The translations under genes were made by a program, and so were the position numbers. The notes under the pieces were generated by a model. The model searched no databases, was not told where the DNA came from, and was given only the letters and a program-made list of their open reading frames with translations. A stretch of 64,000 nt of DNA. It comes from a virus. Below, in pieces: positions 1 to 64,000 of this stretch. Each line of letters opens with the position of its first letter. Position 1 is the stretch's first letter. The DNA lies in the IMG/VR virus record IMGVR_UViG_3300042474_000251, positions 1 through 64,000 of that record; one strand, given 5' to 3'.

Positions 1-35
1 TAATAACAAATTGTTAGCTTCATTTAGGTAATAAA

Positions 36-3000
36 ATGGCTAGAAAAAAACCTATCATATCTCCTTTAGGTCAGTGGGCATATCCCGGTGAAGTTACAAT
101 CATACCCTCTTCTGATATAACAATGAAGGGGGTTAACTATCCTGTATTAGGTGTAGATAATTTAGGTAATCAGCAAATGATGATGCCCGGTCAGGATTAT
201 ACATTCCCCGGTAACTATGTAACTGAGTATCCTCAGATGCAGTTTGGTGGCATGTCTAAAAGAAAGATAGATAGAATTCTTAATGAGAATAAAGATCTAA
301 ACTTTGTTCAAAGAATGTATCAACCTAATACACCAAGTATAATGATACCTGGTCAACAGCGTCCTTCTACTCACTTTATGGAAAGTGCTGATGGTCGTGT
401 ATATCCTACAGTTGTACAAATGCCTGATGGTACTGTACAATACTTAGGAGATACTGCATATGATTATGCAAATCAGACCGGTCAGTATATTGAGTTTCCT
501 AATGACAGACAAGCTAGAAGATTTGCCAAGGGTTATAAAAAGGGTACTGGGGTATTAGAAGAATTTGGTAAAGGTGGTTTAGCACAATGGTTTGATGAAA
601 AATGGGTGGATGTTAAGACAGGTAAAGCATGTGGTAGATCAGGTAAAGATAAAGATGGTAGACCATATCCTGCATGCAGACCATCTAGGAGAGTAAATGA
701 AACAACTCCTAAAACTACATCAGAGATGTCTTCTGCAGAGAAAGATAGATTTAAAAGAGAGAAGACTTCAGGTAAGCGTATAGACTATAATCATAAGCGT
801 AGAGAAGATGGTGGTGAGACAGGTTGGTTAGATGAATATCAAACTGGTGGAACATTACCTCCTAGGTATACATCTAACCCAAGAAAAGTACAACTTTATC
901 AGGATAGTTTAAATTTATATAATAAATATCAACCATCCTTTGATAAATATAAAAACTGGACTAGACTAAATAATATACAAACTGCTTCTTTACAAGGTAA
1001 TGATTTATTTAATCAGTATTGGGGTCCTAATAAACCTAAAGGTCCTTCTCCTTATAATGAGAATATAATAATAAAACCTGTAGAAGAAATGATGCATCAT
1101 TATCTAAGACCTCGTTCGGGTGTTGTAGGTGGATTTACTCATCTTTATGAAAAACCAGGAAATAATTATTTAGAAACTAAAATATCTGATTATCTTACAC
1201 CTAATCCAAAACAAACGTATCATCATAGAGCAACGAGACCTGATGGTCAATGGTTACCTTATAATGTTGGACTAACTGCTGCTCAGATTAAAAATAATGC
1301 TGCTAGAAAAAATAGAATGTGGCCTGTTAGTGTAACTAAAGAAGATTTTCTAGATTTAGGATTAACTGGTGTTACTCCAGATTTAAATTCTGTTTTTAGA
1401 TTTAAAAAACCTGTTCAACCATACGTATATAAAAAACCAGAAGTTGTTCCTGATGTAGTTAATACTCCAGTAGTAGAACCACCTAAGCCTTCTTTATTTG
1501 TATCTAATATAGATAGAGATATGTATACCCCTAATGGTGGAATGGCTAGAGAATATAACATTGGTGTTACATTACAAGATGGTAACCGGAAATCATTTAG
1601 AACTGAGAAAGAGTTCCAGGATTGGAAAGCTGCAAATAACTTAGATATTAGTAAAGCTAAAGTAACTGAAGGTAGAGGTTATAGTTATGACTATCCAGAA
1701 AATAAGAAGTATGGAGGATGGTTAGATCAATTCCAGACAGGTGGTTGGGCTGGTTGGACACCTAATGTAGGTAAGCCCTATATGAGAACTAGTCCTGCAG
1801 GTAATGCCGGATACTCAGATAATACAAGAGTAGTTAATCAAAATACAAACGTTAGTGCAGCTAATAGAAAAGCAGCTGAAGCTGCAGAGTATGCTAAACG
1901 TGTAGGTAGTATTAGTCAAGGAGAAACTAAATCTGCTTATGAGAAAGCAAGAGAAGCTAGTTCATTAGTAGCACAAGCACAACAGCGTAAAGGTTCTGCG
2001 GATCCATTAGACTATGTATTAGACATGGTTAATCCAGCTACATATGCATTTGCTGGAAGTGATCTAGTTGGTAATACCGGATCAGCAATATCTAATACTG
2101 CACAAGGTAATTTTAAAGAGGCCGGTAGCGATTTATTAAATGCTGGTCTTAATGCTTTATATTTATTACCTGCAAAAGGTATTGCTAAAGCTATTGCAAG
2201 TCCTATGGCATTTAGACCTGTAGAAGGTATGATGTATAGAGGTCTTGGTAAAGAAGGTTTTAAAGATGCTGTACAATCAGGTGTATTTAGACCTAAACAA
2301 CTTAATTATGCTCCTGGTAGATCTCTTGCGGAACGAGCTAGTTCTCCAAAACAATTTGGTAGTACATACTATGCACCAAGTAAAAAGTTTGGTGTTATAG
2401 AAAACTATGGTCCAGAATATGTAGCTGAAGTACCTTACAATGAAGCTGATTTTTTTAGAAGATATAGTAAAAGAAATGACTGGAGTTATTCTACTCCAAG
2501 ACAAATACCTATTACTGAAGGTAAAATATTAAAGAAAGATTGGTTACTAGGATACAAACCAGTAGATGTTTCTAATATAGGTCAGATGTCAGTTGCACCG
2601 CCCGTTGGAGGTCATGTTAAAAACATTGCAAAAGAGTTACTAGGACTTACAAGAAATAAAGGTAATAAAGCAGCAATTGCTGAAGGAAATGCATGGTTAA
2701 AAAATTGGATTGATGATCCGATAACCCAAGCTAAAATAGATACTGATTTAGGTTGGATTCCTCAAAGAGGTAATGTATTAAAAGATAAGTTTGATTTAGG
2801 TTATGAACAAGCTAAATCTTTTAGACCTAATACAAAAGAATATCCTATATCAAATCAAATACAAGATCTTGGTGAAAGTTTATTTTTAAAGAATCCAAAT
2901 GAGCATATGCATGCTGGTAATAAAGGGATAAGTTATTTATATAATAAGTCACCTTTAGAAAGAGATTTAATAAAAAATAATAATGCTTTTGATCGTGAGT

Positions 3001-3551
3001 ATAATAGTTTTGTTAGTAGAAATCCAAGCATTTCTCAAAATCAAAGAACACTAACAACTTTGCATGAAGGAACCCATGATTGGACATCTGATTTTTTATT
3101 AACTGAGTCTGGACAAAACCAAGATGTATTAAATTTATTATCTCCAAATACAAAAGTACTTTCAAATCAATTTAATAAATTAAGAAATCAAGGTGCAAGT
3201 TCAAAAGAAATTTTAAAAACTATGGGTAAAGAAAATGCATATAAAGGCTATTATGCTACACCTACTGAAACACATACTAAAATTATGGAAATCAGAAAAC
3301 TTTTAAATATGACACCTGAACAATCTAAAAATCTTACCCCTGGTCAAGCTAAGAATATAATTAATATTTTAGATCAGGGAGAAAATGTAACTAACATTAA
3401 TCCTAAGTTTCTTGATATTATAGATAGAGATCCTAAAAAATTAGCTTATTTATTTAATAGATTATGGGCAGTACCTGCTGTAGCTGCAGCATCTCAATTA
3501 CAAGAACAAAAACAAGGTGGTCAAACTAGTTGGCTTAACAAATACAAATAA
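36..3551 (+). CDS. Large virion-type protein with ADP-ribosyltransferase-like and zincin domains
   Basis: Predicted protein of 1,171 residues. The N-terminal 70 residues (with GQWAYPGE) look like those of large structural proteins of Bacteroidota phages. Residues about 185-260 resemble the small phage domain DUF5872 (KWVDVKTGKACGRS, then PACRPSRRV). The motif GG-x-WLD-x-(Y/F)-QTGG occurs near 263-273 and 559-570, and a degenerate copy (GGQTSWLNKYK) ends the protein. Around R735 (MMYRGLGKEGF) and S776-T777 (FGSTYYAP), followed by an acidic segment near 800-810, the order matches the R-S-E pattern of ADP-ribosyltransferases. HEGTH at 1010-1014, with a later PTETH segment, fits a zincin metallopeptidase. 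The following gene starts 5 bases after the stop, suggesting co-transcription. Role as an ejected or tail-associated protein is inferred. Confidence 0.75.
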   Translation: MARKKPIISPLGQWAYPGEVTIIPSSDITMKGVNYPVLGVDNLGNQQMMMPGQDYTFPGNYVTEYPQMQFGGMSKRKIDRILNENKDLNFVQRMYQPNTPSIMIPGQQRPSTHFMESADGRVYPTVVQMPDGTVQYLGDTAYDYANQTGQYIEFPNDRQARRFAKGYKKGTGVLEEFGKGGLAQWFDEKWVDVKTGKACGRSGKDKDGRPYPACRPSRRVNETTPKTTSEMSSAEKDRFKREKTSGKRIDYNHKRREDGGETGWLDEYQTGGTLPPRYTSNPRKVQLYQDSLNLYNKYQPSFDKYKNWTRLNNIQTASLQGNDLFNQYWGPNKPKGPSPYNENIIIKPVEEMMHHYLRPRSGVVGGFTHLYEKPGNNYLETKISDYLTPNPKQTYHHRATRPDGQWLPYNVGLTAAQIKNNAARKNRMWPVSVTKEDFLDLGLTGVTPDLNSVFRFKKPVQPYVYKKPEVVPDVVNTPVVEPPKPSLFVSNIDRDMYTPNGGMAREYNIGVTLQDGNRKSFRTEKEFQDWKAANNLDISKAKVTEGRGYSYDYPENKKYGGWLDQFQTGGWAGWTPNVGKPYMRTSPAGNAGYSDNTRVVNQNTNVSAANRKAAEAAEYAKRVGSISQGETKSAYEKAREASSLVAQAQQRKGSADPLDYVLDMVNPATYAFAGSDLVGNTGSAISNTAQGNFKEAGSDLLNAGLNALYLLPAKGIAKAIASPMAFRPVEGMMYRGLGKEGFKDAVQSGVFRPKQLNYAPGRSLAERASSPKQFGSTYYAPSKKFGVIENYGPEYVAEVPYNEADFFRRYSKRNDWSYSTPRQIPITEGKILKKDWLLGYKPVDVSNIGQMSVAPPVGGHVKNIAKELLGLTRNKGNKAAIAEGNAWLKNWIDDPITQAKIDTDLGWIPQRGNVLKDKFDLGYEQAKSFRPNTKEYPISNQIQDLGESLFLKNPNEHMHAGNKGISYLYNKSPLERDLIKNNNAFDREYNSFVSRNPSISQNQRTLTTLHEGTHDWTSDFLLTESGQNQDVLNLLSPNTKVLSNQFNKLRNQGASSKEILKTMGKENAYKGYYATPTETHTKIMEIRKLLNMTPEQSKNLTPGQAKNIINILDQGENVTNINPKFLDIIDRDPKKLAYLFNRLWAVPAVAAASQLQEQKQGGQTSWLNKYK

Positions 3552-3556
3552 CTAAA

Positions 3557-5884
3557 ATGAAAGATAAATTTTTACAAATGGCTGGTGTTAATTCTGAGGA
3601 AGAATTCTATTCTATGTTTCCTACAGAAGAAGCATTCTTTCAAGCTTATCCTGAAGCCAGACAGATGAAGAAAGGTGGTAATGTACCCACTAATCCAGAA
3701 CTATATTCTCGTGTTAAATCCGAGGCTAAATCTAAATTTGATAGATGGCCTTCAGCTTATGGTTCTGCATGGCTTGTTAAGACTTACAAGAATCGTGGTG
3801 GTGGATATAGAAAAGCTCAAACTGGTGGCGCTATGGGACAAGATATGTTTCAGTATCCTAATAACTATGAATCTCTTGGTAGCTACTATGATAAAGTAAA
3901 TGAGTATAATAGCAATAATATTCAAGAGCCCGTTGGTAATTTCTTAAAAAATACTGCAATGGCTATAGGTCAAGGAATGGATAATGGTGAAGGAAATAGT
4001 GAAGATAAAATGAAAATGGCTAATCTTGCTATGAATTTTATGGGTATGCCAGCTATGGGAATGGGTGGTGTAGATATGATGATGCGTGATAATTATTATG
4101 ATGAGGGTGGTGAAATGGCAATGGGTCAAATAATGGCTATGAATGATAAGATTGCTAGATTGCAAAACTTTATTAATGGTGAATCAGAGGTTGAGCCTTG
4201 GGTAGCTAGTAAGCTAACGTTAGCTGATGATTATCTTACATCTGTTGCTGACTATATGCAATTCAATGAAGGCTCTGAAGAAGGAGAAGAAGAGGAGGAA
4301 GATATTGATATGAACATGGGTGAGATGGAAGAGATGAAGATGGGTGGTATTCCTCAGCGTTATAAAAATAGAGGGTTTACTAAAGTAGGTGCTAAAAGAA
4401 AATCTGATAGAGCTGGTAAGAAATGGATGGTACTAGCTAAGAAAGGTGATAAGTATAAAATTGTACATGGTGGTTATGTTGGTATGAAAGACTTTAGCCA
4501 ACATGGTTCTCAAAAGCGTAAAGATAATTTCTGGAATAGAATGGGTGGTAAAAACTCATCTAAAGCTACAGATCCTTTCTCTCCTTTATACTGGCACAAA
4601 CGTTTTGGTACTTGGGCTAATGGTGGTGAACCTAGTAATCCCGGATTCCAAGCATTACCTCCTTACGTACAAGCTAAGATATTATCTAATATGGCAGAAG
4701 GTGGAACTTATGGTTCTGCTCCTATTAATACCTTTATGTCTCCTGGTGTTGGTGCTGATCCTAGATTTGAACAGTATTATAATCAACAGCTTCAGCAATT
4801 TAATAAAGCTGGTGTAAAAGAAGTACCATCACGTAATGATATTTATTCTTATTATCAGTCCTCTAATCCTCAATCACTTGTAGATCAGAAAGGAGATAGG
4901 ATATTTAGTTCTGCACCAGGAAGTATTTCTAGTTCAACTACATTTAGTCAAGGTGTGGATCCTAATACCGGTAAAGTATATAATCAAGGTACTAATTTAC
5001 AGAAGTCTGCGTTTGATCAACAAGCCCGTAGATTTCAAGAAGGTGGTCCTGCTTTAACAGAAGAACAAAAAGCTGCCGCTGCAGAAGCTGCTGCTAAGAA
5101 AAAGAAACGTAATGATACAATAACTGGTATTGGTTTAGGTATTGGAACTGCTGCTGGTGTTATTGCCTCTGAAATTAGAGCTGCTCGTAAGCAAAGAGGT
5201 TATCAGGAGTTTATGAATTCTAATGATCCAAGACTAGGCACTGATCAAACTCCATCAAATAAAGAACTCCGTAAAATGGGTAGAAGAATGTATGGTGGTG
5301 ATATTGATATGTATGGTGGTCAAATGGATATGGATGCTATGTATAATATGATGAAGGGTGGTTCTACATTTAGTGGAAATGCATGGTATGGTAAAGGTGG
5401 ACAACCTTGTTACGAGTGTGGTGGTAATGTATATCAACAAGGTGGTCAACAAGATGAAATGATGCAAGCTATTCAAATGTATGCACAGATGACTCAAACA
5501 GATCCTGAACAACTTATGATGATGTTACAACAGTTACCTCCTTTAGAGCAACAAGAAGCTATTCAAAAAATTATGCAAGCTATTCAACAAGGACAAACTG
5601 GTCAGATGAAGAATGGTGGTATCTATATTAATCCTGCTAACAAAGGTAAATTTACTGAGTCAGCTAATAGAGCCGGTATGGGTGTGCAAGAATTTGCTAG
5701 AAAGGTACTTGCAAATAAAGAGGACTATAGTGCAACACAAGTTAAAAGAGCTAACTTTGCTAGAAATGCCGCAGGTTGGAAGAAACAATTTGGTGGTATG
5801 ACTCAAGGTTCTGAATTAGAATTACATCCTGATGAGATTCAAGCATTGATTGATCAGGGTTATGGTATTGAGTATTTAGACTAA
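3557..5884 (+). CDS. Gly-Gly- and Met-rich virion-type protein
   Basis: Predicted protein of 775 residues, without a catalytic domain I can name. It is strongly Met- and Gly-rich (for example GMPAMGMGGVDMMM) with an acidic run near 245, and has more than ten short x-GG-x linkers (KKGGN, QTGGA, MYGGD, KGGQP, CGGN, NGGIY, FGGM). The segment around 275-350 (KKWMVLAKKGDKYKIVHGG, then SQKRKDNFWNRMGG) and the stretch near 700-755 (GIYINPANKGKFTESANRAG and following) resemble small modules seen in marine Bacteroidota phage proteins. A CYECGG motif near 615 could bind a metal. It sits between two proteins sharing the Gly-Gly linkers, so a common structural or ejection role is inferred. Confidence 0.75.
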   Translation: MKDKFLQMAGVNSEEEFYSMFPTEEAFFQAYPEARQMKKGGNVPTNPELYSRVKSEAKSKFDRWPSAYGSAWLVKTYKNRGGGYRKAQTGGAMGQDMFQYPNNYESLGSYYDKVNEYNSNNIQEPVGNFLKNTAMAIGQGMDNGEGNSEDKMKMANLAMNFMGMPAMGMGGVDMMMRDNYYDEGGEMAMGQIMAMNDKIARLQNFINGESEVEPWVASKLTLADDYLTSVADYMQFNEGSEEGEEEEEDIDMNMGEMEEMKMGGIPQRYKNRGFTKVGAKRKSDRAGKKWMVLAKKGDKYKIVHGGYVGMKDFSQHGSQKRKDNFWNRMGGKNSSKATDPFSPLYWHKRFGTWANGGEPSNPGFQALPPYVQAKILSNMAEGGTYGSAPINTFMSPGVGADPRFEQYYNQQLQQFNKAGVKEVPSRNDIYSYYQSSNPQSLVDQKGDRIFSSAPGSISSSTTFSQGVDPNTGKVYNQGTNLQKSAFDQQARRFQEGGPALTEEQKAAAAEAAAKKKKRNDTITGIGLGIGTAAGVIASEIRAARKQRGYQEFMNSNDPRLGTDQTPSNKELRKMGRRMYGGDIDMYGGQMDMDAMYNMMKGGSTFSGNAWYGKGGQPCYECGGNVYQQGGQQDEMMQAIQMYAQMTQTDPEQLMMMLQQLPPLEQQEAIQKIMQAIQQGQTGQMKNGGIYINPANKGKFTESANRAGMGVQEFARKVLANKEDYSATQVKRANFARNAAGWKKQFGGMTQGSELELHPDEIQALIDQGYGIEYLD

Positions 5885-5888
5885 TACA

Positions 5889-8800
5889 ATGAAAAAGAAA
5901 GTAAGAGTTAAGAGCTTACCAAAAGCTCAAATGGGTTTTAATAATATTCCATCACAAGGCATTAAACCTTATGATATTTATCCTCCATTAGGAAGTATGC
6001 CTAAAGCTATTACTCCTGATATGATGGGATTAAATGTTCCTACGCAACAGCAATGGGAGAAACAGAATGGAAAATTAAGTATGACCGGTGATTTTTTTAA
6101 AAGAAAAAAAGACTTTGGTATTCCTACATATGATCCTAGTATTCCTGGTTCTAGAATGTCTCAAGACATACGTAATCAAGAGCAAACTTTAAGAGAGGGA
6201 GAAGTGACATCTACTACTCCTCCAAGTATATTAGCTGCACAGGATAAAAGTAATTATCTTAAGAATTTTACAGATGCAAATAGTCAAAATCAAAAAGGTA
6301 ATCCTTATGTTGGTCAAGCAATCTTAGCTGGTACAGATATATTCCGTGGTTTAGCAAATCAAATAGATAATAGATTTGCAAAGCGTGATCTTAGAGATCA
6401 GTTTTTATCAGATAATTTAGCATATGCCAGAGAAGAGGGTCAGTCTGGTAACAGGGGTGACTATAATTTTAATGAATTTGGTTTTGGTCCTGGTTTCAGA
6501 CCAGATGATTATATAAAAGGTGATTACAATAAAGAGGCCCAAATGGGTGGAGAAATGAAAAGAAAAGTAAAAATTACAAGTTTACCCCAAGCTGGATATG
6601 GTGGTAGTCAGAATCAAAATGCTGTTAACCAGTTATATGGTAACTCAGCTTATATGGTTAATAAGTTTTCTGGTGCAGAACAAGAAGAACAAGAACCTGC
6701 ATATAACCAGACATTACAACCGGATCCCAGATCTATGTCTGTATTAGAAGCAGAGAAAGGAGAGACTCTAATACGTAAAGGTACTAATAGTGCAATTCCT
6801 GAGTTCTTTAAGATTGGTGGCAAGCGTCACTCAGAAGGTGGTACACCATTGTCTGGAGAAAAAGCTACACCAGATAGTTTTATTTACTCGGATACAAAAG
6901 CTATGAAGATTAAAGATCCCGCTATATTAGAATCTTTTGGTTTTACTGCTAAGAAAGGTGGTTACACTCCAGCTAAAATTTCTAAGAAGTTTGATCTTAA
7001 TAGTAAAGAGTTGCGTGAAGGTTTATATTCTGATAGTGACCCCTTACGTAAAAAGACAGCGGTTATGATGGCTGATAACTATATCTCTAATTTAGGTAAG
7101 TTAGCTCTTGTACAAGAATCACAGAAAGGATTTCCACAAGGTGTTCCACAGATTGCTATGCCTTACATGAATAAAGTAGGATTAGATCCAGCCCAGTTCT
7201 TACCACCATCTCCTGAAGAAGGTATGATGATGGCTAGATATGGTGGTATTCCTAAAGCTCAAATTGGTCAAAGTGTTAATTCTAATAGTTCAAATCAAAC
7301 ACTTCCTGATGGAAAAGGATTTTGGAAAACCGGAAGTTTTGCTAATACTACTCCAGAACAAAGAGCTGCATTTGCTAAATCATCTGCTTTTAATCCTTTA
7401 GATTGGTCTGGAAGAATAAATTATGCATTTACTGGAGATCCTTCTGATAATTTTGCAATGGATCCTCTTAATTATTTAGCTTTTGGTCGACTTATTAAAC
7501 CTCTGCAACCTGAATATCTTTTAAAACCATTAGCAAAAAGATTACAACCTATTCAAGAAGGTATTTCACAAGGTATTTCAAGAGTAGTAAACCCAGTCAA
7601 AAATTTTTATAAGAATTTAGATATATCTAGTGCTGTTACAGCAGGACTAGAGGCTGCTCCTGCAGTTGGAATTCTCAGTGCTGCAGCATATAGAGTTTTG
7701 TCTCCAGAACAAAAAATAGAATATCTTAAAAATGCTAGTCCTGAACAAGCTAATCAGATAGTTGAAGATACAATGTCTGATCCTGCAGGTTCTCAAGATA
7801 CTGCTTTATTACTAGATGCAGCAAAATCTAATCCTAATATTGATGTTGCTAGAATAGAACCCGTAACTATTAAAGCTAAACCTAAAGCTAAATCAGAACC
7901 ACAATCTTCAGAAATTTCAGATGCTTATCTTGATAGTATGATTAATGTTAAACGTCAAGAAATGGTTAATAAAAAAGAATATGGCGGTGAGTTAGAAGAA
8001 TATCAAACTGCTGGTCAAGTGACAGATGAAAAAGAGTATGTAGAAGAAATTACATTACCCAATGGTAGTAAAGGTAAAAGAATTACTAAAGGTAATACAA
8101 TAAGTATTGTAGATGCTTCAGGTAAAGTTTTAAAATCTCAAAACGAAACATTAAAACCATATATTGATAAAGGTATTATTACTTGGGATGCTGGAAGAGG
8201 AACATATAGAGTTGCTCTTACAGATGGTCAGATGCCAGCAAAAGATAGATATAATCTTTTAGAAGAACTAACTCCAGTATTAAATCAATATGGTTATAAG
8301 AATATAGTTCAGAGTGGTGCTGGAAAAACTAAAAGTCCATATGGTCAGTTTTATGCTGGATTTACACCACAGGATTATGAGTATAAAATTGTAGAAAGAA
8401 ATTTAGGTAAAGAACAAGCTGATAGTTTAGATGAAGTAGGTTTACGTAAAGCTGCTTATGATATTATGGGCTTTAAACCTAATGTAGATATTAGTAATCC
8501 TAATATTTATAATGATCCTAAATTCTTCAAAGAATTTAAAAACGCTTTCTATAGATATTTACCAGAGAAAAAATTTAGAGCTGATTTAGGAGATGATGAA
8601 AGATTTGGATTTGAGCATTATGATGCTATTCCTAAAAAACCAAAAAAGCCAAATACAGAAACTAATAGAGAACAACTTGAAACAAATGAGTTAGAAGTTT
8701 CTAGAACTCCAAGAAGACCTATTGGTTTCTATCCTCAAGATGTATTAAATACTGCAGCTGCTGTTGGTGACTTAGCTAGTATTAATAAATATAATCCTAG

Positions 8801-9470
8801 AATGGCACAATTTGTACCAGAACCTATGGAACCTACATTCTATGATCCTAATAGGGAGTTAGCTAATAATGCTGAACTAGCTAATATTGCTTCTGCAAAT
8901 TTGGCGCAGTTTACAGGACCACAAGCTTTTAATACAAGATTCTCTGATGTACAAGGTAAGAGTTTAGCTAATGCAGCTAATGTGTTAGGTAGATATAATA
9001 ACTTAAATGTTGGTGTAGCTAATCAGTTTGAACAAGCTAATAAGCAAATAAACAATGAAGCAAACTTTAGAAATGCTTTAATGGCTAATGACTTCTATGA
9101 TAAAACTGTTATTGCTAATCAGCAATTTGATAATTCTAAGAGAGCTGCTAGAAGAGAGGCTGTAGATTATGTAAATGCTGCATTAGAAAATAGATTCATG
9201 ACAGATCAAATGAACAGTCTATATCCTAACTTCTTTGTTGATCCTGCGGCTCTTAAAACTTATTATAATCCAGGTAGAAAAATTACACCTGGACAACAAG
9301 CTAAAGATCTAAAACAATATTTTCTTGAGATGGGTATTGATACTACTAATCCTACAGTTCAGGCTGCTATGGTTAGAGGTATTATGGGTGACATTGATAT
9401 AGATGAGCGTGGTAATATTTTAGGAGCACAATCTGCAATGTCTAACAGAAGAAAAACTAAGGGCTCTTAA
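5889..9470 (+). CDS. Large virion-type protein with Gly-Gly linkers
   Basis: Predicted protein of 1,193 residues. The N-terminus (MKKKVRVKSLPKAQMGF) is echoed at about residue 220 (MKRKVKITSLPQAGYGG), suggesting an internal duplication. Residues about 280-450 and the C-terminal 250 residues (Asn/Ala-rich, helical) look like conserved phage structural sequence. Between them lies an apparently inserted section, bounded by ARYGGIPKAQIG and YGGELEEYQTAG. A further segment follows with GIITWDAGRGTYRVAL and a GDDERFGFEHYDA motif of unknown function. It begins 4 bases after the preceding gene. No enzyme family can be assigned with confidence. Virion location is inferred from the neighbours and the shared GG-x-(4-6)-YQT-x-G linker motif. 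Confidence 0.72.
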   Translation: MKKKVRVKSLPKAQMGFNNIPSQGIKPYDIYPPLGSMPKAITPDMMGLNVPTQQQWEKQNGKLSMTGDFFKRKKDFGIPTYDPSIPGSRMSQDIRNQEQTLREGEVTSTTPPSILAAQDKSNYLKNFTDANSQNQKGNPYVGQAILAGTDIFRGLANQIDNRFAKRDLRDQFLSDNLAYAREEGQSGNRGDYNFNEFGFGPGFRPDDYIKGDYNKEAQMGGEMKRKVKITSLPQAGYGGSQNQNAVNQLYGNSAYMVNKFSGAEQEEQEPAYNQTLQPDPRSMSVLEAEKGETLIRKGTNSAIPEFFKIGGKRHSEGGTPLSGEKATPDSFIYSDTKAMKIKDPAILESFGFTAKKGGYTPAKISKKFDLNSKELREGLYSDSDPLRKKTAVMMADNYISNLGKLALVQESQKGFPQGVPQIAMPYMNKVGLDPAQFLPPSPEEGMMMARYGGIPKAQIGQSVNSNSSNQTLPDGKGFWKTGSFANTTPEQRAAFAKSSAFNPLDWSGRINYAFTGDPSDNFAMDPLNYLAFGRLIKPLQPEYLLKPLAKRLQPIQEGISQGISRVVNPVKNFYKNLDISSAVTAGLEAAPAVGILSAAAYRVLSPEQKIEYLKNASPEQANQIVEDTMSDPAGSQDTALLLDAAKSNPNIDVARIEPVTIKAKPKAKSEPQSSEISDAYLDSMINVKRQEMVNKKEYGGELEEYQTAGQVTDEKEYVEEITLPNGSKGKRITKGNTISIVDASGKVLKSQNETLKPYIDKGIITWDAGRGTYRVALTDGQMPAKDRYNLLEELTPVLNQYGYKNIVQSGAGKTKSPYGQFYAGFTPQDYEYKIVERNLGKEQADSLDEVGLRKAAYDIMGFKPNVDISNPNIYNDPKFFKEFKNAFYRYLPEKKFRADLGDDERFGFEHYDAIPKKPKKPNTETNREQLETNELEVSRTPRRPIGFYPQDVLNTAAAVGDLASINKYNPRMAQFVPEPMEPTFYDPNRELANNAELANIASANLAQFTGPQAFNTRFSDVQGKSLANAANVLGRYNNLNVGVANQFEQANKQINNEANFRNALMANDFYDKTVIANQQFDNSKRAARREAVDYVNAALENRFMTDQMNSLYPNFFVDPAALKTYYNPGRKITPGQQAKDLKQYFLEMGIDTTNPTVQAAMVRGIMGDIDIDERGNILGAQSAMSNRRKTKGS

Positions 9471-9496
9471 ATATTAGAGGTTTAATAGTTTAACTT

Positions 9497-9504
9497 TATA
9501 TTTG
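9497..9504 (+). promoter_or_regulatory. Bacteroidota-type -7 promoter element TATATTTG
   Basis: TATATTTG matches the TAnnTTTG consensus and lies in the 54-base gap before the gene at 9525. No clear TTTG was seen at the -33 position. It would allow separate transcription of the following virion-type gene. Confidence 0.45.
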
Positions 9505-9524
9505 TTATATTTATAATATAGATA

Positions 9525-12086
9525 ATGGCTACTTACATTCAAGGTCTTACCGATTACATACCAAAGGCTGAACCTTATAAACCTAATTTTGATTTTCTTA
9601 ATACGGTTTTAGCAACAAGACAGGCTAGGTATGATAGTTCACTTAATCAATTAAGTGGTGCATACGGTAGTATTGTATATGCTGATCTTACAAGAGATGA
9701 TAATAGAGAAGCAAGAGATAACTTTTTAAAGAACTCTGAGAAAGCTATTCAACAAATTACATCTTTAGATCTTTCTGATCCTGCTAATGTGCAATTAGCA
9801 CAGCAGGTATTTCAACCTTTTGTAGATGATAAAAAGATGCAGTATGACATCATGTTTACTAAAGGTGTTAAACAAGGTCAACAACAAGCTGAAATATTTA
9901 AAAATTCTCTTGATCCAGAAACTAGTTCCAAATATTCAGATGTTGGAGTAAGAGGTTTACAATATAGACAGATAGAATTTAAAAATGCATCACAAGACAA
10001 AGCCTATAGAATGGCAATGCCTAAATATGTTCCTTATGTAAATATCATGGATAAAGCTAGAGAGCTTATTGGTGATGATTTTAAAGACATAAAGATAGAA
10101 AAAACTATAGGTGGTTATGATGTAACAACTACTGGTGGTGAAGCTGCTAAACCAGTTATTGCTCAATATCTTAGTATGGCGTTAGGAGATGATCCTTCTG
10201 TAAAAGCATATTATAATGAATTAGCATATGTAAATTCTATGAGTGCGATTACACAATTGGCTGAATCAAAATTTAATGGTGATATAGATCAAGCTGCTAC
10301 AGAATATTATGTTACAAATGCTGATGCATTTCTTAAGAATGATAGAAATAGATTAGAGGATATTGAAGAAGGTTATTCACAGTATCAAGCTAAGACAGAT
10401 GTATATGAGTCTAGATTAAATCGCGGTGGTAAATTAACTCCAAAAGAACAACAGGAATATCAAATGGTTGTTGCAAAAAGAGATGGTTATGAGAAAGCTA
10501 AAACTAATTTAAGTGATAGAATATCTCAGATTGTTACTGCTATTAATGATGAGGATATAGATTTATTATCTAGAGCTATTAGATCTTCTGAAGCTAGTTC
10601 TTATATCTCTAATGACATTGGTAAAGCAACTGAAGTAGAAGCCTATAGAAATTATCAGGTAGAGAAAAAAGCTAATGAGTTTGCAAAGATTGATTATGAA
10701 AAAGCTTTAGATTTTTCTTATTGGACTAAGAAAGAAAAGATTCAGCAAGACTTTCAGCGTGAGATGAAGATGTTAGAGACTGGTGGATTTGATGATTTTA
10801 CTACTGGTGCTGTTAAAACTGAAGCTGCTGTAGAAGATGCATTTGTTTCAGATAGGACTGAGTTTGATAATAGTTGGAAAAGCTTTGGTAATAGTGTATA
10901 TGAATTAACTAATTCTATTTCCAGTATTAATGATGCTAAGTTAAATAGTGCTGTTGGTAATGTTTTAAAAGCTTCCGGAACTAACATGAATAGTTTAAGA
11001 GAGGGTAATGTATCATTAACCTCTCTTAATAAGATCTTTAACGGTATTCAAGATATGGTTAAAGCCGATCCTTCTTTAGCTAAGAATTTAGCTTCTGCTT
11101 TAACTACGGCCAATGATAAACGTCAATTAGCTTATAGTAATATTAGTGCATTAAATAGTAATAACCAAAAAATTGCTGCTAATATGAAAGCATCTGGTGA
11201 TTATGTTCCAACATTTGTTGATTATGTATTTGCTAAAGATGGCTTTTTAAGAAGTGTAAAGGATGCATATGAAGAAGCATTAAAAAAGAATCCTAATATT
11301 GATGCTGATGACTTTGCTGATGATTATGAAGATTTTGTAGAGGATTATCAAGAAAAATATATTAACCTCTCTAAAAACCAAGCTGGTTATAAAGTTGTAG
11401 GTACAGCTGGTCCTGGTAGTTATATTAGTAATAACATTCAGGGTGTTGCTGATTTTACAAAGCCTTCTTCTAAATTAACTTTAGGATTAAGATCTGCACT
11501 AGGTGATGTTTTAAATTCAGATTCTAGAATTGCAATTGGTACACCAGCTGATGTAGCTGCTGCCAGTGATCGTGTATTTGCAGATATTGAAGATAATCAA
11601 GTACTTAGAAGTTATTTAAATATACTGGTATCTGATGCCAGAGCTAACAAACAAAGTGTTAGCTATTCTTATCAATCACGTGCATTAGGTAATTCAGATT
11701 ATCAATCTTTAACAGTTAGACCTAACGCATCAGATCCTACATTAAAAGCTCTTAAAGAAGCTGGTAGTATTACAGATGCTGAGTATGCTAAAATTATTAG
11801 TACTGGTATAACTGCAGTTATTCCCGCAGCTCAAACAACCAATCTTATTTCTTCTAGATTACAGAAGGATGAGAGACAAGTAATTTTAGATAATGCCGGT
11901 ACATATAGGTATATCAATCCTAATGGAAATATTGATATGACCTTTACAAAAAATCCAAATGGCAGTATTACTGCTACAGGTACTATGTATGATAGTAGAA
12001 AAGGAATGACTGATATATTTACTCAGAACAATCTGAATAATATTAGTTTCAGTAATCTCCTCAATAGTTTTGACGCAATTAGATAA
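9525..12086 (+). CDS. Virion-type structural protein, 853 aa
   Basis: Predicted protein of 853 residues, mostly helical, with no signal peptide or membrane segment. The N-terminus (MATYIQGLTDYIPKAEPYKPNF, here given in part: YIQGLTDYIPKAEPYKP) introduces a region of about 300 residues that I recognise only as the type of conserved structural protein found beside giant RNA-polymerase genes in crAss-like and related phages. Its own promoter-like TATATTTG lies 20 bases upstream. The next gene, for the 4,910-residue protein, starts 19 bases downstream. A role in the virion, possibly as ejected cargo, is inferred from position only. Confidence 0.72.
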   Translation: MATYIQGLTDYIPKAEPYKPNFDFLNTVLATRQARYDSSLNQLSGAYGSIVYADLTRDDNREARDNFLKNSEKAIQQITSLDLSDPANVQLAQQVFQPFVDDKKMQYDIMFTKGVKQGQQQAEIFKNSLDPETSSKYSDVGVRGLQYRQIEFKNASQDKAYRMAMPKYVPYVNIMDKARELIGDDFKDIKIEKTIGGYDVTTTGGEAAKPVIAQYLSMALGDDPSVKAYYNELAYVNSMSAITQLAESKFNGDIDQAATEYYVTNADAFLKNDRNRLEDIEEGYSQYQAKTDVYESRLNRGGKLTPKEQQEYQMVVAKRDGYEKAKTNLSDRISQIVTAINDEDIDLLSRAIRSSEASSYISNDIGKATEVEAYRNYQVEKKANEFAKIDYEKALDFSYWTKKEKIQQDFQREMKMLETGGFDDFTTGAVKTEAAVEDAFVSDRTEFDNSWKSFGNSVYELTNSISSINDAKLNSAVGNVLKASGTNMNSLREGNVSLTSLNKIFNGIQDMVKADPSLAKNLASALTTANDKRQLAYSNISALNSNNQKIAANMKASGDYVPTFVDYVFAKDGFLRSVKDAYEEALKKNPNIDADDFADDYEDFVEDYQEKYINLSKNQAGYKVVGTAGPGSYISNNIQGVADFTKPSSKLTLGLRSALGDVLNSDSRIAIGTPADVAAASDRVFADIEDNQVLRSYLNILVSDARANKQSVSYSYQSRALGNSDYQSLTVRPNASDPTLKALKEAGSITDAEYAKIISTGITAVIPAAQTTNLISSRLQKDERQVILDNAGTYRYINPNGNIDMTFTKNPNGSITATGTMYDSRKGMTDIFTQNNLNNISFSNLLNSFDAIR

Positions 12087-12099
12087 TAAATTAAATTTG
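12069..12099 (+). promoter_or_regulatory. Bacteroidota-type promoter before the giant RNA-polymerase gene
   Basis: TTTG at 12069-12072, then 19 bases, then TAAATTTG at 12092-12099. This matches the Bacteroidota -33/-7 arrangement. The ATG at 12106 is only 6 bases beyond the -7 element, so the transcript would be nearly leaderless. Confidence 0.6.
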
Positions 12100-12105
12100 T
12101 TCTAA

Positions 12106-15100
12106 ATGGAAGAATTTGACAATGCAATTCCACCACTAGGTGTTGAACCCGGTTTGCCTTCTAACTTTGAAGGATCAGATGCTTTTCAAGCAAGTATTGC
12201 GCCAACTAATGAGCCGCTAATATCCGTAACTGATACTTATGCTGTTCCTGGGGTTCCAGTGCCTTCAGCATTTGGTAGTGTTGCTGTAGATTATGATCCT
12301 AGTAATCCTTTTGATGTTGCTAAACAAGCAATGGCAAAACCTATTACTGAATCTGATATTGCATTTCAGAACTCAAAAGAAAAATACTTTCAGCCTGGAT
12401 ACCAACAAACAAACTTTGATAGATACTATAACGATAGTGATAACTTTTATAAGTTAGGTTTTAATCCTGTAAGTAATAATGAAGCTTTATATAATCAGAA
12501 TAGAAGTTGGTATCAAGATCTATTTAGAGCAGCTGGTGGTATTCCTGCATTAGGATTATCTGTTGTTCAATCAGGATATAGAAGTCTTGCTGATATGGCA
12601 ACTGGTGATTTCTCTATGACTGATGAAACCGGTGCTAGAGAGTTCTCCCAGATTATGGCAGAACGTGGTAGTACAAGAGGTGGTGCTGCTGGTTTTGTTT
12701 CTAACTTAGCTTTACAATCAGGATTTGTTGCAGGTATTGCTGCAGACTATTTAGCTACTGAAGCATTACTTACTGGTGCGGTGGCTTTATCTGATGGTAT
12801 GGCTCTTCCTGCTGCTCTTGCTGCTAGTGCTGCAAAGACAGCCGGTACAATCAAATCTATCTCTGCGTTGTTTGATGCTAACGCTGCTAGACAAGCTTAC
12901 AATACAATTAAGGCTATGGATGTAGCAGCTATTGGTAGAGGCGCATTAAATGTAGCTGAAGCAACTGCTAAGAACATCGTTCCTAATACATTTAAGAATG
13001 TTAAGAGTTTTATTACTGCAGAAAGTCCTGTATTAGGATTAGCTAATTCAGTAAGAGGGGTTGCCGACTTTGTAAGAGATATGAAGCAGATTAGTTATGC
13101 TACTGCTGAAGCTTCTATGGAAGGCGGAGGAGTTAAGAATGATTTTATTGATAAGCATATTAATGAATACATTACTGAGAATGGAGTATATCCAGATCAA
13201 GATAGATTAAATAGAATTTATGAGAAAGCATCAGATGCTGGTTTTACAACGGGTCTAATAAATGCTCCCCTCATTCTTCTTACAAACAATATTACTTTTG
13301 ATAACTTATACAAAGGTCGTAAGAGAACTTTAGGTAAGACAGCTTCAGGTATTGTAGAAGAAAGTAAATTAAGTGGACGTACATTAAGATTTTCAGAGAA
13401 GACTGGTCAGTTTGAGACTATGGGTATAAGACAATCTTTTGCTGAAAGCGTAAGAGGTCTTAAGACTCCAAAGACATATTTAAATTTTGCTAGTAGTTAT
13501 TTCTCCAAAAACTTATCTGAAGGTCTTCAGGAAATTTCTCAAGAGATTATTTCTGGGGCATCTACAGATTACTATGAAAGATTATATGATACTCCAGAAG
13601 CTGGAGGTGTAGTAGCTTATTTAGCAGATGCCTATGACAATCTTAAAGATCAAGCATCAGCACAAGGTATTGAAGTATTTGCTTCAGGTTTCTTAATGGG
13701 TGGTCTTACTGGTATTTCTACTGCTGTAGCTAACAGAGCTTATGGTAGCACTAAAAATATTATTGGTAAGATAGCACAAGCTAAAAACCCAGAAGAGTAT
13801 AGAAAAGCTTATGCAGAAGAAAGTGCCAGATTTGATAAGATAGCAGTTGAATTAAATGATGCTATTAATAATGGTAATAAGATTTTAGCTGTTGACATAG
13901 ATAACTTATTAGTACAAATTAAAGCAGGTACTGATATGGTTAATGCTAGAAAATCATTTGATGAAAAAGCATTCCATGATCTTAAGGATATAGCTCGCTT
14001 TAATAGTATCTACACAGCACTTAGAGCTGGTAAATATGATTACTTCTTAAGAAATTTAGAAGACATGAAGCAAATGACTGGTGCAGAATTAAAAGAGGCA
14101 TTTGATTTAAAGGATGATGTTACTGATGAAGAAGCAAAGCAAGTATTAGATATTACTATTGATAGAGCTGGTCAGATTAAAGATCAGTATGAGCAGTTTT
14201 CTGCATTTAAGAATCCTTATGATATCAATAAATATAAATTTGCTAATACACCAGAAGCTATTATTGCATTTGTTAATGAGTCACAAAGTCATGAAGCTTT
14301 TGAAGAGGCCCGTAAAACCGCAGTATTTAGTTTACATGGTTTAGAGCAAGCTAAAACTCGTATGGCTAATCTGACAAAAGAGATGTCATCTATTGCTGGC
14401 GTTGCTGACTTAGGTTACTCCGATGTTACAGCTACTCTTAGTATTCCAGGTATTGATAAAGAAATAAACTTATTAACTGCGGAGATTGATGCTAGTAAAG
14501 ATATAACTGATCCAGGCCTTATTGAGATTACTAATAATAAGAAGAAGAAGTTAAAAGCTTTAGAATCTTTAAAAACCAATCTTGCCCGTATTGAGAATAT
14601 TAATGATCCTGTAGAAGTAAGAAAGACCTCTTATTTAAAGAAAGCCTTTACTGATTACATGAAGGTTCTTTTAGATGAGAAAGGTACTACACTTAATCCT
14701 GCAAACATAGGTGAAGCATATAGAATCTTTACTGATTACTATGCGCTTAATTATGATAAGACAAACTTTAATAAAGTTCTGTCTGACTTATATGATCCTA
14801 ATAACTTTATTAAGCTTGCTCAAAGAGAGCGTACTTTAATTGTTGCTAGAGATAAAAGAAGGGCTGAGTTTTTTAAGAAAGCATTTAACAAATATGCTGA
14901 ATCATCTAAGATTGGTGTATTCTTAAAAGCTCTTGCAGAAACTGGTTTTGTTATTGATCTTAAGTATCTTAAAGCTTTAGATACTAATACATTTGATGAG
15001 CTTAAAGAACTTATTTTAAATGATCCAGATGTTAAGTTTAGAGATCTAAATAGTAATAAACTATTTGGTTCTGATGATCCTAGATATGCAGATGTAAAAA

Positions 15101-18100
15101 AATTCATTAGTGAGTTTGTAATACAGGTTGCACCTCCAGTTGCAGAAACTGTAGTAACAGAAAGTGATTCATTAACAGCAGAACCAAAAGAAACTACTTA
15201 TGTAACTATTGATGAATTAGAGAACTTAGATCCTTACTTTAATTTTGTTCTTACTAGATTCTATGAGAAAGAAAATAAGGATAGAAAAAATAATAAGCAG
15301 GCACCTCTTACTTATGTAGAGTATAGTCTATATCCTGCAGCACAGAATGCAATTAATGCATTTAAAGAGTTGCAAATGTTATATGATACACAAAAGAAAG
15401 AAGGTCAGACTTTAGAACAATGGTTTAATGAATCACAAGCTAATAGTGACGTTTATAATATTCTTTCTAGATATGGTATTCCTGTAGCAGAGTTAGCTAA
15501 TATTTTGGCTAATCCTAATGTATTTGTTATTAGTACTTTACCTGCTGGTTTTAAACTTGAAACACCTGCTGCTGTTAATGGATTATTTATTATCAGTGGT
15601 GAAACAGCAAATAAAGATGAGGAAGTTGAGTATACATATATACTTGTAGATAATAGATCTAATCCTGTAGATATTACTGGAGCATATAAAACATTACCAA
15701 TTGCATTAGAAGCTAGAGAAAAACTAGCTAAAACTTATGTAAGCGAGAGTGAAGGTTTTGTATTTGATAATAAGTATTTTGAGAATGGTCAAATTGTAAG
15801 TGATTCAAGAGGTAATACATATACAGTAGTAAGTAATGCTGCAGCTATTAAACAAGCTATATTAAACAATGATAATCCAGTATTAGAATTAAAAGATGAG
15901 ACTGGTAAAATTATACCTAGAAGATCAGCAAGGGATTTATTTCCAGGAGCATATCAAAAAAAGAATCCTAATATTGCTTACATACAAGATGTAAATCGTT
16001 ATAATTCAATATATCCGCATAAGACTCAGGAAGAGTTTGATGCTCGTGAAGAAGGAGAGTTAGCAGCTGCAGCTAGATTAAAAGACTTTTTGTTAAATAC
16101 ACCTATTGATGATATTAAAAATAATCTTACTATTAAGTTAACTAAGAATAAATTAAAAAATATAAGAGGTAGTTATTTTAAGATTGGCGATAAGGAAAAT
16201 ACTAATATATTAGAAAGAAAAGAAAAGATTTCTATTCAAATTCTTTATAAGGGTCAACCTATTGGATATCTTAGAACTATTCAACAATTACAAATTCTTG
16301 GTCAGGATGGTAAAGCTATTAATGTATTTAAAGATTTAACTCCAGATTTATTTAATAGAATTTTTGATGTAAAGAAACAGGGAGATTTTACTAAAGAGTA
16401 TATTAACTTTACAAAATCACTTGGTAAAAGTTTCCAATTACAAAAGAAATTTACTGAGTTACTTGGAGATAAAGAATCTGTAGAGTTAACTAATGAAGAG
16501 GTTCAAAGTATTGCTATTCCTTATATTGGTTTAGGTAGTTATGCAAATAATGATCCTGGTGTAACTACAGATATCAATGATCTTAAGTATTCTACAATTG
16601 AAGGTGGTTATTACATTATAGATAGAAGTTTTAGATATAAGAATGGTATATTTGTATCTTCTACAAATATTATTACTGATCTTAAAGGAGAAGCTCGTAA
16701 AAGGGCTGATGAAAAAGTTAAAAAAGGATTAGAGATAAGTGGAACAGATGGTCTTAATAGATATCTACTTGCTGTAGAATTACCTAATGGTAATATCAGA
16801 TTTGTTTCATTAGTATCTCCAGAATTATCTTCTGATCAATCACAGACATTAATTAAGGATATTAATAACTTAGCAAAACTAGCTAGAACGGATAATACAA
16901 ATAATGAAATTAACTATACTGATGCTTCCAATAAAGAATTTATTTTTAATAAAGTATTTAATGCGCATCAACCCGGTATATTTTCTAGATTTTATGTTGA
17001 TTCAGAAGGATATTTAGTAGGTGAGTTTTCAGATAATAATTCTTTTAACACTTCTTCTAGTACTCAACCATTTATAAGATATGATCTTGCTAATAATCCT
17101 TTAGAATCTATTGATGCTATGATAGAATTATTTAATGATTCTATTAAAAATGGTTCTTCATTAAAAGATAATAAGTATAAAAAAGTTAAGTTTTCAAAAC
17201 AAACCTTTAAAGTTAGTTTACCAGAATCTATTTCTATAAGAGAAGCTTTAAATAATTTTAAATCTACAGTTGGTTCTGATGTAGTAGATAAAGTTAGCTT
17301 TAGTTTAAATCCCGTAAAATCTGTAGTAGATACAAATTTAAATAAAACAGGTTTAACAAAAGAGGGTAAATCATTAGTTGAAATAGCTTTAGAAAGACAA
17401 AAAGCTGCTGAAGCTAAAGGTGGGGAAACCACATCTAATATTCAACCTCAAGCATCTGAAGAAGATACAAAAAAAACACAAGATTCTAAAACTGTAAGTT
17501 CTGATATTTTTAAACAGTATCAAACAAAAAAGGCCGAAAGAGCTGCTTTCTTTACTGCAGGTAGAAATAAAATTAAAGCCGAATATGAAGCTGCTGGTAA
17601 TCCTATAGGTAATACAGAAGCTAAAATATTGTTTGAGAAAACTGATGAGGCTATAAATTATGATAAAGAGTTAGAGATATTAAACCAAAAACTTCTTAAT
17701 CCTGATAAATCTGATAATCTAGATAATCCTGATGTTGTTGCACTTAAAATTATTAGAAATAGTGAATATCAAGAAGAAGATCTAAATAAGTTAAATGAGT
17801 TTAGAGAATGGGTTTCTAAAAATCTACCTGATACATTTACTGTAGAAGAACTTAAAACTTTACAAGAGAACTTGATTGCAGGAAATATGACTGTGGGTTC
17901 TTTTGTTACATATCTTGATGGTGTTGCTAGTGGTATTGCAGGTGTACGTGGTAGAATCAATGTCGGTTCTCGTACTCCTTTTAAATATCATGAAGCTTTT
18001 CACGGTGTATTTAGATTATTACTTAGTGAGAAGCAAATCCAAAGATACTTGAGTAGTGCTAAAAAAGAAGTATTAGCACAGATTAATAGTGGTAAAATCA

Positions 18101-21100
18101 CTTGGAAAAATGATGCCGTTAAGGGTGTTACAAGTTTAAATCAAGCATTAGAAAATCTTAGATTAAGTAATCCTCTTTATTCTATGATGAGTAAAAAACA
18201 GCTAGAAGAAACTTTATATGAGGAGTATTTAGCTGATATGTTTGAAGAATGGAAACTGAATGTTAAAGTTCCTACAGACTATACGCATAAGACACTTTTT
18301 GCTAAGATTAAAGATTTAATTATTGCATTCTTTAAGAATGCTTTTCAAAGAAATAATTATCAGAATCTATTTAAAGACATTGATTTAGGTAAGTATGCTA
18401 ATGCTGTAACTCAAGAGAATAGATTTACTAGATCTTTTGAGGGAGGTAATCCTAATATAGAAGCTCTTAAGACAATTAAGATTGGTATTGAGACAATTCA
18501 AGTTGTTGGAAATATAACTAGGTATGTTGAGATTAATAAGTATTTAGCTGGAGACAGAGCAACTAGATTAATTGCTAGTGTTGCCTCTTCTTTTCATTAC
18601 TTAAGACAAGATCCAAAAAATAATGATGTATCAGATAGTGATTTGTATGATAAAATTTTTAATGAGTATGGAAACTTTTATGATCCAGAATCTAAATATT
18701 ACACAGATCAAGATAACTTTTATGAGATTGCATCTGATTTAGAAGATATTAATACAGCTTTTAGTACAAAAGAAAATAGAGAACAATTTAAAGAAGCTGC
18801 TAAAGATTACTTAAGAGTTTTATCTTATCAGGATGGTGCAACAGAAGATGATATATCAAATTCAGTTGATGATGATGGAGAAAATTCTAATACAGATGCT
18901 AGAAAAGAATCTTATACCATAGGTGGTTTCGGATCACTCTCTAGTTATGTACGTACATATATTGCTACTACATCTTTCCAATCTAACTCAGAATTTGGTA
19001 GACCGATTGAAGATGGTAGTTTAATTTATAGTACAGTAGATTCGGCTAAAGTATATAATGGTTTATTGTCTGCATTATCTGGTATTACATCTGAAAGAGA
19101 GGGTCTTAGAAAACTTAATTTCTTAAGAAGAAATCCTAATACAGATACATCTAAGTTTATTGATAAGCTATTTGAAGATCATAATATTACATTTGATCTT
19201 ACAGGAGAACCCATTTTAAATCAGATAGTTAACCCTGGTCAATTACTTGCTATTCTTAAAGCGTTTGAGAAATTTAAGATTAATTATAAGTTTATTGGTT
19301 TTGATCCAGCAAATGGTATTGTAAGAATTATTAATGCTAACAGCAGAGATGATTCTAAAGCTCAAATGACTTATTGGGAAAACCAATATCAAAAGAAATA
19401 TAACTATGATGCTAAAGCTGTTAAATCAGATGGACCCGTTGTATTATCTAAACTTATTGATGTAATAAAGGGTGAAGATAAAGAAACGGATATCAATGAT
19501 TTAGCTATTGAAATTGAAGATACTATTGGTATTGATATTCAACCTTTATATATAAATTTATCTGTTGTACATAATATTCCAGAAGAACTTAGAACTGAGG
19601 ATGATTTAGCTATCATTAATGGTTTTCCTGATGTTAAGCCTATAGACATTGAAGATTTAGTACAAATTTCTAAAGTTATATCTGCAGGTATTGATCCTTT
19701 TTATAAGAAGGCACAAACTGAAGAAGATGAAAATACATCTACTGAAACTGATGATACAAAAATAATAGATCAAACATTTGAAGGAGCAGCTAATAGATTA
19801 AAAACTATTGCTAAAGGTAATGTAGTATTTGATGAAACAATGGGTGCTACCAGCTGGATTAATGCTGATGGTGAGCGTGTATGGGGCCATCAGTCTCCAA
19901 CATATAATCATAAGAAAACTAGAACTTTAAGAGAGTTAAGTGATTCAACTAAGTTAGAAGAAGCACTAGAAAATCTTTTTGAAGCTAATAACTATTTACT
20001 TAGTACTGAAGCATTTCAGTCTATTCTACCAAATATCAATTTAGATAGAGTAGATGGTATGAGGTTACAAGCATTATTTATAAAAGATGGTAACGTTATT
20101 ACTAGTAATAGAATTGTAGATAGAGGTTCAGATGGTACAACAGCCGGATCTTTATCTGATGTTCAATACTTAGTTACTAATTTAGCACTTTATTTATCTG
20201 GAGAAAAAATACAGTATACTAGATCTAATGGTTTACCAGCTACTTCAGTAACAGCAACAATAAATCCTGGTGTTATTGAATCATCTAATACAATTGATCT
20301 TGTTAATCTTCCAGTAATTAAAGCTGTAGAAACTAGAAATAAACAGCAAGTAATAACAAATGATGTTATTAATGCTATTAAGAGTATGGTAAAAGGTGAG
20401 TATGAAAGGATTAGACAGGTACAAAAAGAAATTAATGATCCTGAAATAATTAAAAAAGATGGATACCATACATCTTCTAAAGGTGAAAAAGGTCAAAGAA
20501 ATGGACCAAGAGGTTTACAATTTATTAGAACTGCAAGTATCTTAGGTATAGCTTTAAAAGAACAGTTACAGGCAAATGCAATAGAAGATATTGATTTTAA
20601 TGAAGCTATTAAAGATGTTAATCTAAAAAAACAGATTACTTCTTTCTATGATGAGTATCTTAATAAATTTATTGATGTCATGGTTAAACAAAACATGATT
20701 AATATAAATGAAAAGACTCAAGAAATACAATATAAAACTGCTGATGATGGTGGTATTGGTGGCGTACCTAGATTCTTAACTGATGGTATAATGCTAAATC
20801 AAGAAGATGTTAATGAGGAAATGAATTTATTAAAGAATCTTATTAGCACTAAAGAAAAAGATGGTCCTAATTATAGTACTGCATTTAAACATAACCTAAT
20901 GCAAATCTTTATTAACCATCACATTAATAGTACTTTCTTTAACTATTTAATTAATGGTGACCCAGCTAGATTTATTCAAGCTAAATCATTAAATCCTGCT
21001 AAGATTGCAATTGAAGAATTTAAACGTTTAAAGGGTGTAAATGCTAATGGTCAAAGTGCCTATACTGAATTGATAGCACCTGGTCTTGGTATTAATCAAG

Positions 21101-24100
21101 CAACTACAGAGTTAGATATTGCAACATTTGTTGATCCTACATACATTGGTAAGTTTGCAAATGAAAGTGTTGAAGAAGCTAATGCACAGATGTACATTAC
21201 TCCTAAAACTTTACGTCATCTTTTATTCGGGTTTGGTAAGCTTACACAAAAGCAAGCTGACTTCTTAGATAAGATTGAAGAAGGTAAAGAGTTATCTGCA
21301 GAAGAAGTATTTGGTAAGAATGGTAGTATTGCATTTAATGGTCAGACTAACTCACTAAAGATTGTTTATTATAACAATGGTGATAATAAAGCCGGTTATA
21401 TTAAAACATCTGCTTTTGTACTTACTAAACAACTGACAACAGGATCTGATGGTGAGGCTTTACCAGGTAAAGAAATGTTGCACAATCTTAGATTGAGTTT
21501 AGAGAAGCAAGAACTGAATGGTAGATTAGCTTCTGCAGTTCCCATATCTGGATCTAAAGGTGAAAGAAAGAATATTGCAGCTTCCTCTCAAGATATTAGT
21601 TCTGATAATTTCTCAGTATTGGATATGCGTTATCTTACTCTACAGCAAGAGAACCCATCTAATAAAATGGAGATTACAGATCCTAGTCAGATTAAACAGC
21701 TTATTGGTGTTGAACTTCCTGCTGATCAAAAAATTATTTTTAATGGTAAAGAATGGCCAGCTAAAGATTTAGTAACACTATATGAAATGGCTGTAGCTCA
21801 ACGAGTTACAATTAAATATAATAGTAAGGCTAATAAAGTATTTGGACTTGAAGATGTTGAATCTGAAATTAATAAAAGTAAAAAAGCCAAAAAGACAACG
21901 GTTGATTTAGCTGATTTTGCTAAGTATGCTCAAAACATTCTTAAAAATACTGGAGCAACTAATCAAGAAATAGAATTCTTTGCGTTAGATGAAAATGGTA
22001 ATCTTAAGTATGATATTAATAATCCTATAGTAGAAAGTAAATTTATTCAATTATACTTTACATATTTTACAAAAGGTGTAATGCAAGAAAAGGTACCGGG
22101 TCAATCATTGACATTGGTATCCAGTCATGGTTACAATGTAGTTAAAGTATATACTGGTCAAGTAGATGAATTAGGAATACCTATTGGTGAAGTTGTAAGA
22201 GTATCTGATATTAAAGCAGATCCAGGCAAGTATAAAAATCTTAAGACCTTTAGTGAAGAAACTGGTGTAGATGGTTACAAAGCTGGAGATTTATACATTG
22301 ATAAGTTAAGACATAACGTACCTGTATATGATAAGAGTGGTAAAGTAACTGAACGTTATAGTGAGGTTGTTATGCCAGCTCATGATAAGAATGTATACAA
22401 GTATCTGAAGTCTGGTAAAATTCCTGATTTTATTGCAAAAGGATTTGGTATTCGTATTCCTTCACAGGATAAACACTCAGCTATTGGTGTAAGAATAGTA
22501 GATTTCTTACCTGTATTTTATGGGTCTGTAGTAATAGCTCCTAATGAATTGATTGAGATTTCTGGTGCTGACTTTGACGTAGATAAACTTTATAATTCTA
22601 TTAAAGAGTTCTTCTATGATAAGAAGAATAAACAGTTTGTTGAGTACGGTTCTGGTAAAACAGATAAACAAAAGTTTGATCAGTATGTACAATACTTATC
22701 TCGTGAGGATGAAGATTATAGAGTAGCTTATGCTGCCCTCAAAGAAGGAGAGAACAATGAGGATAAACCTATTACTCAAGATGATCTAGCTAAACTTAAA
22801 AAGAGGTATGAAGAAGGTATTACTGAAGAGGAAGAGATAGAAGAAGATGTTAATCTTGTAGAGAAAGCTTTAAAGAGTTTAAACTATCCTTCTACTCCTA
22901 AAGAGTATGCTAAGTTATATAAAGCAAATGGTAACCGTGATATTTATGTTGGTGCTCTTAATAACTTAATTCTTGATGCTAAGTATGCATTAACATTTAA
23001 TGACTATACTTCTAAGCCTACTACTGAATTTGGATTAGGTTTAAGTACTGGTGTTGAAAATTCTCCACGAGCTTTTCAGGTAGCACACGTTAAGCCATTA
23101 ACAGATGTTCTTGATGAAATTAAAGATGATATTAAAAAGCTTTTAAAATCAATTGTTAAAGAAGATAGCACAGAAGAAGAAATTAATGAGTTTTTAGATG
23201 GTGCATATAACAAAGCAGTAAGTACATTTGAAGAAGAGGGTTATGATAGTACTACTTTATTAGGTATGTACTATGGTTGGAAGAATAACAAAGAGGGTGC
23301 TGCTAATATTGGAGCATCTGTAAAAGGTAATTTATCTTGGGGATTCTTACAAAAATTAGGTTTTAAAACAGAACTTCCAATCTTTAGTATTGATGGTAAA
23401 GTTTATAATGATTATGGTTCTGAATTAACTGAAGACGGTATGCGTAAGGCTTATGTTATTTCAGCTCTTATTACAGCTATGACGGATAATGCTAAAGAAC
23501 GTCTTGCTGCTATATTAGGTTTGAATATAACTGCTCTTAACTATGTAACTCATATGGTTGCGGTAGGTGTATCATTAAAGACTAGTATATTGTTTATTAA
23601 CCAGCCTTCTATTAAAAAATACTTTGAGTTGGTTAAAGGTCAAGAAGGAGAGTTTAAACGTCAAACTGATTACATATCTTCTGAAGATTTAATGGCTAAA
23701 GCTGTTGGTATAGATAGTTGGGAAAATTTTCTTATTACTTATTCTGATTCTGGATTTCCTAAATTAACTAAAGAAAAATTGTTAAACCAGTTTTACTCAG
23801 AAGATCTTTTTACACAGTATGCTGTTATTAAGCAATTACATTTTTTGTCAAAAACTACTCCTTATTTTAATGATGTAGCTACTATGACAGGTCTTGTAAA
23901 AGGATTTGCTCCTTTTATGGATACTTTTGATGATATTGCTGATAAGTTTGAAACACTTACAGATGCATCTGAAGATAATATTTTTGTAGGTTATGATGAA
24001 GAAGGAAAGAAGGTAAATAAGTTTAAATCATTATTGAATAAGGCACCACTTACTAAGTCTTTACTCGGTATTTATTTTGATATTAGAAATAACTTAAAAT

Positions 24101-26838
24101 ATACATTTAAAAGAAGAACAGCACCTTTTATGTTACTCTCTAAAGCAGTTATGAATAATGTTAAACTTAACATGTCTGGTAGCTTTAGAAGGACATTTAA
24201 GAATAGTTTAGATGAAGATATTCTATCTTATTTAGATGTAATGGCTTACAAGCAATATTTAACTGAGGGTGGTAATTTAGATTACTTATCATCTTTAAAT
24301 AATGCACTTATTTATAAGCAAGAAGGTATTGATTCTATAGTAGATAAAGTAAAAGCTAAAAGAAATAGTAACTCTGAAAAAGCATTATCTAATTTATTCT
24401 TAGATAAATTTATCTTTACAATAAATAGTGAAGACACTAAGAATAAAGATGGTTTAGAATATCTTGAATCTAATAGCTGGTCTAAGTTAAGTCCTACAAT
24501 GGCTACAAGATTAGAAAGTTCTTTTACTGAATTATATAATGATGATCCTAAATTAGCAGTAGAATTGTTTCATTATCTATTAGTTAAAGATGGTGGTAGA
24601 TATAGGTCAGGTTCTTTCTTAAATATAATGCCATTATTTATAATGAGTGATTTCTTTACAGCTACCAAGAAATCTATGGAAGTATTATCTGATGCTAATA
24701 GTTTAGATGTTTTACGTAGTGAAGGTTTTCGTACTACTTTTGGATATAACTTTGATGATCTTATAGATAGTTTTGTATTTAATTATTTCAGAAGTGCTAA
24801 CTTATCATTTAAGGGTCAGGGTATTTCTTATATTTTTAATAAGTTTAATCCTTATACAAAAGGTGAGGATGGAAAATTTACAAAGAATCTTAATCGTACA
24901 GTAAAAATTAATTCAGAAACAGGAGCTATTACAGTGAATGTATTTGGTGGTGTAAGAGAAACTAAAGCTGATAAAAAAGGTGAAGAAAGAACTTTTGTCA
25001 GTGCAACTGGTGATGCTTATACAATTTTTGTTTCTGATAAAGCAGAAGAAGAATCAGGTGGTCCATTAACTGATCAAGAAACAACACGTCTAATAGAAAA
25101 TAAAGAATTCTTAAGTAGGTTTGGTTTTATCTATGATAAGAAACTTTACACCGGTGCACCTCCATATCTTTATTTTGAAGGAACCTTGTATAAATTATCT
25201 GAACTATCTGGTTCAGGTAAGAAAGATAAAGATATAACTTCTTTATTGACTTTTGATGCTGAGATGATTAAAGCTTATGGTAACAAATTTAAATATGTTC
25301 CTGTAACTATTAGAGGAAGTGTTAAAGCTACAAGAATAGGATTTGCATTTGATGGTCAACTTCCTGATGCTAAACAAAAAGAAGGTAATAAAAAATCAGA
25401 AAGTGGTAATTCATCTGGAACTTTAGCTGAAGATGGACCGGTAAAAGGATCATTAGAATATCAAATAGCACTTAAGAAAAAACTAGAGGGTGGCAAAGAA
25501 TCTGCAGTACAAAAAACAAGTGGTAACATATTAAATGATTTAGCTGAGTTAGGAATAATAAAAAAACCTAAAGCATTAATTTATATCAATGATGCTACTG
25601 GAGAAACATTGATTCAATACAATGATATGACTCCTGAAGAAGTCTTTAATTTAGTATCTAGAAATAATCCAGAAGAAACTGAAAATCCTTTTGTAGAAGA
25701 TGTGGCTACTTACACTGGAGAAATTACATCATTAAAAGAGAATGAAATATTTGTATTTGGTTCTAATGAAGGTAGTAGTACAGGTCGAAAACCAACACAT
25801 GGTCTTGGTAATGCTAAAGTTGCAAGAGATAAGTTTGGTGCTATACAAGGACAACCTAGAGGATTACAAGGACAGTCATATGGTATTGTAACTAAGAAAT
25901 TCTGGGATAAAGAAAGAAGCTCTAGTCCTGAAGAGATCAAAAGAGAGATACAAAATCTTTATGCATTTGCTACTAACAATCCGGATAAAATACTTAAGGT
26001 AGCTTACATGGGTGGTCCTGAAGTTGTGGGTAATTCTGGTTATACTAATGCAGAACTGGCATCTATGTTTGCAGCATTTTCTATTCCTTCTAACGTACAG
26101 TTTGAAGTTGAATTTGCCAAAGGAATAAACTTTACACCTTCTACTAAAACAACTACTGGTGTTAAAGGATTTCAGGGATATAAAGGAGGATTTCCAGAAG
26201 AACAAGTTATAGATGGTAAACTTTATAAAAAAGGATCGGAAAATGGAGATCCTAAAGATTATGCAATGAGACAAATTGCAAATAGTGCAATTGTTGAACT
26301 TGCATCTAATAAAGAATCATCATCAAAAACTTCTTTAGGAGAATTAGGATTACCCAAAGAAGGAGATAAAGTTATAATGCTTGCTAGAAATGGATCTCTT
26401 TCTGGAAAAGCTCTTAGAGCTGAAACAAAAGAACAAATAAGACAAGCTAATTTAGATGATGCTGAATTTGTAGTAGGAGATATGGCAGGAGTAGATAGTC
26501 AATTTATAGACTATCTAAAAGAGATAGGTGCTAAATTTACTGTATATCATACAGGAACTACACCTAGAATTCAGTTAGTATCTACTAGTGTTAAAACACA
26601 AGCTCCAGTAGGCACAACCACTGAAGAAAAACTTTCTACTCCAGAAGAGTTTCTTAAAAGTTTATCATCTAAAAAAGTAAATAGTGTTATTCCTCAAGAT
26701 GTTATTGATCTTTATAATACTAAACTAACTGATGGATATAGAAACAAAACTACTATTGAACAGTTTTATAAGTTATTATCTAATGGTAGAAGAATGAATA
26801 TAGATGATGATGATTTTATTAAAAACATGTGTAAGTAA
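12106..26838 (+). CDS. Giant multidomain protein with single-chain RNA polymerase core
   Basis: Predicted protein of 4,910 residues. An Ala-rich hydrophobic helical section spans about 135-300. HEAFH at 1962-1966, with a downstream EEYLADMFEEW segment, indicates a zincin-like domain. Near 3450-3493 the order RIPSQDKHSA, VVIAPNELIE and then DFDVD (D3489, D3491, D3493) matches the catalytic double-psi beta-barrel of two-barrel RNA polymerases, as in crAss-like phage virion RNA polymerases (phi14:2 gp66 type). Residues about 4546-4680 (FVFGSNEG, GAIQGQPRGLQGQSYGI) resemble a phage macro-like (ADP-ribose-binding) family. About 4755-4835 (ARNGSLSGKALRAETK, GDMAGVDSQFIDYL) resemble a Rossmann/SLOG-type domain. 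The most likely role is RNA synthesis from the incoming genome by a polymerase carried in the virion. Functions of the outer domains are inferred. Confidence 0.85.
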   Translation: MEEFDNAIPPLGVEPGLPSNFEGSDAFQASIAPTNEPLISVTDTYAVPGVPVPSAFGSVAVDYDPSNPFDVAKQAMAKPITESDIAFQNSKEKYFQPGYQQTNFDRYYNDSDNFYKLGFNPVSNNEALYNQNRSWYQDLFRAAGGIPALGLSVVQSGYRSLADMATGDFSMTDETGAREFSQIMAERGSTRGGAAGFVSNLALQSGFVAGIAADYLATEALLTGAVALSDGMALPAALAASAAKTAGTIKSISALFDANAARQAYNTIKAMDVAAIGRGALNVAEATAKNIVPNTFKNVKSFITAESPVLGLANSVRGVADFVRDMKQISYATAEASMEGGGVKNDFIDKHINEYITENGVYPDQDRLNRIYEKASDAGFTTGLINAPLILLTNNITFDNLYKGRKRTLGKTASGIVEESKLSGRTLRFSEKTGQFETMGIRQSFAESVRGLKTPKTYLNFASSYFSKNLSEGLQEISQEIISGASTDYYERLYDTPEAGGVVAYLADAYDNLKDQASAQGIEVFASGFLMGGLTGISTAVANRAYGSTKNIIGKIAQAKNPEEYRKAYAEESARFDKIAVELNDAINNGNKILAVDIDNLLVQIKAGTDMVNARKSFDEKAFHDLKDIARFNSIYTALRAGKYDYFLRNLEDMKQMTGAELKEAFDLKDDVTDEEAKQVLDITIDRAGQIKDQYEQFSAFKNPYDINKYKFANTPEAIIAFVNESQSHEAFEEARKTAVFSLHGLEQAKTRMANLTKEMSSIAGVADLGYSDVTATLSIPGIDKEINLLTAEIDASKDITDPGLIEITNNKKKKLKALESLKTNLARIENINDPVEVRKTSYLKKAFTDYMKVLLDEKGTTLNPANIGEAYRIFTDYYALNYDKTNFNKVLSDLYDPNNFIKLAQRERTLIVARDKRRAEFFKKAFNKYAESSKIGVFLKALAETGFVIDLKYLKALDTNTFDELKELILNDPDVKFRDLNSNKLFGSDDPRYADVKKFISEFVIQVAPPVAETVVTESDSLTAEPKETTYVTIDELENLDPYFNFVLTRFYEKENKDRKNNKQAPLTYVEYSLYPAAQNAINAFKELQMLYDTQKKEGQTLEQWFNESQANSDVYNILSRYGIPVAELANILANPNVFVISTLPAGFKLETPAAVNGLFIISGETANKDEEVEYTYILVDNRSNPVDITGAYKTLPIALEAREKLAKTYVSESEGFVFDNKYFENGQIVSDSRGNTYTVVSNAAAIKQAILNNDNPVLELKDETGKIIPRRSARDLFPGAYQKKNPNIAYIQDVNRYNSIYPHKTQEEFDAREEGELAAAARLKDFLLNTPIDDIKNNLTIKLTKNKLKNIRGSYFKIGDKENTNILERKEKISIQILYKGQPIGYLRTIQQLQILGQDGKAINVFKDLTPDLFNRIFDVKKQGDFTKEYINFTKSLGKSFQLQKKFTELLGDKESVELTNEEVQSIAIPYIGLGSYANNDPGVTTDINDLKYSTIEGGYYIIDRSFRYKNGIFVSSTNIITDLKGEARKRADEKVKKGLEISGTDGLNRYLLAVELPNGNIRFVSLVSPELSSDQSQTLIKDINNLAKLARTDNTNNEINYTDASNKEFIFNKVFNAHQPGIFSRFYVDSEGYLVGEFSDNNSFNTSSSTQPFIRYDLANNPLESIDAMIELFNDSIKNGSSLKDNKYKKVKFSKQTFKVSLPESISIREALNNFKSTVGSDVVDKVSFSLNPVKSVVDTNLNKTGLTKEGKSLVEIALERQKAAEAKGGETTSNIQPQASEEDTKKTQDSKTVSSDIFKQYQTKKAERAAFFTAGRNKIKAEYEAAGNPIGNTEAKILFEKTDEAINYDKELEILNQKLLNPDKSDNLDNPDVVALKIIRNSEYQEEDLNKLNEFREWVSKNLPDTFTVEELKTLQENLIAGNMTVGSFVTYLDGVASGIAGVRGRINVGSRTPFKYHEAFHGVFRLLLSEKQIQRYLSSAKKEVLAQINSGKITWKNDAVKGVTSLNQALENLRLSNPLYSMMSKKQLEETLYEEYLADMFEEWKLNVKVPTDYTHKTLFAKIKDLIIAFFKNAFQRNNYQNLFKDIDLGKYANAVTQENRFTRSFEGGNPNIEALKTIKIGIETIQVVGNITRYVEINKYLAGDRATRLIASVASSFHYLRQDPKNNDVSDSDLYDKIFNEYGNFYDPESKYYTDQDNFYEIASDLEDINTAFSTKENREQFKEAAKDYLRVLSYQDGATEDDISNSVDDDGENSNTDARKESYTIGGFGSLSSYVRTYIATTSFQSNSEFGRPIEDGSLIYSTVDSAKVYNGLLSALSGITSEREGLRKLNFLRRNPNTDTSKFIDKLFEDHNITFDLTGEPILNQIVNPGQLLAILKAFEKFKINYKFIGFDPANGIVRIINANSRDDSKAQMTYWENQYQKKYNYDAKAVKSDGPVVLSKLIDVIKGEDKETDINDLAIEIEDTIGIDIQPLYINLSVVHNIPEELRTEDDLAIINGFPDVKPIDIEDLVQISKVISAGIDPFYKKAQTEEDENTSTETDDTKIIDQTFEGAANRLKTIAKGNVVFDETMGATSWINADGERVWGHQSPTYNHKKTRTLRELSDSTKLEEALENLFEANNYLLSTEAFQSILPNINLDRVDGMRLQALFIKDGNVITSNRIVDRGSDGTTAGSLSDVQYLVTNLALYLSGEKIQYTRSNGLPATSVTATINPGVIESSNTIDLVNLPVIKAVETRNKQQVITNDVINAIKSMVKGEYERIRQVQKEINDPEIIKKDGYHTSSKGEKGQRNGPRGLQFIRTASILGIALKEQLQANAIEDIDFNEAIKDVNLKKQITSFYDEYLNKFIDVMVKQNMININEKTQEIQYKTADDGGIGGVPRFLTDGIMLNQEDVNEEMNLLKNLISTKEKDGPNYSTAFKHNLMQIFINHHINSTFFNYLINGDPARFIQAKSLNPAKIAIEEFKRLKGVNANGQSAYTELIAPGLGINQATTELDIATFVDPTYIGKFANESVEEANAQMYITPKTLRHLLFGFGKLTQKQADFLDKIEEGKELSAEEVFGKNGSIAFNGQTNSLKIVYYNNGDNKAGYIKTSAFVLTKQLTTGSDGEALPGKEMLHNLRLSLEKQELNGRLASAVPISGSKGERKNIAASSQDISSDNFSVLDMRYLTLQQENPSNKMEITDPSQIKQLIGVELPADQKIIFNGKEWPAKDLVTLYEMAVAQRVTIKYNSKANKVFGLEDVESEINKSKKAKKTTVDLADFAKYAQNILKNTGATNQEIEFFALDENGNLKYDINNPIVESKFIQLYFTYFTKGVMQEKVPGQSLTLVSSHGYNVVKVYTGQVDELGIPIGEVVRVSDIKADPGKYKNLKTFSEETGVDGYKAGDLYIDKLRHNVPVYDKSGKVTERYSEVVMPAHDKNVYKYLKSGKIPDFIAKGFGIRIPSQDKHSAIGVRIVDFLPVFYGSVVIAPNELIEISGADFDVDKLYNSIKEFFYDKKNKQFVEYGSGKTDKQKFDQYVQYLSREDEDYRVAYAALKEGENNEDKPITQDDLAKLKKRYEEGITEEEEIEEDVNLVEKALKSLNYPSTPKEYAKLYKANGNRDIYVGALNNLILDAKYALTFNDYTSKPTTEFGLGLSTGVENSPRAFQVAHVKPLTDVLDEIKDDIKKLLKSIVKEDSTEEEINEFLDGAYNKAVSTFEEEGYDSTTLLGMYYGWKNNKEGAANIGASVKGNLSWGFLQKLGFKTELPIFSIDGKVYNDYGSELTEDGMRKAYVISALITAMTDNAKERLAAILGLNITALNYVTHMVAVGVSLKTSILFINQPSIKKYFELVKGQEGEFKRQTDYISSEDLMAKAVGIDSWENFLITYSDSGFPKLTKEKLLNQFYSEDLFTQYAVIKQLHFLSKTTPYFNDVATMTGLVKGFAPFMDTFDDIADKFETLTDASEDNIFVGYDEEGKKVNKFKSLLNKAPLTKSLLGIYFDIRNNLKYTFKRRTAPFMLLSKAVMNNVKLNMSGSFRRTFKNSLDEDILSYLDVMAYKQYLTEGGNLDYLSSLNNALIYKQEGIDSIVDKVKAKRNSNSEKALSNLFLDKFIFTINSEDTKNKDGLEYLESNSWSKLSPTMATRLESSFTELYNDDPKLAVELFHYLLVKDGGRYRSGSFLNIMPLFIMSDFFTATKKSMEVLSDANSLDVLRSEGFRTTFGYNFDDLIDSFVFNYFRSANLSFKGQGISYIFNKFNPYTKGEDGKFTKNLNRTVKINSETGAITVNVFGGVRETKADKKGEERTFVSATGDAYTIFVSDKAEEESGGPLTDQETTRLIENKEFLSRFGFIYDKKLYTGAPPYLYFEGTLYKLSELSGSGKKDKDITSLLTFDAEMIKAYGNKFKYVPVTIRGSVKATRIGFAFDGQLPDAKQKEGNKKSESGNSSGTLAEDGPVKGSLEYQIALKKKLEGGKESAVQKTSGNILNDLAELGIIKKPKALIYINDATGETLIQYNDMTPEEVFNLVSRNNPEETENPFVEDVATYTGEITSLKENEIFVFGSNEGSSTGRKPTHGLGNAKVARDKFGAIQGQPRGLQGQSYGIVTKKFWDKERSSSPEEIKREIQNLYAFATNNPDKILKVAYMGGPEVVGNSGYTNAELASMFAAFSIPSNVQFEVEFAKGINFTPSTKTTTGVKGFQGYKGGFPEEQVIDGKLYKKGSENGDPKDYAMRQIANSAIVELASNKESSSKTSLGELGLPKEGDKVIMLARNGSLSGKALRAETKEQIRQANLDDAEFVVGDMAGVDSQFIDYLKEIGAKFTVYHTGTTPRIQLVSTSVKTQAPVGTTTEEKLSTPEEFLKSLSSKKVNSVIPQDVIDLYNTKLTDGYRNKTTIEQFYKLLSNGRRMNIDDDDFIKNMCK

Positions 26839-26843
26839 TAATA

Positions 26844-26851
26844 TAAATTTG
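26844..26851 (+). promoter_or_regulatory. Bacteroidota-type -7 element TAAATTTG
   Basis: TAAATTTG lies in the 17-base gap between the two giant genes, 4 bases before the ATG at 26856. No -33 TTTG was found. Its spacing to the ATG resembles that at 12106, 42050 and 60130. Confidence 0.45.
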
Positions 26852-26855
26852 TATA

Positions 26856-29800
26856 ATGAACGTTTGTCATAACCCCAATACTCCTGAGTTTAAAAGTCTA
26901 TTAGAAATTTATAAAAGTTCTGATTTTGTTCAGGTACTTATTAATTTATATAATGAAGATGTAGATAGTACTGAAATTGTTATTCCTACAACTCTTCAAG
27001 TAGCTGATATGTTACTAACTAGAAAAAAAGTTTTTAATAATAAAAAGAAAGACTTTTCAGAAAAAGTAATGATTAATCTACAGAAATTAGGTTTTATAAC
27101 TAAAGTAAAAAATAACTGGATTATAAAAAAGAATATAACTAATTTAGATGCTAATACTAATGATGCTATAATTCAAAATGCTATTTTATCTTATTTAGAT
27201 TTTTTAGGATTTGATTCTAAATTGGTATCTTTTGATGCTCAGGGTACAGTAACAAAAGTTAATATTAATCCAAAACGTATTAGTATAGAACAAATGACCC
27301 CTAATACTAATACTAAAAATACTGTTAGTATTATTAATCATTTTGCAGATGTATTTCCTCAACTTAAAATAAAAGTAGTTACAGCAGAAGAAGCATTAGA
27401 GATTTATAGTAAAGCTGCAGATTTAGCTAAGTTAAATGTAAATTTTGATGATGTAAAAAGTTTTTATACTAATGGTACAGCTTATCTTATTAATGGTAGA
27501 TTTAATGATAACACTGCTATTGAAGAAATTATGCACCCCTTTGTTGATGCTTTATATGCAGACAACTCTGATTTGTTTAATGGTTTATTAGAGGATGCTA
27601 AAAAGAGTTATCCCAAAATTGTTGAACAAGTAAATATTGCATATAATGCTAGATCTAATTTTGATCTTAAGACCAGAGGTTTAGAAATAGTAACAAAGGC
27701 ACTTGCTAATCATATTAATAAACAGTACGAGCTAGGGGCCCCTATTGATACATTTACTAATAAAGTAAATCAATTCTTTAAATGGTTTGCTAGTATACTA
27801 AATAAATTACTTTCTGCAATAAGTGCCGGTAAGTTAGTAGTATCTCCATCTGAAATAGATAAAGCTACAAGCTTATCTGAAATAGCTGATATGGTACTTA
27901 CTAAAAATGTTAAATTTAATTTTGATATTATACCTAGTGATCTAAGATTATCAATTGAGCCTAAGTTAAGACCAGCTATAGAAAAAATTAAGGGTACTGC
28001 TAATCCTTTACAACAAAAAATTATTGACGATTTAGTATTAAATGATCCTCAGCAACTTGTTCTTTATAAAAATGTTGTTACTAAAGATGGTAATACCAAA
28101 AAACATATTTACATAAGTGAAGCAACTGGTCAAGCGTATACTTCTGTTACTACAGCTATTAAAGGTACTATGGCTTCAGAACAAGAAGAAAAAAATGCAA
28201 TAACATTATTGTTTGGTAATCAAGCGGATGCTATGTTAGAGGGATTAGCTGCTGGATTATCTTTTGAAGAGTCTTTTGTTGAAGCAGGAAATATGGTTAA
28301 ACTTTTAAGTTTAAAACGTTTTCAAGAAGGTAAAGGGTTTGTAAAAGGTATACCAAAAGAAATATTAGAAGAGATCTATAATAAGCTTAATGAATTAATA
28401 CATGATCCTGAGTTTATTGATGAAGGTGCTGTTATTATTCCTCAGATTATTGTTGGTGATTATAATTCTGGAATAGCTGGTTCAATAGATTTATTAGTAA
28501 TTAATACAGATGGTAGTTTAGAAGTTATTGATCTTAAGGCAAGTACTAATAGTATTAATAAAACCAGAGAGCTAAACAATGGTACTGTAGTTAAAACATA
28601 TTCTGATATAAAATATCCACAAGCTCCAGATTCTTTATTAACCGAAGGTACAGAACTTTCTACAAAAGCTCAGCAAGGTATACAGGTTAGTACTTATAGA
28701 AGACTTTTACAAAATTTAAATTACACAGTAAAAAACTCTAGAACAATCCATATACATTTAAAAACAGAAGGTGAAGGTAATAATAGAGAGGTTGTTGCGT
28801 ATGAGTATGAAGGTAGTGTAAATCATAGTATATCAGATAATGATGTATATGTTGATCAGTTAGTAGAGTCTAATGATTCACCAGGCAATAAGTTTAATCC
28901 TAACTATATTAGAAGTAGAGAATTTATTGATAAAGAGGCAATGGCTTCTTTAGAAGAATCACCAGAGACAGAAGATCTACAGTTATTACCGGCCTTAGAT
29001 AAGATAATTGTTAAGTTATCTACTCGTAAACAGATGCTACAACGTATGTTTACAGACATTAAAGGATTTAAGAATAAAACCGAAAGTATAAATAAGCTTA
29101 GTCAATTGCTTAATAGTATGGAGACTGATATTAATCAGACTCAATACAATGAAGCACTTGGTAAATTACTACGTTATACTGAAGAGGATATCAATGATTT
29201 CTTTAAGTATTTAGATAATCCTAATAACTTTAAATCTAAATCTTTTGCTACAGTACTATTAGCTTATGATAAGTTCTTAGAGACTTATAATGATATTGGT
29301 TTAGCTGTAGATTTAGGTAGTCCTGGCAATCAAGCTAAGGGTAAAAAGATACGTGAGATGCTTAAAGAAGCAAGAGAACGTATTGATAAGAGCTATATAA
29401 CTTTTGCGGAATCATTTGTAAGAGAGAATAGTACCAATCCTGATCTTACTGAAGAGGATATTAAAGCAATGCTCGTTAGTACTATTGATGAAGGAACTGT
29501 AGATACAGTTTTAAATTCTTTAGGTGCTTCTACAGATACATTGTTACAGTTAATTAATAAGATATACAAAAGAGGTTTAGCTAAATCTCAGTATGACTTA
29601 GAAGAGTTTACCAATACTGCTTACAGTGCGGGTAATAAACTAGTTGAAGAATCTGTTAAGGCCGGAATAAAAGCAGAAGATGCATTTCTATACATGTTTG
29701 CTAAAAATCCTGATGGTAAACTTAATGGTAGATATGTAAACAGAATTGGTTATCAGTACTGGAAAATGTTTTATGATTTAAAAGAGAAGACTACTGATGA

Positions 29801-32261
29801 AAATGGTGCTCCTTTAAAGTATAAAGTTATTCAAGATCCTGTTAAACAACAAACCGATGTACAATATAACATAGATTTATATAAAGCTAAAAAAGCCTTA
29901 TCGGAATTTTTAAGAGCTGAAGAATCTGGTGATGCTAGACCTGAAGATGGTGAATTTCATAAGTATACAGAAGAGTTTAAAGCACAACGTACAAAGTATG
30001 AGACATATACTAAATGGGGTTGGAAAAAGAAACCAGGTGTAGATCCTTTAGCTTATAGTTTATATCAAGATAAATATAAGAACAAGATTACTAGTACTAG
30101 AGATGTAATTGGTCCAGATGGTATCTTTATTGGAGATACTAAAACTACAGTTAGTTACATTGTTAAAAGAGATTATGTAGAAATAAAAAATGTATCCTCT
30201 AATAATATGAATCTTCAAGATCCTGAGTATTTAAAAATCATGAATCCTGTTGATGCATTAGGTAGAGCAAGAAAAGAATTTTATGAGTTCTTTATTAAAG
30301 AGCATCAAGAAGAATCTTTATCCATGCTTCCCCCAGATATCTATTATAGAATGATGGGTAAAATGCCAAGGGTACAAAAGAATTTCTTAAGGAAGCTTAA
30401 AGATATGCCTGAAGGTAGAGGTGAGTATGTATTACAATCATTAAAGAACTTTGTATTTAAAAAGAAAAAGGTATATGCTAAAGTAGCAATTGAAAACGAG
30501 GCCGGTGAATTAATACAAGGACCACCTATTTTCTATACTGCAGATTTACAGTCTCAATATAGAGTAGATAAGTTAAAAGAGCAGATAGAACAGTTACGTG
30601 CTGATAGAGACTCTAAAAAAATTAGTATTAAAGATTACTTAGAGAAGAAGGAAAACTTAGATAGGATTCTTAAAGTAGAGGAATCTAAATTAACTCCAGA
30701 TCAGATTAATACAAACTTAGTAGAGAGTATGATTTTATTCCGCGGTATGGCTGAAAATTATAGAAGGATGAATGAAATAGAAGATACTATCATGGTTATC
30801 CAAAAAGTAATTGAAGACAGGGAGTATATACCACCAGGAGGTGTTGCTAGTAAAATTAAAACTGCAGTTGGTGGTAATAGAGATTATACACAGAAAGGTG
30901 GTAGTAATGTAGAAAAACGTTTACGTAAGTGGATGGAAATGACCTTTAGAGATGAAGGTGCATTTGAAGAAACTGTAGGTGAACAATACATTAAAGCTAT
31001 TCTTAACTATACATCATTAACATATGTGGGTTTTAACCCATTCAGTGCATTGAATAACTTAATTATGGGTAAGATTAACAATGCTATTGAAACAGCTGGT
31101 GGTCAGTTTTACAATAGAGCAGCAATTATGCGGGCTACTGCTGCACTTAATACAGAAGCAATGCCGGGATTTATGCGTCAGTTAGCTAAGAAAAAACCTG
31201 GTGCACTTAAATCTTCTCCTGAAGAGTATGAATTATCAAAACCAGAATCTAAGTATGAGGCTATGGTTAAATTTTTTAAAGTTATCAGGGGTATGCAATC
31301 ATCAGAAGGTAAAGTTGATATGTTTAGTTTTGCCTATTTAATGTCAGAAGGTGGTGAATATGCTATTCAAAGTAAGACAGCAATTGCCAAATTAATGTCT
31401 CAGCAATTAGTTAATGAAAAAAGCGGTGAGTCTACCTCTATTTATGATGCATTTAACTTTGATGAAGTCACTGGTAAACTAATTCTTAAAGACGGTTATA
31501 AGTTTACTGCTACAGATAGAGCTGATGTAACTAACTCTATTTGGAGAATGAATGAGATGATACATGGTAACTATGCTTATGAAGATAGAACTATTGTACA
31601 AAATCATTTTGTTGGTCAGTTAGCTATGCAATTCCACAAGTGGGTTTATCCTGGTCTTAAAATAAGATTTGGTAAAGGTAGATATGATGAAGCTACTCAA
31701 GTTTGGATGGAAGGTAGATATAATACTATATTTAGTTTTTTAAAGTATTTCTATAATGTCAAAGGTGGTATAATAGAAAGATTTCAAGAATCTAAAGGTA
31801 TGCTAAGAGAAGAGCAAGTTGCAAACATGTATAAAGTGTTAGCTGAAATTGGTTTCTTCTTGGCTTCAGTTGCAATGTATCAAATGTTTGAAGCATTAAG
31901 AGATGCTACAGGAGATGATGATGATGATAAAGAATTAAAAAGATTACTAGGTGTACTACAATATCAAGCTTCTAAACAACAAAAAGAGTTAGCAACTTAT
32001 ATTTTGCCAGGAGAATATGTACGTGTAATGACTAACCCTATTGCAGCTAGTAGATCTCTTGGTGAATTTTCTGAGGCTATAGGATTTACACTTGATTATT
32101 TTAGTCCTTTTGTACCTGAAGAAAAGAAATACTATCAGAGAACAGATAGAAAAGGTGAACCTAAGTATTACAAACAATGGGGTGATGTAGCCCCTATTCT
32201 ATATGAAATAAATAGATGGAAGAGTTATGATACAGTAGAAGATTTTTATGTGAAGAAATAA
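26856..32261 (+). CDS. Giant virion-type protein with PD-(D/E)XK-like nuclease motif
   Basis: Predicted protein of 1,801 residues. Near 223-234 the segment EEIMHPFVDALY looks like a decayed zincin helix in which the HExxH pattern is lost. Around 530-565, GIAGSIDLLVINTDG followed by EVIDLKAS has the spacing of a PD-(D/E)XK nuclease core (D, then D-x-K). A preceding QAYTSVTTAIKG fits the N-terminal helix of such domains. The C-terminal 200 residues are helical with a hydrophobic section (EIGFFLASVAMYQMF) and an acidic DDDDD run near 1690. The gene follows the RNA-polymerase giant with a promoter-like element between them. Ejection with the polymerase and a nuclease role are inferred. Confidence 0.75.
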   Translation: MNVCHNPNTPEFKSLLEIYKSSDFVQVLINLYNEDVDSTEIVIPTTLQVADMLLTRKKVFNNKKKDFSEKVMINLQKLGFITKVKNNWIIKKNITNLDANTNDAIIQNAILSYLDFLGFDSKLVSFDAQGTVTKVNINPKRISIEQMTPNTNTKNTVSIINHFADVFPQLKIKVVTAEEALEIYSKAADLAKLNVNFDDVKSFYTNGTAYLINGRFNDNTAIEEIMHPFVDALYADNSDLFNGLLEDAKKSYPKIVEQVNIAYNARSNFDLKTRGLEIVTKALANHINKQYELGAPIDTFTNKVNQFFKWFASILNKLLSAISAGKLVVSPSEIDKATSLSEIADMVLTKNVKFNFDIIPSDLRLSIEPKLRPAIEKIKGTANPLQQKIIDDLVLNDPQQLVLYKNVVTKDGNTKKHIYISEATGQAYTSVTTAIKGTMASEQEEKNAITLLFGNQADAMLEGLAAGLSFEESFVEAGNMVKLLSLKRFQEGKGFVKGIPKEILEEIYNKLNELIHDPEFIDEGAVIIPQIIVGDYNSGIAGSIDLLVINTDGSLEVIDLKASTNSINKTRELNNGTVVKTYSDIKYPQAPDSLLTEGTELSTKAQQGIQVSTYRRLLQNLNYTVKNSRTIHIHLKTEGEGNNREVVAYEYEGSVNHSISDNDVYVDQLVESNDSPGNKFNPNYIRSREFIDKEAMASLEESPETEDLQLLPALDKIIVKLSTRKQMLQRMFTDIKGFKNKTESINKLSQLLNSMETDINQTQYNEALGKLLRYTEEDINDFFKYLDNPNNFKSKSFATVLLAYDKFLETYNDIGLAVDLGSPGNQAKGKKIREMLKEARERIDKSYITFAESFVRENSTNPDLTEEDIKAMLVSTIDEGTVDTVLNSLGASTDTLLQLINKIYKRGLAKSQYDLEEFTNTAYSAGNKLVEESVKAGIKAEDAFLYMFAKNPDGKLNGRYVNRIGYQYWKMFYDLKEKTTDENGAPLKYKVIQDPVKQQTDVQYNIDLYKAKKALSEFLRAEESGDARPEDGEFHKYTEEFKAQRTKYETYTKWGWKKKPGVDPLAYSLYQDKYKNKITSTRDVIGPDGIFIGDTKTTVSYIVKRDYVEIKNVSSNNMNLQDPEYLKIMNPVDALGRARKEFYEFFIKEHQEESLSMLPPDIYYRMMGKMPRVQKNFLRKLKDMPEGRGEYVLQSLKNFVFKKKKVYAKVAIENEAGELIQGPPIFYTADLQSQYRVDKLKEQIEQLRADRDSKKISIKDYLEKKENLDRILKVEESKLTPDQINTNLVESMILFRGMAENYRRMNEIEDTIMVIQKVIEDREYIPPGGVASKIKTAVGGNRDYTQKGGSNVEKRLRKWMEMTFRDEGAFEETVGEQYIKAILNYTSLTYVGFNPFSALNNLIMGKINNAIETAGGQFYNRAAIMRATAALNTEAMPGFMRQLAKKKPGALKSSPEEYELSKPESKYEAMVKFFKVIRGMQSSEGKVDMFSFAYLMSEGGEYAIQSKTAIAKLMSQQLVNEKSGESTSIYDAFNFDEVTGKLILKDGYKFTATDRADVTNSIWRMNEMIHGNYAYEDRTIVQNHFVGQLAMQFHKWVYPGLKIRFGKGRYDEATQVWMEGRYNTIFSFLKYFYNVKGGIIERFQESKGMLREEQVANMYKVLAEIGFFLASVAMYQMFEALRDATGDDDDDKELKRLLGVLQYQASKQQKELATYILPGEYVRVMTNPIAASRSLGEFSEAIGFTLDYFSPFVPEEKKYYQRTDRKGEPKYYKQWGDVAPILYEINRWKSYDTVEDFYVKK

Positions 32262-32267
32262 TAAAAA

Positions 32268-32288
32268 AGGGGAGTTTTTAGCTCCCCT
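32268..32288. terminator. Strong hairpin, terminator for the small minus-strand gene and likely end of the giant-gene transcript
   Basis: AGGGGAG (32268-32274) pairs perfectly with CTCCCCT (32282-32288). On the minus strand the stem is followed by TTTTTT, a classical intrinsic terminator 5 bases after the small gene ending at 32294. On the plus strand the hairpin lies 6 bases after the stop of the 1,801-residue protein but lacks a following T run. Confidence 0.7.
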
Positions 32289-32293
32289 CAATC

Positions 32294-32464
32294 TTAAAAC
32301 ATTCTAAATCTAATTTGTAGGAATAGTAAACCTATTCTGAATTCCGTACATGCCGTTAGGTATGCTTCTTCTGTTTTTTCTGGATGTGGTAAAATCATCC
32401 GTTCATAAGCTATCCCAAACATTATACTTGCTGGGGATAGTAATTCTATAGTTAGTTGTTTCAT
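32294..32464 (-). CDS. Small minus-strand protein, 56 aa, in the gap between the virion and lysis blocks
   Basis: An ATG-started reading frame of 56 codons on the minus strand, not a shadow of any plus-strand gene. Reading it gives an N-terminus MKQLTIELLSPASIMFGIA and a C-terminus ending LLFLQIRFRMF. A TAAATTTG promoter element sits 14 bases upstream (32479-32486), and a strong hairpin with a T run follows 5 bases after the stop. Composition is ordinary for this phage (mixed hydrophobic and charged residues). I do not recognise a family. The combination of promoter, frame and terminator is the evidence. It would be an isolated single-gene transcription unit running against its neighbours. 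Confidence 0.65.
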   Translation of the reverse strand: MKQLTIELLSPASIMFGIAYERMILPHPEKTEEAYLTACTEFRIGLLFLQIRFRMF

Positions 32465-32478
32465 TTTCTAATTGTATT

Positions 32479-32486
32479 CAAATTTA
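32479..32486 (-). promoter_or_regulatory. Minus-strand -7 element TAAATTTG
   Basis: Read on the minus strand, this is TAAATTTG, matching TAnnTTTG, and lies 14 bases before the ATG of the 56-residue gene. The rest of the 314-base region 32262-32575 holds only that gene, its terminator and the two short hairpins described separately. Confidence 0.5.
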
Positions 32487-32515
32487 AGTAATTTTCACTA
32501 TATTATATATGTAGT

Positions 32516-32574
32516 ACCCTAAAAACCATCTAGGGCTGCATCCCGAATCAACTGCGGTAAAAAAATTTATACCG
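32516..32574 (+). promoter_or_regulatory. Two short hairpins in the leader of the lysis block
   Basis: CCCTA (32516-32520) pairs with TAGGG (32531-32535). CGGTA (32555-32559) pairs with TACCG (32570-32574), the latter ending one base before the ATG at 32576. The second stem would enclose an A/T-rich loop and hold the start codon close to a helix, which could affect translation of the holin-like gene. Pairing is seen; function is inferred. Confidence 0.35.
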
Positions 32575-32575
32575 T

Positions 32576-32824
32576 ATGAAACTATTAAACTTTATTGGTG
32601 GTCTTTTCAAAGATGAAAAAGGCTCCGTTTCCATGAAGCGCCTGTGTGGCTTAGTCTGCACTTTAACTCTTTGCGCTACTCTGTATGCTAACTCTTTTAC
32701 TGAAGCACACTTTGCTCCATCTGTACCCTTAGTGGATGCAGTTGCATTGCTTGCATTTGGTTGTTTAGGTTTGACTTCTGTTGAGAAAATCATGAAGAAG
32801 CCAGAAGCTAACACTGAGGAGTAA
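32576..32824 (+). CDS. Holin-like small membrane protein
   Basis: Predicted protein of 82 residues with a short charged N-terminus (LFKDEKGSVSMKRL) and two hydrophobic segments, about 24-42 (LCGLVCTLTLCATLYAN) and 50-66 (VDAVALLAFGCLGL), with a charged C-terminus. Size and topology fit a two-helix phage holin that would open the inner membrane for the endolysin. It is first in the block and directly precedes the endolysin-like gene, the usual order of a lysis cassette. The sequence itself is not diagnostic, so the call rests on topology and position. Confidence 0.6.
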   Translation: MKLLNFIGGLFKDEKGSVSMKRLCGLVCTLTLCATLYANSFTEAHFAPSVPLVDAVALLAFGCLGLTSVEKIMKKPEANTEE

Positions 32825-32835
32825 TTTACTGTTTA

Positions 32836-32861
32836 CTATAAACTATAAACTATAAACTATT
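32836..32861 (+). repeat. Tandem 7-base repeat CTATAAA x3 before the endolysin-like gene
   Basis: CTATAAA occurs at 32836, 32843 and 32850, followed by CTATT and then the ATG at 32862. The repeat fills nearly the whole 37-base gap. Such an A/T tract may keep the ribosome-binding region open; slippage could alter the spacing. Confidence 0.7.
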
Positions 32862-33449
32862 ATGAGCTATACTAGAGAACAAATTGAGGCTGCAATGAAA
32901 GCCAAAGGCTACAAGTACTTTGAGAATGGTGACTTCAATGTAAACATCATTGGTGTACGTAATTCTTCTACTGGTAACAAAGTAACCAATGTATTTGATG
33001 ATCACTTAACTCTTTCTTACAAAGAAAATGGTGAGTGGAAATTTAAAATTTGGCCTGCTACAACTGATCCCGGAACTAAGGGTGTTAAAGAATTTCACAA
33101 TGCTGCTGGTGTTGCACGTTTAGTGCCCGGTCAATATTCTGGTTCACATCATGTAGGATTACACCAAGGTAAGTATGAAGCGTTAAAGCAAAAGGCAAAC
33201 GTAAAGGTTTACCGTGATGCTAACAAAGACATGACTTATGATGAATCTAAGATACAAGAAGGCATCTTCGGTATTAACATTCATAAAGCTGGTGCAGATT
33301 CTACTTACGTGGAGAACTGGTCTGAAGGCTGTCAAGTGTTCAAGAAGTCTGCTGACTTTGATGCATTCATGGCAATCTGTAAAAAAGCTGCTACATTGGG
33401 TGGTAACTCTTTTACCTATACTCTTATTGAGTCTAAAGACATTAAATAA
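32862..33449 (+). CDS. Endolysin-like protein with L,D-transpeptidase-type H...S-x-G-C motif
   Basis: Predicted protein of 195 residues without a signal peptide. FGINIH ending at H141, then S154, G156 and C157 (NWSEGCQVF), gives the H-x(n)-S-x-G-C arrangement of YkuD-type L,D-transpeptidase active sites. The N-terminal half (IIGVRNSSTGNKV, FDDHLTLSYKENGEW) looks like proteins annotated as lysins in Bacteroidota phages. Lying 37 bases after a holin-like gene, it most likely acts on peptidoglycan during lysis. Whether it cleaves or crosslinks cannot be told from sequence. A tandem repeat precedes the start. Confidence 0.6.
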   Translation: MSYTREQIEAAMKAKGYKYFENGDFNVNIIGVRNSSTGNKVTNVFDDHLTLSYKENGEWKFKIWPATTDPGTKGVKEFHNAAGVARLVPGQYSGSHHVGLHQGKYEALKQKANVKVYRDANKDMTYDESKIQEGIFGINIHKAGADSTYVENWSEGCQVFKKSADFDAFMAICKKAATLGGNSFTYTLIESKDIK

Positions 33450-33452
33450 TTT

Positions 33453-33902
33453 ATGAAGGGGTTAGTGATTAACCTCTTTTTATTCTTAGCCGTCCCTTGT
33501 TTTGCTCAAATCAAAATTGACAAAGCTGGGGACGGTTGGGATTTAAAAGTTGATTCAGCAATTCAACTGATAAAGAAGGTAGACATAGATAAGTACAAGA
33601 TGCTTGATACAAATTGTTCTCAGGTATCTTTTATGATAAGTCCCTACTCTTCTTGTGAACTAGAGAATGGTAAAGGTCACATCTACATAGCTGTAGCCGA
33701 TCTTAAACTAAACTCTATAAATAACATTGCTGTAGTTCTAGTACATGAAAGCTTACATCTTTATATAGCAAAGAAAGGTATAGAAATGATTCCGGAAAAA
33801 GAGGAGACATTTTGCTACATGTATGAACTTAGCTTTATAAAAAACTTAGAAAATCCTGAGCCTTGGCTCATAGAACACGCTGTAAATAACATAAAAAAAT
33901 GA
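33453..33902 (+). CDS. Exported zincin-like metallopeptidase
   Basis: Predicted protein of 149 residues. A signal peptide is evident (MKGLVINLFLFLAVPCFAQ), with cleavage likely after FAQ. HESLH at 98-102, followed about 15 residues later by acidic EKEETF, fits a gluzincin-type zinc site. The protein is short for a protease, so it may process a specific partner. The next gene overlaps its stop by ATGA, so the two are translationally coupled. That neighbour encodes a large secreted protein, which makes processing or surface maturation a plausible, unproven job. Confidence 0.65.
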   Translation: MKGLVINLFLFLAVPCFAQIKIDKAGDGWDLKVDSAIQLIKKVDIDKYKMLDTNCSQVSFMISPYSSCELENGKGHIYIAVADLKLNSINNIAVVLVHESLHLYIAKKGIEMIPEKEETFCYMYELSFIKNLENPEPWLIEHAVNNIKK

Positions 33903-35791
33903 AAAAATTTATCTCTTCACTTGTCACTACTTTGTTTGCAACAGTAATGTTTGCGCAAAGTTCTAGCACATCTCCAGGTACAGGTCACTGGGTTGTGATT
34001 GATTCTGGTTACCAAGTTGCTACTACTACTGCAGGGCAGACAGTAGCACCTTTACATTTCTATAACACTTCTACTTCAGAGAAGATCACTGGTATGCAAT
34101 TCCGTGTATTCTACGATAACACTGCATTCACTGCTGTAGTTCCTTCTTTGAAGATCTCTACTACAGATCAGTATCTTCAGTACGTAGATAGTAACTCACA
34201 AGGATTCTTAACAGTAACTTTGGCTTACACTGGATCTAGCTCTACTTACAACTATTCTAACGGAGCTACCTTTGATTTAACCTTCACGCACGCAGGAAGC
34301 TCAACATGGAATACTTTAGATTCTATTAAAACTTTGAAAGTTGCAGGTGTTAAATCATTTGCTAACAAAGCTGCTACTAACTGGGGTAACGATACTACTT
34401 TGGTAGTTTACTCTTACGGTGGTCGTTTCAACCAAAAGGTGTTGAGATTTGCTGCTAAGTTTAAAAACGTAACAGGTTCTGACGCTAAGAACTTGTGGGT
34501 GTCTTTAGAGAAGAAAGCTCCTTCAGGATCTTGGACTCAAGTAGAGGCTAAATCAACTAACTCTAGTGGTGTTGTAGTATTCCGTAAATTCTTAGATACT
34601 ACTTACTGGGATGTACGTATGGTAGTTAAAGGAGATACAATGACTCCTGGTAACGTGTTCTCTACTGCAGATGCACAAAAGATTAACCAATCTATCTTAG
34701 CTCAATACACTCCTTCTGGATTTGACTTCTACACAATGGATGTAAACAACACTGATGGTTCTATTACTATTGCTGACGTATACTCTGTATACGGACGTTT
34801 GGCAGGTAGATTCTCAGCTTGGCCTAACTCTAAGAAAGATGTAATGTTCTTCACAGTTGCTGAATACAATTCAATTAACGGATCAGCTACTAACTTAACT
34901 TCTACTTACTCTACGATTAACAACTTTAACTACACTATTGATGGTCGTGATTCTATCACTTACTACGTAGCTGTTAAAGGAGATGCAAACTCTACAGGAT
35001 TTAAGATGGCTCGTTTGACTCCTATCAAGATTACTAACCCAGCTAATGCTAAGCGTTACATCATTGATGAGACTGTGTCTTATGATTTCCCTGCAGAAAC
35101 TATTGAGATTAACATGCCTAAAGTAACTGTAGATGAAGGTAACTTAGTTAACGTTCCTGTTAAAGTTCTTACAGATGGCAAGCAATTAGGTGCACTTCAA
35201 TTAGACTTACGTTATGATACTGCTTACTTAGAGTTTAAGAAAGTAGAGAACACCGAGAAGATGATGAAGTGGACTTCTTACTTAAACCCTTCTAACGGTA
35301 CAGTATCTTGGGGAGCAGCTGACTTAACTAACGAAAACCTTTTAAATGATGGAGAGCAAGTGTTTACCCTTCAGTTTATCGCTAAGAAACCACAAGACTC
35401 TTGGGCTACTGCAGCTTTATGGACTGGTGCTAAATACGTAGGTGATGCTAAGTCTAAAGATATGAACATTACTCCTGCTATGGGTATCATAGAAGTACGT
35501 AGGATTAACAAAGGAGTTGTTTCTTTAAATGATCTTAACTCTATTATTGTATTCCCTAATCCTACAGATGGAGCAGTACAGATCCAATTCCAGATTAAAC
35601 AAGATGCTGATGTAGATGTAGCTATCTCTGATGAGGTAGGAAGACGCATACAGACTATTCTAAATGAAAAGATGCCTGCAGGTAAGTATAAGTATAGTGC
35701 TAATCTAAGTCAGTTATCTGATGGTGTATATGTACTTACTGTAGTAACAGAACATGAAGTATTACATTCTAAAATTGTCGTAAACAAATGA
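33899..35791 (+). CDS. Secreted cohesin/dockerin-like protein with T9SS C-terminal sorting domain
   Basis: Predicted protein of 630 residues. It has a signal peptide (MKKFISSLVTTLFATVMFAQ). A first cohesin-like beta-sandwich spans about 25-130 (GMQFRVFYDNTAF). A dockerin-like calcium loop lies near 281 (MDVNNTDGSITIADVY), followed by an EYNSIN module. A second cohesin-like domain spans about 415-510 (GALQLDLRYDTAYLEF). The last 89 residues (FPNPTDGAVQIQF, LSDGVYVLTV, then KIVVNK) match the type A T9SS sorting domain of Bacteroidota. The expected fate is export by the host T9SS to the cell surface or medium. Codons such as AAC, TAC and TTC are used more than in neighbours, suggesting high expression or separate origin. 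Confidence 0.8.
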   Translation: MKKFISSLVTTLFATVMFAQSSSTSPGTGHWVVIDSGYQVATTTAGQTVAPLHFYNTSTSEKITGMQFRVFYDNTAFTAVVPSLKISTTDQYLQYVDSNSQGFLTVTLAYTGSSSTYNYSNGATFDLTFTHAGSSTWNTLDSIKTLKVAGVKSFANKAATNWGNDTTLVVYSYGGRFNQKVLRFAAKFKNVTGSDAKNLWVSLEKKAPSGSWTQVEAKSTNSSGVVVFRKFLDTTYWDVRMVVKGDTMTPGNVFSTADAQKINQSILAQYTPSGFDFYTMDVNNTDGSITIADVYSVYGRLAGRFSAWPNSKKDVMFFTVAEYNSINGSATNLTSTYSTINNFNYTIDGRDSITYYVAVKGDANSTGFKMARLTPIKITNPANAKRYIIDETVSYDFPAETIEINMPKVTVDEGNLVNVPVKVLTDGKQLGALQLDLRYDTAYLEFKKVENTEKMMKWTSYLNPSNGTVSWGAADLTNENLLNDGEQVFTLQFIAKKPQDSWATAALWTGAKYVGDAKSKDMNITPAMGIIEVRRINKGVVSLNDLNSIIVFPNPTDGAVQIQFQIKQDADVDVAISDEVGRRIQTILNEKMPAGKYKYSANLSQLSDGVYVLTVVTEHEVLHSKIVVNK

Positions 35792-36138
35792 ACATTAAAA
35801 AAGCACTTGGTCTTAACCAAGCAGAACCAGTAGTAGTAGATCCTAAGAACAGATTCTATTACATGCTACAACAAATGCAAGCCAACCGTTGGAAGATTAC
35901 AGCAATTGTATTAGGTTTGTTCTTCTTTATTATCCTTGGTATTAACTCTGCAGTATTTTTTGGAATAGAAATCCAAGAGAACTGGAAAGAAATGTTACTT
36001 ATTCTTTTTGGTGCCTTTGTAGGTAACTTAAACAAGGTAGTTGACTATTGGTTTAACTCAGAAGACCGTGACAAAATGTTAATTCAAAAGGTAGATGAAG
36101 AAGACGGAGAATCATTATCTAACCCAAATAATCCTTAA
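35788..36138 (+). CDS. Two-helix membrane protein, holin-like
   Basis: Predicted protein of 116 residues. Its start overlaps the preceding stop (ATGA). Hydrophobic helices lie at about 38-60 (ITAIVLGLFFFIILGINSAV) and 71-90 (LLILFGAFVGNL), with a charged C-terminal tail. The segment GNLNKVVDYWFNSEDRDK resembles small phage membrane proteins annotated as holins or holin-like. It could be a second holin or antiholin, or a membrane partner of the exported proteins. Topology is seen; function is inferred. Confidence 0.55.
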   Translation: MNIKKALGLNQAEPVVVDPKNRFYYMLQQMQANRWKITAIVLGLFFFIILGINSAVFFGIEIQENWKEMLLILFGAFVGNLNKVVDYWFNSEDRDKMLIQKVDEEDGESLSNPNNP

Positions 36139-36140
36139 TT

Positions 36141-36344
36141 ATGGCTATACCCTGTCCTATGTGTAAAGAACCTTTAGGCTTAGACCTAAAGTTTATCTTA
36201 AAGAATCCTAAATCAGGATGTCCACACTGCAGCACTATCTTTAACTTCACAATAAATGAAGAAATAAAAACTTCCTTTTATTCTGCAATTAAAGAAATAG
36301 AAAGTGTCAAGAAATCGTACAGTGGTACAGTTAAATTTAAATAA
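36141..36344 (+). CDS. Small zinc-ribbon protein
   Basis: Predicted protein of 67 residues with CPMC at 5-8 and CPHC at 32-35, a four-cysteine zinc-ribbon pattern, then a short helical tail. It starts 2 bases after the previous stop, within a run of tightly spaced genes. No enzymatic residues are visible. It could be a structural or protein-interaction module. Confidence 0.7.
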   Translation: MAIPCPMCKEPLGLDLKFILKNPKSGCPHCSTIFNFTINEEIKTSFYSAIKEIESVKKSYSGTVKFK

Positions 36345-36372
36345 CCAAATAAAACAAACTAATATATAAATT

Positions 36373-36963
36373 ATGGCAGATTCAATTGCAGATCAATTCA
36401 GAGGACTTCCTATTGAAGACCTTATTGTAAGCCCTATTGTCGGAATGGCAAAAGGACAAGCTAAATTAAACGAAGTAACTTGGAGATATATCTCTGAGGT
36501 AGCTTTTGAGAAAAAAGGTGATGCTAATGTTGCACGCTCACTTGACGTAGAAATGCAACGTGTATTCACAGATGGAGATACAGGAATCCAAGAACTTAAG
36601 ACTGTTTACAGTAAAGTTCCTATGCTTCCTTTGGTTCCATTGCCTTCTTTGGCAATTACTTCTGCTGATATCAATTTCACTATGGAAGTAAAAACCTCAG
36701 ACATGTCTAAAGAATCTAATGATTCTCAAACAGCTTACGAAGTATCTGCAGGTGGCAAATGGTGGGGTATGAGTTTTAATGCTAAGGTATCTGGTAGTGT
36801 AAGTGCTCATAAAGAGAACACTAGACAAACAGATAACTCAGCTAAGTACGAAGTAAAAGTACACGCAGAACAGTTGCCTCCAACAGAAGGTATGCTTAAA
36901 TTGTCTGACTTCCTTACAGCAATGTTAGAGCCTTCTTTGGTTCCATTGAGTAAAGAATCTTAA
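36373..36963 (+). CDS. DUF2589 family protein
   Basis: Predicted protein of 196 residues. The N-terminus (FRGLPIEDLIVSPIVGMAKG) and the central VPMLPLVPLPSLAITSADI followed by FTMEV match the DUF2589 pattern as I know it. The rest is Ser/Lys-rich (SFNAKVSGSVSAHKEN), and the C-terminus has SLVPLSKES. There is no signal peptide, so it is probably cytoplasmic or membrane-associated. A second, more distant relative follows at 36990. Biochemical function of the family is unknown to me. Confidence 0.8.
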   Translation: MADSIADQFRGLPIEDLIVSPIVGMAKGQAKLNEVTWRYISEVAFEKKGDANVARSLDVEMQRVFTDGDTGIQELKTVYSKVPMLPLVPLPSLAITSADINFTMEVKTSDMSKESNDSQTAYEVSAGGKWWGMSFNAKVSGSVSAHKENTRQTDNSAKYEVKVHAEQLPPTEGMLKLSDFLTAMLEPSLVPLSKES

Positions 36964-36977
36964 TCAGAAAATTTGAG

Positions 36978-36985
36978 TAGTTTTG
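36978..36985 (+). promoter_or_regulatory. -7 element TAGTTTTG close to an ATG
   Basis: TAGTTTTG matches TAnnTTTG and lies 4 bases before the ATG at 36990. No good -33 TTTG was found. It belongs to the set of elements unusually close to start codons. Confidence 0.35.
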
Positions 36986-36989
36986 TAGT

Positions 36990-37460
36990 ATGGCAAGATT
37001 AAACATTGAGGAACTAGTTGGCGGTCTATTAGAGGCCGCTATGGTTTCTCAGAGTATTAGTGAAAGACAACACATTAATGCTCTACGAAATTACTTTAAT
37101 GAGGATGGTACTCCTAAAGTTACAAACTTTATGATTGGAGACAAGGAGTTATTAGTGCCTCTTTATATTCTAGCAGATCACTCTTCTATTGGATTAGATG
37201 AGTTAGACATAGAGTTTGAAGCTAGATTAATTTTTGGGGATGAGGAGAAAGAAGTATCTAGTCTTAAGAAGTCTTTACTGGGACTATTTAAGAAGAAGGG
37301 ATATGAACACAATATAAAAGGAATTGAAGTAGACTCAGGAGTTAATCCTACTGCTTCAGGAATGGCTAAAATTAAAGTTAAATTTAAAGCTGATGAAAAA
37401 CCTGAAGCCGTGTCTAGAATCATTGACTCTTATATACAAGCATTAGGGCAAGAAAAATAA
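36990..37460 (+). CDS. Second DUF2589-like protein
   Basis: Predicted protein of 156 residues. The opening (LNIEELVGGLLEAAMVSQ) and the middle (LLVPLYILADHSSIGLDEL, then DIEFEA) follow the same order as the preceding DUF2589 protein: an ELI/ELVxG helix, then a VPL segment, then an I-x-F strand. I therefore regard it as a divergent relative. The C-terminal half has KIKVKFKADEKPEAV. The pair may form a hetero-oligomer. It is followed at 2 bases by a small membrane protein gene. Confidence 0.6.
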   Translation: MARLNIEELVGGLLEAAMVSQSISERQHINALRNYFNEDGTPKVTNFMIGDKELLVPLYILADHSSIGLDELDIEFEARLIFGDEEKEVSSLKKSLLGLFKKKGYEHNIKGIEVDSGVNPTASGMAKIKVKFKADEKPEAVSRIIDSYIQALGQEK

Positions 37461-37461
37461 T

Positions 37462-37722
37462 ATGAAAGAAGGATCTATTGGTGAAACATTTTTTGAGAAG
37501 CTGAAAGAACAGTCTTTTACTATTATATTATTAGTGGGCATTTTGTACTACCAGAACATGAACTTTAAAAATCAGTTGGAAGAGTACAAAAAGATGATAG
37601 ATGAAAAAGAAACTCTAATCCTTAAACTTACTGATGACGAGAGGGCTAGAATGCTTGAACGTAATCAGTACTTAATGGAGCAAAGAGATAAATACGTAGA
37701 AGAACTTATAAATCAAAAATAA
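37462..37722 (+). CDS. Small membrane-anchored coiled-coil protein (i-spanin-like topology)
   Basis: Predicted protein of 86 residues with one N-terminal hydrophobic helix (about 19-31, FTIILLVGILYYQ) and a charged coiled-coil remainder (ENKx-type heptads, LTDDERARMLERNQYLMEQR). This shape fits an inner-membrane spanin or a generic membrane-anchored scaffold. No partner lipoprotein is embedded in it. It lies between DUF2589-like and Pro/Ala-rich genes, so a link to the DUF2589 pair is equally likely. Confidence 0.55.
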   Translation: MKEGSIGETFFEKLKEQSFTIILLVGILYYQNMNFKNQLEEYKKMIDEKETLILKLTDDERARMLERNQYLMEQRDKYVEELINQK

Positions 37723-37726
37723 TATT

Positions 37727-38056
37727 ATGTCTGAGGAACAACAAGAAGAAAGCGTAATGTCAGCAACTAAGAAAGCAATTATTGGTGCTGTTACTACAGC
37801 TGTTACAGCCGGGGGTGCCTGGTTTGCAACCCACTTAGGCGGTGGTGAAGAGTCTAAAGAAGAAGCTAAAACAGAACAAGCTGCACCCGGTGCACCTGTT
37901 GTGATTAACTTACAGAACAACAACACAAACCAACAGAAGCAATCTAGTGGTGGTGGTACAAACACAGTTATTAAAGAACGTGTGATTGAAAAACAAGCAC
38001 CTGCACCAGCTGCTCCTGCTGCTAAGCCTGAACCTAAAGAAGAAGATCCATGGTAA
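37727..38056 (+). CDS. Small protein with one hydrophobic helix and Pro/Ala/Gln-rich tail
   Basis: Predicted protein of 109 residues. A Gly/Ala-rich hydrophobic segment spans about 13-36 (KKAIIGAVTTAVTAGGAWFA), followed by an acidic stretch, an Asn/Gln-rich section (NLQNNNTNQQKQSSGGG) and a Pro/Ala-rich end (APAPAAPAAKPEPKEEDPW). It may be a membrane or amphipathic protein with a flexible tail. It follows the previous gene at 4 bases. No family is recognised. Confidence 0.6.
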   Translation: MSEEQQEESVMSATKKAIIGAVTTAVTAGGAWFATHLGGGEESKEEAKTEQAAPGAPVVINLQNNNTNQQKQSSGGGTNTVIKERVIEKQAPAPAAPAAKPEPKEEDPW

Positions 38057-38065
38057 GCAAGTTAG

Positions 38066-38095
38066 TTTGTAATTTTATCGAAAAAATTACCTTTG
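38066..38095 (+). promoter_or_regulatory. Bacteroidota-type promoter before the CsgG-like gene
   Basis: TTTG at 38066-38069, 18 bases, then TACCTTTG at 38088-38095. This gives the expected -33/-7 geometry, about 38 bases before the ATG at 38134. It sits in the only sizeable gap (77 bases) of the block, marking a separate transcription unit for the CsgG-like lipoprotein and the genes after it. Confidence 0.6.
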
Positions 38096-38133
38096 GAAAA
38101 GTTTGTCTGGGCTGGTGTAAAATAAAATAAGGT

Positions 38134-38829
38134 ATGAAAAAATGGTTCAATAAGTTTATGGCCTTGGTGGTTATAACATTAGCCGGTTGCGGTTCTATGA
38201 AAACAACAACTGATGGAGAAGCTGTAGAGAGCAAAGATATCTCTACAGTTTCTTCCTATACTGATTCTATTAAGAAAACAGTACAAGTAGTTAGTGTAGA
38301 CATGACAAAAGTTCTTTCATTGTATCCTGCTTTACAGGAAAAGAATGTAGGACTTGGTTTTGCTGAGTCAGTACTAGATTATTTAGATGAAACTAACAGA
38401 TTTATATTCACTGAAGAAAAATCAGAGATTAAAGAAAGAATGGTTACTCAATTTAAAGCCTCTAAAAAAGGTGTATTTGATGAGCCAATTGATGGAAAAG
38501 GTAAGATTAAACCTGCTCACTACTTTGTTTACGTTACTGTGGCTGATTTTGCTGTTGATGAAGACGAGCAAGTTGATGGCCTTAAGTCAAAGGTTGTGGT
38601 TACTACCTTCATCCGTTTACAGGTCCGCTTTGTGGATGCTAAAACAGGTCAGATCTATATTGGATCTGGTGAAGGTGAATCTACAAAAACTGGTGAATCA
38701 TTCTTAAAATCTTTAGATGACATGAAATTCTCTCAAAGTACTGTGGGTAAAGCCACCCGTAAGTCTCTTGAAACTGCTTGCACTAATGTGATTCAAAATC
38801 TCATTAAGTCAGGTGTATTTAAAAACTAA
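38134..38829 (+). CDS. CsgG-like outer-membrane lipoprotein
   Basis: Predicted protein of 231 residues. A lipoprotein signal is clear: LAGC with the acylated Cys at 19. The mature part (VGLGFAESVLDYLDETNRFIF, in part GLGFAESVLDYL; then YFVYVTVADFAVDEDE; then RFVDAKTGQIYIGSGEGES; then SQSTVGKATRKSLETA) follows the pattern of CsgG-type curli secretion lipoproteins. In bacteria these form an outer-membrane pore or stabilise one. Its own promoter lies upstream, and a signal-peptide beta-barrel-like protein follows, overlapping by 17 bases. A phage-encoded surface or secretion role is inferred. Confidence 0.65.
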   Translation: MKKWFNKFMALVVITLAGCGSMKTTTDGEAVESKDISTVSSYTDSIKKTVQVVSVDMTKVLSLYPALQEKNVGLGFAESVLDYLDETNRFIFTEEKSEIKERMVTQFKASKKGVFDEPIDGKGKIKPAHYFVYVTVADFAVDEDEQVDGLKSKVVVTTFIRLQVRFVDAKTGQIYIGSGEGESTKTGESFLKSLDDMKFSQSTVGKATRKSLETACTNVIQNLIKSGVFKN

Positions 38830-40291
38830 GATACTAATCCTATTTATGATAATAGCTCTGTCCGTAAATGGGCAGGGCTTTATCTATTCTTATACAGATC
38901 CTTGCACACAAGAGCTTAAATTTATTAATGCTGACATGTCTAGTCCTATAGTAATTGCTTACTATGGACAGGTTAAAACATTCTCTTATACAGAATTACA
39001 AGACGGAACATTTGACAATTGGATAAATAGTGTATATTTGAAGTATAAAAATACATCACCCTGTCAAGGAGTTGGAGTAACTACTACTACAACTACCACA
39101 ACAAATACGACTCTAAACATTGTAAGTAATGTAATGAACTTAGGGGCTATTTCAAATGTTGGTAGTGTAAATATAGATGTAGGATCTAGCACCTCTTCAG
39201 GAACTAACGTAGGAACAACCAATAAAACAAATAATAATGACAGCAGAACTAATTCTCGGAATCGTACTAGTAACAGCTCTAGTAATTCTAATTCTTCTAG
39301 CAGCTCGTCAGGAGAAACTGGAAGCAACAGCAGTGGAGGAAACCCACCAGAAAATCAAAGCGGGACTACCGATAACTCCGGATCCAACCCCAATCCCGGA
39401 AGTGGTAGTGGCAGCGGAGAAGGTAATGGAGGAAGCAGTGGCTCCGGCTCCAGTGGAAGCAGTAGTGGAAGCAGTAGTGGAAGTTCCAACAGTAGCGGAA
39501 ATGGTGGCGGTTCAGGAAGCGGAGGTAAAACCGAAGAAAAAACGCAAGTACAAGAAGAAAAACCCACAGACCAACAAGTAGAAGAAACTAAAACTGAGCA
39601 ACAAAAGACTCAGTCTAGTGGTACTGCGAAAGCAGCCAATAAAGCTAAAGCCGAAGTTGCTAAGCCCGCAATATTAGTAACTGGTGATTTAGTTGGTATT
39701 CAGACTAAGTCTGATGGAGCACAAGATGCAAGAGGTACTGCCTCCTTTACAAGAGTAAAAGGAGATGGTACTTCTTCTCTTGGGTTTTCAGCTGATTACA
39801 TGCTTAATGCTAGAATCGGTAATATCTCCTGTGTCCGTTCTTGGATAGGAGCAAACAAAAAAGGCAACAAACACATTAGTGTTGTTTCAGATGGTCTAAG
39901 TCTGATGCCTAAATCAATATCAAATACACTCTTGTTTGTAAGAGTAAACTCAGTTAAGAACTTTACAGCACTTTACGGAGCAGCTGGAACCTATGGTAAA
40001 TTATTTGGAGAAGAGATGATTTCTACAATTGCTATAGGTGGATTTATGTACAAGGGAAAACTTACTAAAAGTATAGATGCTACAATCATTATGGCTGGTA
40101 TCTATTCTCCCTACTCTAAATATTATACAGAGTCTTTATTTGAAGCTAAGCCTATTGTAATTCCTTTCTTTAACTTTACCTACAAAATGACTAAGACTTT
40201 TGGCTTAGGTATTACAGGGGGAGGAACTTACGTAGCAGGACAAGATATCTTAAACTTTCAAATCTTAATGGGAGCTAAGTTACTGATATGA
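38813..40291 (+). CDS. Exported Ser/Gly/Asn-rich protein with C-terminal beta-barrel-like domain
   Basis: Predicted protein of 492 residues. The start is GTG at 38813, overlapping the preceding gene by 17 bases; the first in-frame ATG would cut off half of the signal peptide (LKTKILILFMIIALSVNGQ). A short N-terminal domain is followed by a Thr/Asn/Ser/Gly-rich tract of about 200 residues, then a Lys/Glu/Gln-rich tract. The C-terminal 200 residues have alternating strands and aromatic ends (FSADYMLNARIG, FFNFTYKMTKTFGLGI, ILMGAKLLI) like an outer-membrane beta-barrel. The low-complexity tract is GC-richer than its surroundings and contains a second long frame (39237-39581), so it may be shaped by dual coding. 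Confidence 0.7.
   Translation: MYLKTKILILFMIIALSVNGQGFIYSYTDPCTQELKFINADMSSPIVIAYYGQVKTFSYTELQDGTFDNWINSVYLKYKNTSPCQGVGVTTTTTTTTNTTLNIVSNVMNLGAISNVGSVNIDVGSSTSSGTNVGTTNKTNNNDSRTNSRNRTSNSSSNSNSSSSSSGETGSNSSGGNPPENQSGTTDNSGSNPNPGSGSGSGEGNGGSSGSGSSGSSSGSSSGSSNSSGNGGGSGSGGKTEEKTQVQEEKPTDQQVEETKTEQQKTQSSGTAKAANKAKAEVAKPAILVTGDLVGIQTKSDGAQDARGTASFTRVKGDGTSSLGFSADYMLNARIGNISCVRSWIGANKKGNKHISVVSDGLSLMPKSISNTLLFVRVNSVKNFTALYGAAGTYGKLFGEEMISTIAIGGFMYKGKLTKSIDATIIMAGIYSPYSKYYTESLFEAKPIVIPFFNFTYKMTKTFGLGITGGGTYVAGQDILNFQILMGAKLLI
39237..39581 (+). CDS. Overprinted membrane protein with Pro/Ala/Glu linker and Lys-rich tail
   Basis: A +1-frame gene of 114 codons lying wholly inside the Ser/Gly-rich tract of the preceding gene. 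It starts with ATG after an A-rich stretch. One transmembrane helix lies at about 5-22 (LILGIVLVTALVILILLAA), followed by a charged helix (RQEKLEATAVEETHQKIKAG), a Pro/Ala/Glu/Val-rich linker, and a basic tail (KPKKKRKYKKKNP). This ordered architecture is unlike a random shadow frame and resembles small phage membrane proteins. A caution is that shifted Ser/Asn codons naturally give Val/Ile/Leu. Nested-gene organisation is known from phage spanins, although this one lacks a lipobox partner. Confidence 0.5.
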   Translation: MTAELILGIVLVTALVILILLAARQEKLEATAVEETHQKIKAGLPITPDPTPIPEVVVAAEKVMEEAVAPAPVEAVVEAVVEVPTVAEMVAVQEAEVKPKKKRKYKKKNPQTNK

Positions 40292-41439
40292 GGTGGATCA
40301 TTGTTTTACTCTTCTTTGTGAACCCACTGAGTGCACAATTCACTTACTCAGGATATATGTACAGTGCTAATGGAGGTGCTGCTATAAACGTTCCTGTGAA
40401 GCTTTATAAAAGAACAACAACTACTACAGGAAATAACTCTACTACAGTAAAGGTTTATAGAACTCATAATGGAACTGGTGCTACCACACAGTACTCTACT
40501 TATCCTTCTACGAGATCAGAAATGGATAGGTGTTTTAACACAAGTTACTCTCACACTAGTTTGTGGTCAACAACTACAATGTCGGGTAACTCTTCTTTAA
40601 ATTTTGGAACTTATAGTACATTAACTTCTGCAGGTGCTAGTGTTCCTAGTAGTGGGGATTACTATGCTACAGAAGTAAGTTTTACTTTTACCCCTGCAGA
40701 AACTGGCACCTATTCTTTTGGTATGACTTCTGATGATGGATCAGATCTGTGGTTAGTAAATACAGGAAGTATTATTGAATACTATGGAGGTAAAGGAGTA
40801 GGTACTTACAAATACGGCAGTGTGAGTTTAACCGCAGGTACTTCTTATACGTTTATTGCACGCATGCAAGAATACTCTGGCGGAGATGGATTATATCTTA
40901 TCTGGAGAAGACCTTCTCAATCTGCACATTCTTATCAATCTTCTGAAGTAGGGACAATAACTACTACAACTTCTTCTTGGACTTTAGATGCTACAGCATA
41001 TACTAACTCTTCAGGATACTATGCTTTCTCTAGAACCACTACTGCAAGTACGCAATGGTATATACAAGTAGATGTACCTACAAGAATTCAGGCTTACACT
41101 AGCACAGATATTCAAACAGTATCTAATATTATCTTAGGTAAGTCTACAGTCAATGGATTATCTTATCACAGATTTGATGTTAATGATGACGGAAGATTAA
41201 ACATTGCAGACAAGTACTATGTAGCTGCTAGGAAGTCAGGAAGATTTACTAGATGGAGGTTAGCCTCTGATGTAAGAATATTTACAGCTACTGAGTACAA
41301 TACAATCTCCTCTTCTACTGGTAATGTGCGTACTACATATCCAGGAGTAACTACCTTCTCAACTTCTACTTTAACTAGTGGAGGAACTTTAAATCTATAT
41401 CTAATAGCTCCTGGATACTCTGGAGCAGTAACCTACTAA
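40288..41439 (+). CDS. Exported PA14- and dockerin-like protein
   Basis: Predicted protein of 383 residues, with its start overlapping the previous stop (ATGA). A signal peptide is visible (MRWIIVLLFFVNPLSAQ). Residues about 75-215 fit a PA14-type sandwich (FTPAETGTYSFGMTSDDGSD, LTAGTSYTFIARMQEYSGGD). A dockerin-like loop lies near 297 (FDVNDDGRLNIADKYYV), followed by RFTRW and an EYNTIS module that parallels the T9SS-sorted protein at 33899. It lacks a T9SS tail itself. PA14 domains usually bind carbohydrate, so attachment to surface glycans is inferred. Confidence 0.68.
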   Translation: MRWIIVLLFFVNPLSAQFTYSGYMYSANGGAAINVPVKLYKRTTTTTGNNSTTVKVYRTHNGTGATTQYSTYPSTRSEMDRCFNTSYSHTSLWSTTTMSGNSSLNFGTYSTLTSAGASVPSSGDYYATEVSFTFTPAETGTYSFGMTSDDGSDLWLVNTGSIIEYYGGKGVGTYKYGSVSLTAGTSYTFIARMQEYSGGDGLYLIWRRPSQSAHSYQSSEVGTITTTTSSWTLDATAYTNSSGYYAFSRTTTASTQWYIQVDVPTRIQAYTSTDIQTVSNIILGKSTVNGLSYHRFDVNDDGRLNIADKYYVAARKSGRFTRWRLASDVRIFTATEYNTISSSTGNVRTTYPGVTTFSTSTLTSGGTLNLYLIAPGYSGAVTY

Positions 41440-41440
41440 C

Positions 41441-41902
41441 ATGAAAAAACTATTTATACTTTCCGCTTTAGTCATTATGATGACTTCTCTGAGTGCTCAA
41501 TGCTACAAAGTTGACACTGTTTTTAACACTGCTACTGTAAAGTATTTACTAGACAGGCCTGTAGAGTTTGGTGCTAAGGCAACACTAGAAGAGTTAATCT
41601 CTGATAAGTATAGTCTATGTGATTCTGGAAGTATTGTATCTGGAGAGATTGTATCAATTGCAATGCCGGAACAATTACTAAATATTGTAGGATTGCAGTT
41701 TTTAAAGAGACAATATATTATTACAACTAAAGTTGTTATTGATGGCAAAACCTATATGGGTACTGCTACTAAAACAATGTTTGTGAATGCCATGTTTGTT
41801 GAGGTATCTGGTATACCACATAACAAAAAGGTTTTTTACAAGACTATGCAGCAATCCTTAAAAAATGCTGTATATTATATATATGGCAGCAACAAAAACT
41901 AA
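41441..41902 (+). CDS. Exported protein of unknown function
   Basis: Predicted protein of 153 residues with a signal peptide (MKKLFILSALVIMMTSLSAQ), cleaved after SAQ as in its neighbours. The mature part has two early Cys residues (C21 near the new N-terminus and C59). No family is recognised. It starts 2 bases after the PA14-like gene and ends the run of exported proteins. The final 20 bases overlap the next small gene. Confidence 0.65.
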   Translation: MKKLFILSALVIMMTSLSAQCYKVDTVFNTATVKYLLDRPVEFGAKATLEELISDKYSLCDSGSIVSGEIVSIAMPEQLLNIVGLQFLKRQYIITTKVVIDGKTYMGTATKTMFVNAMFVEVSGIPHNKKVFYKTMQQSLKNAVYYIYGSNKN

Positions 41903-42029
41903 AAAAGGCGGAACTAGTTTAGCTAAAAGCCTTGCACCCAAAAATGTAAATAAGAAAAAAGGTAAGGCTCATAAATCCGTTGGACCAAAAGCTACACCTG
42001 AATCAAAATATCGTGGTCAAGGTAGATAA
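41883..42029 (+). CDS. Small Lys-rich basic protein, 48 aa
   Basis: An ATG-started frame of 48 codons (MAATKTKKGGTSLAKSLAPK at the N-terminus; ending SKYRGQGR). It is strongly basic, with Lys/Gly/Ser/Pro and no hydrophobic core, so it could bind nucleic acid or be a disordered structural protein. It overlaps the preceding stop by 20 bases and ends 20 bases before the dCTP deaminase gene, filling the gap. Small size makes the call tentative, but codon usage looks normal. Confidence 0.6.
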   Translation: MAATKTKKGGTSLAKSLAPKNVNKKKGKAHKSVGPKATPESKYRGQGR

Positions 42030-42036
42030 TAATTAC

Positions 42037-42044
42037 TATCTTTG
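42037..42044 (+). promoter_or_regulatory. -7 element TATCTTTG before the dCTP deaminase gene
   Basis: TATCTTTG matches TAnnTTTG and lies 5 bases before the ATG at 42050. No -33 TTTG was seen. It marks a probable new transcript for the nucleotide-metabolism genes. Confidence 0.45.
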
Positions 42045-42049
42045 TCAGT

Positions 42050-42583
42050 ATGGTATTAGCAGATTCTGAAATTTTATTGGAGCAGGAGAGAGGTATGATT
42101 ATTATCTCTCCTTTTAAACAAGAGTATTTAAATCCAAACTCTGTAGATTTAACTTTAAACCCTAAATGTAAAATATATACGGGTAATACTTTAGACTGCA
42201 GACAACCTAATCCTGTAGAGGAATTTGAGATTCCTGAAGAGGGTTATGTGTTACAGCCAGGTGAATTATATCTTTACTCATGTAATGAAACTATTGGAGT
42301 AAAGGAAGATATCTGTGCTACAGTTATGGGTAAATCTAGTTTAGGTAGATTAGGTTTAGATATTCATATCTGTGCAGGATTTATTGATTCAGGATTTGTG
42401 GGATCTCTAGTATTAGAGATGCGTGTGGTAAAACCATTACGTATTTATCCAAATATGAAGATCTGTCAGATCAAATTTGAACGTGTAGCTGGTAAAATTC
42501 TCCAGACTTATGACAAAAAACCAGGAAGCAAATACCACGGACAATCAGGAGTGCAAGAGTCTCTCATGCATAAAAACTTCTGA
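42050..42583 (+). CDS. dcd: dCTP deaminase / dUTPase-superfamily enzyme
   Basis: Predicted protein of 177 residues. MGKSSLGRLGLDIH (93-106), then GFIDSGFVGSLVLEM with the catalytic Glu near 123, and KYHGQSGVQES near the C-terminus follow the dCTP deaminase pattern. The enzyme turns dCTP into dUTP (or, in bifunctional forms, onward to dUMP), feeding dTTP synthesis and lowering dCTP. A uracil-DNA glycosylase is encoded further along, so dUTP handling is a shared theme. An overlapping small gene begins 74 bases before its stop. Confidence 0.85.
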   Translation: MVLADSEILLEQERGMIIISPFKQEYLNPNSVDLTLNPKCKIYTGNTLDCRQPNPVEEFEIPEEGYVLQPGELYLYSCNETIGVKEDICATVMGKSSLGRLGLDIHICAGFIDSGFVGSLVLEMRVVKPLRIYPNMKICQIKFERVAGKILQTYDKKPGSKYHGQSGVQESLMHKNF

Positions 42584-42695
42584 TTATTGTGTATTTTGTA
42601 ATAGTAGGGTAGAATATATTTTTGTACATGGTCACTATCAGTGCCCAGTATGTAAACAAAATGCTATACCTTGCTGCAACGGAGAACAAGCATGA
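42510..42695 (+). CDS. Small zinc-ribbon protein overlapping dcd and phoH
   Basis: Predicted protein of 61 residues in a frame different from dcd. Two cysteine pairs (CVFC at 27-30, CPVC at 45-48) plus CC at 54-55 form a zinc-ribbon, with the segment FVHGHYQCPVC between. Its stop overlaps the ATG of the PhoH gene (ATGA at 42692-42695), which indicates translational coupling and supports both calls. It may be a DNA- or RNA-binding accessory protein. Confidence 0.75.
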   Translation: MTKNQEANTTDNQECKSLSCIKTSDYCVFCNSRVEYIFVHGHYQCPVCKQNAIPCCNGEQA

Positions 42696-43378
42696 CATCA
42701 AATTCACATGAAGATGAGGTCTTCAAAGCAAAAAGAAGGCCCAAGAATCCCATTAAGTTTCAAATAACTTTAAATGAGGAGCAGAAAAGAGCTAAGTCTC
42801 TGATTCTAGACAATCCAATAACTGTATTAAAAGGTATGGCAGGCTCAGGTAAAACACTTGTAGCCTGTCAAGTGGCCTTAGATATGTTATTTAACAAAGA
42901 GGTTGACAAGATTATTATTACTAGACCTACTGTATCTAAAGAAGATATAGGATTCTTACCCGGAGACATTAAAGAAAAAATGGACCCATGGTTAGCGCCT
43001 ATTTATCATAATTTATATGCTCTTTATAACAAAGAGAAAATAGATAAAGAGATAGAGTTTGGTAATATTGAGATTGTGCCCTTTGCATTTGTAAGAGGTA
43101 GGACGTTTGTAAATAGTTTCATCATTGTAGATGAGGCCCAGAACGTTACACACTCTCAGATGGAGGCTATTCTAGGTAGATTGGGTAAAGAAAGTAAGAT
43201 GGTAATCTGTGGTGATATTGCTCAGATAGATCTTAAAGATAAGAAGACATCCGGCTTTAGTTTCTTAGCACGTATAGAAGAACATGTTCAGGGATTTAAG
43301 GTCTTTGCTTTATTACAGAATCACAGACACAGTATAGTTTCTCCTATACTAGAAGTATATAAGACCTTTAGTGATTAA
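42692..43378 (+). CDS. PhoH-like ATPase
   Basis: Predicted protein of 228 residues from the ATG at 42692; an upstream TTG at 42671 is less likely because the ATG overlaps the preceding stop. Walker A is GMAGSGKT (48-55) and Walker B is FIIVDEAQN. ITRPTVSKEDIGFLPGD and ICGDIAQIDL are typical of PhoH-like ATPases. Phage PhoH proteins are thought to be RNA helicase-like ATPases linked to nucleotide stress; the exact role is unproven. It is grouped with dCTP deaminase and a phosphoribosyltransferase-like gene. Confidence 0.85.
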   Translation: MTSNSHEDEVFKAKRRPKNPIKFQITLNEEQKRAKSLILDNPITVLKGMAGSGKTLVACQVALDMLFNKEVDKIIITRPTVSKEDIGFLPGDIKEKMDPWLAPIYHNLYALYNKEKIDKEIEFGNIEIVPFAFVRGRTFVNSFIIVDEAQNVTHSQMEAILGRLGKESKMVICGDIAQIDLKDKKTSGFSFLARIEEHVQGFKVFALLQNHRHSIVSPILEVYKTFSD

Positions 43379-43379
43379 T

Positions 43380-43856
43380 ATGTATATAGATTTTTTAAAA
43401 GAGTATGAGCTTATACAAGGCTTGCTGAAGAGGTTACCTAGGGTAGATCCCCATGATACAGTGGTACTTAATGTGTCCCCAGATTATTCTTCTAAGGTAG
43501 CAATGGAAATCGCACACCATCTTTCTGAAGGAGGTACTATGTTGGATATGATTGGAGTAGATGTTCCTTATCCTGGTGAGGAGAGAGATTACTATGAATT
43601 AAAGTTTAAGAAAGAGAGCACTGCATTACCTGTGTTATATAATAAGATTATCTTAGTAGAAGCAGCGGTACTTTCTGGTAATAACTATACTTGGATAAAA
43701 GAGAGATTGTTAGATAGGGGTTATGAGAATGATGATATTATCACCATAGCTCTTACTGAGATGAATACTAGTATATTTAAATGTGATTACGTACAGGCTT
43801 ATACAGATACTATTCCTGAATTCTATTGGGAAAGATATAATAAACACTGGGATTAA
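43380..43856 (+). CDS. Phosphoribosyltransferase-like protein
   Basis: Predicted protein of 158 residues from the ATG at 43380 (a GTG lies at 43371). The segment KIILVEAAVLSGNNYTWIKE has the layout of a type I PRTase phosphate-binding loop, but the usual acidic pair before the loop is replaced by EA. IITIALTEMNTSIFKCDYVQ and a C-terminal WERYNKHWD follow. It could bind PRPP or be a degenerate relative. It is the last plus-strand gene before the convergent replication operon. Confidence 0.5.
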   Translation: MYIDFLKEYELIQGLLKRLPRVDPHDTVVLNVSPDYSSKVAMEIAHHLSEGGTMLDMIGVDVPYPGEERDYYELKFKKESTALPVLYNKIILVEAAVLSGNNYTWIKERLLDRGYENDDIITIALTEMNTSIFKCDYVQAYTDTIPEFYWERYNKHWD

Positions 43857-43858
43857 AA

Positions 43859-43934
43859 ACTAGGCAGGACTTACATGACCTTAGCTTTCCATCCTGATCA
43901 ACGCCTACTACCAGAGGGTTAGTGGTTACCTAGT
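43859..43934 (-). other. 76-base structured 3' element with tRNA-like dimensions and T run
   Basis: Between the convergent genes. On the minus strand ACTAGGT pairs with GCCTAGT (seven pairs, one G-T wobble) to close a 76-base segment, followed directly by TTTTT. An internal ACCA/TGGT stem and a further imperfect AGGTC/GTCCT stem occur. The element begins one base after the stop of the minus-strand gene ending at 43936. It may be a terminator, a 3' stability element or a small RNA. It lacks tRNA hallmark loops. Confidence 0.45.
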
Positions 43935-43935
43935 A

Positions 43936-44223
43936 TTACCAAATAATGGCAATGTCTTGTTCCCCAACCATAATCTTTATACCTTGATCATGCATGTCCA
44001 CAATTTCTGCAGATTGTAAGGTATAGCTGGGGATATATACTTTGTTTCCTACATTAACTTCAGTTACATCAGTACCGATAGCATATATTTCTAATGCTGT
44101 CCATTTTTTCATAAGTTCAGCATCCATTTCTGCTTTAGCAGTTTCAGTTAATTCAATTCCAAAGGTTTCTTTGTGTGGTTTATTTAGTAAAATTCTTTTA
44201 CCTCTTAGTTTAAATGTGCTCAT
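43936..44223 (-). CDS. GroES-like small protein
   Basis: Predicted protein of 95 residues from the ATG at 44223 (a GTG start at 44250 would fall inside a hairpin). The second half (GTDVTEVNVGNKVYIPS, GIKIMVGEQDIAIIW) resembles the beta-barrel and ED-I ending of GroES-type co-chaperonins, but the mobile-loop region is unclear. If real, it could help the host GroEL fold phage proteins. It has its own promoter and a strong leader hairpin upstream, and a structured element after the stop. Confidence 0.5.
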   Translation of the reverse strand: MSTFKLRGKRILLNKPHKETFGIELTETAKAEMDAELMKKWTALEIYAIGTDVTEVNVGNKVYIPSYTLQSAEIVDMHDQGIKIMVGEQDIAIIW

Positions 44224-44243
44224 TGTTTTGGTTTTTAGTTTTC

Positions 44244-44300
44244 TAATCACTCTGTGTACTAGGAAACAGGCATAACCTAGTACACATTAGTGAGTGATTA
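44244..44300 (-). promoter_or_regulatory. Long leader hairpin before the GroES-like gene
   Basis: TGTGTACTAGG (44253-44263) pairs perfectly with CCTAGTACACA (44276-44286). An outer stem TAATCACTC (44244-44252) pairs with GAGTGATTA (44292-44300), separated on one side by a 5-base bulge. The total is 20 base pairs around a 12-base loop. It lies between the TATATTTG promoter and the ATG at 44223, so it would be in the 5' untranslated region. There is no T run, so it is not a classical terminator. Confidence 0.7.
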
Positions 44301-44322
44301 CTATGAAAATCAGAAGACAATA

Positions 44323-44352
44323 CAAATATAATCAGTTTTTTATTTCTTCAAA
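44323..44352 (-). promoter_or_regulatory. Minus-strand promoter for the GroES-like gene
   Basis: On the minus strand TTTG (44352-44349), 18 bases, then TATATTTG (44330-44323). Geometry matches Bacteroidota promoters. The -33 element overlaps the 3' end of the DnaA-like gene. Confidence 0.6.
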
Positions 44353-44826
44353 CAATTTCTTTGTTTTATTATATATTTCTATTTCTTTTTTGTAGTACTC
44401 TGGATATGTATGCCAGTCTTCTACATTTCTAATAGCATGTATAATAGTTGCATGATGTTGATTACCAATTGTTTTTCCAATAAATTGTAGTGTTTTACCT
44501 TCTAGTCTAAGTATATGAATAATCACATACCTAGGTATAATGTAATCTCTTTTGCGGGACTTACTTAATATCTCTTTAGCGGATACACCTGTTACAGAAT
44601 GCAGTATATTACAAAGCAGGGGTATAACATTGTCTGTTAATTCCTTTTTAGGTGAGAGAGTAATACGTAGATGTAATAACTTTACTCCGTAATCTTTCTT
44701 TACCTTTTGTAATTCAGTACTGTGTTCTTCCTTGATCTTAATAAGTTGTTCCTCTTTTCTTCTAAGTGCTAATTTTAAATTATGCACCTGGATCTTTAAT
44801 GTTTCTTTTTCATTAAGGGTTGACAT
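44332..44826 (-). CDS. DnaA domain IV-like DNA-binding protein with coiled-coil
   Basis: Predicted protein of 164 residues. Residues about 5-55 form a charged coiled coil (LRRKEEQLIKIKEEHSTELQ). About 80-140 (VSAKEILSKSRKRDYIIPRY, then IGKTIGNQHHATIIHAIRNV) match the helix-turn-helix and HHAT-x-HA signature of DnaA domain IV. The AAA+ domain of DnaA is absent. It overlaps the upstream gene by 14 bases. Likely a sequence-specific DNA-binding protein recognising origin-like boxes; the target is unknown. Confidence 0.7.
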   Translation of the reverse strand: MSTLNEKETLKIQVHNLKLALRRKEEQLIKIKEEHSTELQKVKKDYGVKLLHLRITLSPKKELTDNVIPLLCNILHSVTGVSAKEILSKSRKRDYIIPRYVIIHILRLEGKTLQFIGKTIGNQHHATIIHAIRNVEDWHTYPEYYKKEIEIYNKTKKLFEEIKN

Positions 44827-45064
44827 AGATTTTTCTTAGTTTTTTCTCAATCTCTACTTCTATAGCTTCTGTACCAGGTGGTTTTACTTGCGGCCAAACT
44901 ACACTACAAGTAACAGATTGTTGTAGATGATCTATTCTAAGTGTGCATGAGAAAGGATAGGGTGTTAAATCTATCTCATCTTCCCATGCATCCTTAGTTA
45001 TGTAAGTACCATTGTGAATAAAGACCTCAGTCTTGTGAATCGGTTGTTTTTCTATATTAATCAT
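44813..45064 (-). CDS. Small protein of unknown function, translationally coupled to PolB
   Basis: Predicted protein of 83 residues from the ATG at 45064, which overlaps the PolB stop as ATGA; a longer upstream start would run into PolB. The C-terminal part is TCSVVWPQVKPPGTEAIEVE, then EKKLRKIY. No family is recognised. Coupling to PolB suggests a replication-linked job, which is an inference. Confidence 0.65.
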   Translation of the reverse strand: MINIEKQPIHKTEVFIHNGTYITKDAWEDEIDLTPYPFSCTLRIDHLQQSVTCSVVWPQVKPPGTEAIEVEIEKKLRKIYVNP

Positions 45065-47043
45065 AAGTTTAGTTCTAGTTGTTGGTAAGCTATCTTTTCT
45101 GGACATACATTCATAATTTCACGTATTGCATTGTTAATATAATAATCATAGTTGATATCATAACCATCCCAATCTTTTTTATCTAACTTATTCAATGTAG
45201 TCTGCAACCATCTACCTGATTCTACTTGTATGATTCTACCATCTCTGTGTTGTTTTAGTATCTTACAACCCTTATTAGAGATATAGTATCTCACTATTTT
45301 CTGTAATGGTTCTGTTATGAGCACACCCTTAATCATGCAGTTACTTGTAAATCTCCAATCACCTTTTGCTTTTATACCACCACAGAAGTCAACTATGCTT
45401 TTAGATTCCAGAATAGTCTTATCTACCGGGGTATTAAATACAAAGTAATTATAGAGCGCCTTTCTGATGATTAAGAAAGATTTATTCTTATGTAATGCTA
45501 AATGGTGAAACTCAAATCTACCTTTACACTTTACCGGAGAATAACCATTATCAGTATAAACATAATAGGGCTCATCTTCTTTAAGACTAATTAGAGTCTC
45601 TTGATCTGCTTCCCTGTGGGTATTTATACCAATGTAATTGTTTACATCACCAATAATCATCTTCTGATACTGGTCATGTTCTAGTGCTAGCTGAGTGATT
45701 GTTTCCCATTCAGAACATATCTCAAGATATTTTGCTTTATGTTCTTCAGGTATCATCATCTCTAGACCATCTGTATTCTGCATGATGGGAATAGAACCGG
45801 GTATACCCTCTGCTATCATCTCATAAAGCATACATAGACTTAGCTGACCATTAATAGTAATACGCATGGTAAACTCAGGATCATACAGAAAGCTATTCTT
45901 ATCATTGCTAAGGCCATAAGTACTATTCAAGATGATCTTGTATACATAGTTCTTTGGATCTTTCTTAGGGATCTTCTTACGCTCTGTAAAGAACCACTCA
46001 TACTGCTCACAGAATTCTTCTTTAGGAAGATGAGCTGGGGCCCATTTATTCTTAATAGCTAGGTTAGGATAATAACTTACAACATCTGATGACATTATTA
46101 TCATACCATTCTTGGCTTCAAAGATTCCGGAACGTGCACCATGTAAACCGCCTAGACCAAAGTCAGTTTGCATACCTTTATAAGTTACACTATGAGCAAA
46201 CCCGCCTTTAGTTTCTTTAGGGTCTAACTCAATAGTTCTAAACTTATCTAGCAGCGCCTGCAACTCTGGTGTTTTAAACTTCACATAGTCTAGAATGATA
46301 TCATTTACTTTGATAAGAGTTCTGTTAGTTCTAAGACCGTTGAGCTCATAACTACTAATCCCGGTAGCTTTAGATAAGAAATACTTAAATAGTTCTTTAG
46401 ATATCCTTGGCTCACTAGCACTGTACAGGTTAATACCATATTCTTTTGTAAGTACACCACGTAAAGCAATCTGAGATTTACTATACTCCATTATCTTCTT
46501 GGTGAACTTTACATCATTTCTACAGTAGCTTAGTACCATCTCTTGTTTTTCAATAGTATCTATGCTATCACTATGATGTATGGGCATCTCCTCTACATTG
46601 TGCCAATCTAATGTGTACTCCAACCATTTAAGGCTAGAGCTTTTAGCCGGATTGTCCCAGTGATTAAGTTTAAATAAATCTATCTGGTTAATCTTTAATT
46701 GTTTGTGACTATACAAAGCAAACTCGCCATTATTCTTTCTATAGATAATATCTTGCGCTACTTTATATAGTTTATCTGTAATTTGTGCAGAATCTAGTGC
46801 AATAAGTTCTTGAGCATGATCAATGATGTACTGTATTACTTGTGCATCAAAGTCAAGACCATTAAAACTGATATGCCATTCCTCACTTTTAATGTTCTCA
46901 TTAATAAAATCTACTAGTTTTTTAATCTGATTCTCTTTAAAGGATATTACAAATTCTGTTACAGACTCTTCTTTATAGTGCTCAAATACAGCACAGAAGA
47001 AATCTGACATAGTTTCTATATCCATTACCCAATGTCTTTTCAT
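45061..47043 (-). CDS. Family B DNA polymerase
   Basis: Predicted protein of 660 residues. The 3'-5' exonuclease motifs are D8-I-E10, NGLDFD near 61-66 and YCRND (173-177). The polymerase motifs are SDVVSYYPNL (motif A, D320), KIILNSTYGLSND (motif B, K369 and N373) and QNTDGLEM (motif C, T424-D425). A GGLHGA segment near 298 lies between the exonuclease and palm. The order fits a compact family B replicative polymerase, as found in some crAss-like phages; no TPR insertion is obvious. A strong terminator precedes the gene by about 9 bases, so expression may depend on read-through. Genes for primase, helicase and SSB-like protein lie upstream on the same strand. Confidence 0.88.
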   Translation of the reverse strand: MKRHWVMDIETMSDFFCAVFEHYKEESVTEFVISFKENQIKKLVDFINENIKSEEWHISFNGLDFDAQVIQYIIDHAQELIALDSAQITDKLYKVAQDIIYRKNNGEFALYSHKQLKINQIDLFKLNHWDNPAKSSSLKWLEYTLDWHNVEEMPIHHSDSIDTIEKQEMVLSYCRNDVKFTKKIMEYSKSQIALRGVLTKEYGINLYSASEPRISKELFKYFLSKATGISSYELNGLRTNRTLIKVNDIILDYVKFKTPELQALLDKFRTIELDPKETKGGFAHSVTYKGMQTDFGLGGLHGARSGIFEAKNGMIIMSSDVVSYYPNLAIKNKWAPAHLPKEEFCEQYEWFFTERKKIPKKDPKNYVYKIILNSTYGLSNDKNSFLYDPEFTMRITINGQLSLCMLYEMIAEGIPGSIPIMQNTDGLEMMIPEEHKAKYLEICSEWETITQLALEHDQYQKMIIGDVNNYIGINTHREADQETLISLKEDEPYYVYTDNGYSPVKCKGRFEFHHLALHKNKSFLIIRKALYNYFVFNTPVDKTILESKSIVDFCGGIKAKGDWRFTSNCMIKGVLITEPLQKIVRYYISNKGCKILKQHRDGRIIQVESGRWLQTTLNKLDKKDWDGYDINYDYYINNAIREIMNVCPEKIAYQQLELNL

Positions 47044-47057
47044 AGTTTTAGAAAAAA

Positions 47058-47081
47058 AAGGGGGACTATTACATCCCCCTT
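47058..47081 (-). terminator. Intrinsic terminator just before PolB
   Basis: AAGGGGGA (47058-47065) pairs perfectly with TCCCCCTT (47074-47081). On the minus strand the stem is followed by a run of eight T. It ends the transcript of the gene stopping at 47114, and lies within 10 bases of the PolB ATG at 47043. Confidence 0.8.
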
Positions 47082-47113
47082 AATTGTTGGTTTATATGGC
47101 AATCCTCAAGACC

Positions 47114-47506
47114 CTATACTTGAGTTGGACCCGTGATTCCTACTGATTCTTTTTCCAAGATACTAAAGTTAAAAGTATCATGATTCATTGCAAATTTAGC
47201 AATGATATCTAAGATCTCTTCTTTCTTATGTATATAATACTCTTGGAAAGACTCAACCAGTCTTCTCTCTTCCGCGTAACTTTTCTCTGGATTCTTTCTA
47301 TTCTTAGTAAATACTACATCACCTTTATCATCCATTCTAGGAATCATATGGTAAGCATCTTTAATAATTTTTGAGATGATAACCAACATGCTTGCTTCTG
47401 GATCATAAATCATTTCTACATAAGGACAAGTTTCTACTAAAGGTATAACTTTAAAACTCTCCTGACCGTTCCATACGGAACTAATACATAACATACTATC
47501 TTTCAT
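47114..47506 (-). CDS. Conserved-type phage protein of unknown function
   Basis: Predicted protein of 130 residues starting at the ATG at 47506 (a GTG lies 6 bases earlier). A hydrophobic-alternating N-terminal half (LCISSVWNGQESFKVIPL, ASMLVIISKIIKDAYHM) precedes a charged C-terminal half (SYAEERRLVESFQEYYIHKK). No domain is recognised. It lies 9 bases after the preceding gene and is followed by an intrinsic terminator. Confidence 0.7.
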   Translation of the reverse strand: MKDSMLCISSVWNGQESFKVIPLVETCPYVEMIYDPEASMLVIISKIIKDAYHMIPRMDDKGDVVFTKNRKNPEKSYAEERRLVESFQEYYIHKKEEILDIIAKFAMNHDTFNFSILEKESVGITGPTQV

Positions 47507-47515
47507 ATACACAAA

Positions 47516-48076
47516 TCAAATAATTAAATCTTTCATTTCCAAATTCTCTACAGGTATTTTAAGTGTTTCTTTTTCAGCGTTATAAGGAGCACATAATTCT
47601 CCAACGCCTTTTAGGATATTTACATTGACTCCTAACAGCTCTGCATAGATATCAAAATAGTCTTCAGGGTATAGATAGCTCATCACGTACTCATAAGTAC
47701 TAGAGTCTTTACCATAGAATCTTTCAATCTCATCTTTTGCAGCATCAGACAGTTGAGAATATTTACCCTTTACAAATTTATCCCAGTCATAAGCTCGGTC
47801 ATCAAATGTAAAAATATAAATACCCTTGTTATCTGTAGTCTGTCTAAACTCACAGAACTTATCATTACCAAACAACTTAACCCTCTCAAAGATTTGATAG
47901 TCTTCATTATCTTGTATATCATAAACGCAAATAAGTTTTCTATCAGTAGGAGATACAATCTCTTCCCATGCAATGTAAGTCTGTATGGGTTTGATATGAC
48001 TGCCTCTTCTAATGTTTAGTGCCGGGTATAAGAATATCCGGGATTTCTGTGTGTACTTGTCATGTAATTTTTTCAT
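47516..48076 (-). CDS. Protein of unknown function in the replication operon
   Basis: Predicted protein of 186 residues, rich in Tyr and acidic residues (EWD, DDRAYDWDKF, YLYPEDYFDIY). No motifs I can name. Its ATG overlaps the stop of the upstream exonuclease gene by 4 bases (ATGA), so the two are translationally coupled and may act together in recombination. Confidence 0.7.
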   Translation of the reverse strand: MKKLHDKYTQKSRIFLYPALNIRRGSHIKPIQTYIAWEEIVSPTDRKLICVYDIQDNEDYQIFERVKLFGNDKFCEFRQTTDNKGIYIFTFDDRAYDWDKFVKGKYSQLSDAAKDEIERFYGKDSSTYEYVMSYLYPEDYFDIYAELLGVNVNILKGVGELCAPYNAEKETLKIPVENLEMKDLII

Positions 48077-49047
48077 AGTATTATTTTGTTTACAATATAC
48101 TCATAAGGTAGAGAATAATCTCTATTTTCATAGTGATAATGTGCTTCATTTAGCGCTTTTCTAAATCTTTCATTCCAGTCATCCAGTGTTAACTGAGAAA
48201 CAGGAAAGCAATAAATCTGCTCATACTTGTCTACCACCACAAAAGAATACTCGTAAGTGTAATCAAGTTTTAAGAAGTGACATTTAGCTAGTAGTACATA
48301 CATTGCTGCCTGCATCCAATAGTTGTAGTACTCTACACTCTCTTTGAATTCAGGGATTGTCTTACTAGTAGTCTTAACGTCTGCTATCTTAATTACTTTG
48401 TTTACATCATCTACAATTACACTGTCAAGAATACCCTTGATACCAAACTTGTAGTCAACTAGATCACAAGCTGCTGGTAACTCTCTATGAAACTTAACAT
48501 CATCAAACTCTGTAATATCTAGACCCAAATGATATCTAACTTCCGGATTAGCTTTAAACTTAGTTACTACCCGTAAGCATTTATCATATGTGCTCTGATC
48601 AATTACAGATTTACCAATACTATTTATAAGATCAGTAAGATAGTCAGTAGTAATTGGTGTAATTACCTTGGCTAGTCTTTGCTCATCCGTTTTTAGTGTC
48701 TGGTAAAGGTTCTTTTCTATTAAAATGTTTAAGATTTCATCTTGAAAGTTAGACAAATCACTACATTCAGGGTGCTCTCTAAATATTTTATCTACAATAT
48801 CCTTAAGATTATCTGAAGGAAGTTTACTTTTAGCTACATAGAATTGATTATCATACTCATCCGGTTGTAGTAGAAGGCAGTGAATTAACCTGCCCTCTAC
48901 TAAATGTGCACCAACCGATTCTTCCTTTTGTTGGAGGATGTAATGAGTGAAGAACAATCTAGGACTAAACCTTAGTTTGCTTAGTCCTGAGTAACTAATG
49001 TAATACTTAGTTTTATAAAACTGTTCTATTAACTCTTGATCTGTCAT
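48073..49047 (-). CDS. PD-(D/E)XK exonuclease (Cas4/RecB-type family)
   Basis: Predicted protein of 324 residues. SYSGLSKLRFSPRLFFTHYI and VGAHLVEGRLIHCLLLQPDE form the N-terminal helix and first active-site region typical of RecE/Cas4-like nucleases. GIKGILDSVIV followed by KIADVKTTSKT is the D...D-x-K core. YNYWMQAAMYVLLAK matches the Q-x(3)-Y motif. Likely a 5'-3' or ssDNA exonuclease for recombination or host DNA use. It is coupled by ATGA to its neighbours on both sides. An iron-sulfur Cys cluster is not evident. Confidence 0.8.
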   Translation of the reverse strand: MTDQELIEQFYKTKYYISYSGLSKLRFSPRLFFTHYILQQKEESVGAHLVEGRLIHCLLLQPDEYDNQFYVAKSKLPSDNLKDIVDKIFREHPECSDLSNFQDEILNILIEKNLYQTLKTDEQRLAKVITPITTDYLTDLINSIGKSVIDQSTYDKCLRVVTKFKANPEVRYHLGLDITEFDDVKFHRELPAACDLVDYKFGIKGILDSVIVDDVNKVIKIADVKTTSKTIPEFKESVEYYNYWMQAAMYVLLAKCHFLKLDYTYEYSFVVVDKYEQIYCFPVSQLTLDDWNERFRKALNEAHYHYENRDYSLPYEYIVNKIIL

Positions 49048-50105
49048 TCTACTATTTTTTCTTTGTATGTTTCATTCATTTGAATTGCACTTATAGTGAA
49101 GATATTATTTTCACCATATGTTTTTACATGCTTTAGAATATCCTCTTTAAACTCAGACAGGTATTCTCTTTTAAGTTTACCACCATCTGCTAATCTACGA
49201 ACAATATCTATAATATCACCACTGTAATAGTTAGGATCAATATCCCAGTGTATAGTCATGTACTGTCTAAATGCTTTATAGTTTACATGGTTTGTACCGG
49301 GCATATTACGTAGATTAAATCTAGATATCAACTTCAAGATATATACCATAGACTGATCATAGTCACAGTTACATAGTAACTCCAAGGCAATTTCCTGATT
49401 CTGATTTGAACTAAACATACTTACTAATCTTGTATAAGATTCAGAGTTAAGTGGTTGAGAACCATTACACTGTTTCATTACATCTTTATCAGAGATGATA
49501 ACTTTAGTATTAGCTAGCAAGTCATTGATTAGTTGCTCATAAGCATCTTCTTTAAAGCGATAAGTATAAAAATGATTAGTTTCTAGACCATCTGTATTGC
49601 CAGATATAACACTATTATAGACATGATTGAGTCCTCTAAGTAATGACCAGTCTACAACAATATAACTACCTGTATCTGGATCATCTAGTTCAGGAGCACT
49701 AATATTATAAGTTTCAAACATTTGTTTTACACTATTAATAGGTATTCCCATCTCATTTCTTTTGTCTATCATTTCCTCTATAACCTGTTTCTTGTTAAAG
49801 ACTACTTTGGTTGCTTTACTTTGATTTCTTACTATATCAAAACCAATCTCTTTACCAGTTTCCCGTATTTTATACCGGGGGATGGTTACCCCCGGCATTA
49901 TAAATACTTTGTCACCAGCTACAAGACTTTGTGATGATGTATTTAATCCATCAAAGATTGTTGGATCTACAATATTAACGCTTTCTAACTTAAGAGACTC
50001 TAACAAGTCTTTATAGTTACTACTACTAAAACCATAAGGAGAATAAGTATCACCTACTTTCTTTTGAAACTTATTACCATCTATTCTTAAATACAAATTT
50101 TTCAT
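49044..50105 (-). CDS. Protein of unknown function, 353 aa
   Basis: Predicted protein of 353 residues. The N-terminus has KNLYLRIDGNKFQKKVGDTY. The centre has DTGSYIVVDWSLLRGLNHVY. A Cys pair (CNCDY) occurs near 245. No catalytic pattern is recognised. It is coupled by ATGA to the MoxR-like ATPase upstream and to the exonuclease downstream. The position suggests an adaptor between the ATPase/VWA pair and DNA processing, but this is inference. Confidence 0.7.
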   Translation of the reverse strand: MKNLYLRIDGNKFQKKVGDTYSPYGFSSSNYKDLLESLKLESVNIVDPTIFDGLNTSSQSLVAGDKVFIMPGVTIPRYKIRETGKEIGFDIVRNQSKATKVVFNKKQVIEEMIDKRNEMGIPINSVKQMFETYNISAPELDDPDTGSYIVVDWSLLRGLNHVYNSVISGNTDGLETNHFYTYRFKEDAYEQLINDLLANTKVIISDKDVMKQCNGSQPLNSESYTRLVSMFSSNQNQEIALELLCNCDYDQSMVYILKLISRFNLRNMPGTNHVNYKAFRQYMTIHWDIDPNYYSGDIIDIVRRLADGGKLKREYLSEFKEDILKHVKTYGENNIFTISAIQMNETYKEKIVE

Positions 50106-51283
50106 CGGATTGTGTACTCCATAACTTTATCGTTCAACATAAGCTTTTGAAATTTTTGCTTGTTACCATTAATAAGATTTCTTACAATCATATACTTAAG
50201 GTCAATAGCAAATATCTCATCCACCACTAATTTCTCAAAACGTTTGATTACTTCACTCTTCATAGGATTTGTTTTGAAGTGTGCCAAGGCAAAGTTTACA
50301 ATCCTAGTACTCATAATACTAGCAATGTCTGCCCGGTAATCGTCACCTCTACCAACTGTAGACTTCAAAGTGCCTATGATATAATCCTCATTGTCATGTA
50401 AGATAATGTCTTTAGGAGACATCAACTGGTCCAGTTTGTTATTGATAAACAAAGTAAACAAGCTAGTCATGTCTGCACCAACAGAACCTTCACCAATCAT
50501 TTGGATCATAGGTAGGTTATCTTCAAACTTCTCAAAGCTAGAGATAGCATTAAAGAATGTAGTAATTGCACGTGGGTTAGTAGACTCAGTAACAACTTCA
50601 GGATGCTTCAAGATGAAGTTAATACATCTACCATCCATAGCTGTTTCTTCTGCCCACTGTGCCCAACAGTCTACATCAAACTTTAAGTCACAAGAAATAA
50701 AGCGAGTAGTTTGTGCTACGTCCATACTATTTACGTGATAATCACCACCATCAGGGTTAGTAGTTAGGATGATAGTCCAGTCTTTAGGTAACTTCCATGA
50801 GATATACTCTTGAGTGTTAATCAAATCCATACAAGCCTGAATCATTCTAGGATCTGCACGAGTGTAATCATCTAATAATAAGATACCAGACTCACCTTTA
50901 CCAGAAATCCATTCAGGTGCACAATAAGCAGTGCGCCTTGCACCGGTTAGTTTAAACCCGGCCTTAACTGCTAGCTCAGCTTCCATCTCAGTTACCCACT
51001 TAGTCTTAAGACCATCAGGAGTATCTTTACCAATCTGAAATTCCTTAACTGGAAATCCTACTAGATCTGATAACTCTTCTATCATTGCAAGGTTAATTTT
51101 TACAAACTGCATACCCTCTTCTTTTGCAAGGTTAGAGACAATTGTAGTTTTACCAAGACCTGCATTACCTACTACATTCAAAGCTGTTGGTACTTTACCT
51201 TGACCTTGAATGAATCTGTTGTTGTTAATTACGTGCTTAATGAAATCTTTTAATTCAGCGCTGTTTAATTTTACTTGTGCCAT
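50102..51283 (-). CDS. MoxR-type AAA+ ATPase
   Basis: Predicted protein of 393 residues. Walker A is GNAGLGKTT (about 37-45), Walker B is GILLLDDYTRAD, and a sensor-1 region TIILTTNPDGGDYHVN follows, then a TRFISCDL segment. The order fits MoxR/dynein-like AAA+ ATPases (AAA_5). Such ATPases work with VWA-domain partners, and the next gene upstream encodes one. The pair may remodel a protein complex or act on metal or protein cofactors. The substrate is unknown. Confidence 0.82.
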   Translation of the reverse strand: MAQVKLNSAELKDFIKHVINNNRFIQGQGKVPTALNVVGNAGLGKTTIVSNLAKEEGMQFVKINLAMIEELSDLVGFPVKEFQIGKDTPDGLKTKWVTEMEAELAVKAGFKLTGARRTAYCAPEWISGKGESGILLLDDYTRADPRMIQACMDLINTQEYISWKLPKDWTIILTTNPDGGDYHVNSMDVAQTTRFISCDLKFDVDCWAQWAEETAMDGRCINFILKHPEVVTESTNPRAITTFFNAISSFEKFEDNLPMIQMIGEGSVGADMTSLFTLFINNKLDQLMSPKDIILHDNEDYIIGTLKSTVGRGDDYRADIASIMSTRIVNFALAHFKTNPMKSEVIKRFEKLVVDEIFAIDLKYMIVRNLINGNKQKFQKLMLNDKVMEYTIR

Positions 51284-51296
51284 GTTTTTAGGGTTT

Positions 51297-52436
51297 TTAA
51301 TTTAATTGGATTTGGGGACCGGGTAGTTGCTCATTGATTTGGGCTTTTGAAGAAATAACCCAAAGCATTCTACCTCTTGGTGTAACTGTTGTATAACATT
51401 CACCATCTGTTAAATAAATAAGACATGTGTATCTTTTAGTATTCTTGTTATAATATTCTAGTACGGGATCAAACTCAGTACCTCCACGGCCTTTGACTTC
51501 TACATCCTTCTTAGGGTTATAACTCTCAACACTAGTAATCTCTGTATCACACTGTAATACTGTAATCTCTGTTCCGGTTTTATGCATGTGTTTAATTTCA
51601 TTGAAGAACTCTACAAGTTCATCATTGCTCACACTACCAGATGTATCTATTGCAACCAAGATATGTTTCTTGGGTTTAAATTTCATTCCGGGAGCATCCG
51701 GATATCTTTTGTTAATCTTCTTTCTAGATAACTTAGTCTCAACAATGTAAGAGTTACCAGCAAATCTTCTCAGATAAGCTTTCCAGTTAAATTTACTTGG
51801 AGTAACTGCAGTGATTCTTTTATAAATCTCACTAATTTCTCCAGGTAAATGACCTCTAGCTTTTAGACACTCTTCTGCTGCCTCTCTAAGTTGATACTCA
51901 GCTTGAGACTTAAGTAATTTCTTTTCGGAATCACTTAGGTTATCAAACTCTTCCCATGTAGGATGCATATCATCACCATTACCCATCATGTTTTGTACAT
52001 CTTCATCATCTTGATTCTTTTGTAGCATATCATAATAGTATTTAGTACCTGCTTTATAATCAAGTCCCAAGTTAGGAAATGAACTAGGTAGAATAGCACC
52101 GTCTGGAAGACAGCTTGGAGTAATATACTGATTAAGCTCACAGTCAGCAGCTATGTTAAATAACTTCTTGTCTGCAAACTCATCTCGTAAGTTAAGGTGA
52201 TCAAATACAATATGTAAAAGCTCATGCCACAATAGACCTTTCTTGTGGTCATGTGGTAGACTAGCCCAGAAATCTGAGTTAATCACAAGCTTATAATTAA
52301 TGTTGTGTTTGCTTACACCAGCAGTTGGAATTCTGTTATTCCATTCTTTGTTAAGACCTATCAAGAACATACCATAGAAGGGTTGTTCAAGCATAAGTTC
52401 TTTCCCGGCTAATGCCAGTTCTTCGTCTTTTCTCAT
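51297..52436 (-). CDS. VWA-domain protein with N-terminal HELLH metallopeptidase-like domain
   Basis: Predicted protein of 379 residues. HELLHIVFDH at 71-80 is a zinc site of the HExxHxxxxH type, as in DUF2201-type metallopeptidase-like domains. DTSGSVS (264-270) is a VWA MIDAS motif, with RGGTEFDPV and LTDGE later. The middle has a conserved acidic/Arg-rich section. It lies 13 bases before the MoxR-like gene, matching the known MoxR-VWA pairing. A putative protease joined to a VWA module is unusual in a phage. Confidence 0.8.
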   Translation of the reverse strand: MRKDEELALAGKELMLEQPFYGMFLIGLNKEWNNRIPTAGVSKHNINYKLVINSDFWASLPHDHKKGLLWHELLHIVFDHLNLRDEFADKKLFNIAADCELNQYITPSCLPDGAILPSSFPNLGLDYKAGTKYYYDMLQKNQDDEDVQNMMGNGDDMHPTWEEFDNLSDSEKKLLKSQAEYQLREAAEECLKARGHLPGEISEIYKRITAVTPSKFNWKAYLRRFAGNSYIVETKLSRKKINKRYPDAPGMKFKPKKHILVAIDTSGSVSNDELVEFFNEIKHMHKTGTEITVLQCDTEITSVESYNPKKDVEVKGRGGTEFDPVLEYYNKNTKRYTCLIYLTDGECYTTVTPRGRMLWVISSKAQINEQLPGPQIQLN

Positions 52437-52449
52437 AGTAAGTTTGGGT

Positions 52450-52710
52450 TTAAAGTTTTGTAATCTTATCCAGTTCCTCTAAAAACTGAAATGCTAATTC
52501 TTCTTCCTGATCTATAAATGAGCCTGTAACATTTCTCTTAGAGAAATAATCATTTACAATCTTGATCACATGAGAGTTCTTAGCTTTTGCCTCGTTTACA
52601 GATTTTTTAAGTTCTGGATTTACAAGTTCTCTAATAAACTGATACTGCACATTAAGTGCTTTAGCTAATATATAAGCCTTTCTAATTTCTTTTAAATCTG
52701 ATTCCTTCAC
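52450..52710 (-). CDS. Small protein of unknown function
   Basis: Predicted protein of 86 residues starting at a GTG at 52710, which overlaps the stop of the previous gene (GTGA). A TTG 27 bases earlier would extend it less plausibly. It is helical (KESDLKEIRKAYILAKALNV, EEELAFQFLEELDKI). No family is recognised. Confidence 0.6.
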   Translation of the reverse strand: MKESDLKEIRKAYILAKALNVQYQFIRELVNPELKKSVNEAKAKNSHVIKIVNDYFSKRNVTGSFIDQEEELAFQFLEELDKITKL

Positions 52711-52934
52711 ACAATCTCTGCTACAGGGTCTGTCCAACCATTTGCATCATTTACACCACTAACATAGGCTTCTGCTTCTTTCTTGGTATCAAATTCTTTA
52801 ATACCATAATCATAGTCTTCCTGCATTGATTCATGTTTATTACTAAACAATGCATCCCAACCATGAATGTCTACATAAAGAGCTGCAGCTTGACTAAAAG
52901 CGTACATTACCTTAATCTTCTTTTTTACTTCCAT
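52707..52934 (-). CDS. Small protein of unknown function
   Basis: Predicted protein of 75 residues with a Lys-rich N-terminus (VKKKIKVMYAFSQAA), then an acidic section (EDYDYGIKEFDTKKEAEAYV) that suggests a SPOR-like or ferredoxin-like fold, not proven. It overlaps the RusA-like gene by 10 bases and is coupled by GTGA to the next small gene. Confidence 0.6.
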   Translation of the reverse strand: MEVKKKIKVMYAFSQAAALYVDIHGWDALFSNKHESMQEDYDYGIKEFDTKKEAEAYVSGVNDANGWTDPVAEIV

Positions 52935-53302
52935 TTCTTTAGGATTTTAATTTCAACTCTTGGGTTTTTATTATCATACTCATAAGTAGCAAATACCGGC
53001 ACTAGTTCATCAGCGTTATCATCATCTATCCAATCATAGTTTACCATTGCATCTTGTACAGCTTGTGCTATGTTAATCAAGTCAAACTTATGTCTGCTCT
53101 TTCTATAGAACTTAAACTCTATATACAATGGTTTACCAAGATCTTTAGATTCTTTTCTAAACTGCTTGGCTTGTGCTTTCCAGTGCTCATCAGTAGCAAG
53201 TTTCCACTTTCTTGTTGCTGCACTTGCAATACTGTATCTGCCTGTCCATACTCTACCATTCTTACTAGATGGTGTGTTACCCGGTATGATAAATGTTGTC
53301 AT
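52925..53302 (-). CDS. RusA-like Holliday junction resolvase
   Basis: Predicted protein of 125 residues. IPGNTPSSKNGRVW and KFDLINIAQAVQDAMVNYDW followed by IDDDNAD give the RusA fold, with the conserved acidic cluster of the catalytic site. It cleaves four-way DNA junctions in replication and recombination. The start overlaps the primase end by 26 bases. It is short but of normal length for RusA. Confidence 0.8.
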   Translation of the reverse strand: MTTFIIPGNTPSSKNGRVWTGRYSIASAATRKWKLATDEHWKAQAKQFRKESKDLGKPLYIEFKFYRKSRHKFDLINIAQAVQDAMVNYDWIDDDNADELVPVFATYEYDNKNPRVEIKILKKWK

Positions 53303-54266
53303 AGTAATTATCTAAATATTCCTTTATCTTTTGATATCCATGATCCTTTACAGAATCAGAGATGTCTTTAGAGAAAGGCAAATATAAAGGTTTTAAATAA
53401 AGAAATTGATTACAATACTTTATTGTAGCTCTATTACCGGCATCATCATTATCAAATAGTATATAGCAACTTTTATAGTTACCACTAATGACATTTAGAT
53501 ATTCTTTCTTAATCATTGTATTCTCAGAATCTGGTGCCAGAAAATCTATATGGGGATACATCTTCTTTAAACACATACCATCTTTGAGAGAGGATACAAT
53601 CACTAATAAATCATTACCGAATAGTTGCTCACTACCTTGTACATAATCTTTTACTTTTAAGAATTTCTTCTTCTGAACTTTAGGCTGATAGATTTTAACT
53701 AGTGTACCATCTTTCTTAAAGTAACCATATATATTAGAGCCTTCAATATTTAAGACTTTATATATACCATCCTCTTCTTTGAACATGCTGTAACTACTTA
53801 GAGGTTTTATGTTGTAGTGTTCTAGCATTTTAGAACCTATACCATATTTACCCCAATAACCTTTATCTAGTGTATTCCATTGCCTAACTTCATATCTATC
53901 AATCTTGTATTTATTGTACTGTTTAAACACTTGTAAGTCATAACCACCGTTATTATGCAATACAAACTCATTGTAATCTCTTACAAGCTTGTGCATAGTA
54001 TTTAACCGGGTATCTATACCAAGCATCTTCTGTACTAAGTCAATACAATCACCGCCATTATCCGTTGAGAAATCTTTGTAGTAATATTTTTCTTTATCTT
54101 GTTTAAAGTAAATACACATACTAGGAGTTCTTTCACTAGGATTAAAGACGGACTTTATCTTAATATCTTGACCAGTTAACTTCTGATCTAATCTACAATA
54201 ATGCTCAAATACCCATGTAATAGGTACTGACTTTATATCCGGAATTAGAATCTTTGTGCTAATCAT
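53277..54266 (-). CDS. DnaG-type primase with TOPRIM domain
   Basis: Predicted protein of 329 residues. A CHC2-like N-terminal section (IKSVFNPSERTPSMCIYF, KYYYKDFSTDNGGDCIDLV) has the fold pattern, but I see only isolated Cys, so the zinc site is degenerate. VIVSSLKDGMCL and ILFDNDDAGNRA are TOPRIM motifs (E replaced by S/K near the first motif; DNDDAG intact). The helicase-binding domain is missing. It opens with MISTK, shared with the next two genes. A terminator stands directly upstream. Confidence 0.72.
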   Translation of the reverse strand: MISTKILIPDIKSVPITWVFEHYCRLDQKLTGQDIKIKSVFNPSERTPSMCIYFKQDKEKYYYKDFSTDNGGDCIDLVQKMLGIDTRLNTMHKLVRDYNEFVLHNNGGYDLQVFKQYNKYKIDRYEVRQWNTLDKGYWGKYGIGSKMLEHYNIKPLSSYSMFKEEDGIYKVLNIEGSNIYGYFKKDGTLVKIYQPKVQKKKFLKVKDYVQGSEQLFGNDLLVIVSSLKDGMCLKKMYPHIDFLAPDSENTMIKKEYLNVISGNYKSCYILFDNDDAGNRATIKYCNQFLYLKPLYLPFSKDISDSVKDHGYQKIKEYLDNYYDNIYHTG

Positions 54267-54280
54267 AACTGCAATAATAA

Positions 54281-54308
54281 AAAAGGGGGACCATATAATC
54301 CCCCTTTT
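54281..54308. terminator. Bidirectional-looking intrinsic terminator
   Basis: AAAAGGGGG (54281-54289) pairs with CCCCC (54300-54304) and TTTT (54305-54308). On the minus strand the stem is followed by TTTTTT; T-rich sequence follows on plus as well. It separates the SSB-like gene from the primase gene, so SSB-like transcripts may end here. Confidence 0.75.
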
Positions 54309-54327
54309 ATATAATAAACTTTAAAAC

Positions 54328-55008
54328 TTAAAACTCAAATCCTGTAGATGTACCAGAATCAGAGGTAAAAGGATTAGTATCACCAAATGATGCTACTGTT
54401 TCTACCTTAGCTTTCTTGATATGTAACTCAGGATTGTAAGAGATTAATTTACTTGGGCTTGCAGCTGCAGACTCTACAGCATAGGCCTCTTTGCTAGACT
54501 TTGGTAAGAATAAATCATAGTTGATATAACCATTCTTCTCATACTCTTTACCATTGATACACATGTTAAATAAGGTATCATCAGAAATGATTGTACCGGC
54601 TGCTTTAACAAAATCTTCAATAGTTGCAAACTTACCATCTGCTTCTTCAAACCACTCAAGTTTATTTCCGGCAATACATAACTGCTGTACTGCACGTAAA
54701 ATACTCAAATCTCTACTGATCTTGATACCAGTTTTGGTTTCACCATCAGAGAAAGGATAAAAGCCAAACTTAACCTTACCAATCTGACCCTTGTAACGGG
54801 CACCATTAGGCTTGTCTTTGTCTACTAAGAATCCTTCAAATTCTGATCCCATGTCAGGACCTTCTACGTTAAGAATCAGGTGGTATGCACCTGCTTTGTA
54901 ACTTACACTCTCTAATGCAATAGAGTTAATTTTCACGGTGTGTTCACCGGGGCTCAGGGTTTTCTTTGGCGAGCTACTTGTAGCTTGCACGTCTTTAGTG
55001 CTAATCAT
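54328..55008 (-). CDS. Single-stranded DNA-binding protein candidate
   Basis: Predicted protein of 226 residues. An OB-like N-terminal half (TLSPGEHTVKINSIALESVS, AYHLILNVEGPDMGSEFEGF) and an acidic/aromatic tail (SDSGTSTGFEF) are typical of phage SSBs that use the C-terminal tail to contact partners. It lies between a Sak4-like ATPase and the primase. Position and tail support the call; no OB motif is diagnostic. It is followed by a terminator, suggesting high independent expression. Confidence 0.65.
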   Translation of the reverse strand: MISTKDVQATSSSPKKTLSPGEHTVKINSIALESVSYKAGAYHLILNVEGPDMGSEFEGFLVDKDKPNGARYKGQIGKVKFGFYPFSDGETKTGIKISRDLSILRAVQQLCIAGNKLEWFEEADGKFATIEDFVKAAGTIISDDTLFNMCINGKEYEKNGYINYDLFLPKSSKEAYAVESAAASPSKLISYNPELHIKKAKVETVASFGDTNPFTSDSGTSTGFEF

Positions 55009-55013
55009 GGTTA

Positions 55014-55697
55014 TTAATTTTCGTAGTTAATTATTGCTTGTTTTACAAATTCTAAATCATTGGGAATCTCAAAGGACTCAAACATACCGGCTGGTGACTT
55101 GCATGTATTCTCACCATTATTCTGGGTCTCAAATATGTAGCGCATACCACCATCCTTATCTTTCTTTACTTTACCAAATAAAACTATAGAGTATAGTCCC
55201 TCCAAAGTTAAACTGTTATCTACTAATTTTCCAATAGTCTTGGCCTTAAACTTTCTTCTACCTTCTAAGTCTTGAGACTCTTCTGCATGGGTTAAGAAGA
55301 AAATGTACAAATCTTCACGTAATGTAGTTGGGAGCTTTGCAATAGTTGCAATACTCTTAGCAATACTAGTAAACTTGTCAAAACCTTTCTCTTCTGCTCT
55401 ATCAAAATACTCAAATGCTGACATGTACTGAAAGTCATCAATTACAATATTCTTAATCTCAGGTCTCTTCTCACTAACATATTTAAGACAGGCCTCAATT
55501 TCTTTAGAAGCTGCTCTTGTATACATGTTACCGGTTTGGTCTTCCCTACTCCAGATTTTGTACTTAGACTTCCATCCTTTAAAAGGAAGTGGTTTGTTTG
55601 CAACGTTAATAATAAATGTTTCTTGTGGGTCCAGGTTTGCAATACTTGTGCTTTTACCTGCACCACTCTCTGCGATAACTAAGATGCTTGATGCCAT
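55014..55697 (-). CDS. RecA-like ATPase, Sak4/AAA_24 type
   Basis: Predicted protein of 227 residues. Walker A AESGAGKST (9-17), a NIVIDDFQYM Walker B region and LYIFFLTHAEESQDLEGRRK fit phage ATP-binding proteins of the AAA_24/Sak4 group, which act in single-strand annealing or recombination with SSB. It neighbours an SSB-like gene, as in known Sak4-SSB pairs. It ends 5 bases before that gene. Confidence 0.78.
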   Translation of the reverse strand: MASSILVIAESGAGKSTSIANLDPQETFIINVANKPLPFKGWKSKYKIWSREDQTGNMYTRAASKEIEACLKYVSEKRPEIKNIVIDDFQYMSAFEYFDRAEEKGFDKFTSIAKSIATIAKLPTTLREDLYIFFLTHAEESQDLEGRRKFKAKTIGKLVDNSLTLEGLYSIVLFGKVKKDKDGGMRYIFETQNNGENTCKSPAGMFESFEIPNDLEFVKQAIINYEN

Positions 55698-55698
55698 A

Positions 55699-56247
55699 TT
55701 ACTTTGATTTTATAATTTCATTTAACCATTGCTTGTTACTAACTGGCTTCTTCAGCATGATAGCAGCAAGATCTCTAATTGTAAGCATATTAAAAGGCTC
55801 ATCTGTAGGACCTAGATCCAATTGTGGCAATTTAATTTCTTTTTGTGCAACAGGTTGCTGCACAATTCTAAGTTCCGCAACAGGGATCATGTATCTCTCT
55901 TGAATACTTTCTGTAGCTTCAATAATATCATACTCTGTTCTCCAGTGTGGATTAAATACCCACTTGTACAATGTACGCTTGGGATCTTCAGGAATGTACT
56001 CACTGCTAATAAATTCAGTGTATACATTCTTAGGCACCTCATAATACTCTGCTCTCTCTAACTCAGAGGCAAAGAATGTAATGTGCTTCTCATCTTTTGT
56101 GGCCGGTTTGTAGGCCATCTTTGGAATAAATAAAGGTTCAGATACATTTTCCTGCATGAATTTTTTCATTTGGTGTTCATACAAGTCTTGTATCCTCTTC
56201 TTTCTTTCTTCCGTACTAAGTTTCTGTGTTGATTTTGTGCTTATCAT
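55699..56247 (-). CDS. Replication-block protein of unknown function
   Basis: Predicted protein of 182 residues. It begins with MISTK like the primase and SSB-like genes. It has a charged start (QKLSTEERKKRIQDLYEHQM) and a central WVFNPHWRTEYDI motif. No family is recognised. Its ATG overlaps the helicase stop (ATGA) and it precedes the Sak4-like ATPase, so a loader or annealing cofactor is possible. Confidence 0.65.
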   Translation of the reverse strand: MISTKSTQKLSTEERKKRIQDLYEHQMKKFMQENVSEPLFIPKMAYKPATKDEKHITFFASELERAEYYEVPKNVYTEFISSEYIPEDPKRTLYKWVFNPHWRTEYDIIEATESIQERYMIPVAELRIVQQPVAQKEIKLPQLDLGPTDEPFNMLTIRDLAAIMLKKPVSNKQWLNEIIKSK

Positions 56248-57206
56248 ACGGTTTTAATTCTTCTTTCTTGTGTTGCTGGTGTCTCCATTTCTGTTACACT
56301 CATCTTTTCAAATTGGGCCTTAAAGAATGACATCCGGTTATCACCATTTCTTGCTTTAAGAAAGTGCATAACCAAAGTCTTATCATCTTCAATGATATAT
56401 CTATCAGGTCCATAGTATTTAATTTTTTGTTTTGCTGGCCTGTTAAGACCTACTACTAAGTCAGCGTGCTGTAATAGAGCATCACCACCAAAGATATCAG
56501 AGTCAAGTATGTAGTTACCATACTTACCATCTTCATTTCTTTCCGGTGATTCTACACTTCTGTTTAACTGACTAAGAACAATCATAGTAATTGGGTACAC
56601 CCTCTTTATCTCAGTAAGCATCTCACCAAACTCATATAACATCTCGTATTTGTCTCTATGGTATGGGGCTTTCTTTAATAGGATACTGTGGTCCAATGTA
56701 ATAATTGTCTTTGTCTGATATTCATTGATGTATTTATCTACTATATCACGCATCTCATTTACAGTACAAGGTTGTTCAACTGTGTCAATAGGATAGTGCA
56801 CCTTCTGTTTTGCTAACTCATAACACTGAGCTAGCTCTTCATTGGTAAGTTTATTGTTCTCTGCACTACACAGATACTTATAAGTCTTACCTAAACTTGC
56901 ACTAAAATCACGTAGACATGATGTCTGCATAATCATCTCAAAGCTGAACTCTAGTACTCTAAACTGTGTATCTGGGTTAAGAGCAAATGCTTCCCGGATA
57001 ATCTGGTCTTTAATCAGAGTTTTACCAGCACCTGGTCTACCACCAATTACATTAAGTGTGTTCCACTCAATACCATTAGTAGTAGCATCATTAAATTTAG
57101 CCCAGGGTGTCTGTATGGATTTAATAACTCCATCAGATCTACCCTTCATGTACTCTAAAGCTTTCTTAAAGCCATCTTTTCTAGGAATCCATAACTCTTT
57201 TGTCAT
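56244..57206 (-). CDS. Replicative DNA helicase, DnaB C-terminal domain type
   Basis: Predicted protein of 320 residues. Walker A GGRPGAGKT (55-63), LEFSFEM, TIITLDHSILL, IVLSQLNRSVESPERN and GGDALLQHADLVVGL are DnaB C-terminal motifs. The N-terminal primase-binding domain is missing, common in small phage helicases. It unwinds duplex DNA ahead of PolB. Coupled by ATGA to the upstream and downstream genes. Confidence 0.82.
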   Translation of the reverse strand: MTKELWIPRKDGFKKALEYMKGRSDGVIKSIQTPWAKFNDATTNGIEWNTLNVIGGRPGAGKTLIKDQIIREAFALNPDTQFRVLEFSFEMIMQTSCLRDFSASLGKTYKYLCSAENNKLTNEELAQCYELAKQKVHYPIDTVEQPCTVNEMRDIVDKYINEYQTKTIITLDHSILLKKAPYHRDKYEMLYEFGEMLTEIKRVYPITMIVLSQLNRSVESPERNEDGKYGNYILDSDIFGGDALLQHADLVVGLNRPAKQKIKYYGPDRYIIEDDKTLVMHFLKARNGDNRMSFFKAQFEKMSVTEMETPATQERRIKTV

Positions 57207-57790
57207 ACTACTCTTTCTTTAAAATGATCATCATCATCCATATCTACACCATCTATTAGCATTGCACAATAGTTTGCCAGTTCTGACATTTTGGATTTAT
57301 CCGGTTGTGTCTTACTGATAAAGTACTGTGATGTCTGCATGTATAGATAATTCTTCTTCTCATACTCGTCTACATAGTGAGCTGTTGCTTTAAGAACAGT
57401 GTCCCAAGAATACTCAAAGGTTTTAAAGAACCATCTGAAGTTACTCTCAATATTCTTCTTGTCTGATCTAGCTAGTTTACCGCTTGGTAGTTTACGTTTA
57501 GGGAATAGGTCCAGATACTTGACTATGTTCTCTTTAAAATCATCACCGGCAATTACTTTAGTTGTCTCTTCTTTCTTTACATGGAAGAACTCATCTATCT
57601 TATCAAGGAGTTCAGTGGCAATTGGGAGTAGTTCCCACTTATCATTTACTAAACCTTTAAACTTGAGTTCTCTTCCCTCTGCATATGGATTAATAGCAGT
57701 AGGTTGTATTTTATTCCGGAGACAATGTAGCATGTAATGCTGGTTAGGAGTTATCTTATTCTGAATCAGAATATTGAATATCTCTTCCAT
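57203..57790 (-). CDS. Putative helicase-loading or initiation protein
   Basis: Predicted protein of 195 residues. About 5-70 looks like a winged-helix (NQHYMLHCLRNKIQ, GLVNDKWELLPIATELLDKI), and 100-180 is helical with YVDEYEKKNYLYMQTSQYFI. It directly precedes the DnaB-like helicase and overlaps its start (ATGA). A loader or initiator role is inferred from position; no loader ATPase motif is present. Confidence 0.5.
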   Translation of the reverse strand: MEEIFNILIQNKITPNQHYMLHCLRNKIQPTAINPYAEGRELKFKGLVNDKWELLPIATELLDKIDEFFHVKKEETTKVIAGDDFKENIVKYLDLFPKRKLPSGKLARSDKKNIESNFRWFFKTFEYSWDTVLKATAHYVDEYEKKNYLYMQTSQYFISKTQPDKSKMSELANYCAMLIDGVDMDDDDHFKERVV

Positions 57791-58211
57791 ACATTTTATT
57801 TATTATCTCTCGTTTAACAGAATTATATACAGTTAAGAAGCGGTTATCATTTATAGATAATAAGTCACTTGCTTTTCTTATAGAGTATATAACGGTACTA
57901 TGATCCTTATCAAGAAATCTTGCTATTTCACTAGGTCCATAATTAAGATCTTTACAAATCTTACAGAATGCCTGTGAGTGAATAACTGTATCCTCTCTTC
58001 TAGATTTCTTTTTAGCCGGTTTTTTATAATGCAGTGCACTATACTTAACCAGGTGTCTATTAATAATTTCAGCTGCTTCCGGTATTGTAAGCCTATTTAT
58101 ATTATCTGCAGGAGATAATACAATTAGTTTAATGCCGTGTTTTTCCTGAAATTGCTTTTTAAATTTTGCAATTTCTTCCTCTACTTCTTCACTTTTTATT
58201 GTTTCTTTCAT
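57756..58211 (-). CDS. Second DnaA domain IV-like DNA-binding protein
   Basis: Predicted protein of 151 residues. A charged N-terminus is followed by KKPAKKKSRREDTVIHSQ and then GPSEIARFLDKDHSTVIYSI, the DnaA domain IV signature (DHST-V-x-x-S). The ATPase region of DnaA is missing. It is the first gene of the long minus-strand run, next to a promoter-like element, and could bind the origin. A second DnaA-like protein is encoded at 44332. Confidence 0.72.
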   Translation of the reverse strand: MKETIKSEEVEEEIAKFKKQFQEKHGIKLIVLSPADNINRLTIPEAAEIINRHLVKYSALHYKKPAKKKSRREDTVIHSQAFCKICKDLNYGPSEIARFLDKDHSTVIYSIRKASDLLSINDNRFLTVYNSVKREIINKMYGRDIQYSDSE

Positions 58212-58240
58212 AGTTGGTTTGTATATTAATAGTGGGAGTA

Positions 58241-58248
58241 CAAATATA
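58241..58248 (-). promoter_or_regulatory. Minus-strand -7 element TATATTTG for the replication operon
   Basis: Read on the minus strand this is TATATTTG, 29 bases before the ATG at 58211. A weak TTG lies 20 bases further upstream. The 194-base divergent gap 58212-58405 holds this element and the structured leader on the plus strand. Confidence 0.5.
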
Positions 58249-58340
58249 ACTCACTAACATCGTATCCACAAGAACCTATCTAGAAATCTGTATATCTTTT
58301 GACAACTTCTATCATTCATAGTTTTAATTTAGGTGGGGAT

Positions 58341-58401
58341 GCCTTCCTCTATCTGCAGGTTTCCAAAGATGGGTTATCTCAGAGGAAGGCTAACCCTTTT
58401 T
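58341..58401 (+). promoter_or_regulatory. Leader RNA with long stem and overlapping second pairing (pseudoknot or switch-like)
   Basis: GCCTTCCTCT (58341-58350) pairs perfectly with AGAGGAAGGC (58381-58390), enclosing 30 bases. GGGTTA (58371-58376) inside that loop pairs with TAACCC (58391-58396), which is followed by TTTTT. The two helices are compatible only as an H-type pseudoknot; as separate hairpins the second would be a terminator. The ATG at 58406 follows 4 bases later. Confidence 0.65.
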
Positions 58402-58405
58402 AGTT

Positions 58406-58717
58406 ATGGCAACAAACGTTATTGACAAAATTAAAATTTGGGCTAGTCCCGCAATTATCTCAATACTTGGGATGATGATTTGGACTGATCTCCGTGAGAT
58501 GAAGCAAGATGTAAAACGTCTTTTAGAGGTATCAAGCTCACAGCAAGCTAGAATTGAGTCTTTAGAAAAAGACTTAGCTCTAATCAAGGGTAACTATTTT
58601 AGGAGAGCATCTAATAAAGGTGAGCTACCTGAAAAAAAGTTACCTTTTTTTGTTCCTGTTGCTAAACACGAAGAGATTTGTGATTTAGATCAGGAATTAA
58701 GTAAAACCAAAATTTAA
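58406..58717 (+). CDS. Membrane-anchored coiled-coil protein, holin-like
   Basis: Predicted protein of 103 residues with one hydrophobic segment (about 15-29, PAIISILGMMIW) and a coiled coil (MKQDVKRLLEVSSSQQARIE). This topology resembles holin-like or accessory lysis proteins. It is directly followed by a spanin-like lipoprotein gene. A structured leader precedes the start. The call is based on topology and context. Confidence 0.55.
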   Translation: MATNVIDKIKIWASPAIISILGMMIWTDLREMKQDVKRLLEVSSSQQARIESLEKDLALIKGNYFRRASNKGELPEKKLPFFVPVAKHEEICDLDQELSKTKI

Positions 58718-58722
58718 ACTAT

Positions 58723-59250
58723 ATGAAATACCGATTATCAATCTTATTAACTATCACACTATTAGCATGTAACCCTGTTAAACTTGCTTTCAAAGAAAAA
58801 CATATCAGTAACACCAAAGAAGAATTCTTTAGGAGAAAGCTTTGCGTTGTTGATACCATTATTGACACCGTTACTAGTATTGATACTCTTACAACTATTG
58901 ATACCGTAAAGCAAACTACAGTTATTCATGATGGTTTAAAGGGTGTTAGTTTGGATACCACTGTAGGTGATGTAAGAATTACTATTCAGAATGGCGCTGT
59001 TTCGGCATTTTGTCCTGAGAAAACTCAGACCATTGTAAAGAATAATACAATCACACAGAAGCTAAGAGATAAGTCTTATGAGTCTGTATTAGAAAATGAT
59101 ATCCGGCTTAAAGATAGTACCATTAAAGAACAAGAGTTTATTATAAAAGATAAGAGCTCCGATATTAAAAAGTTAAAAGCAGAGCTCTATGGTCTTCTAT
59201 TAGCTATTGCTCTTTACATTGGCTTCAGACTCAAGAGAGCATTTTTCTAA
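58723..59250 (+). CDS. Unimolecular spanin (u-spanin)-like lipoprotein
   Basis: Predicted protein of 175 residues. A lipoprotein signal (LLAC, acylated Cys near 16) is combined with a C-terminal transmembrane helix (about 152-170, ELYGLLLAIALYIGFRL). This double anchoring, outer-membrane lipid plus inner-membrane helix, defines u-spanins such as T1 gp11, which fuse the membranes at lysis. A Thr/Asp-rich repeat (DTVTSIDTLTTIDTV) lies between. It follows the coiled-coil membrane gene at 5 bases. The 3' end overlaps the convergent gene at 59200. Confidence 0.7.
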   Translation: MKYRLSILLTITLLACNPVKLAFKEKHISNTKEEFFRRKLCVVDTIIDTVTSIDTLTTIDTVKQTTVIHDGLKGVSLDTTVGDVRITIQNGAVSAFCPEKTQTIVKNNTITQKLRDKSYESVLENDIRLKDSTIKEQEFIIKDKSSDIKKLKAELYGLLLAIALYIGFRLKRAFF

Positions 59251-59394
59251 ATTGTATCTTTTGTTGATTACATCAATAGAGCAAGATACTCCATACTTTA
59301 ATTTAAGAAACCTGGCTACAACAGCTGGGTTTTTTTCTTTGTACTTCTTATGTATATAAGTACAGATTACCGTGTCAATAAAATCTCTTACCAT
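59200..59394 (-). CDS. Small protein overlapping the spanin gene end
   Basis: Predicted protein of 64 residues, Lys-rich, possibly with a helix-turn-helix (NPAVVARFLKLKYGVSCSID). It begins 4 bases inside the uracil-DNA glycosylase end (7-base overlap) and its 3' part overlaps the convergent spanin gene by 51 bases. Coupling to the glycosylase gene supports it. Overlap with the spanin lowers certainty. Confidence 0.5.
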   Translation of the reverse strand: MVRDFIDTVICTYIHKKYKEKNPAVVARFLKLKYGVSCSIDVINKRYNLEKCSLESEANVKSNS

Positions 59395-60110
59395 TGTATT
59401 GTAGTTTTATCTTTTTCTTTTAAATAGTTATTTGCTCTATTGAAGACATCATCACAGTTCCAAACACCTTTATTGTATCCAGCACTTGCAGGATGAGATG
59501 CTTTTAGTACTAGGTGTTTATCAGATATCATATCTTCAAACTGTTGTGCTACTTTCCCAAGCAATATAAAAACAATATCTGATTTATTATAATTAATTGT
59601 ATCAATTACTATATTCATAAAAGGTTTCCAGATATCATAGTGAGTACCTGGCTTATTTACTTCTACAGTAAACGCACTGTTTAATAATAATACACCTTGA
59701 TTTGCCAGATATCTTAAATCCGGGTTTCTATCATCAGGTTCTTTACCCATAGCATTATAGATATAGTCTAAAGATGGTTGTATCTTCATACTATGACCAC
59801 AACTAAAAGCTAAACCATCTGCTACAGTACCATCAGGATGGTTCTTATATAACCAGGGATAAGGATCTTGACCAATTATAACTACTTTTAAATCACTAAG
59901 ATCACATTCTTTAAATGCATTCAGAGTATTCTTAATTTTAGGTACAAATCTTTTTCCTTGCTCAACCTCATATATAAGTTTTTCTACAATTTCTTGGAAC
60001 TCGCTTTTAGTAATAAAATGGTTTAATACATTATACCAAGCTGTTTTACTAAGAGTATTTGCTAATTTTTTTTGTATTTCTTCTACATTTATTTGTTGAA
60101 TAGTGCTCAT
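59388..60110 (-). CDS. ung: Uracil-DNA glycosylase, family 1
   Basis: Predicted protein of 240 residues. GQDPYP at 80-85 (catalytic Asp82), LLLNSAF at 141-147 and SHPASA near 205 (catalytic His) are the family-1 motifs. It removes uracil from DNA. This is notable beside a dCTP deaminase that raises dUTP. The N-terminal 60 residues are an extra helical segment. It starts divergently from the gene at 60130. Confidence 0.88.
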   Translation of the reverse strand: MSTIQQINVEEIQKKLANTLSKTAWYNVLNHFITKSEFQEIVEKLIYEVEQGKRFVPKIKNTLNAFKECDLSDLKVVIIGQDPYPWLYKNHPDGTVADGLAFSCGHSMKIQPSLDYIYNAMGKEPDDRNPDLRYLANQGVLLLNSAFTVEVNKPGTHYDIWKPFMNIVIDTINYNKSDIVFILLGKVAQQFEDMISDKHLVLKASHPASAGYNKGVWNCDDVFNRANNYLKEKDKTTIQW

Positions 60111-60124
60111 ATTGTATAAATTTG
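60096..60124 (+). promoter_or_regulatory. Bacteroidota-type promoter before the gene at 60130
   Basis: TTG at 60096-60098, 18 bases, TAAATTTG at 60117-60124, then the ATG after 5 bases. The -33 region overlaps the start of the glycosylase gene on the other strand. Confidence 0.5.
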
Positions 60125-60129
60125 TTATT

Positions 60130-60429
60130 ATGTCTGAAAAAATTGGAATGTTACCTTTCTCTGCGATTGTTAAGATTGAGGTAAATGGTGCTTTTTTAAC
60201 TAGAGTAAAGTCTTTATTATTTTATGTACTTAAAGATAAAACTCAAGATGAGTTAACTACTGCTGGTGAAAAAATTAAGAATCAAACACACAGTGAACCT
60301 TGGGAGTTTCATTATGAAACTTTAGCTATTCTTATTAATGATATAGAAAAAGCAGGTTCAGAATCAGGACTTACAGAATACAAGACTATTGAAGAAATTG
60401 AAGAGGATGCTAAAAACCTAGGTAATTAA
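60130..60429 (+). CDS. Small acidic protein of unknown function
   Basis: Predicted protein of 99 residues from the ATG at 60130 (an upstream GTG at 60103 would lie inside the promoter). It has a basic N-terminal half (IVKIEVNGAFLTRVKSLLFY) and an acidic C-terminus (EEIEEDAKNLGN). No family is recognised. It is a lone plus-strand gene between minus-strand genes, convergent with the gene at 60426. Confidence 0.65.
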   Translation: MSEKIGMLPFSAIVKIEVNGAFLTRVKSLLFYVLKDKTQDELTTAGEKIKNQTHSEPWEFHYETLAILINDIEKAGSESGLTEYKTIEEIEEDAKNLGN

Positions 60430-60815
60430 CATCCTATTCCCATACTAGCGCACATTTCTTCGGTAACTTGTATTACCTGACTCATCTCTTCCTTAGAGCA
60501 GTCAGCAAAGGATTTAATAATAGTGGTGGTTTCCCCATCACTATTATTTTTTATAATCAATCCTGCCTTCTCTTTTACTAATAATTTTACATCCTCAAAG
60601 TTATGTCCCGTAAACACAGCTATCTCTCTACAAGCAGCATGTGCTTTAGATATTTGGGCTAGTGTAGCTTTAGGACCATTTAATTCAAAGATTACATTAA
60701 CAGTAAAACCATCCGGTACTACTCCAACAAATTGGTTATATACTTTCTTGACGGCATCATTATTAAAATCTAACTTACCATCTTTCTTAAGTAATGTTGT
60801 TGTGAATACTTTCAT
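60426..60815 (-). CDS. Replication/recombination-type protein of unknown function
   Basis: Predicted protein of 129 residues. KATLAQISKAHAACREIAVF and IKSFADCSKEEMSQVIQ recall NinB-like phage recombination proteins, but the match is weak. It ends with four Cys (CSKEE, MCASMGIGC) of possible metal-binding role. Coupled by ATGA to the SF2 helicase upstream. Confidence 0.5.
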   Translation of the reverse strand: MKVFTTTLLKKDGKLDFNNDAVKKVYNQFVGVVPDGFTVNVIFELNGPKATLAQISKAHAACREIAVFTGHNFEDVKLLVKEKAGLIIKNNSDGETTTIIKSFADCSKEEMSQVIQVTEEMCASMGIGC

Positions 60816-61915
60816 AACTCTAATTGTAATTGGTTAATCTGTTTCCAGGCAATTTTAGTTTGGTCTAAATCTGATAAGGCTTCCTTTACCCATGTCTCAT
60901 CTATAGTATTACTATAGCATAATATATGGATTATAGACTTCTCATCCGGATTTAGTCTTAGCAATCTACCTATACGTTGATTAGACTTGCGCTCATTACT
61001 GTAACTATGTAGGATAATACCCTCTTTAAGGTTAGGGATATTAATACCTTCATTAAGTTGTAGTACACAGCTTAGTCTATCAATAGTACCATCTTTAAAT
61101 TTCTGAAGATTATCCTCAGATTTTTTATTCCCGGAATAATAGCTATACCTACAAAGTTTATCTGCTTGTTCTTTAGTATTGGCAAACACTATACATTTAT
61201 TAGTGGTGCTATTCATAAGATGTGTGGCATATTTCTCTTTGCTTGGTAAGCTCATCAGTGTTTTCATGCGCATGATTCTTAAGAATCTTACTTCTTTATC
61301 ACTGCTGGCATTCTGTAGCTTGCTATTCCAGAAACTGTATTGCTTATACTCAGATGTATACCATGTACCGGTCTTCTTAGATTCTTTCTTAATGTTATTC
61401 CTAGTATCCAATGGCATAGTATGCACATGGATCTCATAGTCATTAAGAATTTTATCATCAATTGCGGTATCTACAGTGTATGTAAATTTAACCGGACAAT
61501 ATTTAAATACTATATCTGCTTTAGAGCCTCTCTTAGGAGGTGTACCTGTTAGACCTAGTATTCTTCCCCGGTAACTTTCAAGCCACTCTAGGTGACTATC
61601 TAATAGACTATGCATCTCATCTAGATACACACAGTCATAATCTGTTTTATTCTTACTTAAAGATAAATATGTTGTAAAGGTGATATGCTCTAGTAACTCT
61701 TCACACTCAAACTTTTTACAATCATCAATCCAAGATTGGAAGATAGATCTTTTGGGTGCTACTACTAGATATCTGCTTTGATCATGTAGATAATACTGCA
61801 TATGCATTAGGCCCAGTTTAGTTTTACCGGACCCCATACTCATTACAGCGCTACTTCTTTTGTATTTAATTACTTCTATTAATGCATTTTGTTGTATTTG
61901 GTCTCTTTTAGTCAT
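60812..61915 (-). CDS. SF2 DNA helicase / SNF2-type ATPase
   Basis: Predicted protein of 367 residues. MSMGSGKT (25-32), YLDEMHS (motif II, DExH), LTGTPPKRG (motif III), IVFANTKEQA (motif IV), and NQRIGRLLRLNP (motif VI) are SF2 helicase motifs. No nuclease or methylase domain is fused. It likely remodels DNA forks or recombination intermediates. It is coupled to a 59-codon gene upstream by ATGA, and to the gene at 60426 downstream. Confidence 0.82.
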   Translation of the reverse strand: MTKRDQIQQNALIEVIKYKRSSAVMSMGSGKTKLGLMHMQYYLHDQSRYLVVAPKRSIFQSWIDDCKKFECEELLEHITFTTYLSLSKNKTDYDCVYLDEMHSLLDSHLEWLESYRGRILGLTGTPPKRGSKADIVFKYCPVKFTYTVDTAIDDKILNDYEIHVHTMPLDTRNNIKKESKKTGTWYTSEYKQYSFWNSKLQNASSDKEVRFLRIMRMKTLMSLPSKEKYATHLMNSTTNKCIVFANTKEQADKLCRYSYYSGNKKSEDNLQKFKDGTIDRLSCVLQLNEGINIPNLKEGIILHSYSNERKSNQRIGRLLRLNPDEKSIIHILCYSNTIDETWVKEALSDLDQTKIAWKQINQLQLEL

Positions 61916-62091
61916 TTAAATTTTAGATAAATTGTCCAGAACAACCATCCTAATGTAATACTAAACTTATGGGTAATCCCAGTTTTAGATATTGCAATAA
62001 ATGGTAATGGATAGAAAAAAATGTAAGGGTAGTCCCTTTGTCCAACTTTCTTTCTAAAGAAGTTGTAGTAAGTGCATTCTGTTTTTATCAT
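61912..62091 (-). CDS. Small protein, 59 aa, coupled to helicase and phosphoesterase genes
   Basis: An ATG-started frame of 59 codons filling the gap between helicase and metallophosphoesterase. Its ATG overlaps the phosphoesterase stop (ATGA at 62088-62091), and its stop overlaps the helicase ATG (ATGA at 61912-61915). It reads MIKTECTYYNFFRKKVGQRD at the start and ends with a hydrophobic aromatic segment (ITLGWLFWTIYLKFK). Double coupling is strong support. It may be a small membrane protein. Confidence 0.72.
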   Translation of the reverse strand: MIKTECTYYNFFRKKVGQRDYPYIFFYPLPFIAISKTGITHKFSITLGWLFWTIYLKFK

Positions 62092-62750
62092 GGTAGTTCA
62101 ATTGAATAAGGTATATTTATTAATTCATAGTGCTCATTAAGCTGAGATGCATTAACATGAATACATCTATCTACTGCTTGGATACCGCTACCTTCATGAA
62201 TATGTCCAAAAACATGTAATCTAGGTTGGATCTCCTCTATTTTCTCTCTTAACTGAGGACAACCTACATGTTGTCCATTATTTGATGTTAAATCACCGGT
62301 ATACATTGGTGGACCATGTGTAATTAATACATCACAAGGCTCAATCATATCTATAACTTCTTGCATATCTGGGCCCAATCTTTTATTAAATGCCCACATG
62401 TCTCCATAAAACCAAGGAGTCCAGGGCATACCATAAAATTTAATACTCTCTAATTCTATTGAAGCATCTTTTAGATACCAGATATTATTCTGCTCTAGTT
62501 CTGCTATACCCTCTGATAACCAGTCCTGCATCTCTCCGTATTTACTATCAAATGATTTATCATGATTACCGGCAATAAACACTATATGTCTATACTTAGG
62601 CTTAATACGCATCAACCAGCCAAAGAAATCTTCTACATCACTCTTACCACCTCTATTACTAAAGTCACCAGCATGTATTAATATATCACCATCAGGAAGA
62701 TTCACTTCTTCATGCATTGTGTGCGTGTCAGATATACAAACTATTCTCAT
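62088..62750 (-). CDS. Calcineurin-like metallophosphoesterase
   Basis: Predicted protein of 220 residues. SDTHTMH, GDFSNRGG, GNHDKSF, LITHGPPMY and FGHIHEG are the metallophosphoesterase motifs in order. It hydrolyses phosphodiesters or phosphomonoesters; the substrate is unknown. It is coupled by ATGA to small genes on both sides. Confidence 0.85.
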   Translation of the reverse strand: MRIVCISDTHTMHEEVNLPDGDILIHAGDFSNRGGKSDVEDFFGWLMRIKPKYRHIVFIAGNHDKSFDSKYGEMQDWLSEGIAELEQNNIWYLKDASIELESIKFYGMPWTPWFYGDMWAFNKRLGPDMQEVIDMIEPCDVLITHGPPMYTGDLTSNNGQHVGCPQLREKIEEIQPRLHVFGHIHEGSGIQAVDRCIHVNASQLNEHYELINIPYSIELP

Positions 62751-62845
62751 GTTAATAGATATGTTACAAATGCTGTTAAAATAGAACCACCGGTAAGTAC
62801 TAAAAATAGTAGTAACCAGATTAATTTAATTTTTGTGTTCTTCAT
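62747..62845 (-). CDS. Small hydrophobic peptide, 32 aa
   Basis: An ATG-started frame of 32 codons whose TGA overlaps the ATG of the phosphoesterase gene (ATGA at 62747-62750). After a charged start (MKNTKIK) it is a single hydrophobic helix (LIWLLLFLVLTGGSILTAF). It could be a membrane peptide. Short length makes it tentative, but coupling and sequence support it. Confidence 0.5.
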   Translation of the reverse strand: MKNTKIKLIWLLLFLVLTGGSILTAFVTYLLT

Positions 62846-62885
62846 AAATGTTGTAAGTTATTGATATATAATAAGATTAAAATCT

Positions 62886-63152
62886 TTAGGGGTTATTAAA
62901 CTTTTTAGCTACTTTATATAAAACCAGGTAACCAATTAAATCAGTGATAACATCCTCATCCTCATCAGATTGAGCATTTTTAATCCTATTTAATTTGTCA
63001 TCTATTCTTACTAATATCTGTTCAGTATTACTACTTTTAGATAGTATTCTGATAGGATTTACTGCAGAGTCACCATACTTTCTATTCTTATCTAGAAGTA
63101 ACTCTTTAATCTCATCACAGGTCTCAGCAATTAATGTTTGGGTATGGGTCAT
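62886..63152 (-). CDS. Nmad1/DUF1599-like protein
   Basis: Predicted protein of 88 residues from the ATG at 63152. DKNRKYGDSAVNPIRI, ILVRIDDKLNRIKNA and DVITDLIGYLVLYKV follow the Nmad1/DUF1599 pattern, a family associated with nucleotide modification. It is close in look to MazG-type helical nucleotide-binding folds. A TATATTTG promoter element lies 6 bases before the ATG. Confidence 0.72.
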   Translation of the reverse strand: MTHTQTLIAETCDEIKELLLDKNRKYGDSAVNPIRILSKSSNTEQILVRIDDKLNRIKNAQSDEDEDVITDLIGYLVLYKVAKKFNNP

Positions 63153-63158
63153 AACCTT

Positions 63159-63166
63159 CAAATATA
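63159..63166 (-). promoter_or_regulatory. Minus-strand -7 element TATATTTG close to an ATG
   Basis: On the minus strand TATATTTG ends 6 bases before the ATG at 63152, directly after a terminator-like stem. It fits the pattern of elements 4-6 bases from start codons elsewhere in the window. Confidence 0.5.
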
Positions 63167-63172
63167 AAAAAT

Positions 63173-63196
63173 AAAGGGGATATTTCTACCCCCTTT
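63173..63196 (-). terminator. Intrinsic terminator overlapping the end of the gene at 63186
   Basis: AAAGGGG (63173-63179) pairs with CCCCTTT (63190-63196). On the minus strand the stem includes the last codons and stop of the upstream gene and is followed by TTTATTTTTTA. It separates that gene from the Nmad1-like gene. Confidence 0.65.
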
Positions 63197-63560
63197 TAAG
63201 ACTGTGTAACTTCCAGTGTTCCATTATATTATTAAACTCTGGCATGAATGGTACATCCCCGGATTCTTTAATGTAATGTGCATTCATGTTCTTGTAAACA
63301 TAAGTGCTATTAAAGAAATGTTTAACTGTGTAATGCTTGTTAAAGACAAACTCTTTAAACATCCACAACCTGAATTCACCAAAAGCTTGGATATAGTATT
63401 CACAGTAAGAGTCTTTGATAAGATTTCTTCTTTTGTAGTACTGGAATCTATCTACATACAGTTTACGCATTCTGTTAAATTTGTATATAACAGAGTACAA
63501 TTGATTAAAGCCCAGCAACATTAAAGGTGCCAGGATAATTAAAGTTAGTTTTGTCTTCAT
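63186..63560 (-). CDS. Membrane-anchored protein of unknown function
   Basis: Predicted protein of 124 residues with one N-terminal hydrophobic segment (LTLIILAPLMLLGFNQLY) and a Tyr/Phe/Lys-rich rest (DRFQYYKRRNLIKDSY, FRLWMFKEFVF). No family is recognised. A signal-anchor is more likely than a cleaved signal peptide because no cleavage site is visible. Confidence 0.65.
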   Translation of the reverse strand: MKTKLTLIILAPLMLLGFNQLYSVIYKFNRMRKLYVDRFQYYKRRNLIKDSYCEYYIQAFGEFRLWMFKEFVFNKHYTVKHFFNSTYVYKNMNAHYIKESGDVPFMPEFNNIMEHWKLHSLKRG

Positions 63561-63581
63561 AATTAAAATTTTTGGAAAACA

Positions 63582-63752
63582 CTATGCGTCATCGTCCATT
63601 TGATAGAATGATGGATTGTTTTCATCAGTGCCGTTAAGTATTTCATCTTTAGTAATATATTTTTCTAGCATATACCGGCTGTTGTAGCACTCTTCACAAA
63701 GTACATCTTGTTCAGGTATTTCTACACAGCAGTAGTTACATTGATTTGGCAT
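63582..63752 (-). CDS. Small zinc-ribbon protein
   Basis: Predicted protein of 56 residues from the ATG at 63752. CNYCC near the start and CEEC about 14 residues later make a four-Cys zinc site; the tail is acidic. It overlaps the preceding gene by 17 bases. The function is unknown. Confidence 0.65.
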   Translation of the reverse strand: MPNQCNYCCVEIPEQDVLCEECYNSRYMLEKYITKDEILNGTDENNPSFYQMDDDA

Positions 63753-63915
63753 TTTCTTTAAGTTTAGCTCTTCTATAAAGTCTAGCAAAAGTTTCTCTGT
63801 TAGTACCCATTTTTATACCACCACGCCCGTGGCTAAATTCTAACTCTTCTTTAATAATAAGGGCAGCATACTGCTTAGCAGTAAAACCATTTAAGTCTAG
63901 TTTAAGTTCTTTCAT
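63736..63915 (-). CDS. Small protein of unknown function
   Basis: Predicted protein of 59 residues from the ATG at 63915 (an upstream TTG is less likely). It has ELKLDLNGFTAKQYAALIIK and a basic ending (RLYRRAKLKENAKSM). No family is recognised. It overlaps the next gene by 17 bases and the partial gene at the window edge by 14 bases. Confidence 0.6.
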   Translation of the reverse strand: MKELKLDLNGFTAKQYAALIIKEELEFSHGRGGIKMGTNRETFARLYRRAKLKENAKSM

Positions 63916-64000
63916 ACTTTTCAATTTTACATTCTATAAAATCACATAGTTTACTTACTTTTTCTTCAATCATCTCTACAAAACTGATTATAATAAATAA
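63902..64000 (-). CDS. Partial small gene at the right edge
   Basis: An open frame running in from the window edge and ending at 63902. The visible part includes an internal ATG followed by IEEKVSKLCDFIECKIEKYE. It may be the end of a longer gene. Only the 3' part is seen, so no function is offered. Confidence 0.4.
   Translation of the reverse strand, partial: LFIIISFVEMIEEKVSKLCDFIECKIEKYERT

Follow-up and report, generated by a model that had tools for sequence, protein, structure and literature searches.

The window analysed here is the whole stretch of 64,000 nucleotides, corresponding to bases 1-64000 of a 67,233-base viral record. Two plus-strand genes, one ending at 32261 and the next starting at 32576, leave a 314-nt gap at 32262-32575, in which an initial annotation had placed a 56-codon minus-strand frame. 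This frame was recovered to the base and is referred to below as the small gene. The features of the region are as follows.

26856-32261, plus strand: giant gene (1801 aa), convergent to the small gene and related to crAss001 gp49 ('putative RNA-polymerase subunit')
32263-32289, minus strand: predicted intrinsic terminator, with a GC-rich hairpin at 32289-32267 and a T6 run at 32268-32263
32294-32464, minus strand: small gene encoding a 56-aa protein, ATG start and TAA stop (evidence from the ORF, dN/dS, family and AlphaFold2)
32479-32486, minus strand: TAAATTTG, putative sigma-A type -7 box (consensus TAnnTTTG)
32498-32511, plus strand: degenerate copy of the GTATATTATATATG element found ahead of plus-strand genes, belonging to the divergent lysis cassette and not to the minus-strand gene
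32576-32824, plus strand: divergent neighbour encoding an 82-aa holin-like protein (called so by reading its sequence; named by no tool)
32862-33449, plus strand: endolysin-like gene, following the 82-aa holin-like gene
44332-58211, minus strand: leftward block of DNA polymerase, exonuclease, AAA ATPase, HNH endonuclease, primase and helicase genes

Using tblastn, relatives of the giant gene were found in cr55_1, cr1_1, cr85_1, crAss001 and other Crassvirales (48 records, 24-30% identity), and based on this gene the phage is assigned to the crAss-like phages (Crassvirales). The frame of the small gene alone is weak evidence for a gene, since 139 of 5,000 dinucleotide shuffles of the gap held an ATG ORF of at least 56 codons. 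The decisive evidence was its conservation in relatives. Compared with a 69% identical relative at the same place (locus L001), which retains both the terminator and the TAnnTTTG motif, the dN/dS ratio was 0.25. Among 13 pairwise comparisons, each offering only some 35 synonymous sites, dN/dS was 0.09-0.31 in 11 and not computable in two due to saturated dS. When the relatives were checked for stop codons, none was found in the family matches except for one TAG at the edge of the L106/G019 match. As such, comparison with the relatives indicates that the frame is a genuine protein-coding gene under purifying selection.

The strong hairpin and the six T residues previously described directly after the stop codon were both found. 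The hairpin consists of eight pairs, five of them G-C, with a loop of seven, and folds at -13.5 kcal/mol (z -2.6). In 18 kb, 21 terminator-like sites were counted, this hairpin among them, where 7.0 were expected; its arrangement, a GC-rich stem-loop with a T run behind it on the same strand, is that of an intrinsic terminator. Among 27 adjacent-type loci (26 relatives and the window), a leftward hairpin with a T run was located at the stop of the small gene in 21, compared with 0.2 expected from base-composition shuffles, and no leftward terminator was found in the other six; in 20 of the 27, the site was terminator-like on the plus strand too. The T run ends at 32263, and the stop codon of the giant gene occupies 32259-32261. 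The predicted transcript thus ends just before that codon, and the gene, although it had been called antisense, is convergent to the giant gene and not antisense to its coding sequence. It is well supported that the hairpin and T6 run end a transcript of ~210 nt, and the hairpin would halt leftward transcription before the giant gene. In the operon-type loci, the stop codon of the small gene is positioned in or beside the hairpin loop; in L093, L101, L102, L103, L109, L110, L140 and L167, the hairpin extends over the 3' end of the small gene, placing the stop codon in or close to the loop. Two more hairpins of the form GGGGGA...TCCCCC with long T runs, built like the small-gene terminator, are present within the replication block, between minus-strand genes and on their strand, upstream of 45061-47043 and 53277-54266.

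On the other side of the gene, TAAATTTG was confirmed 14 nt upstream of the ATG. This octamer fits the -7 box of the Bacteroidetes sigma-A promoter (TAnnTTTG, refined TAHHTTTG), for which the accessible parts of PMC9723704 and PMC6847099 give the consensus and a position of -12 to -5. A -33 box (TTTG/TTG) was absent at the usual spacing, and by eye no TTG was seen in the 48 nt before the -7 box. Across the whole window TAnnTTTG was not enriched (83 found, 88 expected). Within 40 nt upstream of genes, the motif was found for 7 of 50 listed genes compared with 1.03 expected and a maximum of 5 in 2,000 mononucleotide shuffles, where the gene list was our own selection from the ORF table and the shuffles preserve base content only. 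The identical octamer also precedes the genes starting at 12106 and 26856, the two largest plus-strand genes of the phage. Ahead of small genes, a TAnnTTTG motif was present in the window, L001, L003, L041, L090 and L091, separated from the ATG by 8-14 nt and varying at the two free positions; no exact copy was found near the start in the isolated relatives L084, L089, L094, L095 and L106. In L003 and L091 the element reads TAGATTTG, with a G at the first free position that the refined consensus TAHHTTTG disfavours, as far as the accessible part of PMC6847099 states it. Furthermore, the DNA of L003 and the window is 96% identical over 425 nt starting inside the promoter, while their small proteins are 16% alike. 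Because the promoter-region DNA is shared, the motif of L003 is not an independent witness, and the lysis cassette may have been exchanged, carrying the promoter stretch along.

Based on the box positions, we infer a transcription start near 32474 and a leader of about 10 nt, and it is well supported that a host sigma-A type -7 box starts the predicted ~210-nt transcript. Considering the signals and their conservation together, the view that the gene possesses promoter-like and terminator elements of its own and runs against the local flow was borne out, and we are highly confident that it is real and constitutes its own transcription unit. With respect to timing, the virion RNA polymerase (vRNAP) is assigned to early and middle genes and the host polymerase to late genes in the accessible text of a review (PMC10136315), while that of PMC8375218 describes both middle and late genes as dependent on the host polymerase. 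A host-type promoter fits late transcription by the host polymerase at least as well as early expression. Since the box is of the host type, 'early' is not what the promoter suggests under either published scheme.

The intergenic region also includes elements of the divergent lysis cassette. The TATAATATAC element upstream of the minus-strand gene was considered as its promoter and dropped, as the element is read from the plus strand (11/12). Between the minus-strand gene and the lysis gene, GTATATTATA is oriented with the plus-strand genes in 11 of 12 tandem cases; one case is oppositely oriented, and one is listed as '+-' owing to a shadow ORF. It was observed 22-69 nt before plus-strand genes in L005, L006, L030, L042, L095, L128, L129, L131, L138, L148 and L158, and is a candidate promoter of these phages. 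Of 188 relatives found for the 82-aa holin-like gene, 80 were kept, and about 60 of the fetched viral contigs share the gene at 79-99% protein identity. Its leader (32500-32578) is common to those contigs whose upstream genes differ. Because gene and leader are shared in spite of the differing upstream genes, the lysis cassette looks like an exchanged module. Right before the ATG of the 82-aa gene, at 32550-32578 on the plus strand, there is a CGGTA...TACCG hairpin with variable loop length, whose flanks differ between loci and which is preceded by a CCCTA...TAGGG hairpin; it is possible that these leader hairpins (z -2.0) control lysis translation. Near the endolysin-like gene, the window encodes a 630-aa phage protein (33899-35791) that carries cohesin domains together with a C-terminal sorting domain for Por (type IX) secretion. 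In L001, a 228-aa ORF (1224-1910, minus strand) without a counterpart in the window is located between the endolysin-like gene and the next gene, and was judged by eye to be GIY-YIG homing-endonuclease-like.

To follow the small gene in related phages, as had been proposed, we fetched 80 loci with the giant gene as the only query, leaving the small gene out of the selection. On the strand opposite to the giant gene, these loci contain small ORFs, mostly 8-41 nt beyond its stop, which form a family of ~51-68 aa proteins encoded across from the 3' end of this giant gene in other crAss-like viral contigs. HMM searches of the fetched loci gave 36 strong matches and some 19 weaker ones, many of them duplicates of one contig, and an alignment of 39 sequences (A3) was assembled with divergent rows added. 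In a whole-record profile search one copy was found in 8 of 14 records, or in 8 of 11 without three records that were set aside (those of L005, L033 and L019, chosen as lysis-gene carriers and having another giant-gene type), and a second search found one copy in 32 of 39. In total, the family is present as a single copy in 40 of 50 crAss-like viral records, the three being set aside; two copies were never seen, and the profile search found no copy in 10, some of which are fragments. The records were picked from the loci and are mainly longer contigs. Since many rows of A3 come from the searched records, their E-values are flattered; records without an A3 row (e.g. L116, L119, L126, L141, L147 and L163) match at 1e-13 to 1e-19. 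Comparing sub-alignments by hhalign, the probability was 11.6 (weak) between the operon-type A4 and the distal A6, 83.4 between A1 and A6, and 95.9 between A1 and A4. We treat these proteins as a single family on the basis of the hhalign scores, the profile matches and two structure models together.

Outside these records, tblastn against the phages collection gave no relative (three chance-level matches at E 3 to 5), and none of 178 candidate stretches that were retrieved from genome_contigs with the pattern of one sub-group encodes a relative of that sub-group. The profile search of crAss001, cr55_1, cr4_1, bajarodcaudo virus 1 and Lbo-JY46 was negative in all five, an empty answer that proves little.

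When the position of the small gene was scored in 81 distinct giant-gene rows, it was adjacent to the giant gene in 31, distal (0.7-2.9 kb) in 17 and absent from the fetched flank in 33, at least seven of which carry it elsewhere in the record (L116, L119, L141, L142, L147, L150 and L163). On the giant-gene tree, adjacency required 4 changes, compared with 24.8 when shuffled, and in the clade of the window (fork support 97/88) it was seen in 25 of 27 rows. Judging from copy number and tree, the family is single-copy, vertically inherited and near-core within this clade. The immediate surroundings are more variable. Of the 27 adjacent-type loci, 12 have the gene by itself next to a divergent plus-strand neighbour, 14 have it behind a leftward gene, mostly within 26 nt, and L097 allowed no call. 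For L003 and L041, the ORF listed as nearest is a shadow of the 82-aa plus-strand gene, and the neighbour was counted as plus. The earlier description of the gene as isolated thus holds for the window but represents a local state and not a family trait, and a single-gene unit is likewise not typical of the family.

Leftward neighbours that were checked for Pfam domains carried cREC, MazG, dNMP kinase and spore photoproduct lyase domains. In many distal-type loci, the small gene immediately precedes a gene for a class II ribonucleotide reductase. The reductase is present in 14 of the 50 records, 11 with the small gene beside it and three (G006, G027 and G033) without a small-gene match. It was rejected as a partner, as the small gene is found in 40 of the 50 and a link holding in only 14 is not a general one. 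The common picture is that the small gene edges a leftward nucleotide-metabolism block where this meets the giant gene or a divergent plus-strand gene. In many relatives, the leftward block starts directly past the giant gene and has the small gene as its last member, and based on the relatives it is likely that leftward operons of nucleotide-metabolism and DNA-repair genes commonly end with the small gene. In four named crAss-like or similar genomes, leftward genes face the giant gene or its next neighbour. The convergent layout resembles the crAss001-type middle-gene block, in which leftward nucleotide-metabolism and replication genes converge on the giant-gene region (accessible part of PMC8375218), with the difference that the profile search detected no member of the small family in the five named genomes. 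In the window, a plus-strand lysis/tail segment separates the giant gene from the leftward block, and therefore the small gene stands alone and would need its own promoter.

To characterize the product, we modelled the window protein using AlphaFold2, which gave a four-stranded antiparallel sheet (pLDDT 89.3, pTM 0.65). The strand order was unchanged in a model from the distal-only alignment (pLDDT 83.6, pTM 0.62). Searches of Pfam, PHROGs, NCBIfam, PADLOC and PDB sequences gave no credible match. The best matches of single family members were NF006693 at 0.033, PF11683 at 0.036 and phrog_26641 at 0.043, that of the window protein was phrog_25694 at 0.095, and no match in Pfam, PHROGs or NCBIfam reached a curated cut-off or a convincing E-value. 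The PADLOC scan, whose library holds defence and not counter-defence proteins, and the PDB sequence search were empty, the PDB fold search had no match at E 0.001, and Rfam yielded no family at gathering score and two sub-threshold matches. In BFVD, phage proteins mostly of 44-71 aa (A0A6J5NRS0, A0A7S9XH27 and others) resemble the model over nearly the whole length with Foldseek probabilities up to 1.00 and TM-scores up to 0.74, whereas their identity is mostly 14-28%, the best E-value is 7.5e-3 with none at or below 1e-3, and the entries are uncharacterised or unnamed. The model can also be superposed on the beta sheet of PAS/LOV domains (VIA-align 2; 50-52 residues, rmsd 2.3-2.6, Z up to 4.3). 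The PAS fold comprises a five-stranded sheet with flanking helices and a ligand pocket, whereas the small protein is half the size, has a helix-free four-strand model and shares 2-10% identity. At such a low Z the likeness may reflect only a common sheet arrangement, and kinship with PAS-like sheets was not adopted with a Z of about 4. The family was not found described in the openly licensed literature searched (crAss-like promoters, small proteins and related terms). This is a family of small, predicted all-beta proteins absent from the curated libraries searched and, as a kind, an ordinary uncharacterised phage family.

Several explanations of the locus were weighed against these data. The initial annotation had considered an early regulator or anti-defence protein, which would be a small factor inhibiting a host enzyme or the immune system during early takeover. 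The small size, compact fold and separate transcription unit would suit such a factor, as would the restriction to viral contigs in the searches made and the lack of the gene in some records. However, the PADLOC scan lends it no match, the host-type promoter is common to the giant plus-strand genes, and single-copy presence in most records together with adjacency in nearly all rows of the clade points to a core gene and away from accessory counter-defence. Considering the host sigma-A promoter and the core-gene pattern, the proposal was not supported, and we regard it as unlikely. A recent insertion is quite unlikely as well. Phage morons are single genes with their own promoter and terminator, inserted between phage genes, and the small gene resembles them in having, at the level of sequence, a promoter-like element and a terminator and in standing beside or against the late-gene flow. 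Some phages that share the lysis cassette are also devoid of both gene and hairpin, which would be consistent with an autonomous gene newly placed between genes adjacent in relatives, but these phages carry a distant giant gene on a long branch, and the junction differs for that reason. At the junction in close relatives the gene is not absent; it is near-universal and vertically inherited in the clade, and is found behind a leftward gene in about half of the relatives. A moron in the strict sense was thus rejected.

The divergent orientation and the intergenic region in common with the holin-endolysin cassette could point to a lysis-timing, antiholin-like protein. Nevertheless, the family keeps to the giant gene when leftward operon genes follow (L083, L100, L140 and others), the cassette occurs without the small gene in L005, L006, L033, L042 and L053, and the protein was modelled as all-beta, unlike antiholins, which are helical membrane proteins. 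The family does not track the lysis cassette, and this role was rejected as very unlikely. Least probable is a unit acting as RNA, in which the giant gene would be insulated or silenced by a convergent transcript with its terminator, and the ORF would be incidental. While the transcript is small and the terminator at the convergence point is conserved and in most adjacent-type loci readable on the plus strand too, the low dN/dS ratios indicate purifying selection on the protein, the family is conserved even where it is 0.7-2.9 kb away from the giant gene, the predicted transcript stops short of the giant coding sequence, and Rfam returned no family at gathering score. A cis-antisense RNA was rejected because no overlap is predicted and the protein is under purifying selection, and we consider it extremely unlikely.

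Taken all together, the explanation that we favour, with somewhat better than even confidence in it as a whole, is a small-protein gene with its own signals, an operon-end history and a protein-binding role. Transcription would start near 32474 and end near 32263, producing an RNA of ~210 nt, and the giant gene would be shielded from leftward transcription by the hairpin. The product would be a compact beta-sheet protein, probably a dimer or a subunit, working by binding another protein and acting in the replication-to-late phase, with a phage or host polymerase or a nucleotide-metabolism factor as the most plausible target. The functional class, a protein-binding factor of the replication or late phase, is a tentative suggestion held with low confidence. 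It is doubtful, and improbable at present, that the family is a conserved control protein of a large clade of environmental crAss-like phages, binding either the giant-gene product (a relative of virion RNA polymerase or cargo proteins) or the host polymerase.

Gene callers easily overlook small genes that run against the main direction. The one described here represents a single-copy, near-core family of environmental crAss-like phages and marks the convergence point of two transcription blocks. The locus indicates that the gene is kept, with its own promoter, when the surrounding block is elsewhere, and the family presents a defined target for expression, pull-down and deletion tests. If the control-protein reading were true, the protein would help the phage to switch between transcription by the virion polymerase and by the host polymerase, and such a control link would explain why the gene is often placed at the giant gene's 3' end and why each genome has one copy.
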